Below, in pieces: positions 1 to 64,000 of a DNA stretch of 64,000 nt (positions are counted from its first letter, which is position 1; each line of letters opens with the position of its first letter). The position numbers and the translations under genes were made by a program. The stretch comes from a virus. The notes under the pieces are model-generated. The model was given only the letters and a program-made list of their open reading frames with translations. It did not search any database and was not told where the DNA came from. The DNA lies in IMG/VR virus record IMGVR_UViG_3300028844_002497, positions 1 to 64,000 of that record; one strand, written 5' to 3'.

Positions 1-33
1 ACTAGGTCTGCCAATTATTTTGATCAGTATAAT

Positions 34-50
34 AAAAGAGGACCTCTTTT
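34..50. other. 8-bp perfect inverted repeat upstream of the first gene
   Basis: AAAAGAGG and CCTCTTTT flank a single A, so the site can form a hairpin on either strand (with a smaller effective stem because of the tight loop). On the plus strand it is followed by an AT-rich run, so it could act as a weak bidirectional terminator for a gene left of the window. It also holds the only Shine-Dalgarno-like GAGGA ahead of the ATG at 61, about 17 nt away, so it could instead mask that site. The function is not established. Confidence 0.4.
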
Positions 51-60
51 AATTATTAAC

Positions 61-387
61 ATGAAAGATAAAATAAAAACATACAACGGCTATGAAGTGG
101 ACGATGACGGTGGAGAACATGAAGATCCAGACGGCGAAAGAATTGTCAATAAAATTCAAGCGGCTATGGATGTTGATCCTGATGACACTAAAAAATTATT
201 TTGGACTTGGGAAGACATTGCAGACCCTGCCGATAATTATGTAGACTTTAGTACTTTATATGATGACAATCCTAACTTTAAAGAAATGTGGGATAGTCCA
301 GAGTTTCAAAAGGCTATGGACGATGTTAGTGAAAAGTGGTGGGATTATAATGGACTAGCCTTGCAAAATAGTCCTAACGGCGATTAA
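61..387 (+). CDS. Small acidic protein of unknown function
   Basis: This 108-residue protein is very rich in Asp and Glu and contains several tryptophans (for example FWTWEDIAD and EKWWDYNG). It has no cysteine, signal peptide or membrane segment. I do not recognise a family. It is one of only three plus-strand genes in the window and converges on the giant repeat gene, overlapping its last 4 nt. No well-spaced ribosome binding site precedes the ATG; the only candidate lies in the hairpin at 34-50. Its strongly acidic composition would fit a small phage regulatory or DNA-mimic protein, but that is only a guess. Confidence 0.6.
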   Translation: MKDKIKTYNGYEVDDDGGEHEDPDGERIVNKIQAAMDVDPDDTKKLFWTWEDIADPADNYVDFSTLYDDNPNFKEMWDSPEFQKAMDDVSEKWWDYNGLALQNSPNGD

Positions 388-3300
388 TACGAAACTTCTT
401 CATAACGTTCTTTGAGCCATTTCCATTCATAACTTAAACGTAACCTCTCAAAGTCACCGTCGACTTCTTCAAAGTATTCTTCTCCACAGATTGCACCTTT
501 AATAGATTCTTGGAAGAAAGGCTGATCTGGATTTGCTTCATTCAACCATGCTTCTAATCGTTTCTTACTAATCTCTGTATCATCGACTAATAACTTAATC
601 ACTTCTCTGAATGCTGTACGCCATGTAGAGAACTCATCTGTGTTATACTGTGCTATACCTGATAGTAAGGGCACACTAGCATGTTCGTCATCTAATGTAA
701 AGTCTAATCCATAACCATAGTTCTTAAGTGTTAAGTCTTTGTTGTATGCAATCATAGCCTGATGTCCATAGACTAAGCCATTGACTGGATTCTTTGCTTC
801 AAAGATATAGTGCTTAGGTTGTTGCATACGATCTGGTTGCCAGTTAAAGTCAAACTTAGGAGAGACTTTCAGTTTAGCAAATACAGTAAACGCCCAAGGT
901 GTTTCACTTGCTTCTGCTGATGCGTGATATGCTTGTACACGACCATCAACACCATCTACTCTTACTACTCTGTTTGGTATGTTTTTTGTAATGCGTTGCA
1001 GATGTTCCCAATTTTCCTCTGCGCCAGTCTCTCCGTTCGACAAGAAAACAATATCCATCGGCTTCGATAGTGCAAGACGATTTGCATTCTTAATGTAAGG
1101 GTATTCATATAGTTCTCTCTTTACATGATCTTTAACTTCACGCGGAACTATAATTCTTGTTGCTCCAGTTGATTGTACTATAATGTTTTTAGACTCTGCT
1201 GTCCAAAGTGACATAGGTTCTTCATCTACTACTTGTATGTCTTCGTCTGTTTTAGATACTAAAGTTACATAAGGAAACTCATCTATATCTTTTAACGACT
1301 TTGTATGTGTATCACTCTCAGAAACGATTACAGGCGCTCTCAGACGTTGTGTACGCAGTGTTTGATTGTAGTTTATCTTCTCGTAATCTTCTAATGATTC
1401 CATGTTGTCGATCAATTCACGTGTTTTATTAACGTCTATAAAGAATGTATCTCCAAACTTTTGCTTACTGCTCGGGAAAACATGCAATTGATCACGTGCA
1501 AATGGATCACATATATAAGAGAAATCAAAGTCACTGTAATCACAGATTGATGATGCTATCCATATGTAATGTTCTTTGCGTTTGGATTGATCTTTAACAA
1601 TCCTTTTCAATGTAGTAAGATAATCAGTATCATGTTCGATGGTGCTTACACGTTGTCTTGGTGCTTTATCTTGTAATTGTTTAACAACGGCTTCTGTTTG
1701 TTTATTGCCATGATCTACAACTACAATATCATAAACACATTCAGTGGCTCTTGCTCTAATATCTTTAACAAAGTTTAAGTTGTCCAAATGTTCGATAACA
1801 TTAATGTATTTGGTGTCTTCATTAAACGTTTCTCTAGCAACTAGGTATGTTGTACCCCAATGTGACCATTGTGTACCGAACACATGAACCATCTTCATCT
1901 GCCAAGGGTTAGGATAATAATCAAAATCAAATTCTTCATAATCTAATTCTGAGTTTAGTACCCAAAGCAAACTTGTTGTTGATCTATTAATGCATCTACG
2001 AGTAGTTTCTACCCATGAGTTTAAGTATCTTGTTTTTTGTATGTTAGGATATCTCTCCTGTAATTTTGCAAAACGTTCTTTTGATTCTTTGTTTCCTCTA
2101 TCAACGTAAAACATATCTAAGTTGGCTTGTATTTCTCCTATAGAATCGGTTTCAACATAGTTAATTGTTGCATCTTTAAAGATTGCTGAGTTCACAAAAT
2201 ATGTTTGTGTATTGATATTGTCTTTAGAACCAAATGCGTGAATGTAATTAGATTGATAAACATCAGGTCTCCAACTAAAGTCAAAGTCTGTGTAAACTAA
2301 GTCCATATTCAATGCCCAGAATACTTCGTCTGGGTGTTGTGCTACTAAATCTTCTAACGTTGTTTCTATAAAGTAAACATCTATCTCATCTGGGATAACA
2401 TTGTCTGCTTCAATAGTTTGCAAAAATAAAACTTTACCGTCATTACCAGGCTGAACGTATTTAGGACCGTCGTCTTTACCAACAACACTACCAAACTGAT
2501 AGATTGCTGGGTCTGCTGTTTCATCTGGATGCCATGAGAAGTCAAACGTACTTACGTCTAAGTCACCGGGTACTACCCAATGCATACGTTTGCTGTTTGC
2601 TAATTTACGTGCTTTAATAATTCTTGTATCAACATACTTAATGTCTGTTGCGCCGTCTACTGTATATGTTGGACCACCTGTCTTTTGATGCTGTGTACCA
2701 AATTGATAGATAAATGGATCATCTTCTGCATATGGGTGCCAACTAAAATCAAAGTCTTCGATATCTTGTGGGACTTTCCAGTTTGTTCTGTCACCACTAT
2801 CTAACGAGGTTGCAACTGGTTGCTCGACATATTTGACTTTAGTTGCTCCCTCAACTGTATACGTTGGACCACCTGTAAGTGCCCATTGTGTACCGAACTG
2901 ATAAATGAATGGCTCATCTAACTCATCTGGATGCCACGAAAAGTCAAAACCATCGATGTCGATGCCTTCGGGGATAGTCCATTTGCAAGGTTGATTAGGT
3001 AGTTTGTGTGCAATGTTTCCTTCAACATATTTTATTTCTGTTGCTCCGTCAACTATATATCTAGGTCCACCTGTCTTTTGCCATTGAGTACCAAATTGAT
3101 AAATGTACGGTTGATCTTCAAGTGGAGATGGTCTCCAACCGAAGTCAAAACTTGTAGTGTCTAAGTCATCTGATATATCCCAACCGTCATCACTTTCTTC
3201 TAATGTTGCTATTACATCATGTACGTATTTGACTGTTTCTGCACCTACGACTCTATATTCAATCGTAGGCATTTCTTCTGCTGAATAATACTTGTTACCA

Positions 3301-5954
3301 AACTGATAAACAAATGGCTCGTCTGTTTCATCGTGGTGCCAACTGTAATCAAAGTCTTTAATCTTATAGTTACCTAACGTTCCCCAATGTCTATTGTTAG
3401 GATCAGGTAATCGTTTTGATTTTATAATACGTGTATCAATATACTTGACAGCACTGCCTTCGTGTGCGCCAGGTGTAATGTACTTGTGTCCACCTGTCTT
3501 TTGCCATTGAGTACCAAACTGATAGATAAACGGCTCGTCTTCTGCATATGGATGCCAACTATAATCAAAATCATCTTCATCAATGAGTTTAGTATTAACT
3601 TCCCAATTGTCTTTGCAGGGCAATGCTTTAGATACTTGATCTTCTACGTACTTAACTTCTTCTGCACCTTCAACTGTATAAACAGGTCCACCACTTAATG
3701 CCCACTGAGTTGGGAATCTGTAAATGTATGCTGGACTTGTTGCGTCCGGATGCCAACTAAAATCAAACTTATCATTATCAATATTTTCAGGTATAGTCCA
3801 GTTATCTTTGTTAGGTAATGCTTTTGCTTTAAACTGTGTTTCATATTTTACTTCAGTTGCTCCTTCTACATGATATCTTGGACCACCAGTCTTTTGCCAT
3901 TGCGTACCAAACTCATGTATCATTGCTGGTTCGTTTGGATTAGGCTTCCAACTAAAGTCAAACTCACTTACGTCTATGTCTTCTGGTATCTCCCAGTTTG
4001 TTTTATCATGTCCTAATGTTGCTATCAAGTCATTAACATAACTAACTTCGTCTGCTCCAATGACTCTATACTCTAACGTAGGCATTTGTTCAGCAGGATA
4101 ATATTGATTACCAAACTGATAGATAAACGGATCTGATGTATCGTCTGGATGCCATGAGAAGTCAAACCCTTTGATACAATAATCATTCAATACTTTAAAA
4201 TTGTTTGTATTTGCTAAACGAGTTGCTTTTAAAATTCTTGTGTCTATATATTTGACAGCACTACCCTCATGCACGCCTGGAGTTATATACCTTGGACCAC
4301 CTGTCTTTTGCCATTGAGTACCAAATTGATAAATGTACGGTTCATCTTCTGCATATGGGTGCCATGAAAAATCAAATGTAGATTCATCAATAACGTTAGG
4401 ATCAAACTCCCAGTTACACATTTGATGATATGCTGTTGCTTGTTGTGCATCAACATACTTAACTTCTTCTGCATCATCACAACGATAGATAGGTCCACCT
4501 GACATTGCCCACTGAGTTGGGAAGTGATAGATGTATGGCACAGGTTCTGTAGAATCAGGATGCCATGAGAAGTCAAATAAATCTTTGTTTATGTTGTCAG
4601 GTATTTCCCACTTATCTTCTGTCGGCAATGCTATTGCATAAAATATATTTTCGTATTTTGTTTCAGTCGCATCAGGTACAGTATAGATAGGTCCACCTGT
4701 CTTTTGATGTTGAGTAGCAAACTCATGTATCATTGCTGGCTCGTTAGGATTAGGTTCCCAACTGAAGTCAAACGAATACTTTTGAATGTTATCTGGTACA
4801 GTCCAATTAATTGGAGAAGGCATACGCACAGTTGTTTCTGGCATAAACTGATACTCAGTTGCTCCTTCTACTTTAAACTCTATACTCACTTTGTCTTCTA
4901 CTTTGTTCCATTGATTGCCCCATGCATAGATGTAAGGTGGACTAGTTGGATTAGGTCTCCAACTAAAATCAAACATATGCATTTCAATATCTTCATTAAA
5001 ATCAAATAACTCTGGTTTTGATTTTAATTTAGGAGCATATTCAGTAATATGTTTAACTGCTTTAGCACCTTTTACTTTATAGATAAGTGTAGGCATAATT
5101 GTGCCATCGTATAACTGATTACCAAACACATAATTAAATGGTTCTGTTTCGTTTGGATCAGGTCTCCACGTAAAGTCAAATGAATCTTTTTCTATTTCTT
5201 CTAAGACTTCCCAAGTAGACATATCTATTGCTAAATCAACAGGGGTATCAATATACTTAATTGTACCGTCATTGCCTGGTACATGATACTCCATGATAGG
5301 TACTTGTTCTGCTGGTGCCCACTTACTTCCCCATACATAAATGAATGGCTCTGTGTCTAGTGGGTCTGGACGCCATGTAAAGTCTACTTTACTTTCATCG
5401 ATAGGTTCATTAAATTTCCACCTAGACATTTGTGGTTCAAGTTCGACAATAGTATCCATGTACTTAACATGTCCTACATTATCGGGTGTATGATATTCTA
5501 CGACACTTTTTTGTTCTGCTTCTGCAAATTTACTTCCCCATACATAAATGTAGGGAGGGTCATTTGGATCTGGATGCCATGAGAAGTCAAATTTTGTTTC
5601 ATCGATTGCATCGAATAATTTCCAACAGTCGTTTTTAATTGATTTGCGTTTGATAGGTGCAACGTCTGCACGATAGACTCTGATATCACTTTGTTCGTTT
5701 GCACATAACCATGTACCTGAATCTTTTTGATGTTGACTAGGCCATATGTTGTTGTGTTCTTCTGCCCAAACGTCTTCATCTGGTAAAAAATCAAAATCAA
5801 ATTCCCAATCAAATCCTGTGTAATCACAAAACTCATTGATTATCCAAAAGTGATCAGTAGTGGCTTCTTTGCGAGCCTCATCTATATCGAAAACTTGTCG
5901 TTCTCTAGGGTGAACATTTGGTTTTTCACCAAAGTAAAATACGTCTCTAAGCAT
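384..5954 (-). CDS. Giant tandem-repeat protein with C-terminal glycosyltransferase-like domain
   Basis: This 1,856-residue protein begins with a divergent unit (residues 1-110). About 16 tandem units of 65-73 residues follow (residues 111-1211), each reading roughly W-x-I/V-P-x-x-I-D, then FDFSWHPD, then P-F/Y-I-Y-Q-F-G-T-Q-W and G-A-x-x-V-K-Y-V. Three longer units (about 1212-1600) add a Rossmann-like segment (such as DIVVVDHGN) before the FDFDY core. The C-terminus (about 1610-1856) resembles the 315-residue glycosyltransferase encoded at 30736, but lacks its DGD motif. No signal peptide or membrane helix is evident. The repeat core looks like a recurring piece of a GT-A type fold, so the protein may be a scaffold or glycan/nucleotide-sugar binder rather than an enzyme. 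That role is inferred; what the sequence shows is the repeat structure and the domain similarity. No good Shine-Dalgarno precedes the ATG. Confidence 0.8.
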   Translation of the reverse strand: MLRDVFYFGEKPNVHPRERQVFDIDEARKEATTDHFWIINEFCDYTGFDWEFDFDFLPDEDVWAEEHNNIWPSQHQKDSGTWLCANEQSDIRVYRADVAPIKRKSIKNDCWKLFDAIDETKFDFSWHPDPNDPPYIYVWGSKFAEAEQKSVVEYHTPDNVGHVKYMDTIVELEPQMSRWKFNEPIDESKVDFTWRPDPLDTEPFIYVWGSKWAPAEQVPIMEYHVPGNDGTIKYIDTPVDLAIDMSTWEVLEEIEKDSFDFTWRPDPNETEPFNYVFGNQLYDGTIMPTLIYKVKGAKAVKHITEYAPKLKSKPELFDFNEDIEMHMFDFSWRPNPTSPPYIYAWGNQWNKVEDKVSIEFKVEGATEYQFMPETTVRMPSPINWTVPDNIQKYSFDFSWEPNPNEPAMIHEFATQHQKTGGPIYTVPDATETKYENIFYAIALPTEDKWEIPDNINKDLFDFSWHPDSTEPVPYIYHFPTQWAMSGGPIYRCDDAEEVKYVDAQQATAYHQMCNWEFDPNVIDESTFDFSWHPYAEDEPYIYQFGTQWQKTGGPRYITPGVHEGSAVKYIDTRILKATRLANTNNFKVLNDYCIKGFDFSWHPDDTSDPFIYQFGNQYYPAEQMPTLEYRVIGADEVSYVNDLIATLGHDKTNWEIPEDIDVSEFDFSWKPNPNEPAMIHEFGTQWQKTGGPRYHVEGATEVKYETQFKAKALPNKDNWTIPENIDNDKFDFSWHPDATSPAYIYRFPTQWALSGGPVYTVEGAEEVKYVEDQVSKALPCKDNWEVNTKLIDEDDFDYSWHPYAEDEPFIYQFGTQWQKTGGHKYITPGAHEGSAVKYIDTRIIKSKRLPDPNNRHWGTLGNYKIKDFDYSWHHDETDEPFVYQFGNKYYSAEEMPTIEYRVVGAETVKYVHDVIATLEESDDGWDISDDLDTTSFDFGWRPSPLEDQPYIYQFGTQWQKTGGPRYIVDGATEIKYVEGNIAHKLPNQPCKWTIPEGIDIDGFDFSWHPDELDEPFIYQFGTQWALTGGPTYTVEGATKVKYVEQPVATSLDSGDRTNWKVPQDIEDFDFSWHPYAEDDPFIYQFGTQHQKTGGPTYTVDGATDIKYVDTRIIKARKLANSKRMHWVVPGDLDVSTFDFSWHPDETADPAIYQFGSVVGKDDGPKYVQPGNDGKVLFLQTIEADNVIPDEIDVYFIETTLEDLVAQHPDEVFWALNMDLVYTDFDFSWRPDVYQSNYIHAFGSKDNINTQTYFVNSAIFKDATINYVETDSIGEIQANLDMFYVDRGNKESKERFAKLQERYPNIQKTRYLNSWVETTRRCINRSTTSLLWVLNSELDYEEFDFDYYPNPWQMKMVHVFGTQWSHWGTTYLVARETFNEDTKYINVIEHLDNLNFVKDIRARATECVYDIVVVDHGNKQTEAVVKQLQDKAPRQRVSTIEHDTDYLTTLKRIVKDQSKRKEHYIWIASSICDYSDFDFSYICDPFARDQLHVFPSSKQKFGDTFFIDVNKTRELIDNMESLEDYEKINYNQTLRTQRLRAPVIVSESDTHTKSLKDIDEFPYVTLVSKTDEDIQVVDEEPMSLWTAESKNIIVQSTGATRIIVPREVKDHVKRELYEYPYIKNANRLALSKPMDIVFLSNGETGAEENWEHLQRITKNIPNRVVRVDGVDGRVQAYHASAEASETPWAFTVFAKLKVSPKFDFNWQPDRMQQPKHYIFEAKNPVNGLVYGHQAMIAYNKDLTLKNYGYGLDFTLDDEHASVPLLSGIAQYNTDEFSTWRTAFREVIKLLVDDTEISKKRLEAWLNEANPDQPFFQESIKGAICGEEYFEEVDGDFERLRLSYEWKWLKERYEEVSY
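2322..5624 (-). repeat. FDFSW/IYQFG tandem repeat array (about 16 units, with a 4-unit super-repeat)
   Basis: Units 5-8 (3996-4805), 9-12 (3183-3995) and 13-16 (about 2322-3182) form three successive copies of a block of about 270 residues. In the first two blocks the first unit carries NPNEPAMIHEF, the second P/A-YIY-x-FPTQWA-x-SGGP, the third HPYAEDEP with an extra HEGSAVKYIDTR stretch, and the fourth AE-x-MPT-I/L-EYRV. The third block keeps the HPYAEDDP unit in third place but is more diverged. Units 1-4 are more divergent and older-looking. Similarity extends to DNA: positions 3067-3112 and 4297-4342 are identical over 46 bases. This indicates growth by block duplication and continuing recombination between units. 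Confidence 0.85.
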
Positions 5955-5963
5955 ATTATATAC

Positions 5964-7499
5964 TTATGAAATTACGCGGGTCTTGTAAAGTTTTTCAAAT
6001 CGATCTGCGTCGGATCTATCATTAACCATAGGTTCGCCTCGTACATTTAGTGATGTGTTTAACAAGATAGGACATCCTGTTTCTTTGTACCATGCTTCTA
6101 GCAATCTACGAATACCTGTACCGTCATCTGGAACTGTTTGTACTCTACTTGTGCCGTCTTTATGTACGATAGCAGGAAACTTCTTAGGATGCTTACATGG
6201 AGCAGTAACTTGCATGTAAGGCGAGTTGTTCCAATTCTTAGGCATGTCAAAGTATTCGTCTACTAGTTCTTCTAGTATCATAGGAGCAAACGGTCTAAAC
6301 TGTTGTCTCTTTTTAATCTTGTTTACTTCTGATTTAATCTTTGATCCTCTTGGGTCTGCTAGTAATGATCTAGTTCCCAATGCTCTAGGACCGAACTCAG
6401 CACGACCAGAGGCTATCCCTACGATCTTATCTGTCTTTAATGCTTTAATAGTCTCTGTTACTGGATACACGCCTACAATATCTGTACCTAAGAATGCATT
6501 TTTCCAATTTAATTTGCGACCGTAGCCTAATGCCGCGGCCCCTAATGAGTTACCAGCATCACCTGGGTTAGGCATGATCCAAATGTTCTTAAAGTAATCA
6601 CCTAAGAATCTATTTGCTGAACAGTTAAGTGCAACTCCACCACCATAGACTAAGTTATCACTATCGTTTAATTGGCTTGCTTTGCTCATTACTATCTTAA
6701 TAAGTTGTTCTACATATGCTTGTGCTGATGCGGCTATGTCGAACTCGTCTGCACCTTCTAAGAATGAATCATCGATACCAATGTGAGTATTTTCTTTAAA
6801 GAGTAATGAATTTGTATGTGCGCCAAACTTTTCTTCTAAGTCTTTAACATACTTAGGCTCTCCGTAAGCGGCCATACCCATTAAGATGTATTCTTCGTCT
6901 AGTGGACGCAGTCCTAATCTTGCTGTCATTGCACTATAGTATAATCCAATAGAGTTAGGATACTTAAGTGTCCAAAGTTTCTTATACTTTGCAACACCTC
7001 TTTTGTTATAGTGTGCTTTCCATATAGTTGCACAATCAGATTCGCCGATCGCATCAATAACAACTACGGTTGCTTCATCAAATGTTGATGTTTGAAAACT
7101 GGCTGCCGCATGACACTTATGATGCGGGTGTGTAGTGATAATGTTTGGGACGTGTCCATCTGTAAATGCCCAAGACCAGAATCTAGTAACTACGTCAGTT
7201 AATGTTTCGTATATGTCTTTACCTAAGATTGTAGAAAAACTGAAAGGCCCTAACTTTTGGCCTGCTCTGAATTGTCTCCAGGCTTTTACCCAAGGACGTT
7301 CATAATAATGAAATGTCACCATTTCATTTCTATCTACATGCGATAATGCTTCATCAATGATTTCCGGACACAAATCTTTGTCATGTTTTTGTTTACTGTA
7401 TCGTTCACTATGTCCAGCAAAAAGTATTTCACCCTCACTATCAATTACAGATACGCCGGCGTCATGGAATCCACAACTTATACCTATATACTTTCTCAT
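5964..7499 (-). CDS. NodU/TobZ-family O-carbamoyltransferase
   Basis: At 511 residues it is close to the usual length for this family. It has the N-terminal YrdC/Kae1-like fold start (GFHDAG, residues 11-15), the histidine cluster HPHHKCH (124-130), VVVIDAIGE (145-153), YGGGVALNCSANR (285-297), the signature EFGPRALGTRSLLADPR (368-384), RPFAP (402-406) and NTSLNVRGEP (481-490). Enzymes of this family make carbamoyl-adenylate from carbamoyl phosphate and ATP and carbamoylate a hydroxyl on a sugar or antibiotic; some phages are thought to use them on modified nucleobases. Its ATG overlaps the stop of the 49-residue gene upstream (ATGA), so the pair is translationally coupled. The acceptor here is unknown; the neighbouring glycosyltransferase genes favour a sugar. 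Confidence 0.92.
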   Translation of the reverse strand: MRKYIGISCGFHDAGVSVIDSEGEILFAGHSERYSKQKHDKDLCPEIIDEALSHVDRNEMVTFHYYERPWVKAWRQFRAGQKLGPFSFSTILGKDIYETLTDVVTRFWSWAFTDGHVPNIITTHPHHKCHAAASFQTSTFDEATVVVIDAIGESDCATIWKAHYNKRGVAKYKKLWTLKYPNSIGLYYSAMTARLGLRPLDEEYILMGMAAYGEPKYVKDLEEKFGAHTNSLLFKENTHIGIDDSFLEGADEFDIAASAQAYVEQLIKIVMSKASQLNDSDNLVYGGGVALNCSANRFLGDYFKNIWIMPNPGDAGNSLGAAALGYGRKLNWKNAFLGTDIVGVYPVTETIKALKTDKIVGIASGRAEFGPRALGTRSLLADPRGSKIKSEVNKIKKRQQFRPFAPMILEELVDEYFDMPKNWNNSPYMQVTAPCKHPKKFPAIVHKDGTSRVQTVPDDGTGIRRLLEAWYKETGCPILLNTSLNVRGEPMVNDRSDADRFEKLYKTRVIS

Positions 7500-7645
7500 T
7501 TGTAAATGAACGGATCTCTTTTCTTAAGTTCTGCTAAACGTTTCTTATATTCTTTTTCACGTTTGTATTTGATGTAAGGAGTCTTTAAGAAGTCTGCAAT
7601 CTTACGTAAGAGATGTTTAATCTTATCGATTATCTTTTTAAACAT
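7496..7645 (-). CDS. 49-residue basic micro-protein coupled to the carbamoyltransferase
   Basis: A short frame runs from the ATG at 7645 to a TGA that overlaps the carbamoyltransferase ATG. The product starts MFKKIIDKIKHLLRKIADFL, a likely amphipathic basic helix, and ends KKRDPFIYK. It also overlaps the 3' end of the SGNH gene by 16 nt. The overlaps on both sides and the strongly biased composition support a real gene. I recall similar short proteins ending in RDPFIY in marine T4-like phages, but could not check this. The function is unknown; an amphipathic membrane- or nucleic-acid-binding peptide is possible. Confidence 0.65.
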   Translation of the reverse strand: MFKKIIDKIKHLLRKIADFLKTPYIKYKREKEYKKRLAELKKRDPFIYK

Positions 7646-8388
7646 TTATATTCCTCATTAAAGTTAATCAATTCATCAGCAAATAATTTATGCGGTTCTT
7701 CGCCGTGATGCCAATACTTTGCTTTTTCGTTGACATATCCCAGACGTTGATATTTTTGATAAAATGCTTCGTCTTTATTGTTTAACTGATAGTATTTATT
7801 GTCATCTACCAAGGGCAGAAGATTTTTGATAGCATTGATATCATCTAAAAAGAATGGCATTGCATTTAACATCATGTAAGGAACTTTATTTGCTTGTAAT
7901 AGATATTGTATTTGTAAGATCAATTGATATGTTTGATATTCTAAGTAAGGTTGATGATTGGTCATAAATTTATGCAAGTCTGGAGTATATCTTTGTTCTT
8001 CCTCATCTCCACCGTGCCAGCCTATGATAACTTTATAAAAGTAATCACTGCCCTTTTCATACCATGCTGTAGAATGTGATGCACTTTCGTAGTTGCGTTC
8101 TGCTTCACTAGGCACTTCTAATCTAGTAGGCTCTGTCCAAGATACAAGTACATTGACATTCATAGTATCTGGGTTATAACAATTATGAAACCATTGCATA
8201 ACTTGTCTGCTTATGCCTGTATTACATGCACCCACTTGTGCAATATTAATTGGCTTGCGTTTTAAATGTTTAGCAACTAATGCACCATAGGAATTGTCTC
8301 TGTTATATTTTGAATCTTCTTCTCCGTCGATCTCAGATCCTGCGGCGTGTGAGCATCCAGCAATTAGTAATATCTTTTCTTTTTTCAT
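7630..8388 (-). CDS. SGNH/GDSL-like hydrolase
   Basis: This 252-residue protein starts with the block I pattern ILLIAGCSHAAG, in which Ser of GCSH would be the nucleophile. It has a Gly/Asn region QVGACNTGIS near residue 55-65, a strand VLVSWTEPTR, and a C-terminal EEPHKLFADEL histidine in the place of block V. The SGNH family includes esterases and acetyl-hydrolases acting on sugars and lipids. There is no signal peptide, so it is cytoplasmic. A clear ribosome binding site (AAGGA, about 8 nt before the ATG) supports the start. It follows the PP-loop gene with almost no gap. With two further SGNH-like genes in the island it probably adds or removes acyl groups on the product; substrate unknown. 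Confidence 0.75.
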   Translation of the reverse strand: MKKEKILLIAGCSHAAGSEIDGEEDSKYNRDNSYGALVAKHLKRKPINIAQVGACNTGISRQVMQWFHNCYNPDTMNVNVLVSWTEPTRLEVPSEAERNYESASHSTAWYEKGSDYFYKVIIGWHGGDEEEQRYTPDLHKFMTNHQPYLEYQTYQLILQIQYLLQANKVPYMMLNAMPFFLDDINAIKNLLPLVDDNKYYQLNNKDEAFYQKYQRLGYVNEKAKYWHHGEEPHKLFADELINFNEEYKCLKR

Positions 8389-8389
8389 T

Positions 8390-9274
8390 CTATGTTCCTT
8401 TTAATATATTTACTATTTCATCATATTCTATTTTTACAACGCCATTATATTTATTTTTAAACTTTAACATGTCGTTCCGTACATTTAATGACTCAAACAA
8501 TTCTGTTCTTTGAAATCTTTCCCATCCTGTATACTTAGGTCTTTTTATTTGTTCCCAGTGTTGTTGATTATATATTACATGTTTTGCCGGTACAGAATCT
8601 TTATCTTGTGTTTTATTTGAAACTAATTTTTGTACATAAGGTTCTTCTAAAAACGCAAGTACTTGTTCTGCGGTATATGATCCAAAGTCACTTGTACCTT
8701 TAATACCTTGTAAGTCAAACCATGTTGCGTAAGTATTAATACGTTCATATTCTGTCCAGTACCACGTGTCATTTATCTTTTCTACATAAGGTTCGTTAGA
8801 CATCACAACTGTTCCGTCAATCATACTGGCACCTAACATTGTGCTAGTCATTCTAAATTCACAACATTTTGATTCTTCACATACTTCTATCATTCTACCA
8901 CTAACAACAAAATCTTCTAAATCTAGGTCAACAATTACAGGTTCAATGTTATGTTTCTTACACCATTCAAATGCATATTTTGTATCATGTCCGTTCCATT
9001 TAAAATCTTTACCATAACTTAATATTGCTGTAGTAAAAGGAACACCTGCATCTAAGAAACAATTTACTGCATATTCTCCATCAGATCCGCCACCATATAA
9101 ACAAGTAATCGGTGAGTCAGCAGTTTCATAAATGATTTGTGCGGCTTTCACACTTTCATCATAATAAGATCCTGCTTTATAATCAGTACAAGGCTTTACT
9201 ATACTTTTGTATGTGTCCCCATGTCCTGTAAATGACAGCCATTCTCCATAAGATACTTTTGCTCTCGGTTGCAT
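8390..9274 (-). CDS. PP-loop (adenine nucleotide alpha-hydrolase-like) protein
   Basis: This protein has 294 residues. ITCLYGGGSDGEYAVNCF (about 56-73) sits where PP-loop ATPases carry SGGxDS, and is followed by strands TTAILSYG and EPVIVDLDLEDF, as expected of an asparagine-synthase or ExsB-like HUP fold. Both serines of the canonical loop are replaced by glycine (GGGSDG), so ATP pyrophosphatase activity may be altered. Such enzymes activate a carboxyl or amide group by adenylation, for example to form amides. There is no glutaminase domain. The ATG directly follows the stop of the upstream gene, consistent with one operon. It may act in amide formation on a sugar or amino-acid substrate of the island, but this is inferred. 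Confidence 0.65.
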   Translation of the reverse strand: MQPRAKVSYGEWLSFTGHGDTYKSIVKPCTDYKAGSYYDESVKAAQIIYETADSPITCLYGGGSDGEYAVNCFLDAGVPFTTAILSYGKDFKWNGHDTKYAFEWCKKHNIEPVIVDLDLEDFVVSGRMIEVCEESKCCEFRMTSTMLGASMIDGTVVMSNEPYVEKINDTWYWTEYERINTYATWFDLQGIKGTSDFGSYTAEQVLAFLEEPYVQKLVSNKTQDKDSVPAKHVIYNQQHWEQIKRPKYTGWERFQRTELFESLNVRNDMLKFKNKYNGVVKIEYDEIVNILKGT

Positions 9275-11056
9275 TTAGTTATGAAACTCCGTGTCATCAA
9301 AATTAGGGCTCCATGTTAGTTTCATATATGTTTCTCTATTGTGTTCTAATATAGGCATCATCTTTTCATACATATCATGTAGTTCTGTTATAGGTTTGTC
9401 TAAAATTGATTTAATCAACTCTAGTATTTTTCTTAAACGTTCTCCGTGATCTTCTATTTCATCATAACTCTCGTCCCAAAACATATCAAACGTTTGATAG
9501 CCAGACTCTTTAAGATATTTTAAACAATGGGGCGGTGCCAATAATATAAACGGTTTCATATATTGCATTGGTTGCAATACTTTTTCACTATAGTTTGCAC
9601 ATGATTGTGCGAATCTAGTTTCTGTTACAATATCTACAAATACATCTCTATAGAAGTTTCCTAGCATAGTTTCTTTTGTATTATATAACGATGGTGTTTG
9701 TCCGTCTTTGTATTCTGCTACATTAGGCCAAATTGCATCTTGTGAATCAATACCTACGTCACTTGGTTTGTCTACGATATAAGGTGCATTTGCTTGACAC
9801 TTTGCATTGTTAGTAACTAACTGTTCATAAACTTCAGGTGATGTTGTGATCCATTGGTCGATTTCAAAATATAAATTGTCTTTTACGACATCAAGTGAGT
9901 CACTAAAATACCAACTTAAGTATCCATTTTCTCCTGCTAAAAAATTTGCAAGAATCTGACGATGTTTTGTAAATCTCCAGTTTAATGAAATAAAATGTTT
10001 ATTAAACTTGTGCTTATGAAAATCTTGTTTTATTAACTGGTTAAGTCCTACAATAGGACGTTGTGACATAACATACAAGTCTTTACATTCTAAATTTAAT
10101 GTGTTAGCATAGTGAGGATATGATTCTTTGATTCCATACTCGCCAGTATTTACTGTAATCATCCATGGCATAATGCCATTGCGATGTTGATAACGTTGGA
10201 TAGCATCTAATTCTTTAGAACGCATTCGGTTTTTGTCTTCAGGATGAGAAAACTCACTATAGAATCCTTGCGTAAATTCTTCTCCATCATAGTATGAACA
10301 CATAGGCTCAAACAACCAAAATGTCAATCCATATTGATTGATCATATCTCTGCCCCAATCGTCATGTTCTATAGTATCTAGTTCTTTAATATAACCATTA
10401 TGCATATACACATAATCAAATTGTTGTTGATCTCTGACTGGATTAACTTGAGGTATAATTGATGTCTGTATAAATGGATGTGTCGTTTCAGGTTTGTCGT
10501 TTTGATTAGGTACAATAACAGGAAACAAATGTTCTAGTTGACCTACATAAGATTCTTTACCTACTAACTGAACAAAATACATTTTCTTTTTGCCTACATT
10601 TGCAAATGATACTTTTCTATCTGCCCAAAACTTAAACCAATCTCCCTTTTTCCAATTAGTATGAGGTGTGCCATCAATTTCTAATAAATGACCCGGTTGC
10701 CAATCTTCTAACATTAGCAAACCAATTATTACATCATCAGGATCTGCTTTGTTTTCTATGCAATAATCTGTAGTTGTAGGTACATGCGGAGGAATAACAT
10801 CATATTGACTCAAACGAACAAATTTAAGACCTTGATCATGCAAACCAAACACTCTTTCTATTTCTCTTGCCCACTGCGGAATTATCGGATCATCATATTC
10901 TTCTACTGTAAAGTTAATTGCTGTGTTCGTTAAGTAACCTTCTTTATGATAAAGTGATACTCTTTCCGTTGATAATGTAGGGCGAGTATAAGGCAACAAC
11001 TTGTGTTCTTTTTGCCACGTTACTCCAAAGTGACCTCTTTCAGTTTCAGTACTAAT
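9275..11056 (-). CDS. Oxygenase-like domain fused to GT10/exostosin-like glycosyltransferase region
   Basis: The N-terminal quarter has a cupin/2OG-oxygenase-like pattern (IPPHVPTT, then PGHLLEID, GDWFKFWADRKVSFANVG and YFVQLVG) that matches the stand-alone protein at 15061. The C-terminus has the block FVDIVTETRF, SEKVLQPMQYMKPFILLAPP, LKESGYQTFDMFWDESYD, shared with the proteins at 20174 and 22417 and reminiscent of fucosyltransferase-type (GT10) nucleotide-sugar sites. The frame extends to a GTG at 11161, but that would overlap the upstream gene by 110 nt and lacks a spaced ribosome binding site. An AAAGGAG at 11063-11069 points six nt ahead of an in-frame ATT at 11056 that overlaps the upstream TAG, so a rare ATT start is preferred here. 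A hydroxylase-glycosyltransferase fusion acting on one acceptor is the likely role. Confidence 0.65.
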   Translation of the reverse strand: MSTETERGHFGVTWQKEHKLLPYTRPTLSTERVSLYHKEGYLTNTAINFTVEEYDDPIIPQWAREIERVFGLHDQGLKFVRLSQYDVIPPHVPTTTDYCIENKADPDDVIIGLLMLEDWQPGHLLEIDGTPHTNWKKGDWFKFWADRKVSFANVGKKKMYFVQLVGKESYVGQLEHLFPVIVPNQNDKPETTHPFIQTSIIPQVNPVRDQQQFDYVYMHNGYIKELDTIEHDDWGRDMINQYGLTFWLFEPMCSYYDGEEFTQGFYSEFSHPEDKNRMRSKELDAIQRYQHRNGIMPWMITVNTGEYGIKESYPHYANTLNLECKDLYVMSQRPIVGLNQLIKQDFHKHKFNKHFISLNWRFTKHRQILANFLAGENGYLSWYFSDSLDVVKDNLYFEIDQWITTSPEVYEQLVTNNAKCQANAPYIVDKPSDVGIDSQDAIWPNVAEYKDGQTPSLYNTKETMLGNFYRDVFVDIVTETRFAQSCANYSEKVLQPMQYMKPFILLAPPHCLKYLKESGYQTFDMFWDESYDEIEDHGERLRKILELIKSILDKPITELHDMYEKMMPILEHNRETYMKLTWSPNFDDTEFHN

Positions 11057-11672
11057 GTTGTACTCCTTTACTAAAAATTTCGTATGTTGATAAGTTTGGA
11101 TAGTCTTTGTATGTCCATTTCTTAGGCGCTCTATAGATTGCTTCAGAAAATTTATCAACACCTAACTGTGCAGTTTCATATGTCATTTGATAATGATAAC
11201 CAAATAATTGTATTTGTTGATCTGCCCAAGGAGACTCTAACTCTGGACGACCATCGTATCTAATCTGTCTTAGTATATCAGCATCTTCAGCATTGTCAAG
11301 TAATATAATTCCACCTTTGCCCAAACTTAAATGTTTTTTAAGTTGAAAACTAATACACATCATAGTTGAAGGAATATATGAATTCTTTTCCCATAAGACT
11401 GCGGCATCATAGATGTTAGTGTTACCTATAATATATTTGTCTGCCCAGTGTTCATCAGTAAAGTTCCACTCTAAATTTAGTTTTTCAAATGTCATAGGTA
11501 CTGACAAGTATGTCCACTTAGGACATGTGTATTGATAATCAAACTTAGTATCACCTTCATTTAGCAATCGCAAACACAATTCAATACCATGTGTACAACA
11601 ATCAACTGCTACGGCATAAGGTGATCCGAAGAAGTCTGATACTTTTTGTTCTAATTCTAATATTGGATTCAT
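11052..11672 (-). CDS. Truncated DegT/DnrJ/EryC1-type PLP-dependent protein
   Basis: These 206 residues match the large-domain half of sugar aminotransferases: VAVDCCTHGIEL (22-33), the IYDAAV Asp-Ala-Ala motif (88-92, Asp89 would hold the pyridine nitrogen), and SFQLKKHLSLGKGG (108-121), where Lys113 aligns with the PLP lysine. The family is usually about 360-400 residues; the C-terminal small domain is missing, yet the end reads as a natural terminus (KKWTYKDYPNL) and not as a disrupted frame. It could dimerise to a minimal enzyme, or may only bind PLP. It sits between the B12 radical SAM gene (4-nt overlap) and the oxygenase-glycosyltransferase gene. Likely role: installing or sensing an amino group on a keto-sugar; activity uncertain. 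Confidence 0.7.
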   Translation of the reverse strand: MNPILELEQKVSDFFGSPYAVAVDCCTHGIELCLRLLNEGDTKFDYQYTCPKWTYLSVPMTFEKLNLEWNFTDEHWADKYIIGNTNIYDAAVLWEKNSYIPSTMMCISFQLKKHLSLGKGGIILLDNAEDADILRQIRYDGRPELESPWADQQIQLFGYHYQMTYETAQLGVDKFSEAIYRAPKKWTYKDYPNLSTYEIFSKGVQH

Positions 11673-13993
11673 GGTAATAGTTTAGGATCAAATTTAGAGA
11701 CAAGTTTTGGTTTGCCCACTTGAGGTTTCTTTTTAATAATTGAGTCTAATGAAATTGCTTGTTCCATTTCTGCTTTTTCAGGCAAGTCTAAATCTTTTGT
11801 GTTATCTCGTCTTTCTGCTTTTTCTGCAAGTGTTACAATATATTGATCAGTCTCTGACCAATCACCTTTACCTTTCCAATTTAATTCAAATGAAAAGTCA
11901 ATACTTTCATTTAGTTCTTCTTCTTCACGTAGTAAATCAGTAAAGTCTTGTCCTGATCTGCCTTCGTTAACGTCCCAGTCTGCTTTTGCTAACTTTCTTG
12001 CACGTTTGGCAGTGTTTGCTTGTATACGTGAATAGTCTTGTGCGTAGAATGGACCCTTACGTCCTCCGTTTTCTGGAGTTTCTCTGTCATCATATGGATT
12101 ATCTATTTGTTCAAATTTCATTTTAAAATCTGCTTTCCATACACCGTCATCATCAATTTTAAAAGTATAATCTGCGTTGAACATTCCCGGACCATATTGT
12201 TGTCCAAACTCTTTTAAATCTATTTCAGGATTAAATCTAATGTTTGCAGTATATCCGCCTCTTGCTCTCCAAAGATTTCTTAAGAAAGGCCAAATTTCAT
12301 TAACAAGATGGTTAGCAAAAACATTATAATTTCCGTTTTTATCTTTAATATTTTCTTTAATAATGTGATAATCAAATTCTTCATAAGGCACATCCTTTTT
12401 TGCTTTTTCATTATCTAATACAATATGATAGTGTTCTTTCTTTAGATTGTCTCTAACAGGATAAGTAACAGGTACTTCTGACATACCCTCAAAGAAGTCT
12501 AAGAACATATGAATAAGTTTAACTCTCATCATTACATGAGTGCCGCCCATCTTAAAGTCATTTGATATCCAATGTCCTTGATACTTGTGCCAAGAAATAT
12601 TGTATGCATGTGGATTCTGTCCGACAATCGTTTCAGGGCCTAGTCCGTATCCAACACCGAGTCCTGCGTTGTTCATGTTGTTGTCTTTATTACGCCACAT
12701 AAATGTCATAGTGTCTGAATAGTCTTGGTAGTCTTCTGTTGGGAAGCCTACGATCCAGTTAGTTGCACACCAAATGCCTACTTTCTTACAGTCAATAAAG
12801 TTTTGTTCCATTGCTTCAACAGTTACGCCTTTGTGCATGTCATCTAATACTTTCTGTGAGCCTGACTCACAACCTAGATTAAACATGATGCAACCACCGT
12901 CTGCTAAGTCTTGTAGATATTCTAAGTCCATACGTTTATCGCAACGTGCATAACCAGTCCATCTAACTTTAAGTCCTTTGGCTTTACATGCAAGTGCAAA
13001 TGCTCTTAACTCTTTAACGTTACCATTAATGAGTGAGTCAATAAACCAAATAACATCTGTGCCTTTATTATAATACAACCATTCGATTTCGTCAATCAAA
13101 TCTACTGCCTGTCTTTGTCTATATCTCCAGAAGTGAGTTTCTTCGCAGAATGTACATTTAGCAGTACAGCCTCGACTGAACTCAGAGTTGACACCATTAG
13201 GTACATCATATAAACTAAAGTCAATGGACTCATAATCTGGCATAGGTAAGTTATTGATATTGATTCTTTCACTTTCTTCTTGGTCTAATATCTTTGTACT
13301 TTCATGTTCGATGCCATCTTCGATTTCTTCTAACATGACTAGTAAATTCTTTTCACCTTCTCCAATCACAACATAATCGTAATAGTCTTGTATGTCAAAC
13401 CAACTCTTATGTACATTAGGTCCACCTACACTAATCTTAATGCTTGGATCTCTTTCTTTAATCTCTTTCATCATGTACTTGCTTGGTTCTTCTGAGATAT
13501 AATATAATGAGAAACCAACAACACTAGGCTTCATCTCTAAGATTCTTTCGATTTGTTCATCAAGTAAAGGTTTGAGTACAGGATGTATATCTTGGTAATA
13601 TGATTCAGGTAGCCAATGCCATGATGACGATGGATCCCAAAGTCTGAACGGGAGTTTTTCGTTTGGTTGCCAATCTGCTCTATAGTCTCTATACGCCATT
13701 GCGTTTAAGTCTATAATAGTTGTTTCAAACCCTGATGCTTTTGCAATACCTGATAGTCGTGCAAGTGAAAACGGAGGCATGTAGGGAGACCATTCAGGAC
13801 ACAAAACTAATACCATAGTAGTTTCACGTGTTTTGTAATCTACGTAAACAGGTGTTAAGTTCTTTTGTTGTGCTGGTTTAGCATAGGGTGCTATCGCCAT
13901 CATCATGTCGTGGTGTCTTGCGTCACCTACATCTGTCGGCGGTTTAGGCTTTGGTTCATTTTTTCTTGCTAAAGATTGTAGTGTAAAATCCAT
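11669..13993 (-). CDS. Cobalamin-binding-type radical SAM protein
   Basis: A Rossmann/B12-binding-like domain (about residues 70-235 counted from an upstream TTG at 14032: VLVLCPEWSPYMPPFSLARL, VVGFSLYYIS, SVGGPNVHKS, YVVIGEGEKNL) precedes the radical SAM cluster motif RGCTAKCTFC (Cys 289, 293, 296). A TIM-barrel-like region and a long C-terminal extension to about residue 787 follow. The classical cobalamin DxHxxG motif is not visible, so cobalamin may be bound base-off without a histidine or not at all. Such enzymes typically methylate or rearrange unactivated carbons. The TTG start has no good ribosome binding site; the ATG at 13993 follows GGGAG (about 14 nt upstream) and is preferred. 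The substrate is unknown. Confidence 0.85.
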   Translation of the reverse strand: MDFTLQSLARKNEPKPKPPTDVGDARHHDMMMAIAPYAKPAQQKNLTPVYVDYKTRETTMVLVLCPEWSPYMPPFSLARLSGIAKASGFETTIIDLNAMAYRDYRADWQPNEKLPFRLWDPSSSWHWLPESYYQDIHPVLKPLLDEQIERILEMKPSVVGFSLYYISEEPSKYMMKEIKERDPSIKISVGGPNVHKSWFDIQDYYDYVVIGEGEKNLLVMLEEIEDGIEHESTKILDQEESERININNLPMPDYESIDFSLYDVPNGVNSEFSRGCTAKCTFCEETHFWRYRQRQAVDLIDEIEWLYYNKGTDVIWFIDSLINGNVKELRAFALACKAKGLKVRWTGYARCDKRMDLEYLQDLADGGCIMFNLGCESGSQKVLDDMHKGVTVEAMEQNFIDCKKVGIWCATNWIVGFPTEDYQDYSDTMTFMWRNKDNNMNNAGLGVGYGLGPETIVGQNPHAYNISWHKYQGHWISNDFKMGGTHVMMRVKLIHMFLDFFEGMSEVPVTYPVRDNLKKEHYHIVLDNEKAKKDVPYEEFDYHIIKENIKDKNGNYNVFANHLVNEIWPFLRNLWRARGGYTANIRFNPEIDLKEFGQQYGPGMFNADYTFKIDDDGVWKADFKMKFEQIDNPYDDRETPENGGRKGPFYAQDYSRIQANTAKRARKLAKADWDVNEGRSGQDFTDLLREEEELNESIDFSFELNWKGKGDWSETDQYIVTLAEKAERRDNTKDLDLPEKAEMEQAISLDSIIKKKPQVGKPKLVSKFDPKLLP

Positions 13994-14054
13994 ACGTTGA
14001 TTGTTTACTCCCGTTACATGTATATTTAACAAAATTTGACACCTATGATATTTT

Positions 14055-14070
14055 TAACGGGTGCCCGTTA
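14055..14070. promoter_or_regulatory. Palindrome between divergent genes (operator-like)
   Basis: TAACGGG and CCCGTTA form a perfect 7-bp inverted repeat around a 2-base loop, in the short interval between the minus-strand radical SAM gene and the plus-strand amidinotransferase gene. It is GC-richer than its surroundings and has no U-tract on either side, so it is not a standard terminator. It lies just upstream of a late-promoter-like ACTAAATA. A regulator-binding site controlling the divergent pair is plausible but unproven. Confidence 0.35.
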
Positions 14071-14074
14071 CCAT

Positions 14075-14082
14075 ACTAAATA
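14075..14082 (+). promoter_or_regulatory. Late-promoter-like site (ACTAAATA) for the plus-strand pair
   Basis: ACTAAATA differs by one base from the T4-type late consensus TATAAATA (NATAAATA in marine relatives) in its ATAAATA core. It ends 23 nt before the ATG at 14106, the same spacing as other candidates here. An AGGAG lies between it and the start. A matching TCTAAATA occurs at 34127-34134 on the other strand. Confidence 0.4.
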
Positions 14083-14105
14083 TTAACATAGGAGTAGATA
14101 ATAGT

Positions 14106-15068
14106 ATGTATAGCAAAAATGAGTGGGGAAAATTAAAGAAGGTAGTCGTAGGTATTGCAGACAATGCACGTATACCAGAAGTTGACTCCAGCCTTCGACA
14201 TATCAATTATGCTGACGTAAAAGATGAACTAGACATTCCTACAGGGAAGTACCCCCAAATTGTCGTTGATGAAGCAAATGAAGATTTAGAAACATTTGCT
14301 GACTTTTTGAGAAAAGAAGGCGCTGAGGTAGTAAGACCTGACATCACAGAATGTAACTATTACAACTACTGTCCGCGGGATTCCGTTATCGTTTATAAAG
14401 ACAAGGCTATTGCTACTCCTATGCCACTAAGGGCTAGGCGAAATGAATACCAAGCATATGAACGTCATTTAGAAAATGTACATCCTTATGATATTATACG
14501 CAGTGATGATCTTTACAATACAAACTGTTTAGGAGATCCGGATGTATTAGCATTAACAGAAGCAGAACCGGCGTTTGATGCCGCTAATGTGTTACGTGCT
14601 AACGATGATTTGTTATACTTAGTTTCTAACTCAGGTAATAAATCAGGAGCAAGTTTATTACAAAGTATTGTTGACGGTAAAGTACATACAGTAGAGGGTA
14701 TATATAGTTATATGCACTTAGACTCAACTGTGTGCTTTCTTAGAGACGGTTTGATGCTACTTAACCCAAGCAGAGTTAAAAGTGTTGATCAATTACCAGA
14801 ACCATTCAGACATTGGGATTACATTATGTGTCCAGAACCTGTACCAATTGGACACTATCAGAATTATCGTAATTCATCTAACTGGGTAAGTATGAACTTA
14901 TTCTCAGTTAACTCAAACTTAGTTGCATTAGAAGAACGACAAGAACCTCTTAGAAAAGAATTAGAGAAACACGGCATTGAGTGTGCTATGTTGCCTATGA
15001 GACATGCAATCACATTGGGCGGATGTTTTCATTGTGTAACTAACGACTTAATACGTGAAGATGATTAA
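14106..15068 (+). CDS. Glycine/arginine amidinotransferase-family protein
   Basis: The ATG at 14106, preceded by AGGAG, is preferred to the GTG at 14061. The 320-residue product has the amidinotransferase signatures CPRDSVIVY, EPAFDAANVLR (Asp158), YMHLDSTVCFL (His204) and GGCFHCVTND (Cys310). These line up with the Asp-His-Cys catalytic residues of animal GATM and StrB1-type enzymes. The family moves an amidino group from arginine to an amine such as glycine or an aminocyclitol, through a covalent Cys-amidino intermediate. The length is close to bacterial members. It is followed, with an 8-nt overlap, by a small oxygenase-like gene. In this context it may add a guanidino group to an amino sugar, or release ornithine from host arginine; the acceptor is not shown. 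Confidence 0.88.
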   Translation: MYSKNEWGKLKKVVVGIADNARIPEVDSSLRHINYADVKDELDIPTGKYPQIVVDEANEDLETFADFLRKEGAEVVRPDITECNYYNYCPRDSVIVYKDKAIATPMPLRARRNEYQAYERHLENVHPYDIIRSDDLYNTNCLGDPDVLALTEAEPAFDAANVLRANDDLLYLVSNSGNKSGASLLQSIVDGKVHTVEGIYSYMHLDSTVCFLRDGLMLLNPSRVKSVDQLPEPFRHWDYIMCPEPVPIGHYQNYRNSSNWVSMNLFSVNSNLVALEERQEPLRKELEKHGIECAMLPMRHAITLGGCFHCVTNDLIREDD

Positions 15069-15645
15069 AGGTACTGTAGAAGTTACATGGACTAAAGAAG
15101 ATTACATGAATCTTCCTTGGTTTACAAATGATGTACATGAAGAAAAGTTTAATGCAACAGTGGATACATCAAAATACGATGTTGGTGTTTCTATGTGTTT
15201 TGAAGACTTACCCGAAGTCTTTCATAAAGTTGTAGAAGAATTTGACTTTTTAGATAATATCGTTATCGCAATTAATAAACTTGAAGTAGGTAAAATCTTA
15301 CCTTATCATGTTGACAGATTTATGTCATACAAACAAAGAAACAATATCAGTGACAATCAACCAATTGAACGTTTAATTGTGTTCTTACATGAACAAAAGA
15401 AAGGTCATCAATTGTGGATAGAAGATCAAGTATGCACAGGTCCTGCAGGTTCATACTTTGGCTGGGAACAAAATACTGAGCATATGGCCGCTAATCTAGG
15501 TAATGAAAATAGATATATCATGCAAGTTACAGGCATTACTAAGAATAGAGTTAAAGAACCTCAGTTACCAACTGACGGGGAAGCCTCTTTAAATTGTTAC
15601 GGTGATGTTGTTATATATCGTAACGGTATTTGGGTCAGACCTTAA
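15061..15645 (+). CDS. Small aspartyl/asparaginyl hydroxylase-like (cupin) protein
   Basis: This protein has about 194 residues. A core of IVFLHEQKKGHQLWIEDQV, then GSYFGWEQNTEHMAANLG and YIMQVTG, has the double-stranded beta-helix rhythm of 2OG/Fe(II) oxygenases and matches the N-terminal domain of the protein at 9275. ILPYHVDRF could give the first metal His and Asp, and EHMAANLG the distal His. The upstream GTG at 15055 is possible, but the ATG at 15061 overlaps the amidinotransferase stop by 8 nt in a typical coupled arrangement and is preferred. The role is probably hydroxylation of the amidinotransferase product or of a related island intermediate; inferred only. Confidence 0.65.
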   Translation: MIKGTVEVTWTKEDYMNLPWFTNDVHEEKFNATVDTSKYDVGVSMCFEDLPEVFHKVVEEFDFLDNIVIAINKLEVGKILPYHVDRFMSYKQRNNISDNQPIERLIVFLHEQKKGHQLWIEDQVCTGPAGSYFGWEQNTEHMAANLGNENRYIMQVTGITKNRVKEPQLPTDGEASLNCYGDVVIYRNGIWVRP

Positions 15646-15842
15646 GCCTGTTTATCTAACATACCTAACTGCTTTTGCAGTATTTCTATTTCTCTTTTAA
15701 GATGTAACTTGTCGAATTTTTCTTTTTGAATGATGGAGTCATCAACTCGGTTAGTATAGTCATTAGATATTTGTTTGTCTAATGCTCTGTGTCTGTCCAT
15801 TAATGTTGCTAGTCTATTACGCAGTGATTCTTTTGAACTCAT
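15642..15842 (-). CDS. DUF465-like small helical protein
   Basis: This 66-residue, highly charged protein is predicted to be all alpha: RNRLATLMDRHRALDKQI, then a short linker, then KLHLKREIEILQKQLGML. That helix-turn-helix layout with an HRxLD motif and a KxEI/LQ second helix is typical of DUF465/YdcH-type proteins common in proteobacteria. A strong AGGAGG ribosome binding site precedes the ATG. It converges on the plus-strand oxygenase gene with a 4-nt overlap. Its biochemical role is unknown. Confidence 0.65.
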   Translation of the reverse strand: MSSKESLRNRLATLMDRHRALDKQISNDYTNRVDDSIIQKEKFDKLHLKREIEILQKQLGMLDKQA

Positions 15843-15891
15843 CTTTGGGGTTCCTCCTATATTTTTTAATGCTTGTTCTAATACTTAGTCA

Positions 15892-16722
15892 CTAAGGTCT
15901 GCGTAAAATAGTTTTCTTCTTTGCGATTGCATCAACAATATATTGTCCTAATTGAGCATGGCCAACTTGAGACGGATGAGAATCATGTGGTACTCCACCT
16001 ATTCTATCATATTCCCATCGATGACATCTAGTTTGATCTATATCATCTTCTAGCATTGGGAAACGATTGTATATATAGTCTTGTATTTCTTGCGGCATTG
16101 CTAAAACATATTGATTAAAATACCAATAGTAACACGTAATTCCTTTACTAGTTAAAAAATCATACAAGAATCCCATATGAAATAACCAAGTATACATTCC
16201 TTCTTGGTCAGTATAAGTTCTATATCTACTTTGACCTTGTTTGATAACATCAGGATTATTATGATTTTCAGCAAATGATATAAGACCGTGGGGATTTACC
16301 TTTGCCCATCTATCTAAATTATGTAAAACATCATAATTATTATCATTTATTACTTGTCCATGCCAAATATCTTCACTCTGCATAGGTGACACATGATATC
16401 TTTTTTGAAAATCATCTTGTTCTTCTTTTGTAGGAACATAATATTCATATCTGTCTTCACATGACCATTGAATAACAACTGTAGTGTTTTTTAAAGTTTC
16501 TTCGTCTTGTTGATTAACCCAATCAAATGTAGTTCTGCATATACGTTGATTACTTCCACAACCTTCAGCAAGATTTACGCATCTATCAAAGTTCATTAGT
16601 TTTTTTACATGTGCAGGCCAAACAATCTCATCATGCAAATACTTTAGGTGTTCTTTACTACCAGGATTATCTAATCCGCCGCCATATGTCCAACTACAAC
16701 CGTTAACGAATAGTGTTTTCAT
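15892..16722 (-). CDS. SGNH hydrolase-like protein
   Basis: In this 276-residue protein, block I is KTLFVNGCSWTYGGG with a serine nucleophile, an Asn/Gly-containing stretch NLAEGCGSNQRICR lies near residue 52-65, and a VVIQWSCEDRYE strand follows. The C-terminus has PHDSHPSQVGHAQLGQYI, giving the Asp and His of block V (DxHP). This is a complete set of SGNH landmarks. No signal peptide is present. It overlaps the 124-residue gene upstream by 20 nt. It may be a sugar O-acyl esterase or acyltransferase working on the island's product. It is one of three SGNH proteins here and is closer in pattern to the one at 18974 than to the one at 7630. Confidence 0.8.
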   Translation of the reverse strand: MKTLFVNGCSWTYGGGLDNPGSKEHLKYLHDEIVWPAHVKKLMNFDRCVNLAEGCGSNQRICRTTFDWVNQQDEETLKNTTVVIQWSCEDRYEYYVPTKEEQDDFQKRYHVSPMQSEDIWHGQVINDNNYDVLHNLDRWAKVNPHGLISFAENHNNPDVIKQGQSRYRTYTDQEGMYTWLFHMGFLYDFLTSKGITCYYWYFNQYVLAMPQEIQDYIYNRFPMLEDDIDQTRCHRWEYDRIGGVPHDSHPSQVGHAQLGQYIVDAIAKKKTILRRP

Positions 16723-17077
16723 ATAATGCCTGTGCGTCTGATTTTAATTGTATATCGAACATATCTTCAAAGTATGATTGGGCATACAAGAATCCACCCT
16801 TATCATAAAAGTCAGTGTTGAATTCAAATATAACCAGTGGGTTATACTCAGGCTTATCTATGTTATGTGCTAAAATAAAAACACTATCTTCTCGTAAATC
16901 TTCGGGAATAGAATCAAAGTCATCACCGCAAATAACAAGGGTTTTATCCGCAGATTCAACTACGTCTCTGTCTAACTCTGATACGGTCTGATGATCGTTC
17001 ATTACTTCTTCATCATATTCTAGCATGTTTGCTAGTTCAGGCGCAAGTCCTATTAAATATATTCTTTTTGTAATCAT
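16703..17077 (-). CDS. Hypothetical 124-residue alpha/beta protein
   Basis: I do not recognise this protein. It alternates hydrophobic strands and charged helices (RIYLIGLAPELANM, KTLVICGDDFDSI, SVFILAHNI, LVIFEF), suggesting a small alpha/beta fold such as a receiver-like or Rossmann-like domain. It has no clear catalytic motif. It overlaps both neighbours (4 nt with the radical SAM gene upstream, 20 nt with the SGNH gene downstream), so it belongs to the same operon. It could be an accessory or partner protein to the radical SAM enzyme before it, but nothing direct shows this. Confidence 0.55.
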   Translation of the reverse strand: MITKRIYLIGLAPELANMLEYDEEVMNDHQTVSELDRDVVESADKTLVICGDDFDSIPEDLREDSVFILAHNIDKPEYNPLVIFEFNTDFYDKGGFLYAQSYFEDMFDIQLKSDAQALYENTIR

Positions 17078-19002
17078 AGTTTAGTTAGCCAGGCTTTGCC
17101 GAAGTTTCTACGTCTTGCAAAAAAGATTTGTTCACAAAATCTTTCTAGTGACTGTTCTTTGTCTTCCGGGAAGTCAAACTCATATTCAGCATGAGTTTCT
17201 AATTCACAATGATCTTGTAAGTAACCAGAGATATCGTGTTCAAATTGTATGTTCATTGGATAATCTGCTTTGTCTTCAAAGTTAATTAAGAACTTGCGTT
17301 GAAATAACATCAAGTCTTGGAACAACTCAGGTGATAACAAGTCTCCGTATCTTTCTTCAACAAATCTTTCGATCATATCAAACACTTGTTTATGCTTCCC
17401 TTCTCCTTGTAGATTAATAACTGTACTATGGATCAAGTTCCAACCATGTATCTCCATACCTTGTATCGGTTTGTGATCGATCTTACCATTCTCTGTCCAA
17501 TTAAAGTAATGTTCTTTAATACGACTCATTTCATCGTTTAACCAAGGATCTTTTTTAATAAACTCTAGTAAGTTATCATAAAAGTCTTCGTATTGTATGT
17601 CATGTTTCTTTTCTAATACTCTACTGATATAGTTAGTCATGCCATTAATGTGAAACGTATTCATAAACCAACTAAAGAGTTGTGCTTCAATCATTTGATC
17701 TCTTGGCAAGTCTCTTGTTGATGTAATAACTTCAATGCCTTCTTTTACTTCGTTGTCATTATATGTACCAACTAAGTAATCATATACAATTCTACCTTCC
17801 ATCTTAAACATTTTCTTTTGTGTAAGATTCATCTCTGCATTTTCAAGTAACTGTGCTTGATAAACAGTAACACCTGTATGGTTACCCGCTCTATACAATG
17901 AGTAGAAGTTGTTTTTCCATGACCTGAGAGTCTCTCCGGGGAGGCCTAAGATGAGTTCTGTGTAAAGAGGTATATTATGTTCTTCACATAAGTCAAATAC
18001 TTGTTCTATTTTATGTTGCTCTAAATTTTTACGTTTAATAATATCAAGTACACCATCGTCCATTGATTGCACTGATAAGTTTAGACCCATTTTAGATCCT
18101 CCCTCATATATCAGTTTTTTAACAATGTCAACTACTTCTTGTTTTTGATTCTTTGCCCAAGCAATTGTATATGCTTTGGGATTGTTGTATTCTTTTTGTA
18201 CTGCAATAAGTTTGTCTGCAATACTCATATCACGTTCAGGGAACATACCGAAGTTTGCGTCTGCTAATGAAATAAAGTCACAACCGTTTTTGCCTACCCA
18301 TTCAAGTTCGTCATAGACTCTATTGAGACAGAACTTTTTAACTTTGTTATATGTTAAACTACCCCAGTCACAGAATGTACATTGATATGGACAACCTCTG
18401 TTTGTTTCGAGGGTAACGTTCCATCTAACTTCTGGATGTTTTTCCATTAAGTCTTTGAATACATCTGTTAAGTACGGGCTAGGTATTTCATCTAGTTCAT
18501 TAATACGTTCTGGCTCTCCTGTCACAACAGTCTTGCCGTCTACATTAATAAGTAATCCAGGTATATGTGTAAAGTCTGGCTTGTCGTTTTTTAGTTCTTC
18601 TAAAATTGCTTTTGCTGAACGTTCGCCTTCTTGTACTACGACAACATCTATATAAGGAAACTTTTCAAAAAAGTCCGGGTCAGTAACTGGGGGTTCAGGA
18701 CCACCTGCAAAGATAAAAATATCAGGGTTCGATAATTTAAGTTCTCTACCTAATACATGATTGTACTGACGATTCCAAATGTATGTAGAAAAGCCTACAA
18801 CATCACTATCTGCTAATGTGTCGATTGCTTCTTCGATAGGATCTCTGCGCCATATAAACTCACCCAACCTATAATGTTGATTAATAGAATCAAACTGATT
18901 CACATAACTCCAAACAATACCCGGAGAATAAGGCAAGTAGTATGCATTATATTCTTTAGGTCCCTGTTGGAAGTTAGGGTTTACAAAACTGACTTTTTTC
19001 AA
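17074..19002 (-). CDS. B12-binding-type radical SAM protein (second copy)
   Basis: This 642-residue protein has an N-terminal Rossmann-like domain (VSFVNPNFQQGP, DVVGFSTYIW, IFIFAGGPEPP, VVVVQEGERSA, about residues 1-140). The radical SAM signature NRGCPYQCTFCDWG follows (Cys 204, 208, 211), then a TIM-barrel region containing LYTELILGLPGET and a C-terminal helical extension. The cobalamin-binding histidine motif is not obvious. The start is a TTG, supported by GAGGG four nt upstream and by the absence of another Met near the N-terminus. It overlaps the SGNH gene by 29 nt and the 124-residue gene by 4 nt. Members of this class perform methylations and C-C bond chemistry on sugars, lipids and peptides; the substrate here is unknown. 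Confidence 0.85.
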   Translation of the reverse strand: MKKVSFVNPNFQQGPKEYNAYYLPYSPGIVWSYVNQFDSINQHYRLGEFIWRRDPIEEAIDTLADSDVVGFSTYIWNRQYNHVLGRELKLSNPDIFIFAGGPEPPVTDPDFFEKFPYIDVVVVQEGERSAKAILEELKNDKPDFTHIPGLLINVDGKTVVTGEPERINELDEIPSPYLTDVFKDLMEKHPEVRWNVTLETNRGCPYQCTFCDWGSLTYNKVKKFCLNRVYDELEWVGKNGCDFISLADANFGMFPERDMSIADKLIAVQKEYNNPKAYTIAWAKNQKQEVVDIVKKLIYEGGSKMGLNLSVQSMDDGVLDIIKRKNLEQHKIEQVFDLCEEHNIPLYTELILGLPGETLRSWKNNFYSLYRAGNHTGVTVYQAQLLENAEMNLTQKKMFKMEGRIVYDYLVGTYNDNEVKEGIEVITSTRDLPRDQMIEAQLFSWFMNTFHINGMTNYISRVLEKKHDIQYEDFYDNLLEFIKKDPWLNDEMSRIKEHYFNWTENGKIDHKPIQGMEIHGWNLIHSTVINLQGEGKHKQVFDMIERFVEERYGDLLSPELFQDLMLFQRKFLINFEDKADYPMNIQFEHDISGYLQDHCELETHAEYEFDFPEDKEQSLERFCEQIFFARRRNFGKAWLTKL

Positions 19003-19948
19003 TGTACCCTCGTTTAGTAATAAATTTTGCTAATTCGTCTGCAATAACTTTGTAACCTTTAATAGTAGGATGTGCACCATCATCGTTAGTAAGATATTCT
19101 GAATGTGTATCTAAGTTTCTTGGGTTATATATAGTATTATATCCTCCCCAATGTATACTTGCAGGTTTTTCTATCAAACCATCTAAGTCTACTAACTTTT
19201 CCATAAATGCAGTGTAATCAACATCTTCATCATCGTGTATATAACATGACCAATCAAATTGATCTACTAAAGGACCTGCATATTCTTTTAACCAATTAAG
19301 TATGCCTTCAATTCGAGGATATCCATTGTCATCATTTTCCATGCGTTGATTAAATGCATTGGCTAAAACAATTTTAAAGTTGTGTGCTTTTGTCCATGTC
19401 TGTAAATTAAGTAATGCCATCATAGTATTACAGGCTACAAATTGTTCACTCCACAATTCACGTGCATAACAATTCCAAAATTCACTATCTCCTGATGTTG
19501 TTTCTAATGGCCAGGCAGTGCGCCATTTCTCATGTTTAAAGTCACCTGCGTTGTAACCGTCTGGTTCTTTAAATCCCCAATGATCCATTGGTCTGTCTTG
19601 GAATACATCAAATCTTTCAAATCCACTCATCATAAAAATCACAATACCTTCAGCATTATTCAAGTCATGTTGATTGGCAAAATGTAATTGATTTACGGCA
19701 GCCATGTTACCGATGCCTTTGACGCCTAAATTCAATGATTTGTATTCAGGGAAATGATACTTTGTCAGTTGATTAACCCAACTATTTTCTAATTCATGTA
19801 TACGTAAGTAATAGTCTGTCTCAGGATAACCATCTTGTCCAGCACGAATTTGTGTTCTGCCATTGTGTGCATCAACAACCTCTTGTGGATATCCACCTTC
19901 GCCTTGAGTCCAAGAACACCCAAGACCTACTATATACTTTTGTGTCAT
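18974..19948 (-). CDS. SGNH hydrolase-like protein
   Basis: This 324-residue protein starts YIVGLGCSWTQGEGG (block I serine), continues with SLNLGVKGIGNMAAVNQL (block II/III Gly and Asn) and IVIFMMSGFERFD, and ends with LTNDDGAHPTIKGYKVIADEL, a clear block V Asp and His. Its length is greater than typical single-domain SGNH esterases because of a central insertion. There is no signal peptide. It directly follows the 62-residue basic protein gene with a 1-nt overlap (TAATG type) and overlaps the next radical SAM gene. It probably acts on an acylated glycan intermediate; it could equally act as an acyltransferase. Confidence 0.8.
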   Translation of the reverse strand: MTQKYIVGLGCSWTQGEGGYPQEVVDAHNGRTQIRAGQDGYPETDYYLRIHELENSWVNQLTKYHFPEYKSLNLGVKGIGNMAAVNQLHFANQHDLNNAEGIVIFMMSGFERFDVFQDRPMDHWGFKEPDGYNAGDFKHEKWRTAWPLETTSGDSEFWNCYARELWSEQFVACNTMMALLNLQTWTKAHNFKIVLANAFNQRMENDDNGYPRIEGILNWLKEYAGPLVDQFDWSCYIHDDEDVDYTAFMEKLVDLDGLIEKPASIHWGGYNTIYNPRNLDTHSEYLTNDDGAHPTIKGYKVIADELAKFITKRGYIEKSQFCKP

Positions 19949-20136
19949 TACTTTTGTGCTTTTTTCTTTGTAGTCTTTTTCTTTTTGAAAGCACCCTTAG
20001 GCGTTTTATAGACTTTAGTATATGCTTCGTCTACATCAGGTGTGCTAGGATCATCTGCTACGTATCGTCCTCGAGCATCTCTGTTTCTGACTGTAATCAT
20101 ACCAAAAAATTTGCTAATTTTTTTCCACCAACTCAT
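19948..20136 (-). CDS. Small basic protein, 62 residues
   Basis: The N-terminus MSWWKKISKFFGMI is an amphipathic aromatic-basic helix. It is followed by TVRNRDARGRYVADDPSTPD and a lysine-rich tail (KKKKTTKKKAQK). Similar short proteins with RNRD-G-RY/F-ADDPSTPD are, as I recall, present in marine T4-like phages; function unknown. A GGAGA ribosome binding site precedes the ATG, and a late-promoter match (AATAAATA) lies 28 nt upstream. Membrane surface or nucleic-acid binding is suggested by composition only. Confidence 0.7.
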   Translation of the reverse strand: MSWWKKISKFFGMITVRNRDARGRYVADDPSTPDVDEAYTKVYKTPKGAFKKKKTTKKKAQK

Positions 20137-20164
20137 ATTATTTCTCCATATAAAGTTCTGATAC

Positions 20165-20172
20165 TATTTATT
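20165..20172 (-). promoter_or_regulatory. T4-type late promoter candidate (AATAAATA)
   Basis: AATAAATA read on the minus strand fits the NATAAATA late motif of marine T4-like phages. It starts just after the TGA of the glycosyltransferase gene and ends 28 nt before the ATG of the 62-residue protein, in one of the few small gaps in the island. It could drive the run of genes from 20136 down to 15892. Confidence 0.5.
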
Positions 20173-20173
20173 C

Positions 20174-21451
20174 TCACCGGAGTTCCCATAAAGATTTCAA
20201 GTCTTGTGGTCTAGAAAAAATGTTATTATAGTTTTCCCAAAGATCATCACCAATATATCCTCTTTTAATATCATTATATCTATGGGGTATAACAACATAT
20301 TGAAAGAAATCTAAAACTTGAAACAAATCATTTCCTGTATTGTTCATATAATCTGGAGTTAAATATTTTTCAAACTTTTCTAATTTGTATTCACTTGGAT
20401 CAGATGAATTAAGTCCTATAAAATGCATAATAGATTCTACATGTACACCACTTCGCATGTCTGCCATATACTTAAAATAATTACGTTGTGTCTTTTCTTT
20501 GACACTATTCCATAATTGTTTATACTCTTCAGGTGATTTATATATTGTTGACAAACGTCCTAAGTTATCTAAGATACCATCAACACGTTCAACATAACTA
20601 GGCTTATCGTCAAATGAATAGTCAAACAATTCGTCATAAAGTTCTATTTGTCTTTCTTCTTTTAACCATTTATGATAACCCTGTGCTCCAAGAACTAGAA
20701 ATGGTTTGTGTGCAAATAAAGGTTTATTAGTTTTTTCTGATAGATAAAATTCATCTTTATCTATTCTACTTTCTGTTACAATATCTATAACACCTCGGAA
20801 GTAACTTGGGCCTAATCGATTAGGAACCCATTCATGTTTAGTGTTTAATACAAATTGATCTTCTAATGGATCTTCTAACGGCATAAGATAAGGAACATTA
20901 TTGATTGGCGCCCAGTCCTCAACATTCCAATCACTCATATTTGGCATGTTAACAGTAAACTGACGATATGTAATTATACCTAAATTTTGTAATCCTCTAC
21001 CAAATAATTGATTAATCATATAGTTTCTATAATCAGAAGGTCGATTATTATAGCATGTAAATAAAAGGTCAGGTGAATAATTATCGTCTATTGGTAAACA
21101 TTGATCAGAATGTAGATTATATGGCATAAGAGATGTGTGGTAGTTAGTTACATCATATGTTTGACAAAGATGTGTCTCTACATATTTAGGATAATCATAC
21201 TCGTATTGATTACATGATGCAAACACATGAATTTTTCTGCCTGTTTTGCGACACCATGGCTCAAGGTGTCTTATGCCGGATCCATATATAGAACTAATAT
21301 CTGCTTCGCCACCACTAACTATAAGAAATCCGGCTGGATCGTATTGATCAATTATAAGATTAAAATAATTTCTAAGTTCTTCCTGATGGTCTTCATAAGA
21401 TTGATCATAGTTATGAGTAATTCTATGGTCTATTAAACACCATTTAGACAT
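20174..21451 (-). CDS. GT10/exostosin-like glycosyltransferase (paralogue family member)
   Basis: This protein has 425 residues. Its centre carries the diagnostic block VIDIVTESRIDKDEF, LSEKTNKPLFAHKPFLVLGA, followed by YDELFDYSFDD, matching the proteins at 9275 and 22417. The E-x-TEK-x-KP-x(4-6)-KPF-x-x-x-G pattern resembles the nucleotide-sugar-binding half of fucosyltransferase/exostosin GT-B enzymes. The N-terminal half (AGFLIVSGGEADIS, LLFTCYNNRPSDYRNYM) would be the acceptor domain. There is no DxD motif, as expected for GT-B. It overlaps the epimerase gene by 8 nt, which would fit use of that enzyme's sugar nucleotide product. The exact family is uncertain. Confidence 0.65.
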   Translation of the reverse strand: MSKWCLIDHRITHNYDQSYEDHQEELRNYFNLIIDQYDPAGFLIVSGGEADISSIYGSGIRHLEPWCRKTGRKIHVFASCNQYEYDYPKYVETHLCQTYDVTNYHTSLMPYNLHSDQCLPIDDNYSPDLLFTCYNNRPSDYRNYMINQLFGRGLQNLGIITYRQFTVNMPNMSDWNVEDWAPINNVPYLMPLEDPLEDQFVLNTKHEWVPNRLGPSYFRGVIDIVTESRIDKDEFYLSEKTNKPLFAHKPFLVLGAQGYHKWLKEERQIELYDELFDYSFDDKPSYVERVDGILDNLGRLSTIYKSPEEYKQLWNSVKEKTQRNYFKYMADMRSGVHVESIMHFIGLNSSDPSEYKLEKFEKYLTPDYMNNTGNDLFQVLDFFQYVVIPHRYNDIKRGYIGDDLWENYNNIFSRPQDLKSLWELR

Positions 21452-22424
21452 CTTTTACACCGGATTCAATCTGTCCGCAAATCCAGTTGTAAGTTTTTTC
21501 GATGCCTGTCTCTAAATCTTCATCTGGTGCCCAATCAATCTTTTCTTTTATTAATTTATTATCAGATGTACGACCCATAACGCCTCGAGGCCCGTCGATA
21601 TTTTTAATTGTAACTCTTTTGTTTGATATCTCTGCTATAAGGTGTACTAATTCATTGATAGATATTTTACGTGTACTGCCCAAGTTCACAGGCTCTGTAA
21701 GGTCGCTTTCCATGATACGTTGTATACCTTCTACACATTCATCAATAAACAAGAATGAACGAGTTTGATTACCCGGTCCCCATACTTCAATGACTCCGTC
21801 ATGTTCAGCCATAGCAACTTTTCGACATAAGGCAGCCGGTGCTTTTTCTTTCCCATTGTTCCAAGAACCTTGAGGGCCAAAGATGTTGTGAAATCTTGCA
21901 ATCTTCACATTCATATTATAACATCTTCCGTATGCTAAGTAAAGCCTTTCTGAGAATAATTTCTCCCAACCATAATCTGAATCTGGGTTTGCCGGATATG
22001 CTGTATGTTCTGCTAGATCAGGATTGTCAGGATCTAATTGATTGTCTTGTGGATACATACATGCACTAGAACTATAAAATATTTTTTTAACATCATATCT
22101 ACGAGCAGACTCTAATACATTTAAATTAATTGTAGCAGAGTTATGCATAATATCTGCATCATTCTCGCCTACAAATATATAACCTGCGCCTCCCATATCT
22201 GCGGCTAATTGATAAACTTCATCAAATTTATGTTGTGAAAAGATAAAGTCAACCATTTCTGCTTGACGCAAATCTTGTTTGTAAAAATCATTTGCTCTTG
22301 TATCTTCATATAAAGGATGTTTAATATCTACTCCTATTACAGTATGACCTTGGGCTTTTAAATTGTTAACTAAGTGTGTGCCGATAAATCCACCTGCACC
22401 ACAAACTAATATTGTTTTATTCAA
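21444..22424 (-). CDS. GDP-mannose 3,5-epimerase-like NAD-dependent epimerase/dehydratase
   Basis: This 326-residue short-chain dehydrogenase fold protein has VCGAGGFIGTHL (NAD-binding GxxGxxG, 8-18), QLAADMGGAGYIFVGEN (72-88), FYSSSACMYP (116-125), the catalytic pair Tyr151/Lys155 in YGWEKL, FHNIFGPQGSW, EKAPAALCRK, and QTRSFLFIDECVEG. The DMGGxGYI, EKAPAA and TRSF-IDECVEG signatures are those of GDP-mannose 3,5-epimerases, which make GDP-L-galactose/L-gulose; GDP-fucose synthase is a less likely alternative. The start is a TTG with an AAAGGAG eight nt upstream, since no ATG is available. It overlaps both glycosyltransferase genes on either side, implying that it supplies their donor. Confidence 0.87.
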   Translation of the reverse strand: MNKTILVCGAGGFIGTHLVNNLKAQGHTVIGVDIKHPLYEDTRANDFYKQDLRQAEMVDFIFSQHKFDEVYQLAADMGGAGYIFVGENDADIMHNSATINLNVLESARRYDVKKIFYSSSACMYPQDNQLDPDNPDLAEHTAYPANPDSDYGWEKLFSERLYLAYGRCYNMNVKIARFHNIFGPQGSWNNGKEKAPAALCRKVAMAEHDGVIEVWGPGNQTRSFLFIDECVEGIQRIMESDLTEPVNLGSTRKISINELVHLIAEISNKRVTIKNIDGPRGVMGRTSDNKLIKEKIDWAPDEDLETGIEKTYNWICGQIESGVKDV

Positions 22425-23886
22425 AACTACATCTCCTTTCTAAATCACAGTATTCAGAATAATCTGTGTTAAAGTTATTTGTTATATGTTCATATATGTT
22501 ATTTACTACTGTAACAGAACCAGGTTCTTTAAACATGTTATAATTGTGTTCTACTATCGGTTTTACTCTACGTTTAAAATAAAGTATGTCATCACGTGAC
22601 CAAGATGCAATTTCTTTTAAAATGCTTTCTATTGCAAGTAAACGATTTGAAGGAGATTCTATAGTATCATAATCTTCACTCCAAAATTCACTAAATGTTT
22701 GAAAACCTAAATCTCTTAAACCTTGCATTGAGCCCGGTACTCCTATTATAATAAAAGGATGTTTATTGTATAAAGGTTTAAATGATTTTTCAGTCAATGT
22801 ACATTCATCATTGTTATAATTTGTTTCTGTTATTAATGACAGCAATGTTTGTTGATAATATGATTGTGTGTAACCGAAATCTTCACACATCTTATTAATG
22901 TTTGTTTCTCCATCAATGATTAACGGACAACGATTTGCAAATCTGTCTGCTATTTCTTGTGAAATATGTAGACGTTGAGATTCATATAAACGCAGTTCAC
23001 CGTCATTATCACGTTGATTTTCTATTTCTTCTTTAACTGTATGGAGTGCTTGTTCACTGTCAACTTTTGCAAAACTCATTAATGATTTGTCTATTAAGTT
23101 ATTTTTTTCTAGCATCAGTGCCAGGCTTGTTCTGTGTTTTCTAAAACGTCTGTTCCATGCTAAAAATAATTTATCAGGAACAATTTCACAATCATATACA
23201 TTTTCAGTTATAGGGAAATTACCTTCGTCAGTGCTATAAGTCTGACTATGATAAAAGTTATGAAATATTTCACGGGAAGATGCGTAAGGAATTATGTGCA
23301 TTCTATGTTTTCTATCGTTTGGTATTTGATGTCGTTCACAAAACTTTTCATACACAACAGATGCATTCACTGTTCCTGTAAGATAGATAATTTTGTACAT
23401 AGGTATTTTATGATTTTTATGAAAATATGAAAACATTGATTGGAGTTCTGCATCTCCCATAAATGCTTCTACACTGTGATCGATTAATATATAACCGTTT
23501 CTTACTGCACACATATGTATTAACCATTTAGGCATATGAGAAAATTCTAATACCCCTGAATCAGTAATAAAATATGATCCAAAGTTTAATCTCCATGTCA
23601 TAGAAAAAGGATAAATGAACGGAGTCATAGCATCTGCTTCGATGCCCTGCACCGGTGTTAATTCAAATTTGTCTTTTGCTTTTGAAAATTGTTTATTCCA
23701 AACATCATCAGACCAAAAATGACGAGATTCCATAATTGGATTGATGCCATGTGCTTCTCCGGCCAATGTTAAAATGTTTGGTAATTCAGTATTCCATATA
23801 GGACCTCGAGGGCCATACCAACTATATACGACTTTTACTTTATCGTCTTGGCTATGCGATATGACTGATCGGAATTTTTCGTTCAC
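22417..23886 (-). CDS. GT10/exostosin-like glycosyltransferase (second paralogue)
   Basis: The C-terminal half of this 489-residue protein carries SLITETNYNNDECTLTEKSF, KPLYNKHPFIIIGVPGS, LGFQTFSEFWSEDYD and a family-typical helix ending RLLAIESIL, aligning with the proteins at 9275 and 20174. FLAWNRRFRKHRTSLALML corresponds to the LNWRFTKHRQILANFL segment of the 9275 protein, so the homology covers more than the C-terminal motif. The start is GTG, with AGAGG six nt upstream. The gene overlaps the next radical SAM gene by 35 nt and the epimerase by 8 nt. Transfer of the epimerase-derived sugar is the simplest guess; acceptor unknown. Confidence 0.65.
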   Translation of the reverse strand: MNEKFRSVISHSQDDKVKVVYSWYGPRGPIWNTELPNILTLAGEAHGINPIMESRHFWSDDVWNKQFSKAKDKFELTPVQGIEADAMTPFIYPFSMTWRLNFGSYFITDSGVLEFSHMPKWLIHMCAVRNGYILIDHSVEAFMGDAELQSMFSYFHKNHKIPMYKIIYLTGTVNASVVYEKFCERHQIPNDRKHRMHIIPYASSREIFHNFYHSQTYSTDEGNFPITENVYDCEIVPDKLFLAWNRRFRKHRTSLALMLEKNNLIDKSLMSFAKVDSEQALHTVKEEIENQRDNDGELRLYESQRLHISQEIADRFANRCPLIIDGETNINKMCEDFGYTQSYYQQTLLSLITETNYNNDECTLTEKSFKPLYNKHPFIIIGVPGSMQGLRDLGFQTFSEFWSEDYDTIESPSNRLLAIESILKEIASWSRDDILYFKRRVKPIVEHNYNMFKEPGSVTVVNNIYEHITNNFNTDYSEYCDLERRCSFE

Positions 23887-24865
23887 TTTTTACCTCTTCT
23901 CCTGTCCAATGTTTTGGAATAATAATATCTGTACCGCACATGCACATTTCTTTGTAGCATGTTATTTGTTTAGGTCCCACATTCTTAATATCTTCCAAGA
24001 TGTGACCTACATCTCCGCCCATACCACAACTTGCTAAACTCATTGTGCCTACAGGATTAATAAAAATGCAATCACCTACGTTGCATTTCCAGCCACTGAA
24101 AAAGTTTTGACTCTTTACAATGATATCGTTTGCATTACATACTTGTTCTGTACCATCATCATAACGATTATATGATACAGTCATCTCTGTTCTTTTGTTT
24201 GGTTTAGGAACACTCTGGTGTGATTCTATATTGTGTTCTTCGATAAACTTCACATGCTTTGGATCTGAATACTTCCAAGGGCCTGTTACATGTGATAGTT
24301 CGTCATAAAGTGGTGTCCACTCTACAAAATAATTAGGCATGACAGTCTTTAAATGTTCTGCAAACTCTACGCATTCCCAAAATTTTTCTTCATGTAACAA
24401 TATCTTCGTGCTTAAGTAGTTTACGTTTTCACATAACCATATAGAGTTTTCTTCGTAACGTTCTTTGTTACATTGCTCAACATGAAAACTAGCAACAATG
24501 TCATCGAATAAATATGCATGTTTCTGCCACCATTTCAAAGGTCTTGACAAATTAGTATTAACTGCTAAAGTAGCATACGGCATGTTCTCATAAATCCATT
24601 CACATATAGGAATGAAGTTGCGCCATGCTGTTGGTTCTCCACCAGAGAAAAAGAATTTAAAGTTTTTGTAACCTGCTTTCTTATAACGTTTTACTATTTC
24701 ATCTAAGTTCTTAATGTAAACGTCTAAGTTTCCGTTGTTAGGGTTATCGCCCGCCCAGTTACCTGGGTTACAATAACTACAACTAAAATTACAAAAGTTA
24801 TTGACCTGCCATGTTATTGCTAAGTATGGTTCAGGTGCAAAAACTTCTTTTAACTCTCTGCCCAT
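23852..24865 (-). CDS. Radical SAM protein with C-terminal auxiliary cysteines
   Basis: This protein has 337 residues. The cluster motif CNFSCSYC is at residues 25-32, SGGEP at 74-78, and a cysteine-rich C-terminus (KCNVGDC, ASCGMGG, CYKEMCMCG) resembles a SPASM-type auxiliary iron-sulfur site. It is shorter than, and ordered differently from, the four twitch-first paralogues upstream. SPASM enzymes commonly modify peptides or small molecules, but also act on nucleosides and sugars. It overlaps its neighbours by 16 and 35 nt, tying the radical SAM block to the glycosyltransferase/epimerase block. No obvious precursor peptide gene adjoins it. Confidence 0.85.
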   Translation of the reverse strand: MGRELKEVFAPEPYLAITWQVNNFCNFSCSYCNPGNWAGDNPNNGNLDVYIKNLDEIVKRYKKAGYKNFKFFFSGGEPTAWRNFIPICEWIYENMPYATLAVNTNLSRPLKWWQKHAYLFDDIVASFHVEQCNKERYEENSIWLCENVNYLSTKILLHEEKFWECVEFAEHLKTVMPNYFVEWTPLYDELSHVTGPWKYSDPKHVKFIEEHNIESHQSVPKPNKRTEMTVSYNRYDDGTEQVCNANDIIVKSQNFFSGWKCNVGDCIFINPVGTMSLASCGMGGDVGHILEDIKNVGPKQITCYKEMCMCGTDIIIPKHWTGEEVKSERKIPISHIA

Positions 24866-26130
24866 TCGTATACTTCCTTCATTTCAGGTACTATATCTTC
24901 AAACTTTTCGTCTCTATATTGATCAAGTTCATCGTTGAACTTTTTAAATTCTAATATTCCACCTTTGTTTTCATCACCAACTGTTAAGTTATAGATGATC
25001 ATCTTAAAGCCATTGTATATGTCTACATTGTCTTTGTGTTTCTCTTGGTATACACGATATAGTTCTGCGAGTCTGCGTTTGACACTCTGTGGTAATATCA
25101 TTACGTTAGCATACCACGGGTTAGTCGCAAGATTGAATCTCGGTGATGAGTATTCAACATCGATAAACTCGTTATCAACCATGTAATCCCAAAAGTCAGG
25201 AAAATCAAAGATATTCCAAATGGATATCGTGGGAGTTATTTGAAACTGAGCATGTGGAACTTGCTCTTTTACGTCTCTGATATTCCTGACAACTTTTTCC
25301 CAGTCTGTGCCGCTTCTGATACACTCTGCGACTTCGCCATGTGCATCTAAACTAGCCCAGATTTTTAACTGGGGAAACTTTTTCCAATACGCAATCAAAT
25401 CAACATTCTTCTTATAGTTAAGAGTTGAAAAGTTTGTTGTATAAGTTAATTCTACTTGTTCTGTTAGATCATTTTCGATCCAGTAATCTAAACATTCATA
25501 ATGCTCCGGAGTAATGACAATTTCTCCACCAGCAAAATAAACTTCTGTAACGTCATCTAAGTAAGGCTTAAGTTTTGACATCAATGTCATTTCATCATTG
25601 TTACTGATAACAATTTTACCTTTGTTCTTGGGGAAGTATTCATCAAACACTTCTTGACCACGTTCATTTAAAAATTCTTGTGACCATAGTGATGAACATG
25701 AAGGGCCACATGATCTGCATTTCATGTTACATATATTACTAAAACGAATATCCATATATTTCATTTGAAACTCTTTCAATGATCCATCGTCATTAGTAAC
25801 ATCTGCTATGTAATCGACATAATCAAGTCCTTTACGTTTGTTATGTGACTGTCTCATTGTCCATTCGCCCATTAACTCTAAGTCATAGCAACGTTTACAT
25901 TCAGCAACAGGTTCATCACGCATCATTTTAGAACGTAAATCATTATACTTGTCAGAGTTCATCATCTGTATAATTGATTCATCGTCTCTAAGTTCTGCTG
26001 TGGGCAACTCACTGTCTGCAACACAACAAGGCATCACACGTTTGTCTGGCCATGCATGAAAATGTACCCAGGGTAAAACACAAAAATGTTTACCGTTTTC
26101 GACTAGGTTCTTTACTACAATCTTTTCCAT
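24850..26130 (-). CDS. Twitch-domain radical SAM protein (copy 4)
   Basis: This 426-residue protein has an N-terminal cysteine module (FCVLPWVH at 16-23, CC at 35-36, CKRC at 78-81) that precedes the radical SAM motif CNMKCRSC (134-141). This is the reverse of the usual SPASM order and matches the twitch-first radical SAM group. The motif VYFAGGEIVITPEHY, corresponding to the GGE SAM-binding element, follows. It is the last of four related genes and lies immediately after the outer-membrane protein gene. The function of the group is not known to me; two or more iron-sulfur clusters are expected. The start ATG directly follows the upstream stop with one base between. Confidence 0.85.
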   Translation of the reverse strand: MEKIVVKNLVENGKHFCVLPWVHFHAWPDKRVMPCCVADSELPTAELRDDESIIQMMNSDKYNDLRSKMMRDEPVAECKRCYDLELMGEWTMRQSHNKRKGLDYVDYIADVTNDDGSLKEFQMKYMDIRFSNICNMKCRSCGPSCSSLWSQEFLNERGQEVFDEYFPKNKGKIVISNNDEMTLMSKLKPYLDDVTEVYFAGGEIVITPEHYECLDYWIENDLTEQVELTYTTNFSTLNYKKNVDLIAYWKKFPQLKIWASLDAHGEVAECIRSGTDWEKVVRNIRDVKEQVPHAQFQITPTISIWNIFDFPDFWDYMVDNEFIDVEYSSPRFNLATNPWYANVMILPQSVKRRLAELYRVYQEKHKDNVDIYNGFKMIIYNLTVGDENKGGILEFKKFNDELDQYRDEKFEDIVPEMKEVYEWAES

Positions 26131-26131
26131 C

Positions 26132-26806
26132 TTAAAACTTCACTCCCAAAGTTATGTTAAAAATACTTCTTTCTATTGGGTCTTTTGTATAAACATTCTT
26201 AAGACCTACTGTTACTTTATCTGTTAGACTATAATCAAATGATGTTTCATTTCTTATATAATCATCTTCACCTGACTCCCATAACATCTTGTTTACAAAT
26301 GTAACTTTTTTGTTTAAGTTATATGCATACCAAACTGATGAACGTATAATAGGTTCACTAATCTCATTTGAATTAAGATATGCAATTGAATTTTCTATTG
26401 ATGCTTTATGAGTATCTGTTCTAAAAATTTTATATCCGTGTCCTATACCTAATACGATTCTATCATTGTTATCTCTAAATTCATCATAATCATAACTGGT
26501 AGATCCTATTACATAATGTTTGTCAGTTATAGTTCTAATTGCTTTACCACTAGTTCTAAACTTATTAATTGTTTGTTCACTGTCTTCTGCTTTGTAGGCA
26601 TAGTCTGCATCAAATACTCCTTGCCATATATCTGATTCCCATTTATGATCAAACGACCCTGTAAATACAATCGATTCGTCAATGTTAACAAACGTTCCAC
26701 CGACTTTTGCTTTTGTTTCTGCTGTTACAGCAGGTGCTAACATAATGATAGCCGCTACTGCAAATAATATAGTGATATCTCCTATAAATTTTAATTTCTT
26801 TTTCAT
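26132..26806 (-). CDS. DUF481-like outer-membrane beta-barrel protein with signal peptide
   Basis: The frame extends to 26851, but the ATG at 26806 overlaps the previous gene's stop (ATGA) and gives a normal signal peptide: MKKKLKFIGD, a hydrophobic stretch to about residue 25, and a probable cut after AVTA. The mature part (about 190 residues) alternates polar and aromatic residues in short strands (FTGSFDHKWESDIW, TSYDYDEF, DRIVLGIGHGYKIF, IIRSSVWYAYNL) and ends in LGVKF, a terminal phenylalanine typical of outer-membrane barrels assembled by BamA. The overall pattern, including RIVLGIGHGYKIF, resembles the YdiY/DUF481 salt-induced family. A phage-encoded outer-membrane protein inside a radical SAM operon is unusual; receptor masking or envelope remodelling is possible. 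Confidence 0.75.
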   Translation of the reverse strand: MKKKLKFIGDITILFAVAAIIMLAPAVTAETKAKVGGTFVNIDESIVFTGSFDHKWESDIWQGVFDADYAYKAEDSEQTINKFRTSGKAIRTITDKHYVIGSTSYDYDEFRDNNDRIVLGIGHGYKIFRTDTHKASIENSIAYLNSNEISEPIIRSSVWYAYNLNKKVTFVNKMLWESGEDDYIRNETSFDYSLTDKVTVGLKNVYTKDPIERSIFNITLGVKF

Positions 26807-28050
26807 TCTTCTAAATCTCGTAAACCGTTGAGTTCTGGAAACACACTCCAAAAATCTTCATCTCTTATTTTATCTATGGACGCAGTGTGTTGCATCATAA
26901 TCTTTTTGTTATCTTGCCATGTATTATCTTCATTAGCAAAATTAACTGCATCTCTAATTAAACGTGATAAACTTGTCTTGTCCCCTTCAAATTTGTCAGC
27001 AAACTTTAAAGCATTCTCTGCCGCCGGTCCTTTCATTGCAGTAGGTAAACTCTTAGCACTATAGTAACTAGGATGCACAGCAAGATATAAACTATGATAC
27101 CAATCCTCGGCTCTTACAATATTCTTATCTTTAAGATATTGATAAAACTCGCCGATCATTGGATAATTAAACATAGAGAATACTGTATTCATTTGAAATG
27201 TTACGTAATCTAAATCTCTGAATGTAAGTAAGTTATTTTCTACTACACCCCAGTCTGTTCCTTTACGTAACCATTCTGCTCTTTCACCGTAATGATCAAC
27301 TGAACAACTTAATTCAATATTATCAAAGTGTTTCCAAAGTTCTAATATATCATGCTTCTTATATTTAATGTTACTTGCGTTAGTATTGTACCTTAGTACA
27401 GGTTTTTTACCGCGTCTAATAAATTCTTCTAACATGACATAATGTTCGTCTGTAATTAGTGGCTCTCCGCCTGCAAAATAACATAAGTCAATGTCGTCAA
27501 TATGTTCTAATGTTTCTTCTAGTACTGTTCCTGTTTGGTCGTCTGCATGTATTAAGATAGGATGTTTAGGATCGTGGTTGGCTCGCATCTCTGCTCCCCA
27601 CTGCGAACTAAACTCACTGCCACATGTACGACATTTGAAATTACATATATTAGAGAACCTAATATCAAAATAATGCATTCTAAAGTCATCTACTGTTCCG
27701 TCTGCTTTTGTTTGTGGTACTAACTCATCGAATCGTTTACCAAAGTGTTCTTTAGAATAATTTCTAAAACTATGCGGGCCTGCTTCTTCATGTTTATAAC
27801 AGAAATCACATACACTATTTTTTTTATCATTTAACATATCTAAACGTAATTGTTTCATTTTATCATTATTAAATGCTTCTTTTAATGATGTTTCTTTAGT
27901 GTTGCCAAATGGTTGTGTATAGTCATTAGAACAACAAGGATAAATATCTCCTTTGGGTGTTACGTTTAAATGCAACCAAGGAAACATACAGAATGTTTTA
28001 CTTTCTTCTAACAAGTATGTCTTATCTACTGCTGGTATTCTTTCACTCAT
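26803..28050 (-). CDS. Twitch-domain radical SAM protein (copy 3)
   Basis: In this 415-residue protein the N-terminal module has FCMFPWLHLN (20-29), CC at 39-40 and CDFC at 81-84; the radical SAM motif CNFKCRTCG follows at 136-144, then CYFAGGEPLITDEHY. It is very similar in pattern to the protein at 28047 (shared RFSNICNFKCRTCGS, YFAGGEPLITDEHY, YNTN-SN-KYKK), indicating recent duplication. It is joined to the outer-membrane protein gene by an ATGA overlap and overlaps the upstream copy by 4 nt. The function is unknown; it probably acts on the same class of substrate as its neighbours. Confidence 0.87.
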   Translation of the reverse strand: MSERIPAVDKTYLLEESKTFCMFPWLHLNVTPKGDIYPCCSNDYTQPFGNTKETSLKEAFNNDKMKQLRLDMLNDKKNSVCDFCYKHEEAGPHSFRNYSKEHFGKRFDELVPQTKADGTVDDFRMHYFDIRFSNICNFKCRTCGSEFSSQWGAEMRANHDPKHPILIHADDQTGTVLEETLEHIDDIDLCYFAGGEPLITDEHYVMLEEFIRRGKKPVLRYNTNASNIKYKKHDILELWKHFDNIELSCSVDHYGERAEWLRKGTDWGVVENNLLTFRDLDYVTFQMNTVFSMFNYPMIGEFYQYLKDKNIVRAEDWYHSLYLAVHPSYYSAKSLPTAMKGPAAENALKFADKFEGDKTSLSRLIRDAVNFANEDNTWQDNKKIMMQHTASIDKIRDEDFWSVFPELNGLRDLEE

Positions 28051-29369
28051 GGTCGCAATGCCTTTGGTACTTTATATAATGCTCCTAACTCTGGAAAAGT
28101 TTTTAGAAAGTCTTCTCCTCTTAATGCATCTATGCGTTTTATTTCTTCTTTAAATTCTACTTCATTATCTTCCCATGATTCTTTAGACATTAACCATGGT
28201 ATAACTTGTTGTATTTCATTTATTTGTTCTTGTCTAAAGTTTAAATCTTTCATATAAGCCATAGTCAAATGTAATTGATCAAGTGCTTGTTTTTTGTATC
28301 CGCCCGGCAATACATGTGAAGATAAGTGTTCTGGTGATCCCATGCTGTAGAGAGTCCATACGGAACTCTCAGGGGTATAATAATGATTGTCTATCATATA
28401 CTTGTAAAAATGCGAAATAGTTAATGCGTTGAATATACTATATACAGTATTAACCTGAAAATTAACATTCTTTGCTTTCTTTAATTTCTTTAAATTTGTT
28501 TCAATTGTTTTCCATTTAGTTCCGTGTCTGATGTATTCAGCCTTTTCTCCCATATGATCTATTGATGCATAAATTTGAACTGGCTGTTCAAAGTGGTCCC
28601 ACAGTTTAAAGATATCTCGTTTCTTATATTTAAAATTAGATATGTTTGTATTATACCTTAATTGAATATCTGTTTTCTTTTTCTTAATCATTTCATCGAT
28701 CAACATATAATGTTCATCTGTAATTAGTGGCTCTCCACCTGCAAAGTATGCAACTTCAAAATTAGGAACTTGCTTTAATACTTCTAATATAAATTCTTCT
28801 CTGTTGCCTTTTTCTAACTCTATAGCATACATAGGCAAGCCTGTTTGCTCACGTGATTCTAAGTCTTCTTGTTCCCATTTAGAACTAAATGCACTGCCGC
28901 ATGTACGACATTTAAAATTACAAATGTTAGAAAAACGAATGTCAAAGTATCTCATACGAAAGTTGACTATTCTTCCTGTGTTCATATCAGTTGTATTGAT
29001 TACTTCATCAAAGTGATGTTGCCATGCTTCATTACTTTGTGTTCTAAAACTTGGTATGCCCTGATCATCATGTTTGTGACAGTTAGCACACTCAGGATTC
29101 TTGTTTCCTTTTAACATATCTAAACGCAACTTTTTCATCTTTGGAGAATTGACTAAATCTGCAAGACTGCTACGATTAGAGTTACCAACACCTTGATTGT
29201 CTGCACATGAATTTGCAATACAACAAGGAGCTCCTTGTCCTGTAGGTGTAGTGTGCATATGCACCCATGGAATCATACAGAAAGTTTCTGATCTATTAAG
29301 AAGCAAATCTTTTAAAAAGATTGCCTGCTTCTTATCTACAGCGGGTTTGTTAGGCTTACTTGCTGGCAT
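28047..29369 (-). CDS. Twitch-domain radical SAM protein (copy 2)
   Basis: This 440-residue protein has the N-terminal motif FCMIPWVHMH (30-39), CC at 49-50, an extra CxxxC-like Cys at 55, CANC at 94-97, then CNFKCRTCG at 150-158 and AYFAGGEPLITDEHY. Among the four paralogues it is closest to the next gene downstream. A 20-residue leader rich in Lys and Pro precedes the module. It overlaps the previous copy by 34 nt and the next by 4 nt. Conserved SAM-cluster and auxiliary cysteines are all present, so it is expected to be active. Confidence 0.87.
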   Translation of the reverse strand: MPASKPNKPAVDKKQAIFLKDLLLNRSETFCMIPWVHMHTTPTGQGAPCCIANSCADNQGVGNSNRSSLADLVNSPKMKKLRLDMLKGNKNPECANCHKHDDQGIPSFRTQSNEAWQHHFDEVINTTDMNTGRIVNFRMRYFDIRFSNICNFKCRTCGSAFSSKWEQEDLESREQTGLPMYAIELEKGNREEFILEVLKQVPNFEVAYFAGGEPLITDEHYMLIDEMIKKKKTDIQLRYNTNISNFKYKKRDIFKLWDHFEQPVQIYASIDHMGEKAEYIRHGTKWKTIETNLKKLKKAKNVNFQVNTVYSIFNALTISHFYKYMIDNHYYTPESSVWTLYSMGSPEHLSSHVLPGGYKKQALDQLHLTMAYMKDLNFRQEQINEIQQVIPWLMSKESWEDNEVEFKEEIKRIDALRGEDFLKTFPELGALYKVPKALRP

Positions 29370-30736
29370 AATTTATAAAAATCTAATAATTCAGGATATA
29401 CACTTAGTATATCTGTTTCTCTACGATCATCCATTTCGTTAAAGAAGTTGTAAAAATCTCTTCTACCTTCGATTAATTTTTCTTCACTATAATGTGTGTT
29501 TTCCATATAGTCAACAACACGTTTAAATTTCTCATATTCAATTGTAGTAAATCTATCACTACGTTCATCATCTACGTTGTCTTCCATAAACTTTAATGAC
29601 TCATGCATGTACGGCATAAATTCTTCTTTTGGTAAGATATTCATGTCATACATAATTGGGTCTCTTAAGTATGGAGTATCAAAACGTACTCTATGTTTGT
29701 CTTCTGTTTTCCAATCGTACCATCCATAGATAGCACGCCACTCTAAAAACTTTTCTAATAAACTCTTAAAGTCTGTTACTGCTAATAGATTAAATGTACA
29801 CATAAAAGTAACAGGAGAGTCTGTCTCTGTTAGATATGTATGTAAGTTCTTTTGAAACAGTTCTAAGTCTAATCCAGTTCTGATATACTCTGCTCGTTCT
29901 CCCCAGCAATCTAAACTAGTAAACATTTTAAAACTTTCTAACTTGTTTTCATCGCACAGTTTCTTTACAGAACTACTTAGTCGTTTTACTAAAGCATTCT
30001 TTGTACCCAAGTTACTATTCACATTAAGTTCTAACCAAGGCATCGGATCTTCATCAATCTTTTTAAATAGTTTCCATGTCGATGTGTGCATAGTAGGTTC
30101 GCCACCTGTTACACGTAAGATGTTTAAGTCTTTATTCATCTCAGGCCACCATTCCCAGAACGCATCAACATATGGATTTTCTTCTTCACGTTCAAAGAGT
30201 TTCATCCAATCAATATCGTTTCTATGATTCTTTACAGTCTCAATAGGACCAAAGTTTTTAATCTCAGCATGATAACTTGATGAATATTTAGGGTGACAAT
30301 AACCACATTTGAAGTTACACTCATTACCAAAGTTAATCTCTAAATATTCTGGATTGATGTTTTGATCCCAAGGACCATTGAGTGCTTGATCGAATCGTTC
30401 TTCTGTAAAGATAGAACCATTACGAATATGTCTGTCAGAGATATAGTCATCGCCCATGTCTTCAACATTCCAGCAGTACTGACAACCTTCTGGTCGTTCG
30501 CCTGCTAACATTTGCTTACGTTCCATTTTCTTTTCCCATGTGTTATGTAATGCACTTGGGTTCTCGGCTAATTCATGTAATGGAATCTTGTGTGGTTGAG
30601 GATGATAACAACTATGAGTCTCACCTGTTTGTAAGTACATAGTAACATGTTGCCATTTGGCAAGACAAAATGACGGAGTTGCTTCTTCTTCAACTCGTAT
30701 CTGTATTGTTTTTATTCTATCAGTTTCTTTGGACAT
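29336..30736 (-). CDS. Twitch-domain radical SAM protein (copy 1, divergent)
   Basis: In this 466-residue protein the N-terminal module is degenerate relative to the other three: FCLAKWQH (23-30), a single Cys at 43 where the others have CC, and CQYC at 85-88. The cluster motif CNFKCGYC is at 140-147, and LRVTGGEPTMH carries the GGE element. It is the first of the array and overlaps the glycosyltransferase gene by one base (TAATG). The missing cysteine suggests a different auxiliary cluster or altered substrate. A long insertion (about residues 165-195, rich in Glu and Trp) is specific to this copy. Confidence 0.87.
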   Translation of the reverse strand: MSKETDRIKTIQIRVEEEATPSFCLAKWQHVTMYLQTGETHSCYHPQPHKIPLHELAENPSALHNTWEKKMERKQMLAGERPEGCQYCWNVEDMGDDYISDRHIRNGSIFTEERFDQALNGPWDQNINPEYLEINFGNECNFKCGYCHPKYSSSYHAEIKNFGPIETVKNHRNDIDWMKLFEREEENPYVDAFWEWWPEMNKDLNILRVTGGEPTMHTSTWKLFKKIDEDPMPWLELNVNSNLGTKNALVKRLSSSVKKLCDENKLESFKMFTSLDCWGERAEYIRTGLDLELFQKNLHTYLTETDSPVTFMCTFNLLAVTDFKSLLEKFLEWRAIYGWYDWKTEDKHRVRFDTPYLRDPIMYDMNILPKEEFMPYMHESLKFMEDNVDDERSDRFTTIEYEKFKRVVDYMENTHYSEEKLIEGRRDFYNFFNEMDDRRETDILSVYPELLDFYKLCQQVSLTNPL

Positions 30737-31680
30737 TACCAGCCTTCTATTTCTCTGATAATCTCCATCTCTGTTACAAGGGGACCTAGGTTTCTTTTGT
30801 CAGCATTGTAATGTCTTTTAAAGAATGCTGATTGATCTTTGTCTAACATGTTCATTGGCAACCCTAGTTTTGCTTTTAGTTCTTCCCCTATTTCTTTTGC
30901 GGATTCTATTGGATCACCGTTCATGTACTGTTCCCACATAGTAGGATAGTTATCAAACCATTGAATGTCTGTATGTTGAAAGTCTGTTAACATTGTCATA
31001 TATGTTCCAAGTCTTGCTCCGTAGATTGCCCAGTCACCATTCTCTGCATCTAAGCCTACGTTCTGCCATATAGTTAAGTTGTTCAGATTCTTATCTGCAA
31101 CTCTACCTTTGAACTCATCTACAGTTACTAATGCTCCGCGGTCTAATACCATCTTTACACCTTCTCTGAAACCTGCTCTCCATGCTTGAAAAGCAGACTT
31201 GTTAGGGTAAGTAGTAGAATAGCAATCATACATTGCCCAGTATAATGAATCTGCTGAATTCATCATAAAGTCAACTTGAGTTGCTTCAGAACCATCAGTG
31301 TGTTCATGTGTAGTCATGTTCTCTACATAAGTTTTCGTCCATGAAGACATACCTCCATTACCATAACGTAAGCCATTAACGTTATTGATAGACTTCCATC
31401 TAAACTGTGCTTGTTTATACTTTGGATCTTTGTCTGTAAAATCTAATTGAATATTAAAGAAATCTTCTTCGGGTAATGTGTCACCGTCGATTAAAACAAA
31501 TCGTTCAGTCTCACTCATTTCACCTGCGGCTTTGTGTGCTTGATCAGAGCCTAATACCCCATCAACTCTTTGTGCCCATGGAACCATGTTCTTAATTTGT
31601 ACCCAAAATTCTTCTTTTTGTGGTTCATCGTAACTTAGATAGATAACATCCAAATCTGCGATATCAATAATATTACTCAT
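30736..31680 (-). CDS. GT-A type glycosyltransferase
   Basis: In this 314-residue protein, a strand DVIYLSYDEP at the start, RVDGVLGSDQAHKAAGE (38-54) and FVLIDGDTLPEEDFF (61-75), with a DxD metal-binding motif at Asp65/Asp67, are typical of GT-A nucleotide-sugar transferases. The rest (VNGLRYGNGGMSSW, FQAWRAGFREGVKM) aligns with the C-terminal domain of the giant repeat protein at 384, which has lost the DxD. The ATG at 31680 is chosen over the TTG at 31683; it overlaps the micro-gene upstream by 8 nt. Donor and acceptor are unknown. Confidence 0.75.
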   Translation of the reverse strand: MSNIIDIADLDVIYLSYDEPQKEEFWVQIKNMVPWAQRVDGVLGSDQAHKAAGEMSETERFVLIDGDTLPEEDFFNIQLDFTDKDPKYKQAQFRWKSINNVNGLRYGNGGMSSWTKTYVENMTTHEHTDGSEATQVDFMMNSADSLYWAMYDCYSTTYPNKSAFQAWRAGFREGVKMVLDRGALVTVDEFKGRVADKNLNNLTIWQNVGLDAENGDWAIYGARLGTYMTMLTDFQHTDIQWFDNYPTMWEQYMNGDPIESAKEIGEELKAKLGLPMNMLDKDQSAFFKRHYNADKRNLGPLVTEMEIIREIEGW

Positions 31681-31840
31681 CAATGTCCTTTTTTGCTTTT
31701 CTACTATAACTATCTTCTGGATCTATTTCTGCATCAGCATTCATAAATCTCATACGTTGAATGGCATCCCAATTGATACCGTCACTTGGTTTCCATACTT
31801 CTCTAATTGGTACGTATTCTTCTTTATCCGATTTCTTCAC
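31673..31840 (-). CDS. 55-residue acidic/charged micro-protein with GTG start
   Basis: An open frame fills the gap between the 115-residue gene and the glycosyltransferase gene. It begins with GTG at 31840 inside the end of the preceding gene (17-nt overlap) and ends with a TAA that overlaps the next ATG by 8 nt. The product, starting VKKSDKEEYVPIREVW and containing WDAIQRMRFMN and EDSYSRKAKKD, looks protein-like and explains the otherwise empty 143 nt. It has no recognised family. Confidence 0.6.
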   Translation of the reverse strand: MKKSDKEEYVPIREVWKPSDGINWDAIQRMRFMNADAEIDPEDSYSRKAKKDIDE

Positions 31841-32171
31841 TAAACAACTCCCAGTATTTGCCTTTAGATTTATTTGTTACTAATATACTTATGTCATCTA
31901 CAGAAACCAAAACACCTGATGTACTAGGCTTATATTTTTGTACACCCGCTTTGCGTCTATTACGAGTAATGCGACCGTCTATCACTTTAACGTCAGGTCT
32001 GGCTTCTGCAAACACACCGGCATCGATGACTATGTAATTACCTTCTAGTTTTTCACATGTATAAAAGTCAACTGTTCCGTCTTTTTTATAGTACAATCTA
32101 AACTCAGGAGCCTCAATAACTGGTGCTTCCCATACAGTGATGTATTCTTCGTTGTTTTCTTTATCACTCAT
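31824..32171 (-). CDS. Hypothetical 115-residue protein
   Basis: A mostly beta-strand pattern (EFRLYYKKDGTVDFYTC, YIVIDAGVFAEARPDVKVIDG) is followed by a basic RNRRKAG stretch and a strand-rich end (GVLVSVDDISILVTN). I do not recognise it as an enzyme. It overlaps the glycosyltransferase at 32171 by 1 nt and the micro-gene by 17 nt. Its place between glycosyltransferase genes and virion genes would suit a small virion or assembly protein, but there is no direct evidence. Confidence 0.6.
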   Translation of the reverse strand: MSDKENNEEYITVWEAPVIEAPEFRLYYKKDGTVDFYTCEKLEGNYIVIDAGVFAEARPDVKVIDGRITRNRRKAGVQKYKPSTSGVLVSVDDISILVTNKSKGKYWELFSEEIG

Positions 32172-32965
32172 TAAACCGACTCCTCTATTTTATCAGAAAA
32201 TGATTTAATATGATAGTGAAACGGATATGTTTGTGGAATTGTGTTCACTCTTAATGTGTTTGGATAAATTTCATACAATAAAGTATCAGTCCATTTTTCT
32301 GACGGTGTGCCATTAATAAATTGTTTCATGTGTATCATAGAAAATTCTTTAAAAGTTGGCAACGTAGACTTTTCTACTCCTATAATATGACATGCATAAG
32401 CATAAATCCAATCAGTTGTTGCTGGTTCAGTTGGATTACATTGCAGTGTGTCTCTAAACTCACTCCAATTCTCAAACATATGTCTTACGATGTCAAAGAA
32501 TTCTTTTGCTGTTTCTGACTTTTTAAAATAAGTTATAGCATTATATACGTCTGGTAGTTCGTTATCGTCTATAAACCTACGATAGGTGCGTACATGCGAT
32601 ATATTTTGCTTAAAGTCACGTATATGTGTAGATACAACTAAGTCTCTTTGCTTAAGTATATCCCACCAATAATCTATTGATGTCGGAACGTACATATCTG
32701 CTTCTAATTTGATCGTGTGTTTATAAGGACTTGCTTCATACACTTGCCAATCGTTAATTAGTTTCCAATTACTGTCTGGTTCTAAATCTCCGTACGGTAA
32801 TGGAATAACTTTATGAAATGCTTTGCACTTTGTTTTGTCATCAGAGATTAAAGATACTTTTGCATCTGGCATAACTCTGATAATAGACTCTGCTAGTTGT
32901 TCGGCACATTTGACATAGTTGACATCGGTTGTGTTTTGTGCTAATATAACAAATCCTTTATCCAT
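32171..32965 (-). CDS. GT8-like GT-A glycosyltransferase
   Basis: This 264-residue protein has an N-terminal FVILAQNTTDVNYVKCAEQLAESI, VSLISDD, then NDWQVYEASPYKHTIKLEADMYVP, where EAD replaces the DxD motif. AITYFKKSETAKEFFDIV is typical of the second half of GT8/NDP-sugar transferases. It is clearly homologous to the next protein (289 residues), which keeps a DVD motif at the same place. The first metal ligand is Glu here, which some GT-A enzymes tolerate. It overlaps its neighbours by 1 and 8 nt. Confidence 0.7.
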   Translation of the reverse strand: MDKGFVILAQNTTDVNYVKCAEQLAESIIRVMPDAKVSLISDDKTKCKAFHKVIPLPYGDLEPDSNWKLINDWQVYEASPYKHTIKLEADMYVPTSIDYWWDILKQRDLVVSTHIRDFKQNISHVRTYRRFIDDNELPDVYNAITYFKKSETAKEFFDIVRHMFENWSEFRDTLQCNPTEPATTDWIYAYACHIIGVEKSTLPTFKEFSMIHMKQFINGTPSEKWTDTLLYEIYPNTLRVNTIPQTYPFHYHIKSFSDKIEESV

Positions 32966-33827
32966 TGTTCATTATCCCCACAAATAAATCTTTATTCATC
33001 ACGTGAAAATCCATGTCTTTGATTAGCATGTATTCTTTTCTAACTTTACTCTTCTTCCAATGATCAAACATGATAGTAAATTCTGTATTAAAGTCCCATA
33101 TCTTGCCGTCTACAGGTACTTGTGCATCACTCTGATTTGCATATACTGAAGTATTTTTTCCTACATGAACTAGATTCCAAGGTATATAATCACTTGGCAC
33201 ATCTGTATGTCCATTAACAATTTTAAGTGCAATAGTTAATCCATAGTCATTACGATATACTCCACCAATAAAACTGTGTATGCCTGCATAGTGTTCATAG
33301 TTATCTTGCACCATTTGCAATGTCTCAAAGATTTGTTTTGCACGGTTAGATTTCTTAAACATAATCACTGTTGCCCATAACGTTTCATATGTGTAACCCA
33401 TTTTTTCTTGTGCCGCTTCTGGGTGCATAAGCATATGTGTATTACTGTGACAGCAGAATGTATCAGATAAGTCAAATGTTTTTAATAGTGTATCAGAATT
33501 GACAAGATAGTCAACATCAATTACCAGCGTTTCCTCATAAGGACTAAGTTCATATGCTTGATATCGACCTTTATTGATCCATGATGTTTGTTCTTTGATA
33601 TTACTTAAGTCTGGTTCGACTTCGATGATAGAATCGAATGCATCTCTATCGTTTAAGATAGATTTATGTGATTCTATATCTGTAACTAAAGTTGTAGGTA
33701 GTTCTAAGAATGTTGCTATTCTTCTTGCAGTATATACTGCCATGTCGGCATAGTTGTATTTGCTAGAATTAAAAGCAAATAAAACGACCCCTCTAGTTTT
33801 TACCGTTTTCTTTCTAGTTCTTTCCAT
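32958..33827 (-). CDS. GT8-like GT-A glycosyltransferase (DVD motif)
   Basis: In this 289-residue protein, GVVLFAFNSSKYNYADMAVYTARRI, then TTLVTD, INKGRYQAYELSPYEETLVIDVDYLVNS, with the DxD as Asp-Val-Asp, and TVIMFKKSNRAKQIFETL give a full GT-A glycosyltransferase layout. It is the paralogue of the protein at 32171. The frame overlaps the upstream 107-residue gene by 28 nt. It may glycosylate tail proteins, since it directly follows the structural module, or join the island's glycan pathway; neither is shown. Confidence 0.72.
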   Translation of the reverse strand: MERTRKKTVKTRGVVLFAFNSSKYNYADMAVYTARRIATFLELPTTLVTDIESHKSILNDRDAFDSIIEVEPDLSNIKEQTSWINKGRYQAYELSPYEETLVIDVDYLVNSDTLLKTFDLSDTFCCHSNTHMLMHPEAAQEKMGYTYETLWATVIMFKKSNRAKQIFETLQMVQDNYEHYAGIHSFIGGVYRNDYGLTIALKIVNGHTDVPSDYIPWNLVHVGKNTSVYANQSDAQVPVDGKIWDFNTEFTIMFDHWKKSKVRKEYMLIKDMDFHVMNKDLFVGIMNNG

Positions 33828-34105
33828 TCACTGTTCCACTCAGTCATTACGTTATTATATGTTTTAGTAAGAGATTCTAATAGTTTTGATCTATCTACTT
33901 TTACTGGATTATCAAACGTGTCTATAACGACAAGAGTTTCATCAGAAAATGAGTTAAGAAAGCCTATAGTTTGAGCATCGGCATTCCACAAACCGCCTTG
34001 TTCTGCAATGACAAGTTTGCTCTTATATTTTTCTTGTAGGTATGCTTTGGCTGAATTATGACTAAATCTAGCCTTTGCATCTTTGATTAGTTTTGTTGTA
34101 TCCAT
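33800..34105 (-). CDS. Hypothetical protein, about 101 residues, first gene of the glycosyltransferase run
   Basis: The ATG at 34105 is chosen over the one at 34123 because a GGGAG and a late-promoter-like TCTAAATA lie directly upstream at the usual distances. The product starts MDTTKLIKDAKARFSHNSA, has a beta-rich centre (KLVIAEQGGLW, ETLVVIDTFD) and ends in a charged helix EWNSEWKELERKR. The helix-sheet-helix layout with an Asp-containing strand suggests a small soluble phage protein. I recall similar short genes near tail fibre genes in marine T4-like phages, but cannot name a function. Confidence 0.65.
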   Translation of the reverse strand: MDTTKLIKDAKARFSHNSAKAYLQEKYKSKLVIAEQGGLWNADAQTIGFLNSFSDETLVVIDTFDNPVKVDRSKLLESLTKTYNNVMTEWNSEWKELERKR

Positions 34106-34126
34106 AGTAAATAATACTCCCATGAG

Positions 34127-34134
34127 TATTTAGA
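34127..34134 (-). promoter_or_regulatory. Late-promoter-like site (TCTAAATA)
   Basis: TCTAAATA on the minus strand ends 21 nt before the chosen ATG at 34105, with GGGAG between. It matches the plus-strand site at 14075 in the CTAAATA core. It sits in the small gap between the tail-fibre-like genes and the glycosyltransferase run, so it could start that transcript. Confidence 0.45.
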
Positions 34135-34160
34135 TGGATTTCAAAGTGACTGAAAAAAAC

Positions 34161-35114
34161 TTATGAGCCAGATACTGAACCTGAAATCGAAGGTGTTCCC
34201 CACGATGCAGATAAGTATGTAGTCTCAGGAAGTTGAGCAGTACAAGTTACAGCACTACCACTAGTTGCTACTAAGTCATTAGGAATCTCGTCCCAAACAG
34301 AGTAGATAGTGATAACTGAACCAGTGTCACCGTTAGATCCTTGAGCACCATTAGATTTAACAATGTATCTAATGAATGATGACAAGTATCCTGAAGGACC
34401 TGAGTCTGCTAACTGTGTAAACGCAGTTGCGTTTGATGTTGTAAGTCCAAAGTATCCTTTATCAGCATCAACAGTAGGTGAATTACCACCACCACCGACT
34501 TTACTAATACCAGAATATGATGTACCTGCAATTGTGACTGTTCCTGAGTTAGGAGCAGACATAGTTACTGTACCTGTGTCACTTGCTAAGTCTGAGAAAA
34601 GCAAGTTAATACCAGATCCAGATGGATGTGAAGCAGTCATTTTGATTTGACCACCTGCGTTAAAGAAGTAACGAGCGGCATCACCGGATGCAAATGTAAT
34701 TGTATGAGTAAATGTAAGACCATTTTGCCATGAAGTTCCACGTGTTGCTGTATCAGCAATTGTAGAACCTTGTGTTGCGGCGTTTCTTCTGTTAGTGTAG
34801 ATTGTTGTTAAGTTAGTAGGGACAGCAGACAAATATGTAACTGTTGAACCTGCTGTCGGTGCAGTTACAGAAGTAATAGATGAACCCTGATGTGATGCTG
34901 ATGATGCAGTATTAGTAACTAGAGCATTCCATTGCCCGGTTGCTACTACAGTATCTCCACCACTTACTTGTGATACAGCAGTTTGTCCATATCCGGCAGT
35001 TGTACCACCAGTTGACCATACTGAGTTAAGTTTGTTAGCGCCAGTTTCTACTGCGGCGCCCACCAAGTTATTAAAGTCTGTTGCTTCTATTAAGCCGTTT
35101 TGTGCGTAACTCAT
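34161..35114 (-). CDS. Probable virion/tail fibre protein
   Basis: In this 317-residue protein, rich in Ser, Thr, Gly and Ala, the N-terminus MSYAQNGLIEATDFNNLVG is characteristic of a small fibre/decoration protein family in marine T4-like phages. A run of short beta strands follows, ending TPSISGSVSGS. It has no cysteine-based or catalytic motif. It is preceded by AGGGA and separated by only 16 nt from the tail-fibre-like gene upstream, within the baseplate/fibre run. The role is probably structural, perhaps receptor binding. Confidence 0.7.
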   Translation of the reverse strand: MSYAQNGLIEATDFNNLVGAAVETGANKLNSVWSTGGTTAGYGQTAVSQVSGGDTVVATGQWNALVTNTASSASHQGSSITSVTAPTAGSTVTYLSAVPTNLTTIYTNRRNAATQGSTIADTATRGTSWQNGLTFTHTITFASGDAARYFFNAGGQIKMTASHPSGSGINLLFSDLASDTGTVTMSAPNSGTVTIAGTSYSGISKVGGGGNSPTVDADKGYFGLTTSNATAFTQLADSGPSGYLSSFIRYIVKSNGAQGSNGDTGSVITIYSVWDEIPNDLVATSGSAVTCTAQLPETTYLSASWGTPSISGSVSGS

Positions 35115-35130
35115 TTTAGTTAATCCCTAA

Positions 35131-36348
35131 TTATTTGATAGTAACGATGGCTTCTACTGTGCCAAGGTCAAGTGTTGTTTTATCTTCTAATGCTCTACCA
35201 ATAACGTTGAATGCAGTTGATTCTCCGTTATCTGCGGCTCTTGCATAACCCTCACCAGCACTTACAAGTCTTTGACCTTTACGTACTGTTCCTAGTGTTT
35301 TAACTCGTACACGTCCTGTCATTGCAACAGCAGGGTGAGTATCATTATCACCTGCGCCGTTGTTCATTAAGAACGCCATGTTATCTGAGATAACTCCGAA
35401 TACATCTTCACTTAATTCATATTTAACAGCAGTGATTTCTGCTTCACCGCCTAATTCAACAACTGTACCCGGCTCATAAACGTCATCTGCACTGAATCTT
35501 TCCGCCAAGTCAGCATATGTTGCTGTAAGACGAGAGCCAGTTGATAAAGTCCAGTTACCTGTGATCGTACCTGCTGTTGTGTTTGCACCAGTTGTTAATG
35601 TTGTTGCTTGTGTTTGTACTGTTAAGATATTACCGTTGTATGTTGGTAAATATGATGCTACGTTTGAGTTACTATATGTACCTGCGAATGAGATTGGATC
35701 TCCGTTTGCATACATGTATTTGTCTGTTCTGATACCGTATAAGTTACCAGAGTTATTAATAAATATACCACCTGTATCTAATAAGATAGCAGAAGCATTT
35801 GCACCAGTGTTACCAGTTACAGTCCAAATACCTGTTAATGTACCCGGTGTTGTTGCTGAACCAGTTGTAATTGCTGTTGTTGTTAAAGTACCGATGTTTG
35901 CTGTTGTAATATTAGCATCTGCTATAGTTGCATTTGCTGATATTGTTAAATATCCTGCTGTGAATGCGTTTGCTGTTACTTCATTCGTTGCTGTAAAATT
36001 GTTTGCTGTTGCATTGCCTGTGATATTAACAGAACCAAATGTTGTATTACCACCTGATGCTGTTGATGTTAATGATAACCATGCTAGACTATTTGATTCA
36101 CCGTCTGTAGGACAAACTTTTAATGTAGTATCTGATGTGTCGTACCAAATTTGACCTCTGAGAGGGTTAGCAGGTGGAGTGCTGTCTGCGAAATTCTCAG
36201 TTACGTGAACAAAGTTAGTGTCTAACGACTGACCATACCCGGCGTAGTTTCTGCCCGGTAAGCCTAATGAAGTACTACTTGTGTTAATAGTACCGTCGGC
36301 GATGGTCGTTAAGACTGTTCCATCACTTTTTACAATTGTATATGCCAT
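35131..36348 (-). CDS. Tail-fibre-like protein with C-terminal chaperone/peptidase-like domain
   Basis: The N-terminal region of this 405-residue protein (STSLGLPGRNYAGYGQSLDTN, FVHVTENFADSTPPANPLRGQIWYDT) has the pattern of T4-like marine phage fibre adaptors. The centre is a Thr/Asn/Ala-rich repeat (such as ITGNATANNFTATNEVTANAFTAG) likely to be a beta-helical shaft. The C-terminus, beginning YADLAERFSADDVYEPGTVV and ending in a strand-rich AVAMTGRVRVKTLG domain, resembles intramolecular chaperone or G2-peptidase-like ends of fibres. A GATAAATA late promoter and a GGAG precede it. Confidence 0.75.
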   Translation of the reverse strand: MAYTIVKSDGTVLTTIADGTINTSSTSLGLPGRNYAGYGQSLDTNFVHVTENFADSTPPANPLRGQIWYDTSDTTLKVCPTDGESNSLAWLSLTSTASGGNTTFGSVNITGNATANNFTATNEVTANAFTAGYLTISANATIADANITTANIGTLTTTAITTGSATTPGTLTGIWTVTGNTGANASAILLDTGGIFINNSGNLYGIRTDKYMYANGDPISFAGTYSNSNVASYLPTYNGNILTVQTQATTLTTGANTTAGTITGNWTLSTGSRLTATYADLAERFSADDVYEPGTVVELGGEAEITAVKYELSEDVFGVISDNMAFLMNNGAGDNDTHPAVAMTGRVRVKTLGTVRKGQRLVSAGEGYARAADNGESTAFNVIGRALEDKTTLDLGTVEAIVTIK

Positions 36349-36371
36349 TTTCTAATTCACTCCGTTAATAT

Positions 36372-36379
36372 TATTTATC
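36372..36379 (-). promoter_or_regulatory. T4-type late promoter candidate (GATAAATA)
   Basis: GATAAATA read on the minus strand is directly adjacent to the stop of the 206-residue gene and ends 23 nt before the ATG at 36348. This is the spacing of a late promoter followed by a short leader with a ribosome binding site. Confidence 0.6.
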
Positions 36380-37000
36380 TTAAATGGTAACTAAATTAGT
36401 TAGAGATTGTATTCTAACCGTATAATCTATTTGTATCTGCCTATTCAAGGACTTTTGGACAGGGTGAAAGATTACATGAGTTAAAAGTCTTGTAATTACG
36501 TTCCCGTTTGCGTCTGTTCCGTAGTTTGCTAATAGCCCTAACTCATCAAATATAAAGTTAGAATCTGTTTGGGTACTATTATCAAATGCGGCTTGTCCTG
36601 CAGGCTCTCCATAATCTAGTAAACATTGTACTAAGATATCAGTATACACACGGCCTGTTGTGTGAAACACTGTCATTTTGTTTCTTGTTGGGTCTAAGTT
36701 AAAAACACTTGTATCATCTACGATTTTTGCATATGTTTGGTTATATAGAGCCGCGTTCTGCCCTGTAGTGTTTGGTGGTAAGTAAGTGATAACTCCTGTT
36801 TCATCTACACTTGCACCGCCATTACCAAAAGCCATTTGATATATCTCTCCATAACCCCTGCTGGATAAAGTATCAGCAATTGCTTCTGACATGTTTTCGT
36901 AATTAATTGCGTTTTTTGCTTCTTGTAAAACTTCGCCGGTGTTATAGTCTCTGATCGTCAGGAATCCTTCCATCTTCAGAATTTGTTGATCTCCTGACAT
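36380..37000 (-). CDS. Virion structural protein, 206 residues
   Basis: The product begins MSGDQQILKMEGFLTIRDY and contains NYENMSEAIADTLSSRG, YQMAFGNGGASVDETGVITYLPPNT and FIFDELGLLA, ending in beta strands (TRLLTHVIFHPVQKS). I recognise the type from marine T4-like phages, where it is annotated only as a structural protein. It lies between the 51-residue gene (TAATG overlap) and the fibre gene. By position it may connect the giant baseplate protein to the fibre, but no direct evidence shows this. Confidence 0.7.
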   Translation of the reverse strand: MSGDQQILKMEGFLTIRDYNTGEVLQEAKNAINYENMSEAIADTLSSRGYGEIYQMAFGNGGASVDETGVITYLPPNTTGQNAALYNQTYAKIVDDTSVFNLDPTRNKMTVFHTTGRVYTDILVQCLLDYGEPAGQAAFDNSTQTDSNFIFDELGLLANYGTDANGNVITRLLTHVIFHPVQKSLNRQIQIDYTVRIQSLTNLVTI

Positions 37001-37155
37001 TAACTATCTCCTCGCATCTGCACTAACACTTCTTCGGTGTTAGGATCAGTGATTTTCAGACTTGATGAAAAGTAAATTCCACTGTCTTCATTGGGTTTTA
37101 CTTCTTTAGGTTCTGGCTTCTCTGATTTATTATCGTTCATCTCTTTATTTATCAT
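37000..37155 (-). CDS. 51-residue (or 46-residue) conserved-looking micro-protein
   Basis: A short frame begins with an ATG immediately after the TAA of the giant ORF (start 37155) or at a second ATG at 37140. It ends with TAA overlapping the next ATG (TAATG). The product is highly charged at first (NKSEKPEPKEVKPNEDS) and then reads GIYFSSSLKITDPNTEEVLV. I recall similar short genes at this position in marine T4-like phages. The function is unknown; a small baseplate component is likely from position. Confidence 0.65.
   Translation of the reverse strand: MINKEMNDNKSEKPEPKEVKPNEDSGIYFSSSLKITDPNTEEVLVQMRGDS
37146..37153 (-). promoter_or_regulatory. GATAAATA match overlapping the micro-gene start
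   Basis: The octamer GATAAATA lies between the two possible starts of the micro-gene. If it is a promoter, the transcript would be almost leaderless for the ATG at 37140, or would serve the genes further down. It may be a chance match. Confidence 0.25.
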
Positions 37156-40100
37156 TTACGTTATATCCGTATGTAGAAATTGTGCAGGAGCAGTTTCTGA
37201 TATTGATAATGGATCTCCTTCTACTTTATTAAAGTTATAAGAGTTCCAACTTTGATCAATATACAAGTCCGCTAAGCGGTTATTACTCAAAAGACTGAAC
37301 ACTTCTGTATACTTAGCCATGTATTCTTGTACTGCTGTACCGTTTGCTCCTCGTTGTAATCCCGTAACTGAATTATTGTCAAAGTCTACACTAGTAAACT
37401 TAATTTGCTCTCCGTTAATATACAACACATTACCTTCTAATGATGTAATCGTCAAAGAATCTCCTGTAGAAATGTATGTACCATCAGTAATTTTTAAGAT
37501 AGGTGCAAGTTCTTCAATAACAACTTCATATGTATCAGAATCTAATGTGCTTCCAGTAGTATTATTTAGAACAGTTACGCCACTCAAAATGTTTTTATCT
37601 GATGTTAGTCCAATTGAATAAATGTCATTGACTGGAGTAGGTGCAGTTCTTTGTTCTACTAAGTTATCAGTTACTCTAGTTACATCACCTAAGTAAATTA
37701 CCTGTGATAGAGGGAAGATAGGTTGTGCCAACCATGTTCTACTTTGTGTATTTGCTCTATAAACTGATTGTTCTCCGGACTGATTAACTGCATTCAAATA
37801 AATTTCTTCATCCGGTGTTGAATGCGGTATCATGTTAGTCATAATTACAACGTCACCAGGTGCGATATCTGTTAAAATGCTTACTTCATTATCTTCATCT
37901 AGTCTTAATCTGCTAGTTGGTAGACGATAGCCGTTAACAGTAACCCAAAGTCTTTCAACATTAGTTTGTTCCCATTGTGTTACATTCATAACACCAGTGT
38001 CGTTAGTTAAGGATACTTCAACAGTTGCATTTCTAGTTAAACCGATAGTAAATTCAGTGCTATTCAAAATTTGTTTAATATAATAAGTTGTGCCTTGTGT
38101 CAATCCACCTAGTACTGAGGCTCCTGCTACTTGACCCTGTTGTGTAAAGATAACTTCATTATTAACAACAAGTTCACTTGTATCTTGGCATGTAATTCTG
38201 TTAGTTGTTGCTGTTGCAGTTGCTTGAGTAGTAACTAAGAAGAATGTTCCTTGTCTCCAAACATAACCACCTGACGTATATGTAGATACACCAGTAACTG
38301 GATAATTTACTGCATCTAATGCTGGATTATAAACTTGTGTATATATTTCAAATCTATATTGATCAAAGACTCTTACATAATATGAGTTACCATTTAACTC
38401 AACTGCTCCGTAAATACCATCTAGTCTGACTAATTGATCAGTTGAGAGTGAGTGCGGAATACCTGTTGTAATTCTTGTAGTTGGGTTGCCGCCACATGTT
38501 GTAACCATAAGACCTGTTGCTGTAGACAATACAACTTGTGCACCTGTTTGATCTTTAATAGTTGCTTTAGTTGGGCTAACTATGCTTTCTACAAAGTATA
38601 CTTGTCCTTGTTCAAGTCCACCAAAGTCAATTCCTTGAAAGTAAATCTGCTGGTCAACAATAAAACCGGTTGTTGTATCAAACGTAATTTCATTTGATGT
38701 TACAGTTGTAGCAGTTGCTTGAGTAACTTGAAGTGGTTCTTCTTGTCCAGTTTCAATGTTTGTAATATTTGCAACTGTAATAGCATTTGAACTACCTACC
38801 ATTGATCCTGTGTCAGTTGTTACTGTGACTGGAGTACCACCTACTTGTAATGAAATTGTAAATGTAGTTGCATCAATAATCTCTAAGATGTAATATGTTA
38901 CACCTGCTACAATGCCACCTATAGTTGGACTAGAAAATACAATTGGCTCATCTACTGCTAAGACTGATGTGTCAGCACATGTTAATGTATCTAATAATTC
39001 ATCATATAAAACAACAGTCGGCGTATCTTGGTCATACGTCTCTACGTTTGGAGTATCTTCATCAAACGTTCCTTCTAAATGAGTAGTTGCTGTAACTGTA
39101 ATAGTTGTAAACGAACTACCCGATGTACCTGAAATACCGTATTGTGTCGTTAAGTATTGTCTTTCAGTATTATTATACGTTAAGACAGAAACTTTTGCTC
39201 CGTTTGCGGGAGGTGAATTGAACAATACACTATTTGTAGCATCATCAACAGTATATGAAGTGTTTGTTTGACGTAATCCATCAAGTTCAACGATTGCATT
39301 GTTTGGATTGGTGCCACCATTGTAATTGCTCATTGGGAACGATGCTTGTGAACCATTACCTACATATTGTTGTATCTCTGGTACAGAATATCCATATTGT
39401 GAAGGATCTCCTGAATCTCCAAAGACTGAATAAACAAGATAATCATCAGAGTTATTATAACCAGTTGGATTTGCTAATACAAGTTTTGCTTGTATGCCAT
39501 TTGGTTGTATACCTATTGCATAATCATTAGTTACGTAAGATGAAATGCCTGCTGAGTCAGTTAAAGAAACAACAGTTCCACCATCAGTTTCTGAAATTGT
39601 AAATTCATTATTATCTATAATTGATTCAATGTAGTAAACACTGTTTGGTGTAATATCTGATCCAAACATATCTGCCGCAAATTGTATTTTGTTACCTACA
39701 GATAATCCAACTGTTGTTCCTGTTGTAATACCATTGTTTGATGCTTTAGTTCTACTTACAGTATTTGTTTTTCCTAATACTAATCTAGCACCATTATGAT
39801 ATACAAGAGGATCAGTCCATACTGTTCCGGTACCTATTTGAATATTAACAAGCATTGATCCAGTTGCGTCTGTTAACGATTTAATTGGCCCTGCTAATCC
39901 TGTACTTGAATCATAACTTTCTGATATTGTAATAGAATTTGTTGCTGTAGAAATAGATTTAACATAATAAATTGTATCTTCTGCTACTCCACCAAATACT
40001 ACTCCTTGGAATGTTATTGATTCGTTTGTTGTGAATTCAGTAACACTTGCACAAACAATCGTGTCACCTGCGGCAACAGTTTCAGTTGCTTCTACTTCAA

Positions 40101-43100
40101 CTGCATTTGTACCTGTTCTGATTGCGCCTGAACCTTGGAAGAATGTTGCACTGTAATTGCAGTTTAAGTATATGTCATCAAAACCCGTTGATGCAATTTC
40201 TCTAATAGGATCAGTATCTGTATTACCTTTAACTAATTGATTACCGTTGCCAACTTCGTATACATCAATACGTAATGATTGTTTCGGTGAAAATTGAAGT
40301 GCTGTATTCAGAGTAATAACTTTTGTTACCCAATTGATAGTATATTCACTTGTTGCTAATCCAGTTCCTAAACCTGTTGTTGCATCAATAATTTGTAGTG
40401 ACATGTCTATTGGATACTGAACATACTGATCAAAACTATAGTCAACTTGGAACTCTTGTGTTGGTGCAACAACTTTACTTACAACATTAAATCCTGTATG
40501 AGAATATTCGGTTACGTCCCAAACTGTGCCGGGGCGTGTGACTACTGTTAAGTTTACGTTATCTTTGATTAAGCCAGGTACTAATTCTTCTGGTCCGTAA
40601 CCATCTGTAAAGTCTGACCCTTTAACATCGTAAACGGGTGCTTCTACTGTGAATACACCTGTTGATGTCCATATAACACCAGAGTCTGTAGATTGTAAAA
40701 TAACATTGTTGTCTCCAACAACTACAAATGTGTCTGTTTCAGATGCATATGTTATACCGTTCAAGTCTTGTGTTGTACCTGATGTTTGTGTTGTCCAACG
40801 TAGTCCATTAGATGATGTTTGAATTCTACCGTTGTCTCCCACTGTCATCCAAATATTATCAGCATAAATGATATCACGTAAAATATCTGAGGTTGCATCA
40901 TATAGATACATTCTTGCTTGTAATGGAATAACAGCATCTACTAATGTTACTTGCGATGTTAAGCCCGAATCAGTGAAGACTTCTACTTGAGTAGAACTTA
41001 CAACATTTACATAATAAGTTGTGTTGGCTGTAAGTCCACCGAATGAATCTGTAAATCTAACAGGATCTGCATTTGCGAATCCATCTGTATTAGTAACATT
41101 AAGTTCGTTAGAGGATTCATTTACAGATACAATTCCTACTTCATTAATTCCTGTCCAGTCACCGGCGTTGTTTGTTTGATACTTGACATCGTTTTCACCT
41201 ACTGCAATTGCAATAGTGCCATTACTTGCTACACCATACAAGCCGTTTGGAGTAAGTTCAGGTCCGTTTTCCCAATACTCTCCAGTTGGTTCATATGAGA
41301 ATGCAATTACGTTTGTGTCAATTAATTCTGTTACACCAGTTGAGTAATCATATTTTTTACCTTTACCAACTGCAATAAATCCACCAAAGCCTGTAGTGTC
41401 AATTGAATTGACTCCATATAAAGTTACTGCTAATGGTGTATCATATGTTTTTCTTTCTGTCCATACATATGTATCAGGTGAGTTTACAATACCTTCACCT
41501 ACACTTACATAATAGTTATTTCTATATGCTGTACTTTGTAACGTGATTGCCGCAATCGACAATGATGTCGATGAGTATGGATTTGTATCATATGGTAAAG
41601 CGCCGAACGGTGTAAACCAGCCGTTTGTTGTCCAAGTAACTCCGTCATTTGATCTATAGACTGGTGTCGCAGTATTTGTAGTGGTCATTACATATAGACC
41701 GCCACCGTATACTATGTCAGTTGCATTGACAACGATGTTTGATATTTGTTTTGTTGACCAACTTTGTCCTTCGATGGATGCAATAACACCTGAATACTTG
41801 TCAAAGTTAGCAGATGCGATATAATTTATTCCGTTCCATAATACACCAGTAATAGATACGCCTGTTGGATAGAATGGTTCATCTTTTAATACAGTATCTA
41901 CAGTAAACTGATCTTCTGGGGCAAATGCATTACCTAAGTAAACTGCATTTGGATATGTTGTGCCAGCAAATAATTGATTTATATCAATACCTGGCATGTT
42001 AATATTAGGTTGATAGTATCCTTCTACTCTATCCAATGCATTTAATATTCTATTGTCTGATCTTAACTCTTCCCACTTACCAATAATAAACTCTGGGTCA
42101 TTATTAGAAATAACACAACGATAAACTCTGTCTAAGTATTTGATAATAGACGGATTAAAGTAGAATGGTTCTGGTAAGAACGCATAACTGCCTGCTTTCG
42201 ATAAAGTAAGTCCCGTGATTGAAACTGTTGTAATAACATTTACAACACTACCACCTGGATTAGTTGAAATAGTAATTTCATTTGTACTAGTATCAATTGT
42301 TTTAATGTAGTAAGACGTTGATGTTATTGCATCAATCGAATTACTTGGTATAGTACCCTCAAATATTACTTCATCATTCAATGAGAATCCTGCTACACTT
42401 GTCAGTGTGATTGAATCTGTTCCTGATGTACAATCTGTAACATTAGTTGTTGTGAATCCACCAAAATCAAATCCTATGCCACTGACTGGTACAGTCATTC
42501 TAGCATCTGAATAAACTTTTAATGTGTTTTGTCCAGTAACATTCAAGTAATAATCTGTAGTAAGATCATTAGGATCACCCGAGACTATTAAACTTACTAT
42601 TGATCCGTCTGCATCGACACTATTAACTTTTAATGTAGCATCATTAAGAGGAGATGCTCCTCCCATTTCTGATCCTGAAATAGTAATAACATTATCAATT
42701 GCATAACCTTCTCCTGCATTAGATAAGATTACTCTATAACCGCCTAACTTATATCCTATATCAAAAATAGCATCTGTAGTTGGTGTTTGTGATAAACTAA
42801 AGTTTGTATTTGTGTCTGTTAGTGTAACATCTTGTGTTCCACCTTTAGTTGTAGATAGTCTGATCCAAGGGTTACCAGTACCAATCATTGGACCATTGTC
42901 GTTTTGTAACACGAATGTACTTCCACCTACAGTTTCTGAAATTGTAAATTGAGTTGAATTATCAATTGATTTTACATAGTATTCATCACCTACTACAATG
43001 TTGCCTAAACCAACACCAGTAAATACAATCGGCATGTTCACCCAAAGAGATGAAGTATCATCACATGTAATTCTATTTGTGCTAGATGATGTTGTCGTAC

Positions 43101-46100
43101 AATTTACAGTGATGTATGTAGACTTGTCCCCATCTGTTGAAAAATCAAAAAGATAATAAGTTGTACTTGTAGAAAGTCCTGATCCACCTGGAACAGAATT
43201 AAAGACAATTGGCATGTCAGTATAAAAATTAAATGTTCCTTTATCTTGGTCACTTAATGCAATTCTGTTGTCTGTGTCTTGTGCATTATCTCCTGCAATA
43301 GTAGCATAGCATGTTCTGTCAAGTGTGTTTGTTAAAACACCTGTATTAATATCTGTATAGTATGCAGATGTATTATACATTGTAAACTTCTGTCCGTCAA
43401 CCTGACCTGGTGATACAGGAAGTGATACATGCATTAACATGGAACCAGTTGCAGTAGTTAAATCTACTGTATCTTTTTGATTAGTTAATAATGCTGATCC
43501 TGTTGTTACTGTAGTTAATGTTAACGGTGATACGTTTACACTGACTCCAATTTTCATTTCAGTCAGTGATACAATTTCATTTACATAGTACACTGTGCCT
43601 GATGTAATTCCACCATATGATGTAAGTTTGTTTCCACTTGCATCAAGCATCATATTAAATATAACTGAATCATTTATTGAGAATCCAGTAGTATCTGCAA
43701 CAGTAATAACATCTGTTGAAGTAGTTGTAGCACTTACTGTAGTTGTCAGAGGCGTTGCTGAGGAACCTATTGTAATTGTTTCGTTGTCTACGACAGTTGT
43801 TACATAGTATACGTCATTTTCTACTATGCTACCGAATACATCTCCTGTAAAGAACAATGATATGCCTGCATAAAATCCATCAGTTCCACCTGTGCCTATA
43901 ACACTTTGCGGAAGTGTAATTTTGTTTGTTACTGCTTCAGTTGCTGTTGTTGTAAGCAAGCCGGGATAGTTAAGATTGACAATAGCAGTGTCTGTTACTT
44001 CACCTGCATATGCAAACATACCTGAACTTGATGCTGTTGCATCCGGTAAAGTTTTAACTGCTCCACCGGGTGTTTCACTAATTGTAAAGTCTGATACATT
44101 GACAACAGAGTGTACATAATAAACTTGCTCATCGACAATGCCACCAATTACTGCTCCAGTAAATTTAATTGGCATACCTACATAGAAACCAATCGTTGAA
44201 CCTGATGCGTTAAGTTCCCCATTATTTTCATCATAAGGATCTAATCTAACAAGATTACCTGTTGTTTCTGTTAATTCTACAGTACGTTTAAATTCGGTGT
44301 ACAAAATTTGCTGATCATTAGTAACGTCTGCAATTTCAAAGATTGCTCCTTGTGCTGATGCAGATATATCTGCTATTGGTGGTTGTGTTGCTTGTAATGA
44401 AATATCCGAACTTGAAACTAGTTCACTGTTAAAGTAATTACCTGCAAAGAACGCACCGTAAAAAACATTTGCTTCCCAATCTAATACTTGACTTGAGTAT
44501 GTAGTTCTATCGAAACGCATTGAGATTTCATTTTCTCTTGTAGGTACTGAACTTGTAATAGCAGATGCTTTTGCGCCTATATTAAGAGCAAAGTCTCCGT
44601 CTGTAGTTCCTGCACTAAGTTCTACTCTGTTTGTTTCGTTTACAGCATCATTATAACTAGTATACAATCCAACAATTGTTGTTGGAGTAGTTTCTAATAC
44701 ATTGATATAATACCATTGTTCGTTAACTAGTCTAGTTACAGTTGCTCCGGATGTTGTATCATCTTTGTATTGTATTAAATTACCAGTTTGCAAACTTGGT
44801 GCAAACAATTTAATTGTATGTAATGTAGAGTTAATGTCATCATTAGTAAAGAACAATTGTTCTGCTGGGGCAACATTAATTATTGGTAACACAGCATACC
44901 CTTCTCCGGGATTTATTACGTTCACACTGATTACATTATCAACACTCATTACTGCTTCAAGTTGTGCTTCAACTCTTGGCGCCGGGTATTTTTCTAAATC
45001 AATGTATGCTGTTATCTTGGGTGGTTCTATATAATTTTTGCCACCGTCAAGTATTACCACTGCAGGTAAATCAATAATAATTTTTGCACCTGGTAAATGT
45101 GTTGCTGGAGTTGTTCCGTTTAATCCTCTTTGTAGACCGCCGATAGTATTTAAAGCACGATCAACAAAAGAATAACTAATAAGTTCGTTATCTATTTGTA
45201 TTGTGCCATTAATTGGGAAGCCTTGTGCATTATCTACCATGATCAAAACTGAACCTATAGTCATGTATTCGTTGAGTTCAGTTATCTCATAATTTGTTTG
45301 TCCAACTAACGACAATCCGTAATTATTATACCAATTAGAATATTGTTCTTTCTGCCATATTGCATCAGTTGGTAAGAATTCATTTACTCCGTCAACATTT
45401 GAATATACTAGTTGCGGAGAAATATAAGATTGCGTTGTTTCATTCCACTCAGCAGGCAAATCAAAGTCTGTTATGTTTCCTGGGTATGTATCGATACCTG
45501 TATACTTAAATAAGAAGTCTTTAATAACTACATGATAAGGTTTTGCTTCATTAATATATCCAGACAAGAATTCTTGGTTGTCTTGTTGATAATTCTGAAT
45601 TGGTTTAAGTTCTCTAATAACATGTGATACATCTACCAATGATGTTTTATTCAACCAAGGTAAATAGTTCTGTGATTCATCTGTCTCACTTTGAATATAT
45701 TCAAATAGAATGATTAGAGATTTGTTTCTGAATTCAACTAACTCATCAATATAAATTTGTTCGTTTAATGCACGAATAATCCAACGTGTTTCTTCACTTG
45801 GATATTCATCAAAGTCTGTTGTGTCAAAGAAATTATCTCCGAAGCCTGTTTTGCCTGCGGCATAATCCCAAAGATATGTGTTAAATTGTATTGTACCATT
45901 TTCTAAACCTATACGTGTCCAAACACCGTTGCCATCAAAACGATACATTTCCCATTTACCATCACCGTTTGCTTCTACTGTGGCAATTGTTTTTACGTCT
46001 ACCTTTAGTTTTGCTAGGTCTGCATATATTGCAACACTAACTGTTGATTTAGTATTGTTATTATATTGTCCTACTGGATTAGTTGTTGGCAACCACCAGT

Positions 46101-47637
46101 TGACATATGTCCAATAATCCGCTGTATCATAATATGTACCACTAGCAAATAAATATGTTGCATCTTGTCTTGTTTCTGAGATTGGATATTCAGCAAGAAC
46201 TTTGTTTGCATATTCTAAATAATTTTCTAGTCCTAAGAATCTACTAAAGAAGAAACTTTGTCTTGGTCGTGCTAACACTCCTGACTGTACTGCTTTTGGC
46301 AAGTAAGGATTAGGTACAACTTCACCTACTTCGTCAACACCTGACATAGAATCTAACAGACGATCATAAAGACCTTCTGGTCTGTTCGTTGAAGTTTGTG
46401 GACCAAACTTAGGTAGACCAGGTAAGAAATCATCTGGCTCGCCATCTTTAATTAAATTAAATTCTTGGTGTGAAGGATCATCATTGTTTCCTTCTGCAAA
46501 ACCTATATGAAATATACTATCAGTTGTGTTTATATAAGATTGTGCATTATATAAAGCAAACGTATTTTGTAGTAAAGGTGTAAAATATGCAATACCTGAT
46601 CTTGTTGGTTGACCAATGTATCTTTGTATTGTAGTATCACTTAATGTTTTGCCTATAGATGTTTCTACGACATTTGTATTGCGTACCCAAAAGTAGTAGC
46701 AAGGTTGAACAGTGTTAGATGCATTAATATCTGCTTCAACACTATATTGTGTAGTTGTTTTTGGTGTACCCGGACCGTTATATTGTGCTGGTGGTCTAGT
46801 TGATTTGACCCATGTATAACATGCAACTTGAGATCCTGGGAACACTTGCCCCCAAAATCTAGCATTATATGATACATCATTTTGATGATAGTTTAACCAC
46901 CTTACCTTTGATGTATCAAACCAAATATGTCCTATTTGATTTGTGCCCCAAGTTGCTCCCGAGTTAACTTCTCCAATTGCACTATTGTACATTGCAGGGT
47001 CTACACTATTAACGTAATCAATATTTTCTCTGGCTGCTCCTAATAGTTTGCCTTGCATTGGATCCATATAATCTAAATTAATTAATGTATCGTTTGTTTC
47101 TGCACTATAGATTTGTGAATTTTGTATTCTGTTAATATCTACAATCGGTGCAGTTTGTCTATAAAGTACCCAGTCTTTAGCAGTGCCTGAGTTTTGGAAC
47201 AATGTCATTTGTCCTTCTAAATCACCGACACTTAAATTAGGTGTACCAATGACAACTTGATTGTCAGTAAAGTCTAATGCGGTTGCATATTGAGGTTCAA
47301 ATCCAAAAGTTTGTTCTTGGCTATTTAAATTTTGTGCATATGTAAACTTGCCAGGATCTGTAATTGATCCATTATAGTTTGCAAGATAGTCATACATGTA
47401 AAGTGCGCCTGCATTATCCCATGTATCTACCCAACGAGTTGCATTGTTATCAAAAATTGTATCATTGTCTAAGTTTTCGTCATCAATAAAATCAAATGTT
47501 GTTCCTAAGAATCTTGTAGATACCGGAGCAGAAATTACTACTGAATCATGCTCATTAAATTTAATTGTGTTACCAAACAATGTTCTACTAACATTATGAG
47601 GAGCATTAATTGTTTGTGTTTCTGTATAAATGCTCAA
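37156..47637 (-). CDS. Giant virion protein, C-terminal part (probably one gene with the ORF at 47711)
   Basis: The frame is 3,493 residues from a TTG at 47637, but it is open upstream to 47775 and that extra stretch reads as normal protein, so the TTG is unlikely to be a true start. Regions in order: an N-terminal structural domain (TINAPHNV, VRWLNYHQND, PRQSFFFSRFLG) known from marine T4-like phage virion proteins; about a dozen 75-90 residue repeats with VYYV-x-x-I and F-T-I-S-x-x-x-GG motifs; a propeller-like block with Asp-box motifs (SNDGVTW, SSNGLRW, STDSGVIW); a C-terminal part with a further ATHLPGAK/AVQEYMAK-type element (GLQRGANGTAV). It is likely part of the baseplate or a tail-associated receptor-binding structure, occupying the gp7-gp10 position in gene order. 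Confidence 0.8.
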   Translation of the reverse strand: MSIYTETQTINAPHNVSRTLFGNTIKFNEHDSVVISAPVSTRFLGTTFDFIDDENLDNDTIFDNNATRWVDTWDNAGALYMYDYLANYNGSITDPGKFTYAQNLNSQEQTFGFEPQYATALDFTDNQVVIGTPNLSVGDLEGQMTLFQNSGTAKDWVLYRQTAPIVDINRIQNSQIYSAETNDTLINLDYMDPMQGKLLGAARENIDYVNSVDPAMYNSAIGEVNSGATWGTNQIGHIWFDTSKVRWLNYHQNDVSYNARFWGQVFPGSQVACYTWVKSTRPPAQYNGPGTPKTTTQYSVEADINASNTVQPCYYFWVRNTNVVETSIGKTLSDTTIQRYIGQPTRSGIAYFTPLLQNTFALYNAQSYINTTDSIFHIGFAEGNNDDPSHQEFNLIKDGEPDDFLPGLPKFGPQTSTNRPEGLYDRLLDSMSGVDEVGEVVPNPYLPKAVQSGVLARPRQSFFFSRFLGLENYLEYANKVLAEYPISETRQDATYLFASGTYYDTADYWTYVNWWLPTTNPVGQYNNNTKSTVSVAIYADLAKLKVDVKTIATVEANGDGKWEMYRFDGNGVWTRIGLENGTIQFNTYLWDYAAGKTGFGDNFFDTTDFDEYPSEETRWIIRALNEQIYIDELVEFRNKSLIILFEYIQSETDESQNYLPWLNKTSLVDVSHVIRELKPIQNYQQDNQEFLSGYINEAKPYHVVIKDFLFKYTGIDTYPGNITDFDLPAEWNETTQSYISPQLVYSNVDGVNEFLPTDAIWQKEQYSNWYNNYGLSLVGQTNYEITELNEYMTIGSVLIMVDNAQGFPINGTIQIDNELISYSFVDRALNTIGGLQRGLNGTTPATHLPGAKIIIDLPAVVILDGGKNYIEPPKITAYIDLEKYPAPRVEAQLEAVMSVDNVISVNVINPGEGYAVLPIINVAPAEQLFFTNDDINSTLHTIKLFAPSLQTGNLIQYKDDTTSGATVTRLVNEQWYYINVLETTPTTIVGLYTSYNDAVNETNRVELSAGTTDGDFALNIGAKASAITSSVPTRENEISMRFDRTTYSSQVLDWEANVFYGAFFAGNYFNSELVSSSDISLQATQPPIADISASAQGAIFEIADVTNDQQILYTEFKRTVELTETTGNLVRLDPYDENNGELNASGSTIGFYVGMPIKFTGAVIGGIVDEQVYYVHSVVNVSDFTISETPGGAVKTLPDATASSSGMFAYAGEVTDTAIVNLNYPGLLTTTATEAVTNKITLPQSVIGTGGTDGFYAGISLFFTGDVFGSIVENDVYYVTTVVDNETITIGSSATPLTTTVSATTTSTDVITVADTTGFSINDSVIFNMMLDASGNKLTSYGGITSGTVYYVNEIVSLTEMKIGVSVNVSPLTLTTVTTGSALLTNQKDTVDLTTATGSMLMHVSLPVSPGQVDGQKFTMYNTSAYYTDINTGVLTNTLDRTCYATIAGDNAQDTDNRIALSDQDKGTFNFYTDMPIVFNSVPGGSGLSTSTTYYLFDFSTDGDKSTYITVNCTTTSSSTNRITCDDTSSLWVNMPIVFTGVGLGNIVVGDEYYVKSIDNSTQFTISETVGGSTFVLQNDNGPMIGTGNPWIRLSTTKGGTQDVTLTDTNTNFSLSQTPTTDAIFDIGYKLGGYRVILSNAGEGYAIDNVITISGSEMGGASPLNDATLKVNSVDADGSIVSLIVSGDPNDLTTDYYLNVTGQNTLKVYSDARMTVPVSGIGFDFGGFTTTNVTDCTSGTDSITLTSVAGFSLNDEVIFEGTIPSNSIDAITSTSYYIKTIDTSTNEITISTNPGGSVVNVITTVSITGLTLSKAGSYAFLPEPFYFNPSIIKYLDRVYRCVISNNDPEFIIGKWEELRSDNRILNALDRVEGYYQPNINMPGIDINQLFAGTTYPNAVYLGNAFAPEDQFTVDTVLKDEPFYPTGVSITGVLWNGINYIASANFDKYSGVIASIEGQSWSTKQISNIVVNATDIVYGGGLYVMTTTNTATPVYRSNDGVTWTTNGWFTPFGALPYDTNPYSSTSLSIAAITLQSTAYRNNYYVSVGEGIVNSPDTYVWTERKTYDTPLAVTLYGVNSIDTTGFGGFIAVGKGKKYDYSTGVTELIDTNVIAFSYEPTGEYWENGPELTPNGLYGVASNGTIAIAVGENDVKYQTNNAGDWTGINEVGIVSVNESSNELNVTNTDGFANADPVRFTDSFGGLTANTTYYVNVVSSTQVEVFTDSGLTSQVTLVDAVIPLQARMYLYDATSDILRDIIYADNIWMTVGDNGRIQTSSNGLRWTTQTSGTTQDLNGITYASETDTFVVVGDNNVILQSTDSGVIWTSTGVFTVEAPVYDVKGSDFTDGYGPEELVPGLIKDNVNLTVVTRPGTVWDVTEYSHTGFNVVSKVVAPTQEFQVDYSFDQYVQYPIDMSLQIIDATTGLGTGLATSEYTINWVTKVITLNTALQFSPKQSLRIDVYEVGNGNQLVKGNTDTDPIREIASTGFDDIYLNCNYSATFFQGSGAIRTGTNAVEVEATETVAAGDTIVCASVTEFTTNESITFQGVVFGGVAEDTIYYVKSISTATNSITISESYDSSTGLAGPIKSLTDATGSMLVNIQIGTGTVWTDPLVYHNGARLVLGKTNTVSRTKASNNGITTGTTVGLSVGNKIQFAADMFGSDITPNSVYYIESIIDNNEFTISETDGGTVVSLTDSAGISSYVTNDYAIGIQPNGIQAKLVLANPTGYNNSDDYLVYSVFGDSGDPSQYGYSVPEIQQYVGNGSQASFPMSNYNGGTNPNNAIVELDGLRQTNTSYTVDDATNSVLFNSPPANGAKVSVLTYNNTERQYLTTQYGISGTSGSSFTTITVTATTHLEGTFDEDTPNVETYDQDTPTVVLYDELLDTLTCADTSVLAVDEPIVFSSPTIGGIVAGVTYYILEIIDATTFTISLQVGGTPVTVTTDTGSMVGSSNAITVANITNIETGQEEPLQVTQATATTVTSNEITFDTTTGFIVDQQIYFQGIDFGGLEQGQVYFVESIVSPTKATIKDQTGAQVVLSTATGLMVTTCGGNPTTRITTGIPHSLSTDQLVRLDGIYGAVELNGNSYYVRVFDQYRFEIYTQVYNPALDAVNYPVTGVSTYTSGGYVWRQGTFFLVTTQATATATTNRITCQDTSELVVNNEVIFTQQGQVAGASVLGGLTQGTTYYIKQILNSTEFTIGLTRNATVEVSLTNDTGVMNVTQWEQTNVERLWVTVNGYRLPTSRLRLDEDNEVSILTDIAPGDVVIMTNMIPHSTPDEEIYLNAVNQSGEQSVYRANTQSRTWLAQPIFPLSQVIYLGDVTRVTDNLVEQRTAPTPVNDIYSIGLTSDKNILSGVTVLNNTTGSTLDSDTYEVVIEELAPILKITDGTYISTGDSLTITSLEGNVLYINGEQIKFTSVDFDNNSVTGLQRGANGTAVQEYMAKYTEVFSLLSNNRLADLYIDQSWNSYNFNKVEGDPLSISETAPAQFLHTDIT
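38000..44310 (-). repeat. Repeated 75-90 residue module in the giant virion protein
   Basis: About a dozen units share the pattern T-x-x-N-x-I/L-T-x-x-x-T-x-x-F/L, then V/I-F-x-G-x-x-x-GG-I/L, then YYV/I-x-x-I-x-x-x-T-x-F-T-I-S, then a short Val/Leu strand and TGSM-like end. Two more copies lie in the 2,909-residue ORF (near 48,300 and 55,300). The modules are uninterrupted by stops and vary in sequence, so they are ancient compared with the repeats at 2322-5624. Between some units lie the propeller-like block (about 40,650-41,880) and other inserts. Confidence 0.7.
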
Positions 47638-47710
47638 TCCTAATTCTGTAAATGTATCAGTGTCTGGTGCTTGTAATAATAGTTTTTCATTTATTAGTGA
47701 TAAACTTGCA

Positions 47711-47775
47711 TTAATAATTGAAATGATAAGTTTGCCATCGGATGCACTTGCAGTTATGTTTGTAATACCGATTGA
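47711..47775 (-). other. Frame break joining two giant virion ORFs
   Basis: Upstream of 47711 the 2,909-residue frame reads normally to ATQCANLIN, then ends in a tail unlike the rest of the protein (RYYKHNCKCIRWQ, rich in Cys, Lys, His, Trp). The other frame, shifted by +1, opens right after a TAA at 47776-47778 and reads SIGITNITASASDGKLII and on into the 3,493-residue ORF without a break. The two frames therefore cross between about 47711 and 47775. This may be a sequencing indel, a true mutation, or a programmed +1 shift; no classical slippery site was identified. Confidence 0.7.
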
Positions 47776-50700
47776 TTAAATTTGCACATTGAGTTGCATT
47801 GTAGCCACTTGGTAGTACTACAAGATAACCATTAATTAATAATTTTCTTTCGGCAGTTAGAGCAGTATCGGTTGTACCTATTACAGTTCCGTATTTGCCA
47901 CCACCATTAGTATATCTATAGACTGTTCCGTCTGTTTGATCGGCACCATCTATTCTTATTTCACCGGGTGCTCCGATTAAAATTTCACTTCCGTATGAAG
48001 TCATATCAGAGTCATAGCCCATAAACACACCAACTCTGTCATCTGCATATGACACCATTGTTTGTACCCATTGCATCCTACGAGTGCTGATAGTAATAAT
48101 ATCTCCTGCTCTAATATCTCCAAAGTATCTAAAGTCTGCTGTTCCTCCACCGACACCATAGTTATCATCATCAACAACTGTGCCATTGACTGAAACTAGT
48201 AAAGGTTCTGTCTGTACTAAGACTGTAAATGAAACAGTGTCATCAGTAAAAGTTAGTGTCGTAGCACTTGATCTGCTTTCTTTTAATTTAAATGTACTAC
48301 CTGTAATATCGGACAAATAATAAACTTGATTAGGTGTAATGCCTGTAGTACCATAGTTACCACCTTCATTAAAGACTACTGGATCACCGTTATTATAACC
48401 AGTCATTGATGCGTTTGCTGTAATCACACTTGATGTTACATCACTTGCAGTTCTACTTAAAAATAATGTTGTCCATGCTAATGGATACTGTTGTGGCTGA
48501 TTAGGTATCGCAGTGTATTGTGATTCTATGTTTTGTACTAAACGTGAGAATACAAAGTTGCTTCCCCAATTTGTTTTATTAGTTGGGGATTGTGTTTCAG
48601 GCGCGCCAATCGATATAGTGTCTCCATTGCTATCACAACTTACAGAGAAACCAAATTTATCCCCTGCTATTGCGTTAACTGGGGCGACTGTGCCATCGAT
48701 ATCATCTATCGCCTCATATGAAATTTGATTTGCTGTTCCAGTACCTGTACCTACGCCGGTTGCATTGAAAATAATACCTACTTTACCTTCTATTGCGCCA
48801 ATGTCTTTCCATTGTTGATCGGTCGTATTTCCTAAACTTGTAATTTCGTATGTTTCACCTATATTGAAATAACCTGCTGTTAAAGGTATGCGTTGTCTGT
48901 TATAAACTTGTACCGAATTATTACTAGGGTTACCTGCAAAAATATAATTTTGATCATTACTAATTGCAAGACTTGTGCCTGAACTAAATGATGAAGTAAA
49001 AGATTGCAGTGGTATAATATCGTCTGATAATACAGAGTCATTTAAAGTATAAATTCTAAGTGTTGATGTAGTTGGTGTGGTCTCAGGCTCACTGATAACA
49101 AAAAGATTGTTAGAGTATGCGATTGCTGTACCGAATGATGTAGACTCCGTTATTCGATCTCCAGTGTCTTCATCAAATTGTTTTGATACAGGATTTAAGC
49201 CATAACGATAAACTTTACCTGCGGCTGAGTCACCAATTAGATAACCCATTCTAGGTGTATATGCTACTGAACTACCGAACTCTTGTCCGTCAGCACGATT
49301 TAAATTGTTTGTTAAACTATAGTTGATTGACTTACGATATACTCCCCAGCCACCGTCACTTGCTTGATCTACCCAAACAGTATTCTTTGAAAACTCTGCT
49401 TCGACTAAATCTAAATTTACAATGTCTCCTGGTTTTGCTACACGTTGATCCACAAATGATAATCCTAATCCTTGATTAGGTCTTATTGCAGAACTCGGCT
49501 CTAGTGTCAAGTTGACTGCAACTTCTCTTGTATTAATAACTTTAGTTACAACATAATAGCCGTCAATGTTTGAGCCAACGCCAATAATTGATAATGGATC
49601 TAACTTTGATAAAGTATGTCTTTCTTCAAATGTAATTGTAGTAGTGTTATCATTGTTTGGTTGAACTTGTGTAACTTGTCCAATTGGCTTAACTGAATAA
49701 ACTTTCCATTGCTCTTTGAAATTAGCAATCCACATGTAATCTCTTACATAAAATTGACTAATTGGAATTTGTTTACCGTCAATATTAACTGCTCTATTTT
49801 TTAATGAATTAAAATCATATGCGGCCATTTTAACATCATTGTAGTTTACAAATCCTGCAGTAGGGTAAAGACTTAATGGATCTTCACTTTTCAATGTAGA
49901 TAAAATTTCAGGCCCGTCGATTGGTCTTGCATAGTTAAACAGATTATGTACTGATACTTCTTGCTGAGATCCTATCGTAGGCATCCCTTCAGTCAAAGAT
50001 ACAATTCCAGGATTACCTGTTAGTTTTGCTTGGTCTAATCTAAAGTCAACAAAGTTACTGTTTAGTGTTCCGCCAAACTGTCCAGATAGAATAGCCCAGT
50101 TTTCATAAACATCATAATCAATTCCGCCTGTTGGTAATTGTGTTCCTTTAAAGGCTGATACTGCGTTTGTCGTACCTTTCGATTGAATTAAATTTTTATA
50201 AACATTTACTTGAGTAATATCTGATAGATTTACACTTGCCAAATAATCTCTAGGTCTAAATCCGATAAGAGAGAACGACAATTGATCTGCATCATTTTCT
50301 AAGTTTGCTTTTGTACTATTATAATACAACGTGCTTTCATAAGAACGTGTGGCAGAGTTAGGTAACAAACCCTTTTGTATGTCGTTGTAGTCTGTTTCTG
50401 CCCAATCAAGTTCTATAAACTTATCACTTGGTTGAATTGTTTTGTTGGCGATAAAGAATTTATTTTTATATTTGACTATCTCACCTTTTGCATATTTGTA
50501 TGCAGTTGTCCATTCTTTAATATTGTCTTGGTTAAGAATAAATCCAGATGCATTAACTGTTCCGTTCCATTCAGCAGTTTTAGTACCTCGTAGATAAATT
50601 CTATTTTGTTTTAGTCCTGTAATTAAGTTATAAATGACATCATTAAAAACTGTATTATTATCAAACACAATACCGTGTTCAATACTACTCATATTAAATT

Positions 50701-53700
50701 GACCATAACCCATAGTATCACCGACATTTAGGGTTTTTACTTGGAACTTGGTGTCTAATCTTTCTATTGATAAATCTTTAGTTGAAATAGGATATAAGTT
50801 TTGATTTAATAAAAAGTTATCTTGTTCAATTGTTAATGGTTGAACGATGTCACTATCTTTTTCAATCTTCAAATCTTGTGCTGAAGGGTTAACTGTCAGT
50901 AATGATCCGTTTTCCCAATTGAATTGTGTCCAATAGAGATATTCTCTGATCATTGTATTCCAATTTATTTCTGCACCATTTTCAATTAGATCAAACTTCA
51001 TGCCTTTGCGTTGTAACCATGAACCATAACTTGCTAAGAATTGTGAAAGGGCTTGATATGTATAAAACTGTGTACCATATGGAACAATCTTTTCGTTTGG
51101 CGCAGTACTAGTGTAGTCATTTGCAATCTGAACTGTATATGAATCTACTTCAATCTTATTAGTATTTCCATTACTAACAGGAGTATCAGTTGTAAAATAG
51201 GCTTGATCTTGTGAACTACCGAATACTTTCCAACCATTTTGTACAATTTGAATTGTAACATTTGAAAATTTAATTTGATCGTTGGGTTGATTGTCATGTA
51301 GCAACACAGAATAACTTTCATCTGGTATTAACAATGATGAATTATCAGAGTTAGGTGTTGCTTTTTCAACAAAGAATTTTAATAATGTTTTATCACTAAA
51401 ACCTGCAAGTCTATAAATTAAACGAACATCTAAGTTGTTTAATAAAGTTGTAATTTCTGTAGTTGCATCAACACCCTGTTGTTTTTCATAATCAACAATC
51501 CAGTTTATGTAACTTGTTTTTGCTGTTCCAGCGCCGTAGATGTCAATAGCACCAATATCTAAATGACTTCTATCATTTACTAGATATTGTTTGAATTCTG
51601 TGTTATACTTATAATTGTCTAAATCTGATCCCAAGTTAAAAAACTCAGCAGGCTTAGTTAATGCAAATATTCGCATCAAGTCAAATGGATAAGATGAACT
51701 TCTTCTGTATGAGAATTCTGCTGGGGCATCGTCTCCTACTTTCCAATCACGTTGTAATGTATTAGCATCATATGCACCTATTATTGCATCAAATGGTGAT
51801 CTAAGATCACCGTGGTCATCAACAGGAATAATTTTATTTAAGCCAGGACGTTTTAATTGATCGACAGTTATACTAGTTGTTCCACCTGTATTGTAAATAA
51901 TACCTGCTTCAATGTCTCCCCACATAATTCCGTTTTCACTAGTATATGGAGCAGGGCCATAACGACTAGTCCACCAAGATGGCATTTCAGTAAACCCTAA
52001 CATCTCCCATGGTGCTATGTCTGGCTGAGATGTACCATAAAAGTATTCATATACTCCTCTCCAATAACCCTGATCGATTGGTGTGCCGGTTAATTTATTT
52101 CCTGACTGATAATAGTTCCAACTAAACTCATTACCTTTTGTAAAACCAGATTGAGTTTTATAATCGATTCTGTTTTGTCCAGCCCAGTTTAAAAACTGTG
52201 AACTATAAATTTTTAAATAATCTTCAGTCGAATATGTTGACTCTCTAAAGAATCCGGGTAACACTTCGTAACGTTCAATAGGAACAAGTGTGCTTAATTT
52301 AATGTTATTATAAATTCTAGTTTCAAATTCTAATAATGCTTGATCTCTAAAGTCCGTAAGACCCGTTGCAGGAGTATAGTCTAGTGTATACAAAGATGTA
52401 TACGATCCGTCATGTCCTCTCAACATATATGTCGGCGTTTGATAGTTTGGATCTAATACGATTTCAGGTTTCCATCTAGGATACATACCTAACTTACTAG
52501 GTGTATTAGGTACAAAGTTACCGTATGTTTGATTGTATTCTTTGATAGTAACAACATCACCTGCTTGTAAATCTTCTGTTACTGTTAGTGAAGGTGAAGT
52601 TGTCGATACAACATAATCTACGTCTCTGATTAACTGAGTAGTCTTTGTTACACCACTAGTTGTTCTTGTGAGATAAACTAAAACTCCTTTATAGTTTGCT
52701 TCTGTAAAGTCATACGTTTGGGCTAGAGGGTAAATAGACTCTTGCAATGCGTTTGCAAACGTATATGTGTTTGTTTTATATGGTGCTTGTGATGGTAACA
52801 TGTCTGACCAAAAGAAAGAATCTCCTTCTGATTTTGCTGATACTATTTGCTCTAATGCTGTATCTAAAATATAACTAGGTTCAAATCTTTGTTCCCAATC
52901 AATATCATTTACAATCTTTACAAGTTGTTGCTTGTATTTTACATACTGCTCAGAATTATATTGTAATGCATTAAACAAGTTATGTTCTGACTTACGCAAA
53001 AATACACTCGGTAATACTAACGATGCAGAGTTTTGAATGATCTTTGTACCATATGGAACTAAGTTACCCAAGTCTCTTAAATTGTTAGAGCCAAATATTG
53101 TTCCAGTTGAATTAGGATTATTAATAAAGATATCTTGGTACTGTGATCTAATGTCACCGATGTCTGCAAGTTGTAAATCTGTGTTAAAAGGATTATTGCT
53201 TAAGTTTATAGGTATGCTATAATAAGCAGTATCAGATGTTTGATTACTTAGTATTAAAATTTGTACTGGTGTATCTACTGTTGGTGCAGTATTTAACGTA
53301 ATCTTTGTTGTATTATCTGTCTCAGTAACTGTGTATGTAGATTCTAATTGATATGTATTGTTTACATACACTTGTATACGCGGCCATGAATCGTCCGCTT
53401 CTGGAATTACAGCAACATCACACGTAAATTCGGCTGTGGACCCTTTATTATATTCTAGTTCAAATATTTGATATTGAACTGAGGGGGCAAGTGCTGTTTG
53501 CCAGCCCAACTCACGTGTTTTTTCTGTGCGTGTAGAATAATTATATACGTAACCTGTATTAACTCTTTCAGTTTCTGGATTTGTTCCACTTACATATGAG
53601 AATGAATCAACATTAAGAGAACAATCAAAACTAATATCACCCACATTGTCTACTGCTGAGTATCGTAAGGGGAAACCTAAGATTGCGTCATTGATTCCAG

Positions 53701-56440
53701 TCCCTCTGCCGTAAGCAAATAATTTGTTACCTAAAAATGATGTACCTTGATAGACTGTAGTATCTCCGAATGATACTCCGTCTTTGTCAAAGATATCAAA
53801 CTTTGGTGCTTGATTTACTGTAAGTTTTTGTTGTGCTTCTTCCCAAACAGTTCCATCAAACCAAAAAGTAGAACCTTGATAATTATATCCTCTTACTGCT
53901 ACTGTTTGATCATCTGTTGAACATAAGGCATCTTCTGCTTCAGTTAAAGTTATAACTGGAGTAGATCCAAATGTAATTGTTGAAAAGCCGACAACATAAA
54001 TTTTGTTTCTAACTTCTAAGTTGGTGTCAGCAGTAAAAATAATTCTTGTGCCTGAAAACAATTCATAGTTGTTGACTGTAGTGTCACTGCCTACAATTGA
54101 TACATTAGTCTGTCCAACTACTGTTGAGTTAGCAAACTCAACTGTTAAAACAGTATTAGTGCCAACTATTTCAATATTTGTAATTCGTGTATTATTAGGC
54201 AAAGCAAAATTAGAATCTGCTACATACATATTAACATCAAATGATGTAAAGATATCTGTTGTAGGAATAGTAATCGTTGTACTTGTTCCTGTTACACCTG
54301 CAATTGTTGCTGTATAACTTGTATATGTTTCTATGTCAGGATAATACTGTTGTTTGTTTGCAACTTGATCGAATGCATTTGTTGTTCTTGTATCAATAAA
54401 ATCTACAGGTGCCTTTGCAATTGTACCTGCATCAAATAATTTTAAGTTTGGATAAAACTCAATAATCGGACGTTTTGCTTTTGCATTACCTGTAGCATAA
54501 GTTGTTACAATAGATGGGTCTTTATTGTAATCAGCAGTCGCATTAATAACATCGATATGGAACCATCTGTTGGAACGTGACCAGGCATTTTTATTAATAG
54601 AATTTCTACTAATTGTAATATAATCTTGGTCGACAGGAATAAACAACTCTGTATCAAAGTTACCAATCGAATATGGTAGTGAGTCATAAGGAATATAATT
54701 TGTTCCTGTAAAATCTTCTGGTACTGTTAAGTCTGTGGTCAGAATCAAATTAATAGATTCGCCGACACCCTGAACATAATATTCACCTGTCAAATAACTT
54801 GAAGGAATAACATCTCCATCAAATTGTACTTTTAATCCATTTGTAAATTCAATACCATTTGTTGATGTAAATGTTTTTTGACCTATAATATCTTCATCAA
54901 CATCTAAAGTGTTTGTTAAGTTACTTTCGATTAACTTAATACTACCCACTTTATTTGCATTTGTCCCGTCTTGGTAGTATAATGTATCTAATAATGCTGA
55001 AAGATAAGGTACTCTTGTAATTTCACCTGCTAATGATCTATAAAAATCTAAGCCAATAAATTCTGTACCAAATTGAGCAGTAATTTTTTCCTCAGTCGGT
55101 ATCACTCCACCGGGAATTAAACGAATTGTCGGATCTGATGAGTCACCTACATATGTAATTGTATAAAAGTTTTCATTGACATTTGTATAAAAGCCTTCTT
55201 CCCATAAACCTTCGTTGATATTTGCTACCATTGAGCCTGTTTCAGCAACTAATGATAATGTCGGGCCGTTTAACGTTAATGAAATAGTAAATGAAGTCGA
55301 ATCAATTATGTCTTTTACATAATAAATTGTATCAACGTCTAGTCCACCAAGCAACGGATCATTTTCAGGTACTGCTGTAAATGTAACAGTTTGATTTGTA
55401 ACTAAGTCTGTTGTTGTTCCAGATGACAATTTAAGTTGTGATGTTGTTGTCTCATCAATCGATAAAGTTACAGGAGCAACGATTTCAGGAGATGTTAAAT
55501 TAACATCATAGTTTGCACCATTCTCATCAAAGAAAGATTGTACGAATCCTATTTCATTTGGTTCTTCTGTTTGATAGAACATAACAGTAAGACCTTCTAG
55601 TGAAGTAACACCGTCAATATTTCCTACTTGACTAACTGTTAATCCGTTGACTTCTGAAAATAGTTTTGTACTTACAACACTTACTGTGTTTTCTCCGGGG
55701 AATAAAAAATCATTTTGTGCTTCTCTACTCGGCACAGTAAATGTTACATAACCAGTACTTGCACCGTTGTTGTTAACACCTAATACATCTCTAGTATTCT
55801 GTGCGCCGTCTAAGCCAGTTGTTCCTGGTACACCTTGTATCCAAAATTGAGTTTCTTGGTTGACTGCAAATCTATAAGACCCGCCACGTAACAATGTTAA
55901 AGTAGGATTTAAAGAACCTGATGCCGCACCTAATGCTTTAATACTGTATGCATTTGATGTGTCAGTTACAATGTAATCAGATTCTGAGAATACTGTAGCA
56001 CTAGCAACAGTGACTGCCGGAGGCCCTTCTGGTATCCAATAGTATTGATTAAAGTTTATTAATTTATCTAAGTCTGTAAAAGAGTCCCATGAATAAAATT
56101 GACTGTTAAACAAACGAGAATTATCTAGTGTTACACCACCTTTAAGTTGCAGTGCATCGATAAGTTCAGGATAAGTTAAAAAGTCTTTAGCAGTAGATTG
56201 GTTTGTATTTAAAAATGCAGTACCGGGTGCTAATTGATAATCTGTTCTTGTTTTGTTTGGTTCAGTTACATAATAATCTTTTGCATTAACGCCGTACCCA
56301 AACTTACTTCCAACGTACCCTTGCAATGTTTCTGTTTTGGGTTCGTTGACTAGTTGATCTAGGGTTGCACCTAAGAATTGTGCATTGGTAGAGGTTTTAA
56401 ATATCTCAGGTAAAAACTCTAATGTTCTGATCTTTGCCAT
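47711..56440 (-). CDS. Giant virion/baseplate-associated protein, N-terminal part
   Basis: This 2,909-residue protein has the N-terminus RTLEFLPEIFKTSTNAQFLG, then LDQLVNEP, recognisable as the start of a very large virion protein of marine T4-like phages. Further regions include LINFNQYYWIPEGP, two copies of the repeat module, a long central part (FRESTYSTEDYLKIYSSQFLNW, WWTSRYGPAPYTSENG), FG-GAP-like stretches (FGTAIAYSNNLFVISEP) and an AGYFNIGETYEI / GTGTGTA element near residue 2,550 seen in several phage structural proteins. It lies directly after gp6, where gp7 would be in T4, but is far longer. A stop in an unusual C-terminal tail suggests that it continues in the next frame (see the feature at 47711-47775). 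Confidence 0.8.
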   Translation of the reverse strand: MAKIRTLEFLPEIFKTSTNAQFLGATLDQLVNEPKTETLQGYVGSKFGYGVNAKDYYVTEPNKTRTDYQLAPGTAFLNTNQSTAKDFLTYPELIDALQLKGGVTLDNSRLFNSQFYSWDSFTDLDKLINFNQYYWIPEGPPAVTVASATVFSESDYIVTDTSNAYSIKALGAASGSLNPTLTLLRGGSYRFAVNQETQFWIQGVPGTTGLDGAQNTRDVLGVNNNGASTGYVTFTVPSREAQNDFLFPGENTVSVVSTKLFSEVNGLTVSQVGNIDGVTSLEGLTVMFYQTEEPNEIGFVQSFFDENGANYDVNLTSPEIVAPVTLSIDETTTSQLKLSSGTTTDLVTNQTVTFTAVPENDPLLGGLDVDTIYYVKDIIDSTSFTISLTLNGPTLSLVAETGSMVANINEGLWEEGFYTNVNENFYTITYVGDSSDPTIRLIPGGVIPTEEKITAQFGTEFIGLDFYRSLAGEITRVPYLSALLDTLYYQDGTNANKVGSIKLIESNLTNTLDVDEDIIGQKTFTSTNGIEFTNGLKVQFDGDVIPSSYLTGEYYVQGVGESINLILTTDLTVPEDFTGTNYIPYDSLPYSIGNFDTELFIPVDQDYITISRNSINKNAWSRSNRWFHIDVINATADYNKDPSIVTTYATGNAKAKRPIIEFYPNLKLFDAGTIAKAPVDFIDTRTTNAFDQVANKQQYYPDIETYTSYTATIAGVTGTSTTITIPTTDIFTSFDVNMYVADSNFALPNNTRITNIEIVGTNTVLTVEFANSTVVGQTNVSIVGSDTTVNNYELFSGTRIIFTADTNLEVRNKIYVVGFSTITFGSTPVITLTEAEDALCSTDDQTVAVRGYNYQGSTFWFDGTVWEEAQQKLTVNQAPKFDIFDKDGVSFGDTTVYQGTSFLGNKLFAYGRGTGINDAILGFPLRYSAVDNVGDISFDCSLNVDSFSYVSGTNPETERVNTGYVYNYSTRTEKTRELGWQTALAPSVQYQIFELEYNKGSTAEFTCDVAVIPEADDSWPRIQVYVNNTYQLESTYTVTETDNTTKITLNTAPTVDTPVQILILSNQTSDTAYYSIPINLSNNPFNTDLQLADIGDIRSQYQDIFINNPNSTGTIFGSNNLRDLGNLVPYGTKIIQNSASLVLPSVFLRKSEHNLFNALQYNSEQYVKYKQQLVKIVNDIDWEQRFEPSYILDTALEQIVSAKSEGDSFFWSDMLPSQAPYKTNTYTFANALQESIYPLAQTYDFTEANYKGVLVYLTRTTSGVTKTTQLIRDVDYVVSTTSPSLTVTEDLQAGDVVTIKEYNQTYGNFVPNTPSKLGMYPRWKPEIVLDPNYQTPTYMLRGHDGSYTSLYTLDYTPATGLTDFRDQALLEFETRIYNNIKLSTLVPIERYEVLPGFFRESTYSTEDYLKIYSSQFLNWAGQNRIDYKTQSGFTKGNEFSWNYYQSGNKLTGTPIDQGYWRGVYEYFYGTSQPDIAPWEMLGFTEMPSWWTSRYGPAPYTSENGIMWGDIEAGIIYNTGGTTSITVDQLKRPGLNKIIPVDDHGDLRSPFDAIIGAYDANTLQRDWKVGDDAPAEFSYRRSSSYPFDLMRIFALTKPAEFFNLGSDLDNYKYNTEFKQYLVNDRSHLDIGAIDIYGAGTAKTSYINWIVDYEKQQGVDATTEITTLLNNLDVRLIYRLAGFSDKTLLKFFVEKATPNSDNSSLLIPDESYSVLLHDNQPNDQIKFSNVTIQIVQNGWKVFGSSQDQAYFTTDTPVSNGNTNKIEVDSYTVQIANDYTSTAPNEKIVPYGTQFYTYQALSQFLASYGSWLQRKGMKFDLIENGAEINWNTMIREYLYWTQFNWENGSLLTVNPSAQDLKIEKDSDIVQPLTIEQDNFLLNQNLYPISTKDLSIERLDTKFQVKTLNVGDTMGYGQFNMSSIEHGIVFDNNTVFNDVIYNLITGLKQNRIYLRGTKTAEWNGTVNASGFILNQDNIKEWTTAYKYAKGEIVKYKNKFFIANKTIQPSDKFIELDWAETDYNDIQKGLLPNSATRSYESTLYYNSTKANLENDADQLSFSLIGFRPRDYLASVNLSDITQVNVYKNLIQSKGTTNAVSAFKGTQLPTGGIDYDVYENWAILSGQFGGTLNSNFVDFRLDQAKLTGNPGIVSLTEGMPTIGSQQEVSVHNLFNYARPIDGPEILSTLKSEDPLSLYPTAGFVNYNDVKMAAYDFNSLKNRAVNIDGKQIPISQFYVRDYMWIANFKEQWKVYSVKPIGQVTQVQPNNDNTTTITFEERHTLSKLDPLSIIGVGSNIDGYYVVTKVINTREVAVNLTLEPSSAIRPNQGLGLSFVDQRVAKPGDIVNLDLVEAEFSKNTVWVDQASDGGWGVYRKSINYSLTNNLNRADGQEFGSSVAYTPRMGYLIGDSAAGKVYRYGLNPVSKQFDEDTGDRITESTSFGTAIAYSNNLFVISEPETTPTTSTLRIYTLNDSVLSDDIIPLQSFTSSFSSGTSLAISNDQNYIFAGNPSNNSVQVYNRQRIPLTAGYFNIGETYEITSLGNTTDQQWKDIGAIEGKVGIIFNATGVGTGTGTANQISYEAIDDIDGTVAPVNAIAGDKFGFSVSCDSNGDTISIGAPETQSPTNKTNWGSNFVFSRLVQNIESQYTAIPNQPQQYPLAWTTLFLSRTASDVTSSVITANASMTGYNNGDPVVFNEGGNYGTTGITPNQVYYLSDITGSTFKLKESRSSATTLTFTDDTVSFTVLVQTEPLLVSVNGTVVDDDNYGVGGGTADFRYFGDIRAGDIITISTRRMQWVQTMVSYADDRVGVFMGYDSDMTSYGSEILIGAPGEIRIDGADQTDGTVYRYTNGGGKYGTVIGTTDTALTAERKLLINGYLVVLPSGYNATQCANLINRYYKHNCKCIRWQTYHFNY

Positions 56441-56455
56441 ATTTAATTTACAACC

Positions 56456-59400
56456 TTATGACTGCATTGTTGCAGGAGTTAATGCGGGTACGATTACAAT
56501 ATCTTCTGTAGTAGCCGCGTTTACAAATATTTCGTATGGTCTACATTTAATTTCATAAAGATCACCAAATAATTTTTCTGGATCGTCTGAAACAAGTATA
56601 ACCGAACTCACTAGTTCTCCTATTTGTTCATGTAGATACGCACTTAATTCTGAAAAGAAGAAAGTGTCGCCAAAATTCCAATTGTTAATGTCAAAATAAC
56701 TATCTATTGCCGCTAATACAGAACTTCTAATTTCACTATTAGATGCATTTGTTGATTGTGATTTTACTACTTTAATAGTTGCTCTCAATGATTGATCTGC
56801 TTTCGCTCCAAACAATGGTTTAAACGTAACACTATTTAATATAACTGAATCTGACAACATTTTATAATCTTGCACTAATGGATATGCAGTATTCAATTCA
56901 TCAAGTGTTGGTTGATTAGGTTGTTTAACTGTATCTGTCGTGTCTTTAATATAATTATTAAATGCAGTATAATATGCTTGTGTCACTAAGTATAAATCAA
57001 TAATGTTTGTAGTTGCTGGATCAATACGAGTTGTATTATTTGCATTATGTCTGTATTGATAATCTAATCCTTGTCTACCTGACTTAATAGAATAATCTAA
57101 CTGTTCAGTCATAATATAGTTAGGTGTAGTTATTGTAGGATCTTGCACTGACTTATAAAATTTATTGTCTGTGAATGCATAAAATAATTGTCCTACCGGG
57201 AATTCATATTTTACAATTTCAATTTGATTTTTAGTTCCGTATGTATAAACGACATCCGTGCTAGGCACAATCAATTGCCTTGTTAAATTAACAGGATCTG
57301 TAATAGTTCTAAAGAAAACATACACACCTATGTTTGCGCCGTTGTTTACAAAACCAGTAATGTCATTAAAGAAGTCTGGGTCTAATATTAATTGACCGTT
57401 ATTAACATCTGTAGCGGCTACTTCAACTTGGAAGTCATTTACATAACCATCTGATTCAACAGTCTGTCCTAAAATATTAACTTTAGTATCTGCACCTAAT
57501 GCAGTTGCAGTATTAAACACTGTATTAATGCCCAACATGTTAATAAAGTCTTGTATAATTTTACCAGTAAACGGATCATATACTAATTCATCTTTGCTAT
57601 AGGTAAATCTTGTATCAGCAACACTACCAAAATAATATGTTAATGATTTATATGTTACAGTATAACGATTGTTTCCTAAACTAGTAAACTTAACAAAGTA
57701 GTTTGCGTTTGACGCCGCTCCGATTGACCAACGTTCTTGGTTAATCAATAACGAGTTATTAAAAATTAAAGTGAAATCTTGTTGTAATTCTATTTTAAGA
57801 ATTGCTTCTTGTATGACTTCACTTGATAAAGAATTATCGAACACTGGAATAATTTCTGTAAGTAAAACTCCGTTGGGTACATAACCATTTACTGTTACCG
57901 GTCCCTTACCATTTGCAAATGTTCCTTCTCCGTTATTGTTGCCATCGCCAACAACATTTAATATTGTTGACCATATGTAATTCTTTTCTCCACCAGTTGG
58001 GACACCTGCAACTAAACGATTGTCTGCATCAAAATAATATCCAACTGGTGCATCAAATTTTAATAATGCTCCTTGAGTTACATACTTTGCATTAGTCGTT
58101 GTAAATGTTCCTACAGGCTGAGGTTGTTCTATTGTTCCGTTGAGTGAATAAAAATAACCAGATTCACTTGACGCATCTACTGAACTTGTTTTCCAATATA
58201 AAGTACTACCGCCGCCCGTGCCTGGATATGCATAACGTGTATAATTTTGTATATAATATTGATTAGCACGATTTAATGCAAGTACTGATGCCAAATCATC
58301 TGTAAAGAACTGAATGATATCTGATGTATTGTTTACTTGCAATGTTAAGAAACCGTCGCCGGACTCTTGGTACAACGCACCGTCATCTCCAAATGAGTTT
58401 GTACTAGAATATTTTCCGGTTGGATCAAGTAAATCTAAGTTTTTAGATACTCCGATAGAACTTCTATTGATTGCTTTTGATTTAATAATAGAGTTATAAA
58501 GAGTATAAGGGAAGTTTGTATAATCTTCTCCGTTAACCATACGATTTTGTGTATAATATCTTGTTGGCGCTCTTTGTTTGATTGCCGAAATAGGTTCTCT
58601 TGCTTGAGCATTTGATACTACAACGGGCAATGAAAAGGTCATCGACATAGTTTGAGTACTACCTACTCTGTCAACATACACAATAGAGACACTGACACCG
58701 TTCATTTCAGAAGGGTCAATAGTATATGTCAATGCATTGCTTGATCTTACATATGCTCTAAAGTTACCTACGGGCATTTCTGAAAATACACCGTCACCAA
58801 ATACATATGTAACTTGATCATTTACACGTGAGTTTACAGAAAAGATTTTCTTATCACTTGATTCTGTTTGTAGGTATGCATCTGCATAAACATTTTCTAC
58901 TTCTTTCCATGAACCTAATGTGTTATCTGCACTTACTTGATATAACCAAGTATCTGTTTCGTTGACACCCGAGACATCAACATTAATTGTTTGGTTTGAA
59001 ATTTGTTGTTGAAAGTTAAAATTAAAAGGCGTTAATGATCCTTGCTTAAAGAAAAACATAAATCCTGTATTAGGACTACCGAAACCTAATTTATCATTTC
59101 TGTATAACATATTAAGTTTATTAGTCGGTGCAGGTGGAATCTCGTAAATGTAGTTTTCATCTAGTGAGGTTGCACTTACTAGTTCAAAGTTCATACCTTG
59201 ACCGTCGACTTGTGATGTAAACGGTACGATTGGCATCGTACCTTCAGGTAGTCTTACTCCATATTCACTTGTTGTTACGCCTAAAATATCAGATGTATTT
59301 CCCGGTCTGCCTATTCTTTGCGAATCTACCATTGCCGCATTGAATATGGTATTCATTTGATCTAACCAATTACTGTTAGATGGATCGTTCCAACTAATCG

Positions 59401-59821
59401 GTGTATTACTTAAATTAACACCATTTACATCTCTAACATTTTCAGTTGTTCTAACTGTAGTTACTTTTAAAAATCCAGATGCACAAGAATTTCTTTTGGG
59501 TGTGTAGCCAACTAAGTCTGCTAATTTTACTACAGAGTCTCTGCGTTCGGCCGTGTCAATGAAATTTTCACGTGTGTTTAAATCGTTTCTAAAAGCAAGA
59601 CCTTGACCCATAAAAGCCATAACATCAAGTAAAGCAATATATTCCGAACTTTCAATATAGTCGTTGAATTTTTCAGGATAATAGAGTCTAATATAATCAA
59701 TAAAACTTTTTCTTAAAGTCTCATAATCATATGATCGGAAGTCTGCCTCACGAAAGGTTTCGTAGATTGCTTTCCAATCATTTACTCCAAAGAGTCCTGA
59801 TTGCCTTGAACTTGTAGCCAT
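56456..59821 (-). CDS. T4 gp6-like baseplate wedge protein
   Basis: This protein has 1,121 residues from the ATG at 59821; a TTG at 59839 is less likely because AGGGA lies just before the ATG and a GATAAATA promoter just before that. The N-terminal region FGVNDWKAIYETFREADF, SEYIALLDVMAFMGQGLAFRNDLNTRENFIDTA and LVGYTPKR is the conserved gp6 core. T4 gp6 is about 660 residues, so this is a large marine-phage version with extra domains in the middle. gp6 forms the inner baseplate ring around the hub with gp25 and gp53, and its gp25 neighbour supports the call. Confidence 0.92.
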   Translation of the reverse strand: MATSSRQSGLFGVNDWKAIYETFREADFRSYDYETLRKSFIDYIRLYYPEKFNDYIESSEYIALLDVMAFMGQGLAFRNDLNTRENFIDTAERRDSVVKLADLVGYTPKRNSCASGFLKVTTVRTTENVRDVNGVNLSNTPISWNDPSNSNWLDQMNTIFNAAMVDSQRIGRPGNTSDILGVTTSEYGVRLPEGTMPIVPFTSQVDGQGMNFELVSATSLDENYIYEIPPAPTNKLNMLYRNDKLGFGSPNTGFMFFFKQGSLTPFNFNFQQQISNQTINVDVSGVNETDTWLYQVSADNTLGSWKEVENVYADAYLQTESSDKKIFSVNSRVNDQVTYVFGDGVFSEMPVGNFRAYVRSSNALTYTIDPSEMNGVSVSIVYVDRVGSTQTMSMTFSLPVVVSNAQAREPISAIKQRAPTRYYTQNRMVNGEDYTNFPYTLYNSIIKSKAINRSSIGVSKNLDLLDPTGKYSSTNSFGDDGALYQESGDGFLTLQVNNTSDIIQFFTDDLASVLALNRANQYYIQNYTRYAYPGTGGGSTLYWKTSSVDASSESGYFYSLNGTIEQPQPVGTFTTTNAKYVTQGALLKFDAPVGYYFDADNRLVAGVPTGGEKNYIWSTILNVVGDGNNNGEGTFANGKGPVTVNGYVPNGVLLTEIIPVFDNSLSSEVIQEAILKIELQQDFTLIFNNSLLINQERWSIGAASNANYFVKFTSLGNNRYTVTYKSLTYYFGSVADTRFTYSKDELVYDPFTGKIIQDFINMLGINTVFNTATALGADTKVNILGQTVESDGYVNDFQVEVAATDVNNGQLILDPDFFNDITGFVNNGANIGVYVFFRTITDPVNLTRQLIVPSTDVVYTYGTKNQIEIVKYEFPVGQLFYAFTDNKFYKSVQDPTITTPNYIMTEQLDYSIKSGRQGLDYQYRHNANNTTRIDPATTNIIDLYLVTQAYYTAFNNYIKDTTDTVKQPNQPTLDELNTAYPLVQDYKMLSDSVILNSVTFKPLFGAKADQSLRATIKVVKSQSTNASNSEIRSSVLAAIDSYFDINNWNFGDTFFFSELSAYLHEQIGELVSSVILVSDDPEKLFGDLYEIKCRPYEIFVNAATTEDIVIVPALTPATMQS

Positions 59822-59840
59822 AGTTTTTCCCTGTTTCAAG

Positions 59841-59848
59841 TATTTATC
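59841..59848 (-). promoter_or_regulatory. T4-type late promoter candidate (GATAAATA) for gp6
   Basis: GATAAATA on the minus strand ends 19 nt before the gp6 ATG with an AGGGA between, the arrangement expected for a sigma-gp55-type late promoter. It lies in the 49-nt gap between gp25 and gp6. A weak AT-rich inverted repeat next to it on the gp25 side (AAAAAC/GTTTTT) could be a minor terminator. Confidence 0.6.
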
Positions 59849-59870
59849 TTTATGGAAAAACCGAGTTTTT

Positions 59871-60320
59871 TTATGCTACTGTGGCTGTATTTGTCTGAGA
59901 ATCAAAGAATAATGCTATATCTCCGGCATTATTGTATGGAGTGATAGATAATTGAACTTCTATTAATATCCCATTTTCTCTAGGATATGCTTGGATTGTA
60001 TTAATTATAAGACGGGGATCTAATCCAGCAACTCGTCTAACTTCATTTTGTATCGCAGTTTGAATGTCACTTGTGTTAGGTTCAAAAATAAAGTCCCATA
60101 ATGTAGTGCCATAATTAGGTTTGCCTACTTTTTCCCCGCGTCTAATATTAAGTGCATTAACTAAATCTTGTATAACAAGTTGTTCATCAGTTAATCTAAA
60201 CTTTTTACCAAAAATAATAGGATTGGTTATGCCGTTTGCTTGTCCATCAATAGCCGGCACAGGATTAACCGTTCGTGCTTTGTCTGCGTTTATTGTTGAA
60301 AATCCTACGTAAGTTGCCAT
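59871..60320 (-). CDS. T4 gp25-like baseplate wedge protein
   Basis: This 149-residue protein starts TYVGFSTINADKA and has GKKFRLTDEQLVIQDLVNALNI and YGTTLWDFIFEP, then NEVRRVAGLDPRLIINTI, all hallmarks of the gp25/phage lysozyme-like wedge family (also found in type VI secretion as TssE). It forms the inner baseplate with gp6 and gp53. The length is right for the family. A canonical TATAAATA ends only 5 nt upstream of the ATG, so if used as a promoter the message would be nearly leaderless; no ordinary ribosome binding site is seen. Confidence 0.93.
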   Translation of the reverse strand: MATYVGFSTINADKARTVNPVPAIDGQANGITNPIIFGKKFRLTDEQLVIQDLVNALNIRRGEKVGKPNYGTTLWDFIFEPNTSDIQTAIQNEVRRVAGLDPRLIINTIQAYPRENGILIEVQLSITPYNNAGDIALFFDSQTNTATVA

Positions 60321-60325
60321 GATAC

Positions 60326-60333
60326 TATTTATA
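60326..60333 (-). promoter_or_regulatory. Canonical T4-type late promoter match (TATAAATA) at the gp25 start
   Basis: This is the only exact TATAAATA noted next to a gene start in the window. It ends 5 nt before the gp25 ATG, so transcription would begin at or just beyond the start codon. It might serve the downstream genes as well as gp25. Confidence 0.5.
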
Positions 60334-60338
60334 CCCTA

Positions 60339-63300
60339 TTATTTTAACTTCCAATTAGTACCATTATAGTACCATTTTAAACCACCGCCGCCAACTCCTG
60401 TGTTTTCGTTTACCGTAATTATTCCATAATCTGTGTAAACATCTTGACCAACACCACCTTGTCCATCAGTAACTGTTAATGGGCCATCTCCGATATCTTC
60501 ACCGGTTACACTTTCGACTGTGTTGTCTGGAGCCGGATATCCTGTTATAACAGGTTTATAGTCAGTCGAGTAGGGCTCGTCTGTAAACTGAGTTTTATCT
60601 TTAGGAACATACGTTTTTGCAATAGTTGCTAGTATATTTGAATATGTGTTTTCATCATAGTACTTATCGGTTTGGTCAATGTCATCGATTGAGAATAAAG
60701 TATAATTTGAATCGCCAATATTAGAGTTATTATTGTCTGATTCAGATGCAAAAGAATCAGCAGTATTGCCGGCGGAGGAAACATTATCTAATAAATTTTC
60801 TATATCACTAAACGGATTCGTTTCTGGTTGAATCGTTAGGTCTACACTAACAGTGTTAAATTGTTGTTCTGCGGCTTTAACTTTTTGTACTAATGTCGCA
60901 TATGTAGTCGAAGAAGCGGCTTGTTGATATGCCGCTTCTGCCGCCGCAATCTCTGGTGACCCTGCAGGGAAGTTTGTTTGTGCCTCGAATAGTGCCGCTT
61001 TTGTCTTAGCAATTCCTTTAGATAACACACTTAATTGTTGTATGTCGTTTGATAATGTTTTCTTTAATTGTGTGATAGTGTTAATAGCACTAATTGTACC
61101 TGAGGGTATTTCACCTAATAAGTTCGGTCTAGGTACAATTGGATCTCCTAACACAGAATCTATTAAGTTTGTAATACTAGATCGATCATATGTATTGACT
61201 GCAACAACAGGTAGTTTAATAGTTGAGCCACCACCTGCAGTTAATGATGACAATGCAGATTGTAATGCGGCAGTTGTTCCTGGACTTAATGCACTACTCA
61301 GAGCTCCAGTTACTTTACCTGTTAATTGATCTGTCATTGAATTAAAGTCATCTTTGATACTTCCTAAGCCGGATAATCCTTCATATGCTAGATTACCTGC
61401 ATCAATGCCGGCATATGCGTCGGCTCCTAAGTCTGATAATGCATCAGTTACTTTACCTAACCCGTCTGATATAGGATTAACTGCTCCTAGTGCATTGTTT
61501 ACTATAGAGCCGGCGAGTTTTTGTCCACCTGGCAGTTGACTTACACCCGATGCTATTGCTCCTGATATTTTTGAAGATGTTCCTGTTTGTACGTTTAATG
61601 CCGCGGCTTGTAGTAATCCTTGTTGTGTTAAAGTTGTTGGATCACCTGCAATTGCATTTATATCACTTACTGCATTATTAATGGCTGCTACTGCTCCCGG
61701 ATCGCCACTGGCTGCTATTTGTGCGGCGGCACCTGATGCTGTAGTTAATGCGCCAGAGAATGAATCTATTCCGGCGCCTCCGGCTCCAACTGCGTCTGCA
61801 AGACCAGAACTAATTGAGTCAGTATTTACTAAATCTAATCCAGTCATACCTGCACTTGCACCTGCTACTGCGGCCGCGGCTGCACCGGCTGTTGCTGCCA
61901 AATCAACAGGGCTATTAGCAGGTAAAACAGGGAATGAATTTACAATAGACTTGAATGATGATGCCGCCGCACCAATATTTAAATCTGCGCCTACGCCCGG
62001 TAAATCAAGTCCACTAGTATTAAGTGTGTCTAATGCTGATATAATACCACCTGCCCCACCAGAAAGTTCAGATGCCAGCATTGCTGTTGCACCAGTTTTC
62101 ATGCTGTTTAACACTTGAGTTGCTGATGCAGGAATATTATCATTTGATCCAATAGATTTTGTAATTATAGTTGATACATCCTTCACATTGTTTGTTAAAT
62201 TTCCTTTATCACTCAACGTTGACATTGTACCCTGTACTATAGCACCTACTCCACCTGGTGATTCTTTACCTGTCATTGCTCCTAATGTCTGTAATGCTTT
62301 TTGTCCTTTCTGCATTACTTGTACAGCCGACTTTGCTTGTGCTCCTGATGAGTTTGTGAATTGTTGTAATGAGTTGACTCCTGCTTTTCCGGAAAATATT
62401 GATGCAGGCATAACCGAGGATAAAGAATCAGTTGTAAGTGGGTTAGACACACCAGGTATTTCTGCATACGACTTGCTTCCTATATCTCCTGCATTGGCTG
62501 AAATTAAGGTATTAACCATAATGTCCGCTCCAGGTTTAAGAATTCCACCTTGAGTCATTTGTGATGGAGTTTGACCAAATAGACCTACGGCTGCCGTTGT
62601 TGCAGGTCCAATAGCATTATTAGTCATATTAGTAAGTGTTCCGCCGAGTGTTGTCGTGGCGAATGCTCCGAGGTTATCAATTGTATCTGATAGGACACCG
62701 GACAACATTTGAGACGTAGCATTTTTATCTAATGATTTACTAATTCCGCTTACTTCACTAATTGATGCGGCAGTTGTAGGATTTGGTAGACTCGTAGGTC
62801 CTCCTAAATCACCTGCTAAGTCTGCATTTAAATCTGCTATTGTATCTACTGGACTTGCAGGAAGTGCGCCTGCTGCCGATGGGTCTACTTGTACGTCTGC
62901 ACCTTGGTTTGCGTTCATCCAAGGCATATGAGCAGGCGCACGTGAAGTAATACTTGGAAGTTTTGCTAGTGCGGCAGCCCAACCTTTGACATCATCAAAT
63001 AAAGTATCCGGATGCATAATAAGTTCTATTGGTTCAATTACGTCAGGAGACAAACTGGCTGCTCCATCATTTAAATGTATTTTTGTTCCTTCATTAAATA
63101 TTTCTGCACCAGATTTTATGCCTACTTGACCTTCTGCCTCTATTGCAAGGGCCGCATCCGCTTTTATTTTCAAATCTTGTATTGCATAAAGACTATAATC
63201 TTCTCCTACTCTTTGCTTAAATTCTTTGTCTGCATTTAATACAGTATTTTCAGATGAATTTATGTTTACATTTTTTGCACTTAAGTTAAGTGTTTCATCT

Positions 63301-64000
63301 GCATGTAAATTAAGATCACCTTGTGTACGAATATTAACAGAGTTTGTACTAAAGACATCTACTGTTCCCTCTTTACCCAATTCAATATATGATTGTCCAT
63401 TTGAATGTAGGATAGATAACATCTGTCCGTCATCACTCATTAATATTTGATGTCCTAATGCTGTACGTAATCTAATTAATTGATCTCTGCCGATGATGTC
63501 CCCATCATCCATAACAAGTGAGTGTCCACCTCGTCTTGTTACTACTCTAAAGTCTTCAGGTTCATCACCCAATCTGCTAGGAATATCTTCATCTGTGGCT
63601 CCGCCTAAATAAACAGGTCTGCCCGGAGTACTTACACCCCAACCTACTCTACTTGATGCTTCTCTTGTTGCACTTGAGCCAATTGGTCCTCTATATTTGT
63701 CTCTAAGAACTCCCTGTTGTTGCATAATAGATGCAGTATAACTATGAACGGGTTTTGCATCTTTCAGATAATTAACACTATTAGCAATATCATCATTGTT
63801 TGTATTAATGTTAGTGGTAGGTAATCTTGTTGCACCACCATATGATTGTGCTTCGCCTTCACTAAGAGTTACATTTTCAAATGCACCAATTGCAGGAATC
63901 ATTGACAATGTTTCTGGTTTAGGTATCGTACCTATATAAAATCCATAATTGGGATCACCATTAACAAATATACAAATGACTTGTGTTTCTTTATCGGGCG
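60339..64000 (-). CDS. T4 gp5-like baseplate hub/central spike protein, cut by the window end
   Basis: The frame is open to the right edge (position 64000), so the true start lies outside; the Met at 63902 (ATG) or TTG at 63908 is internal. The visible N-terminal end (DKETQVICIFVNGDPNYGFYIG) and SMIPAIGAFENV are the OB-fold region of gp5/VgrG hubs. It is followed by QILMSDDGQMLSILHSNG and a beta-helix region of short Asn/Val strands (NIRTQGDLNLHADETLNLSA) that would form the needle. A long Ala/Ser/Gly-rich segment (about residues 330-870) and a helical region with KAALFEAQTNF then lead to a C-terminal WYYNGTNWKL domain. No lysozyme domain is visible in this part. T4 gp5 is 575 residues; this one exceeds 1,200. 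Confidence 0.87.
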   Translation of the reverse strand, partial: PDKETQVICIFVNGDPNYGFYIGTIPKPETLSMIPAIGAFENVTLSEGEAQSYGGATRLPTTNINTNNDDIANSVNYLKDAKPVHSYTASIMQQQGVLRDKYRGPIGSSATREASSRVGWGVSTPGRPVYLGGATDEDIPSRLGDEPEDFRVVTRRGGHSLVMDDGDIIGRDQLIRLRTALGHQILMSDDGQMLSILHSNGQSYIELGKEGTVDVFSTNSVNIRTQGDLNLHADETLNLSAKNVNINSSENTVLNADKEFKQRVGEDYSLYAIQDLKIKADAALAIEAEGQVGIKSGAEIFNEGTKIHLNDGAASLSPDVIEPIELIMHPDTLFDDVKGWAAALAKLPSITSRAPAHMPWMNANQGADVQVDPSAAGALPASPVDTIADLNADLAGDLGGPTSLPNPTTAASISEVSGISKSLDKNATSQMLSGVLSDTIDNLGAFATTTLGGTLTNMTNNAIGPATTAAVGLFGQTPSQMTQGGILKPGADIMVNTLISANAGDIGSKSYAEIPGVSNPLTTDSLSSVMPASIFSGKAGVNSLQQFTNSSGAQAKSAVQVMQKGQKALQTLGAMTGKESPGGVGAIVQGTMSTLSDKGNLTNNVKDVSTIITKSIGSNDNIPASATQVLNSMKTGATAMLASELSGGAGGIISALDTLNTSGLDLPGVGADLNIGAAASSFKSIVNSFPVLPANSPVDLAATAGAAAAAVAGASAGMTGLDLVNTDSISSGLADAVGAGGAGIDSFSGALTTASGAAAQIAASGDPGAVAAINNAVSDINAIAGDPTTLTQQGLLQAAALNVQTGTSSKISGAIASGVSQLPGGQKLAGSIVNNALGAVNPISDGLGKVTDALSDLGADAYAGIDAGNLAYEGLSGLGSIKDDFNSMTDQLTGKVTGALSSALSPGTTAALQSALSSLTAGGGSTIKLPVVAVNTYDRSSITNLIDSVLGDPIVPRPNLLGEIPSGTISAINTITQLKKTLSNDIQQLSVLSKGIAKTKAALFEAQTNFPAGSPEIAAAEAAYQQAASSTTYATLVQKVKAAEQQFNTVSVDLTIQPETNPFSDIENLLDNVSSAGNTADSFASESDNNNSNIGDSNYTLFSIDDIDQTDKYYDENTYSNILATIAKTYVPKDKTQFTDEPYSTDYKPVITGYPAPDNTVESVTGEDIGDGPLTVTDGQGGVGQDVYTDYGIITVNENTGVGGGGLKWYYNGTNWKLK

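Follow-up and report, generated by a model that had tools for sequence, protein, structure and literature searches.

What would a phage do with four consecutive radical SAM genes of unusual build? The question is raised by the window analyzed here, a stretch of 64,000 nucleotides from the 66,792-base virus record IMGVR_UViG_3300028844_002497, which has no megablast match over its first 25 kb. A preliminary description had noticed the four genes and proposed that they modify one substrate in succession, a sugar or lipid rather than a peptide. We have followed the array into related contigs, and our analysis tentatively points to a modification system linked to the tail fibers.

The radical SAM array

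The four genes lie, like every feature described below, on the minus strand (copy 1, 29336..30736, 466 aa; copy 2, 28047..29369, 440 aa; copy 3, 26803..28050, 415 aa; copy 4, 24850..26130, 426 aa). All are full-length members of NCBIfam NF033640 (N_Twi_rSAM), with 309.7, 375.2, 362.0, and 347.6 bits, respectively, at a cut-off of 170, so the recognition of tandem twitch-first paralogs in a phage holds. In copies 2–4, but not in copy 1, the N-terminus is recognized by Pfam SPASM; Radical_SAM follows the N-terminal module in all four, with copy 1 (26.5) and copy 4 (22.7) scoring below its gathering threshold of 29.5. In the alignment the cysteine module precedes CxxxCxxC in every copy, and FC, W-H, C, CxxC, and CxxxCxxC are invariant. 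To that extent the module is shared as first described, whereas copy 1 departs from it (the KW/SC subfamily), with K replacing the P of PW and HSC where copies 2–4 have PCC; it retains four conserved N-terminal cysteines against five in the others, in agreement with the auxiliary cysteine reported missing. The copy-1 subfamily, with the same cysteine missing, also occurs in Bdellovibrionota contigs, and the missing cysteine marks it as an old one. A degenerate copy 1 was considered and rejected, as this is the most constant copy and keeps four N-terminal cysteines.

Identity to copy 2 is 42% for copy 3, 31% for copy 4, and 21% for copy 1, so these are old paralogs, and in trees the copies fall into position-specific clades whose order is conserved in IMG/VR contigs. 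Recent tandem duplication was rejected on these two grounds, and a single recent expansion is not supported. Copies in the last position, when labeled by position, do not form one clade (5 changes), because additional or rearranged copies occur in part of the loci, and the copy 2 clade taken alone is unsupported in the larger FastTree tree (0.013). The array recurs in divergent contigs and is thus not a product of chance. Its genes are closely packed: copy 1 overlaps the upstream gene f0 by 1 nt and copy 2 by 34 nt, copies 2 and 3 overlap by 4 nt, and copy 3 overlaps an outer-membrane protein gene by 4 nt; a 1-nt gap separates the latter from copy 4, which overlaps the next gene, f2, by 16 nt.

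The outer-membrane gene (26132..26806, with its ATG at 26806; a longer ORF to 26851 overlaps copy 3) does lie between copies 3 and 4, as had been seen, and belongs to DUF481 (Pfam, E 2.6e-21). It is present in only 8 of 87 twitch-first-bearing loci, those of the window's own group and L012, and was rejected as the system component it had been taken for; at the copy 3/copy 4 junction, several other loci carry small ORFs of no relation to it or lack an insert altogether. In the window's lineage it travels as cargo, an insert outside the core.

Directly downstream of copy 4 lies a fifth radical SAM gene, f2 (23852..24865), missed in the preliminary description. It has the usual domain order, lacks the N-terminal module (35.2 bits against NF033640, below the cut-off), and encodes five C-terminal cysteines with SPASM-like spacing, invariant in an alignment of 32 sequences (C261, C280, C303, C308, and C310). 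All of the best 80 f2-anchored loci contain a twitch-first gene, and 55 of them contain f13 (17074..19002 in the window), a B12-binding radical SAM protein (Pfam B12-binding and Radical_SAM). Between f2 and f13 are two members of a conserved multi-copy family delineated by clustering across loci (f1, 22417..23886, a possible transferase, and a second member, 20174..21451) and f22 (21444..22424), an NAD-dependent nucleotide-sugar epimerase/dehydratase (Pfam Epimerase, E 1.1e-44; PHROG nucleotide-sugar epimerase). A structure search by sequence gave no significant match for f1.

In isolate-phage searches at E 1e-5, no match was obtained for copy 1, f2, the DUF481 protein, f0, f3a, or f7 (the last three are described below), and for copies 2 and 4 the sole matches were distant Vibrio phages (2 and 13 records, respectively). 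In bacteria, twitch-first genes occur without cassette partners in Bacteroidota and other groups; homologs in Elusimicrobia are fused to TPR repeats, and one in Paenibacillus lies within an acyl-carrier-protein/ketosynthase cluster (six neighborhoods were read by eye, with Pfam run on six L096 neighbors and one L106 neighbor).

A conserved cassette behind fiber-like genes

The array is the downstream part of a larger cassette, with the order f8, f6, f7, two f3 genes, f11 or f39, f0, and then copy 1. The first gene, f8 (35131..36348, 405 aa), encodes a tail-fiber-like virion protein that matches PHROG families of virion structural proteins and of unknown function; its counterpart in the relative L062 matches "tail fiber protein." A second fiber-like virion protein, f6 (34161..35114, 317 aa), is recognized by composition, position, and a homolog in Pseudomonas phage Cassandra; it has no PHROG match, and a structure search by sequence was also without result. 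Serine plus threonine make up 29% of f6 and 24% of f8, the highest and second-highest values of nine virion-region ORFs measured; this speaks for a fiber acceptor, but Ser/Thr richness is in any case common in tail fibers.

The third gene, f7 (33800..34105, 101 aa), may encode a tail-fiber chaperone. Its ORF extends to 34123, and aligned relatives start at the methionine used for the 101-aa form. AlphaFold2 predicts a confident folded domain (pLDDT 92.4), for which Foldseek lists phage proteins with DUF4376 as weak matches (E 0.005 and above); a fold search of the PDB returned only insignificant matches, prefoldins first. DUF4376 is a domain of fiber chaperones in Alteromonas phages V22 and A5, as described in the source text available. 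The f7 product resembles these in its position directly behind a fiber-like gene and, weakly, in fold, but is about half as long (101 aa against 195 and 239 aa) and has no Pfam match.

Relatives were collected with twitch-first, f0, f3, and f2 queries (the best 80 per alignment query), so the frequencies given here hold for the window's relatives rather than for all phages. Pooling the loci from all queries gave 125 f0 groups separated at less than 90% amino acid identity. The gene set does recur with conserved partners: f8, f6, f7, and two f3 genes lie upstream of f0 in all 106 groups with at least 5 kb of upstream sequence, and f11 or f39 in 98 of these. Downstream, a twitch-first gene follows in 111 of the 112 groups with at least 5 kb and is absent in one; the first copy is of copy-1 type in 104 and of another type in 7, and within the contig sequence available copy-1 type is the sole twitch-first type in 22 of the 112. 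Among the best 80 f0-anchored loci, 78 have a twitch-first gene, and the first copy behind f0 is copy 1 in 74, of unclear type in 3, and missing in 3; the corresponding figures for 79 f3-anchored loci with f0 are 64, 8, and 6, plus one fragment. Copy 1 is near-obligatory, and copies 2–4 and f2 are optional, at variance with an array of four equal members; shared order and orthology likewise contradict a collection of unrelated single acquisitions. The cassette, comprising tail-fiber-like genes, probable sugar-transfer enzymes, and one to five related radical enzymes, is old and widespread.

Its carriers are large uncultured aquatic relatives of phage T4. The gp23 major capsid protein was found in 14 of 15 relative records, hand-picked mostly for length; for the window, part of a 66.8-kb record, the evidence is its PHROG matches to baseplate wedge and hub proteins. 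A T4 gp15 model has no match in the window's record but was silent everywhere it was searched, so that its silence here is uninformative. Ten of the 15 relatives encode IscU (8), an A-type Fe-S carrier (9), or both, as would be expected if radical enzymes worked hard during infection; neither is found in the other 5 or in the window's own fragment.

The fiber block can also occur alone. The f6 family has a single isolate-phage record, that of phage Cassandra, where it lies beside an f8 homolog in an 18.6-kb locus with the order f15-f8-f6. This locus has no match to f7, f3, f11, f0, or the twitch-first genes; in the whole record there is no f0 (in a search repeated with two positive controls) and no f3 (in a search without one), and the best twitch-first match reaches just 16.6 bits. 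The linkage to fibers may therefore be a mere habit of the host-recognition region.

Probable sugar transfer and candidate functions

The genes between f7 and copy 1 strengthen the link to sugar chemistry that had been proposed. The two f3 genes (f3a, 32958..33827; f3b, 32171..32965) encode probable GT-A glycosyltransferases; without a Pfam match, their profile finds glycogenin-2 as its best PDB hit, weakly (E 0.011) and over the first ~100 positions. They are followed by f11 (31824..32171; 115 aa), which is conserved but has no Pfam match and is replaced by f39 in another clade, and by a 55-aa ORF (31673..31840) clustering in 9 loci including the window. Adjoining copy 1 is f0 (30736..31683, 315 aa), predicted to have a GT-A fold with an invariant DxD motif (DGD; D66 and D68). 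Its AlphaFold2 model (pLDDT 87.1) matches GT-A enzymes in both Foldseek and VIA, with the PBCV-1 capsid glycosyltransferase as first Foldseek match (E 1.2e-4). TM-scores are low (0.22–0.43 among the matches listed), the best VIA Z is 9.2 over 139 residues, where even models that lack a clear match usually reach 7 to 8, and by sequence f0 has no PDB match. Catalysis of sugar transfer by f0 and f3 is thus putative.

In a simple hydropathy test, the DUF481 gene is the only one with a transmembrane-like segment among window ORFs starting from 384 to 37156, and such segments occur in 20 of 2,227 unique proteins from 17 cassette and neighbor families. By this test the locus shows no sign of a flippase, an exporter, or a membrane transferase of the Gtr type, which fits a cytosolic acceptor. 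O-antigen conversion modules of the Gtr/Oac type have a membrane-bound flippase or transferase, and the cassette differs from them in this respect. LPS core and nucleotide-linked sugars are equally possible products of cytosolic transferases, a point that runs against a fiber target.

With somewhat less than even confidence, we read the locus as a tail-fiber-linked modification cassette of T4-superfamily aquatic phages, combining glycosylation and radical editing of an acceptor made by the phage. From this arrangement we infer an acceptor, reactions, and a biological role as follows. The phage would produce the fiber proteins f8 and f6 and the DUF4376-like chaperone f7; the two f3 proteins and f0 would assemble a short glycan on a cytosolic acceptor of the phage's own making, for which the Ser/Thr-rich fiber f6 or f8 is the likeliest candidate. 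Copy 1 could then carry out a radical C-H reaction (for example, epimerization, dehydrogenation, or cross-linking) on the sugar or the sugar-bearing side chain, using a 5′-deoxyadenosyl radical and one auxiliary iron-sulfur cluster in its N-terminal module. Copies 2–4, f2, f13, and the sugar-nucleotide enzymes may add lineage-specific tailoring, so that the antigenicity or receptor binding of the fibers would vary from phage to phage. A bolder version, a virion-protein maturation system in which radical SAM enzymes act on the glycans or glycosylated side chains of the tail fiber itself, with copy 1 as near-universal core enzyme, the variable paralogs giving each phage a chemical "serotype," and phage-encoded Fe-S assembly proteins supplying them, is possible but doubtful.

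The main alternative, which we consider conceivable though on the unlikely side, is remodeling of host-surface glycans, with radical SAM enzymes making unusual sugars of LPS or capsule for superinfection exclusion or progeny release. A place behind fiber genes would suit this, as would the sugar-type genes downstream (the epimerase and a carbamoyltransferase in the window; UDP-sugar dehydrogenase and DegT aminotransferase in relatives) and the outer-membrane gene added by the window's lineage; the pelagimyophage authors, in the text available, read the transferases of the host-recognition cluster, with GT8 best represented, as O-chain modifiers (PMC7029224). The restriction of the outer-membrane gene to one lineage weakens the case, as does the hydropathy test, in which no membrane-bound transferase, flippase, acyltransferase, or polymerase appears, and the invariant upstream neighbors are fiber genes and a chaperone-like gene. 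Hitch-hiking, in which selfish or metabolic genes with no relation to one another accumulate at a hypervariable locus, would accommodate the variation of copies 2–4, f2, f1, f13, and the inserts, and the bare fiber block of Cassandra; the overlapping genes and constant content and order of the core over 106 groups make it most improbable there, and it could hold for the variable part.

Enzymes with SPASM or twitch domains are often peptide maturases, and they could modify peptide or protein side chains without any sugar, their substrate being either a virion protein or some hidden peptide. The TPR fusions of Elusimicrobia, a repeat that often binds proteins, and weak peptide-maturase matches of copy 3, far under the NCBIfam cut-offs, are in line with this, but none of the five radical SAM proteins reaches such a cut-off. 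The preliminary description, which saw no precursor nearby, had held that a small precursor gene in every homologous cluster would speak against its proposal; f7 is such a constant small gene, yet it was rejected as a precursor because of its confident fold, and f11 because it is conserved along its length. The fold matches listed for f7 include no RRE. Overlaps leave little room elsewhere (twitch-first/twitch-first junctions have a median of −4 nt, and 12 of 113 exceed 60 nt), and clustering of ORFs of at least 50 aa gave no conserved precursor-like ORF inside the array; the absence of an evident precursor there stands, and side-chain modification of this kind is improbable. Chemistry on a small molecule or nucleic acid (a cofactor-like compound, a modified nucleotide, or DNA hypermodification) is very unlikely. 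The Paenibacillus context indicates that the family can serve small-molecule pathways, and T4-like phages are known for glycosylated DNA; against this, the cassette keeps its position behind fiber genes, and no nucleotide-modification gene stood out among the annotated proteins of the window, which comes from a fragmentary record.

If fiber modification is correct, oxygen-sensitive radical chemistry is the means by which certain of the largest aquatic phages rebuild the fibers that bind their receptors, and we found no report of such chemistry on virion proteins. The dozen or more radical SAM genes of T4-like environmental phages, and the Fe-S assembly genes that these phages encode themselves, would then be explained. 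A function would be assigned to the twitch-first family, which Bdellovibrionota share, and new enzymes for editing sugars would come within reach. Even if host-surface remodeling proves right instead, f3, f3, f11, f0, and copy 1 form a conserved, testable core in an otherwise anonymous hypervariable region.

Relation to known systems

Contrary to the first suggestion, the system is not wholly undescribed. All four array genes belong to the cataloged NF033640, a sequence family whose listing gives no function and does not mention arrays, partner genes, or the KW/SC subfamily of copy 1. Published work reports radical SAM cassettes in the pelagimyophage host-recognition cluster (PMC7029224), and IscU/A-type carrier genes in T4-like environmental genomes, one with 12 radical SAM genes (PMC5332604). 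The cassette resembles those phages in its T4-like setting, fiber neighborhood, transferases, several radical SAM genes, and Fe-S assembly genes; the two papers, in the text available, mention such genes in passing and describe neither the order of twitch-first paralogs nor the f3-f3-f11-f0-copy 1 core with its constant place behind fiber genes. That T4-like phages can carry many radical SAM genes is already published, whereas the conserved cassette itself was not found in the literature; nor did we find a paper on an N-terminal twitch or on Bdellovibrio with SPASM.

Virus-encoded transferases, with the top Foldseek match of f0, connect the cassette to glycosylation of phage virions and the PBCV-1 capsid; mycobacteriophage capsid and tail tube are glycosylated (as cited in PMC12619734). 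The accounts available of these systems mention no radical SAM enzyme, and the target of the present cassette is a proposed one. With the SPASM/twitch maturases of ribosomal peptides the array shares an auxiliary iron-sulfur domain joined to a radical SAM core; it differs from them in having no evident precursor, a reversed domain order, and transferases as neighbors.

Radical SAM genes of the window

The preliminary description had proposed four head-to-tail twitch-first radical SAM genes, and this holds: copies 1 to 4 (29336-30736, 28047-29369, 26803-28050 and 24850-26130, all on the minus strand) score 309.7, 375.2, 362.0 and 347.6 bits against NF033640 (N_Twi_rSAM), each above the NCBIfam cut-off of 170 bits. 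In all four an auxiliary iron-sulphur module lies N-terminal to the CxxxCxxC radical SAM core; PCC of copies 2 to 4 is HSC in copy 1. Between copies 3 and 4 is a DUF481 outer-membrane protein gene (26132-26806, minus), present in 8 of 87 loci bearing twitch-first genes: L012 and all seven members of the window's group whose sequence extends to that position. A fifth radical SAM gene, f2 (23852-24865), overlaps copy 4; its domains come in the usual order, and its C-terminal cysteines are SPASM-like. Two more genes encode B12-binding radical SAM proteins (11669-14032 and 17074-19002, both minus), bringing the window to at least seven radical SAM genes.

Occurrence and conservation of the cassette

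A profile search of IMG/VR with the four copies returned at least 600 stretches and at least 558 relatives, of which the best 80 were retained, giving 79 loci; copy 2 alone as query gave nine. The 87 loci analyzed comprise 86 that were fetched (one from a bacterial MAG) and the window. They collapse to 46 groups at 90% amino-acid identity. L051 has one twitch-first reading frame, and the other 86 loci have two or more.

When the remaining ORFs of these loci (50 aa or longer) were clustered, constant partners emerged: two tail-fibre-like virion genes (f8 and f6), a DUF4376-like gene (f7), two GT-A-like candidates (f3), one of two alternatives at a single position (f11 or f39), a GT-A-fold protein with a DGD motif (f0), the twitch-first copies and f2. 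Beyond f2 lie a conserved multi-copy protein (f1), an epimerase, a B12 radical SAM protein and others. Co-occurrence in sets of the best 80 loci, each set anchored on one partner, was as follows: f0 with f3 (80/80), f8, f7 and f6 (79/80 each) and a twitch-first gene (78/80); f3 with f0 (79/80) and a twitch-first gene (73/80); and f2 with a twitch-first gene (80/80). Pooled and de-replicated, the collected sets yielded 254 f0-bearing loci in 125 groups. Upstream of f0, f8, f6, f7 and two f3 genes are present in all 106 evaluable groups, and f11 or f39 in 98; downstream, a twitch-first gene follows in 111 of 112, the copy-1 type coming first in 104 and being the sole type in the available sequence in 22, with f2 in 55. 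Most neighbouring genes in the representatives overlap (median -4 nt for 113 junctions between twitch-first genes, 12 exceeding 60 nt; median -1 for 40 junctions of f0 with a twitch-first gene, four exceeding 60), and all 36 junctions of a twitch-first gene with f2 overlap. Neither the protein family nor the region is new, and such phages were already known to carry many radical SAM genes; no description of the conserved cassette, its copy-1 core or the orthologous order was found in full-text searches of openly licensed PMC papers.

In a set of 50,697 records of isolate phages (INPHARED), copy 2 matched two distant Vibrio phages and copy 4 matched 13 records; copy 1, f0, f3a, f7, f2 and the DUF481 protein matched none, and these searches turned up no cultured phage with the cassette. 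In Vibrio phage K566 three annotated radical SAM genes lie near one another (record 161548-165950). They are distantly related to copies 2 and 4, and K566 is the nearest cultured model found; searches for f0 and, run without a control, f3 gave no match there. Fifteen relative records, chosen mostly for length (107 to 367 kb, ten above 200 kb), all contain twitch-first genes above the cut-off (1 to 19 matches apiece, some below it), and 14 encode T4 gp23. A contig filed under a Rhodobacteraceae MAG (L091) holds the phage cassette, outer-membrane gene included, and is probably a misbinned virus or prophage. Another, filed as Candidatus Pelagibacter (L092), has fibre genes, f7, two f3 genes and f0; its five twitch-first genes fall with bacterial homologues, and it is probably a phage of another lineage.

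History of the copies

First copies fall in one clade of a 97-row tree (17 of 17, SH-aLRT 99), their placement requiring one change where shuffling gives a mean of 16.0. The window's copies 3, 2 and 4 lie in clades of 13, 15 and 15 rows (support 99, 97 and 92). A 227-row FastTree supports copy 3 (0.944), copy 4 (0.883) and copies 2 and 3 together (0.997); copy 2 alone is unsupported as a clade (0.013). Cysteine counts, made by simple patterns on unique full-length proteins, give SC[YH][HL]P in 213 of 221 copy-1-type proteins and CC at that place in none; CC is found in 72 of 72 copy-2, 88 of 88 copy-3 and 109 of 120 copy-4 type proteins. Relatives of the copy-1 type that have KW and SC in place of PW and CC come from Bdellovibrionota contigs and a Pelagibacter-binned contig with the phage cassette, and on some bacterial contigs (L099, L106) such a gene is paired with an f2 relative. 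A match above the cut-off is present in 30 of 114 Bdellovibrionota genomes.

Elusimicrobia contigs (L104, L098 and L103) carry three to six tandem twitch-first genes in long frames; TPR repeats are fused to the five Elusimicrobia homologues whose frames were annotated. At L096:7938-16079 a Paenibacillus twitch-first gene sits within an acyl-carrier-protein/ketosynthase/AMP-ligase cluster, which would represent a small-molecule use of the family.

Partner proteins and the proposed target of modification

The predicted structure of f0 (AlphaFold2, mean pLDDT 87.1) matches in Foldseek the PBCV-1 capsid glycosyltransferase first (E 1.2e-4), then mostly other GT-A/nucleotidyltransferase-type enzymes. 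With VIA the best Z is 9.2 over 139 residues, and 34 of 998 chains reach at least 8, the tool warning that values from 7 to 8 are often seen. The DGD aspartates are invariant in an alignment of 31; the f0 sequence has no match in the PDB. The f3 match to glycogenin is weak (E 0.011). The predicted f7 structure (pLDDT 92.4) is helix-hairpin-helix-hairpin-helix; its best viral fold match is an uncharacterised phage protein (E 1.4e-9), followed by DUF4376 proteins at E 0.005 or above. Passages of two papers on Alteromonas phages treat DUF4376 as a mark of tail-fibre chaperones (PMC7289586, PMC10579305).

Elsewhere in the window, a 1856-aa protein (384-5954, minus) has 19 FD[FYW]-type motif matches, mostly 65-72 residues apart, and no Pfam match; its C-terminal domain is a relative of f0 (120 bits). 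It is predicted to combine a very large repeat region with a GT-A-like domain, and long relatives with an f0-like stretch occur in G004 and G008 (open frames 1841 and 1138 aa long). A NodU/NolO-like carbamoyltransferase (5964-7499, minus; Pfam Carbam_trans N and C, PHROG Nol-like) is, by family, a putative sugar-tailoring type enzyme.

Among window ORFs starting between 384 and 37156, the DUF481 gene alone has a transmembrane-like segment, which suggests that the cassette enzymes work in the cytosol and with no export machinery. Every evaluable group has fibre and chaperone-like genes upstream, and the two most Ser/Thr-rich of nine virion-region ORFs are f6 and f8; this favours, tentatively, modification of the tail fibre, which cytosolic enzymes would glycosylate and the radical enzymes would edit once glycosylated. 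Phage Cassandra counts against that interpretation, having the virion block f15-f8-f6 without the cassette: f7, f3, f11, f0 and twitch-first genes are all absent from the block locus, and its whole record shows no f0 (in one search two relatives matched as controls), no f3 (searched without a control) and no twitch-first gene above the cut-off. The cassette might instead remodel host glycans, as the pelagimyophage authors (PMC7029224) read the transferases of their host-recognition cluster; we rank this a close second. IscU and/or an A-type carrier is encoded in 10 of the 15 relative records, and in these Fe-S assembly genes the relatives match the T4-like environmental genomes, one with 12 radical SAM genes, described in passages of PMC5332604.
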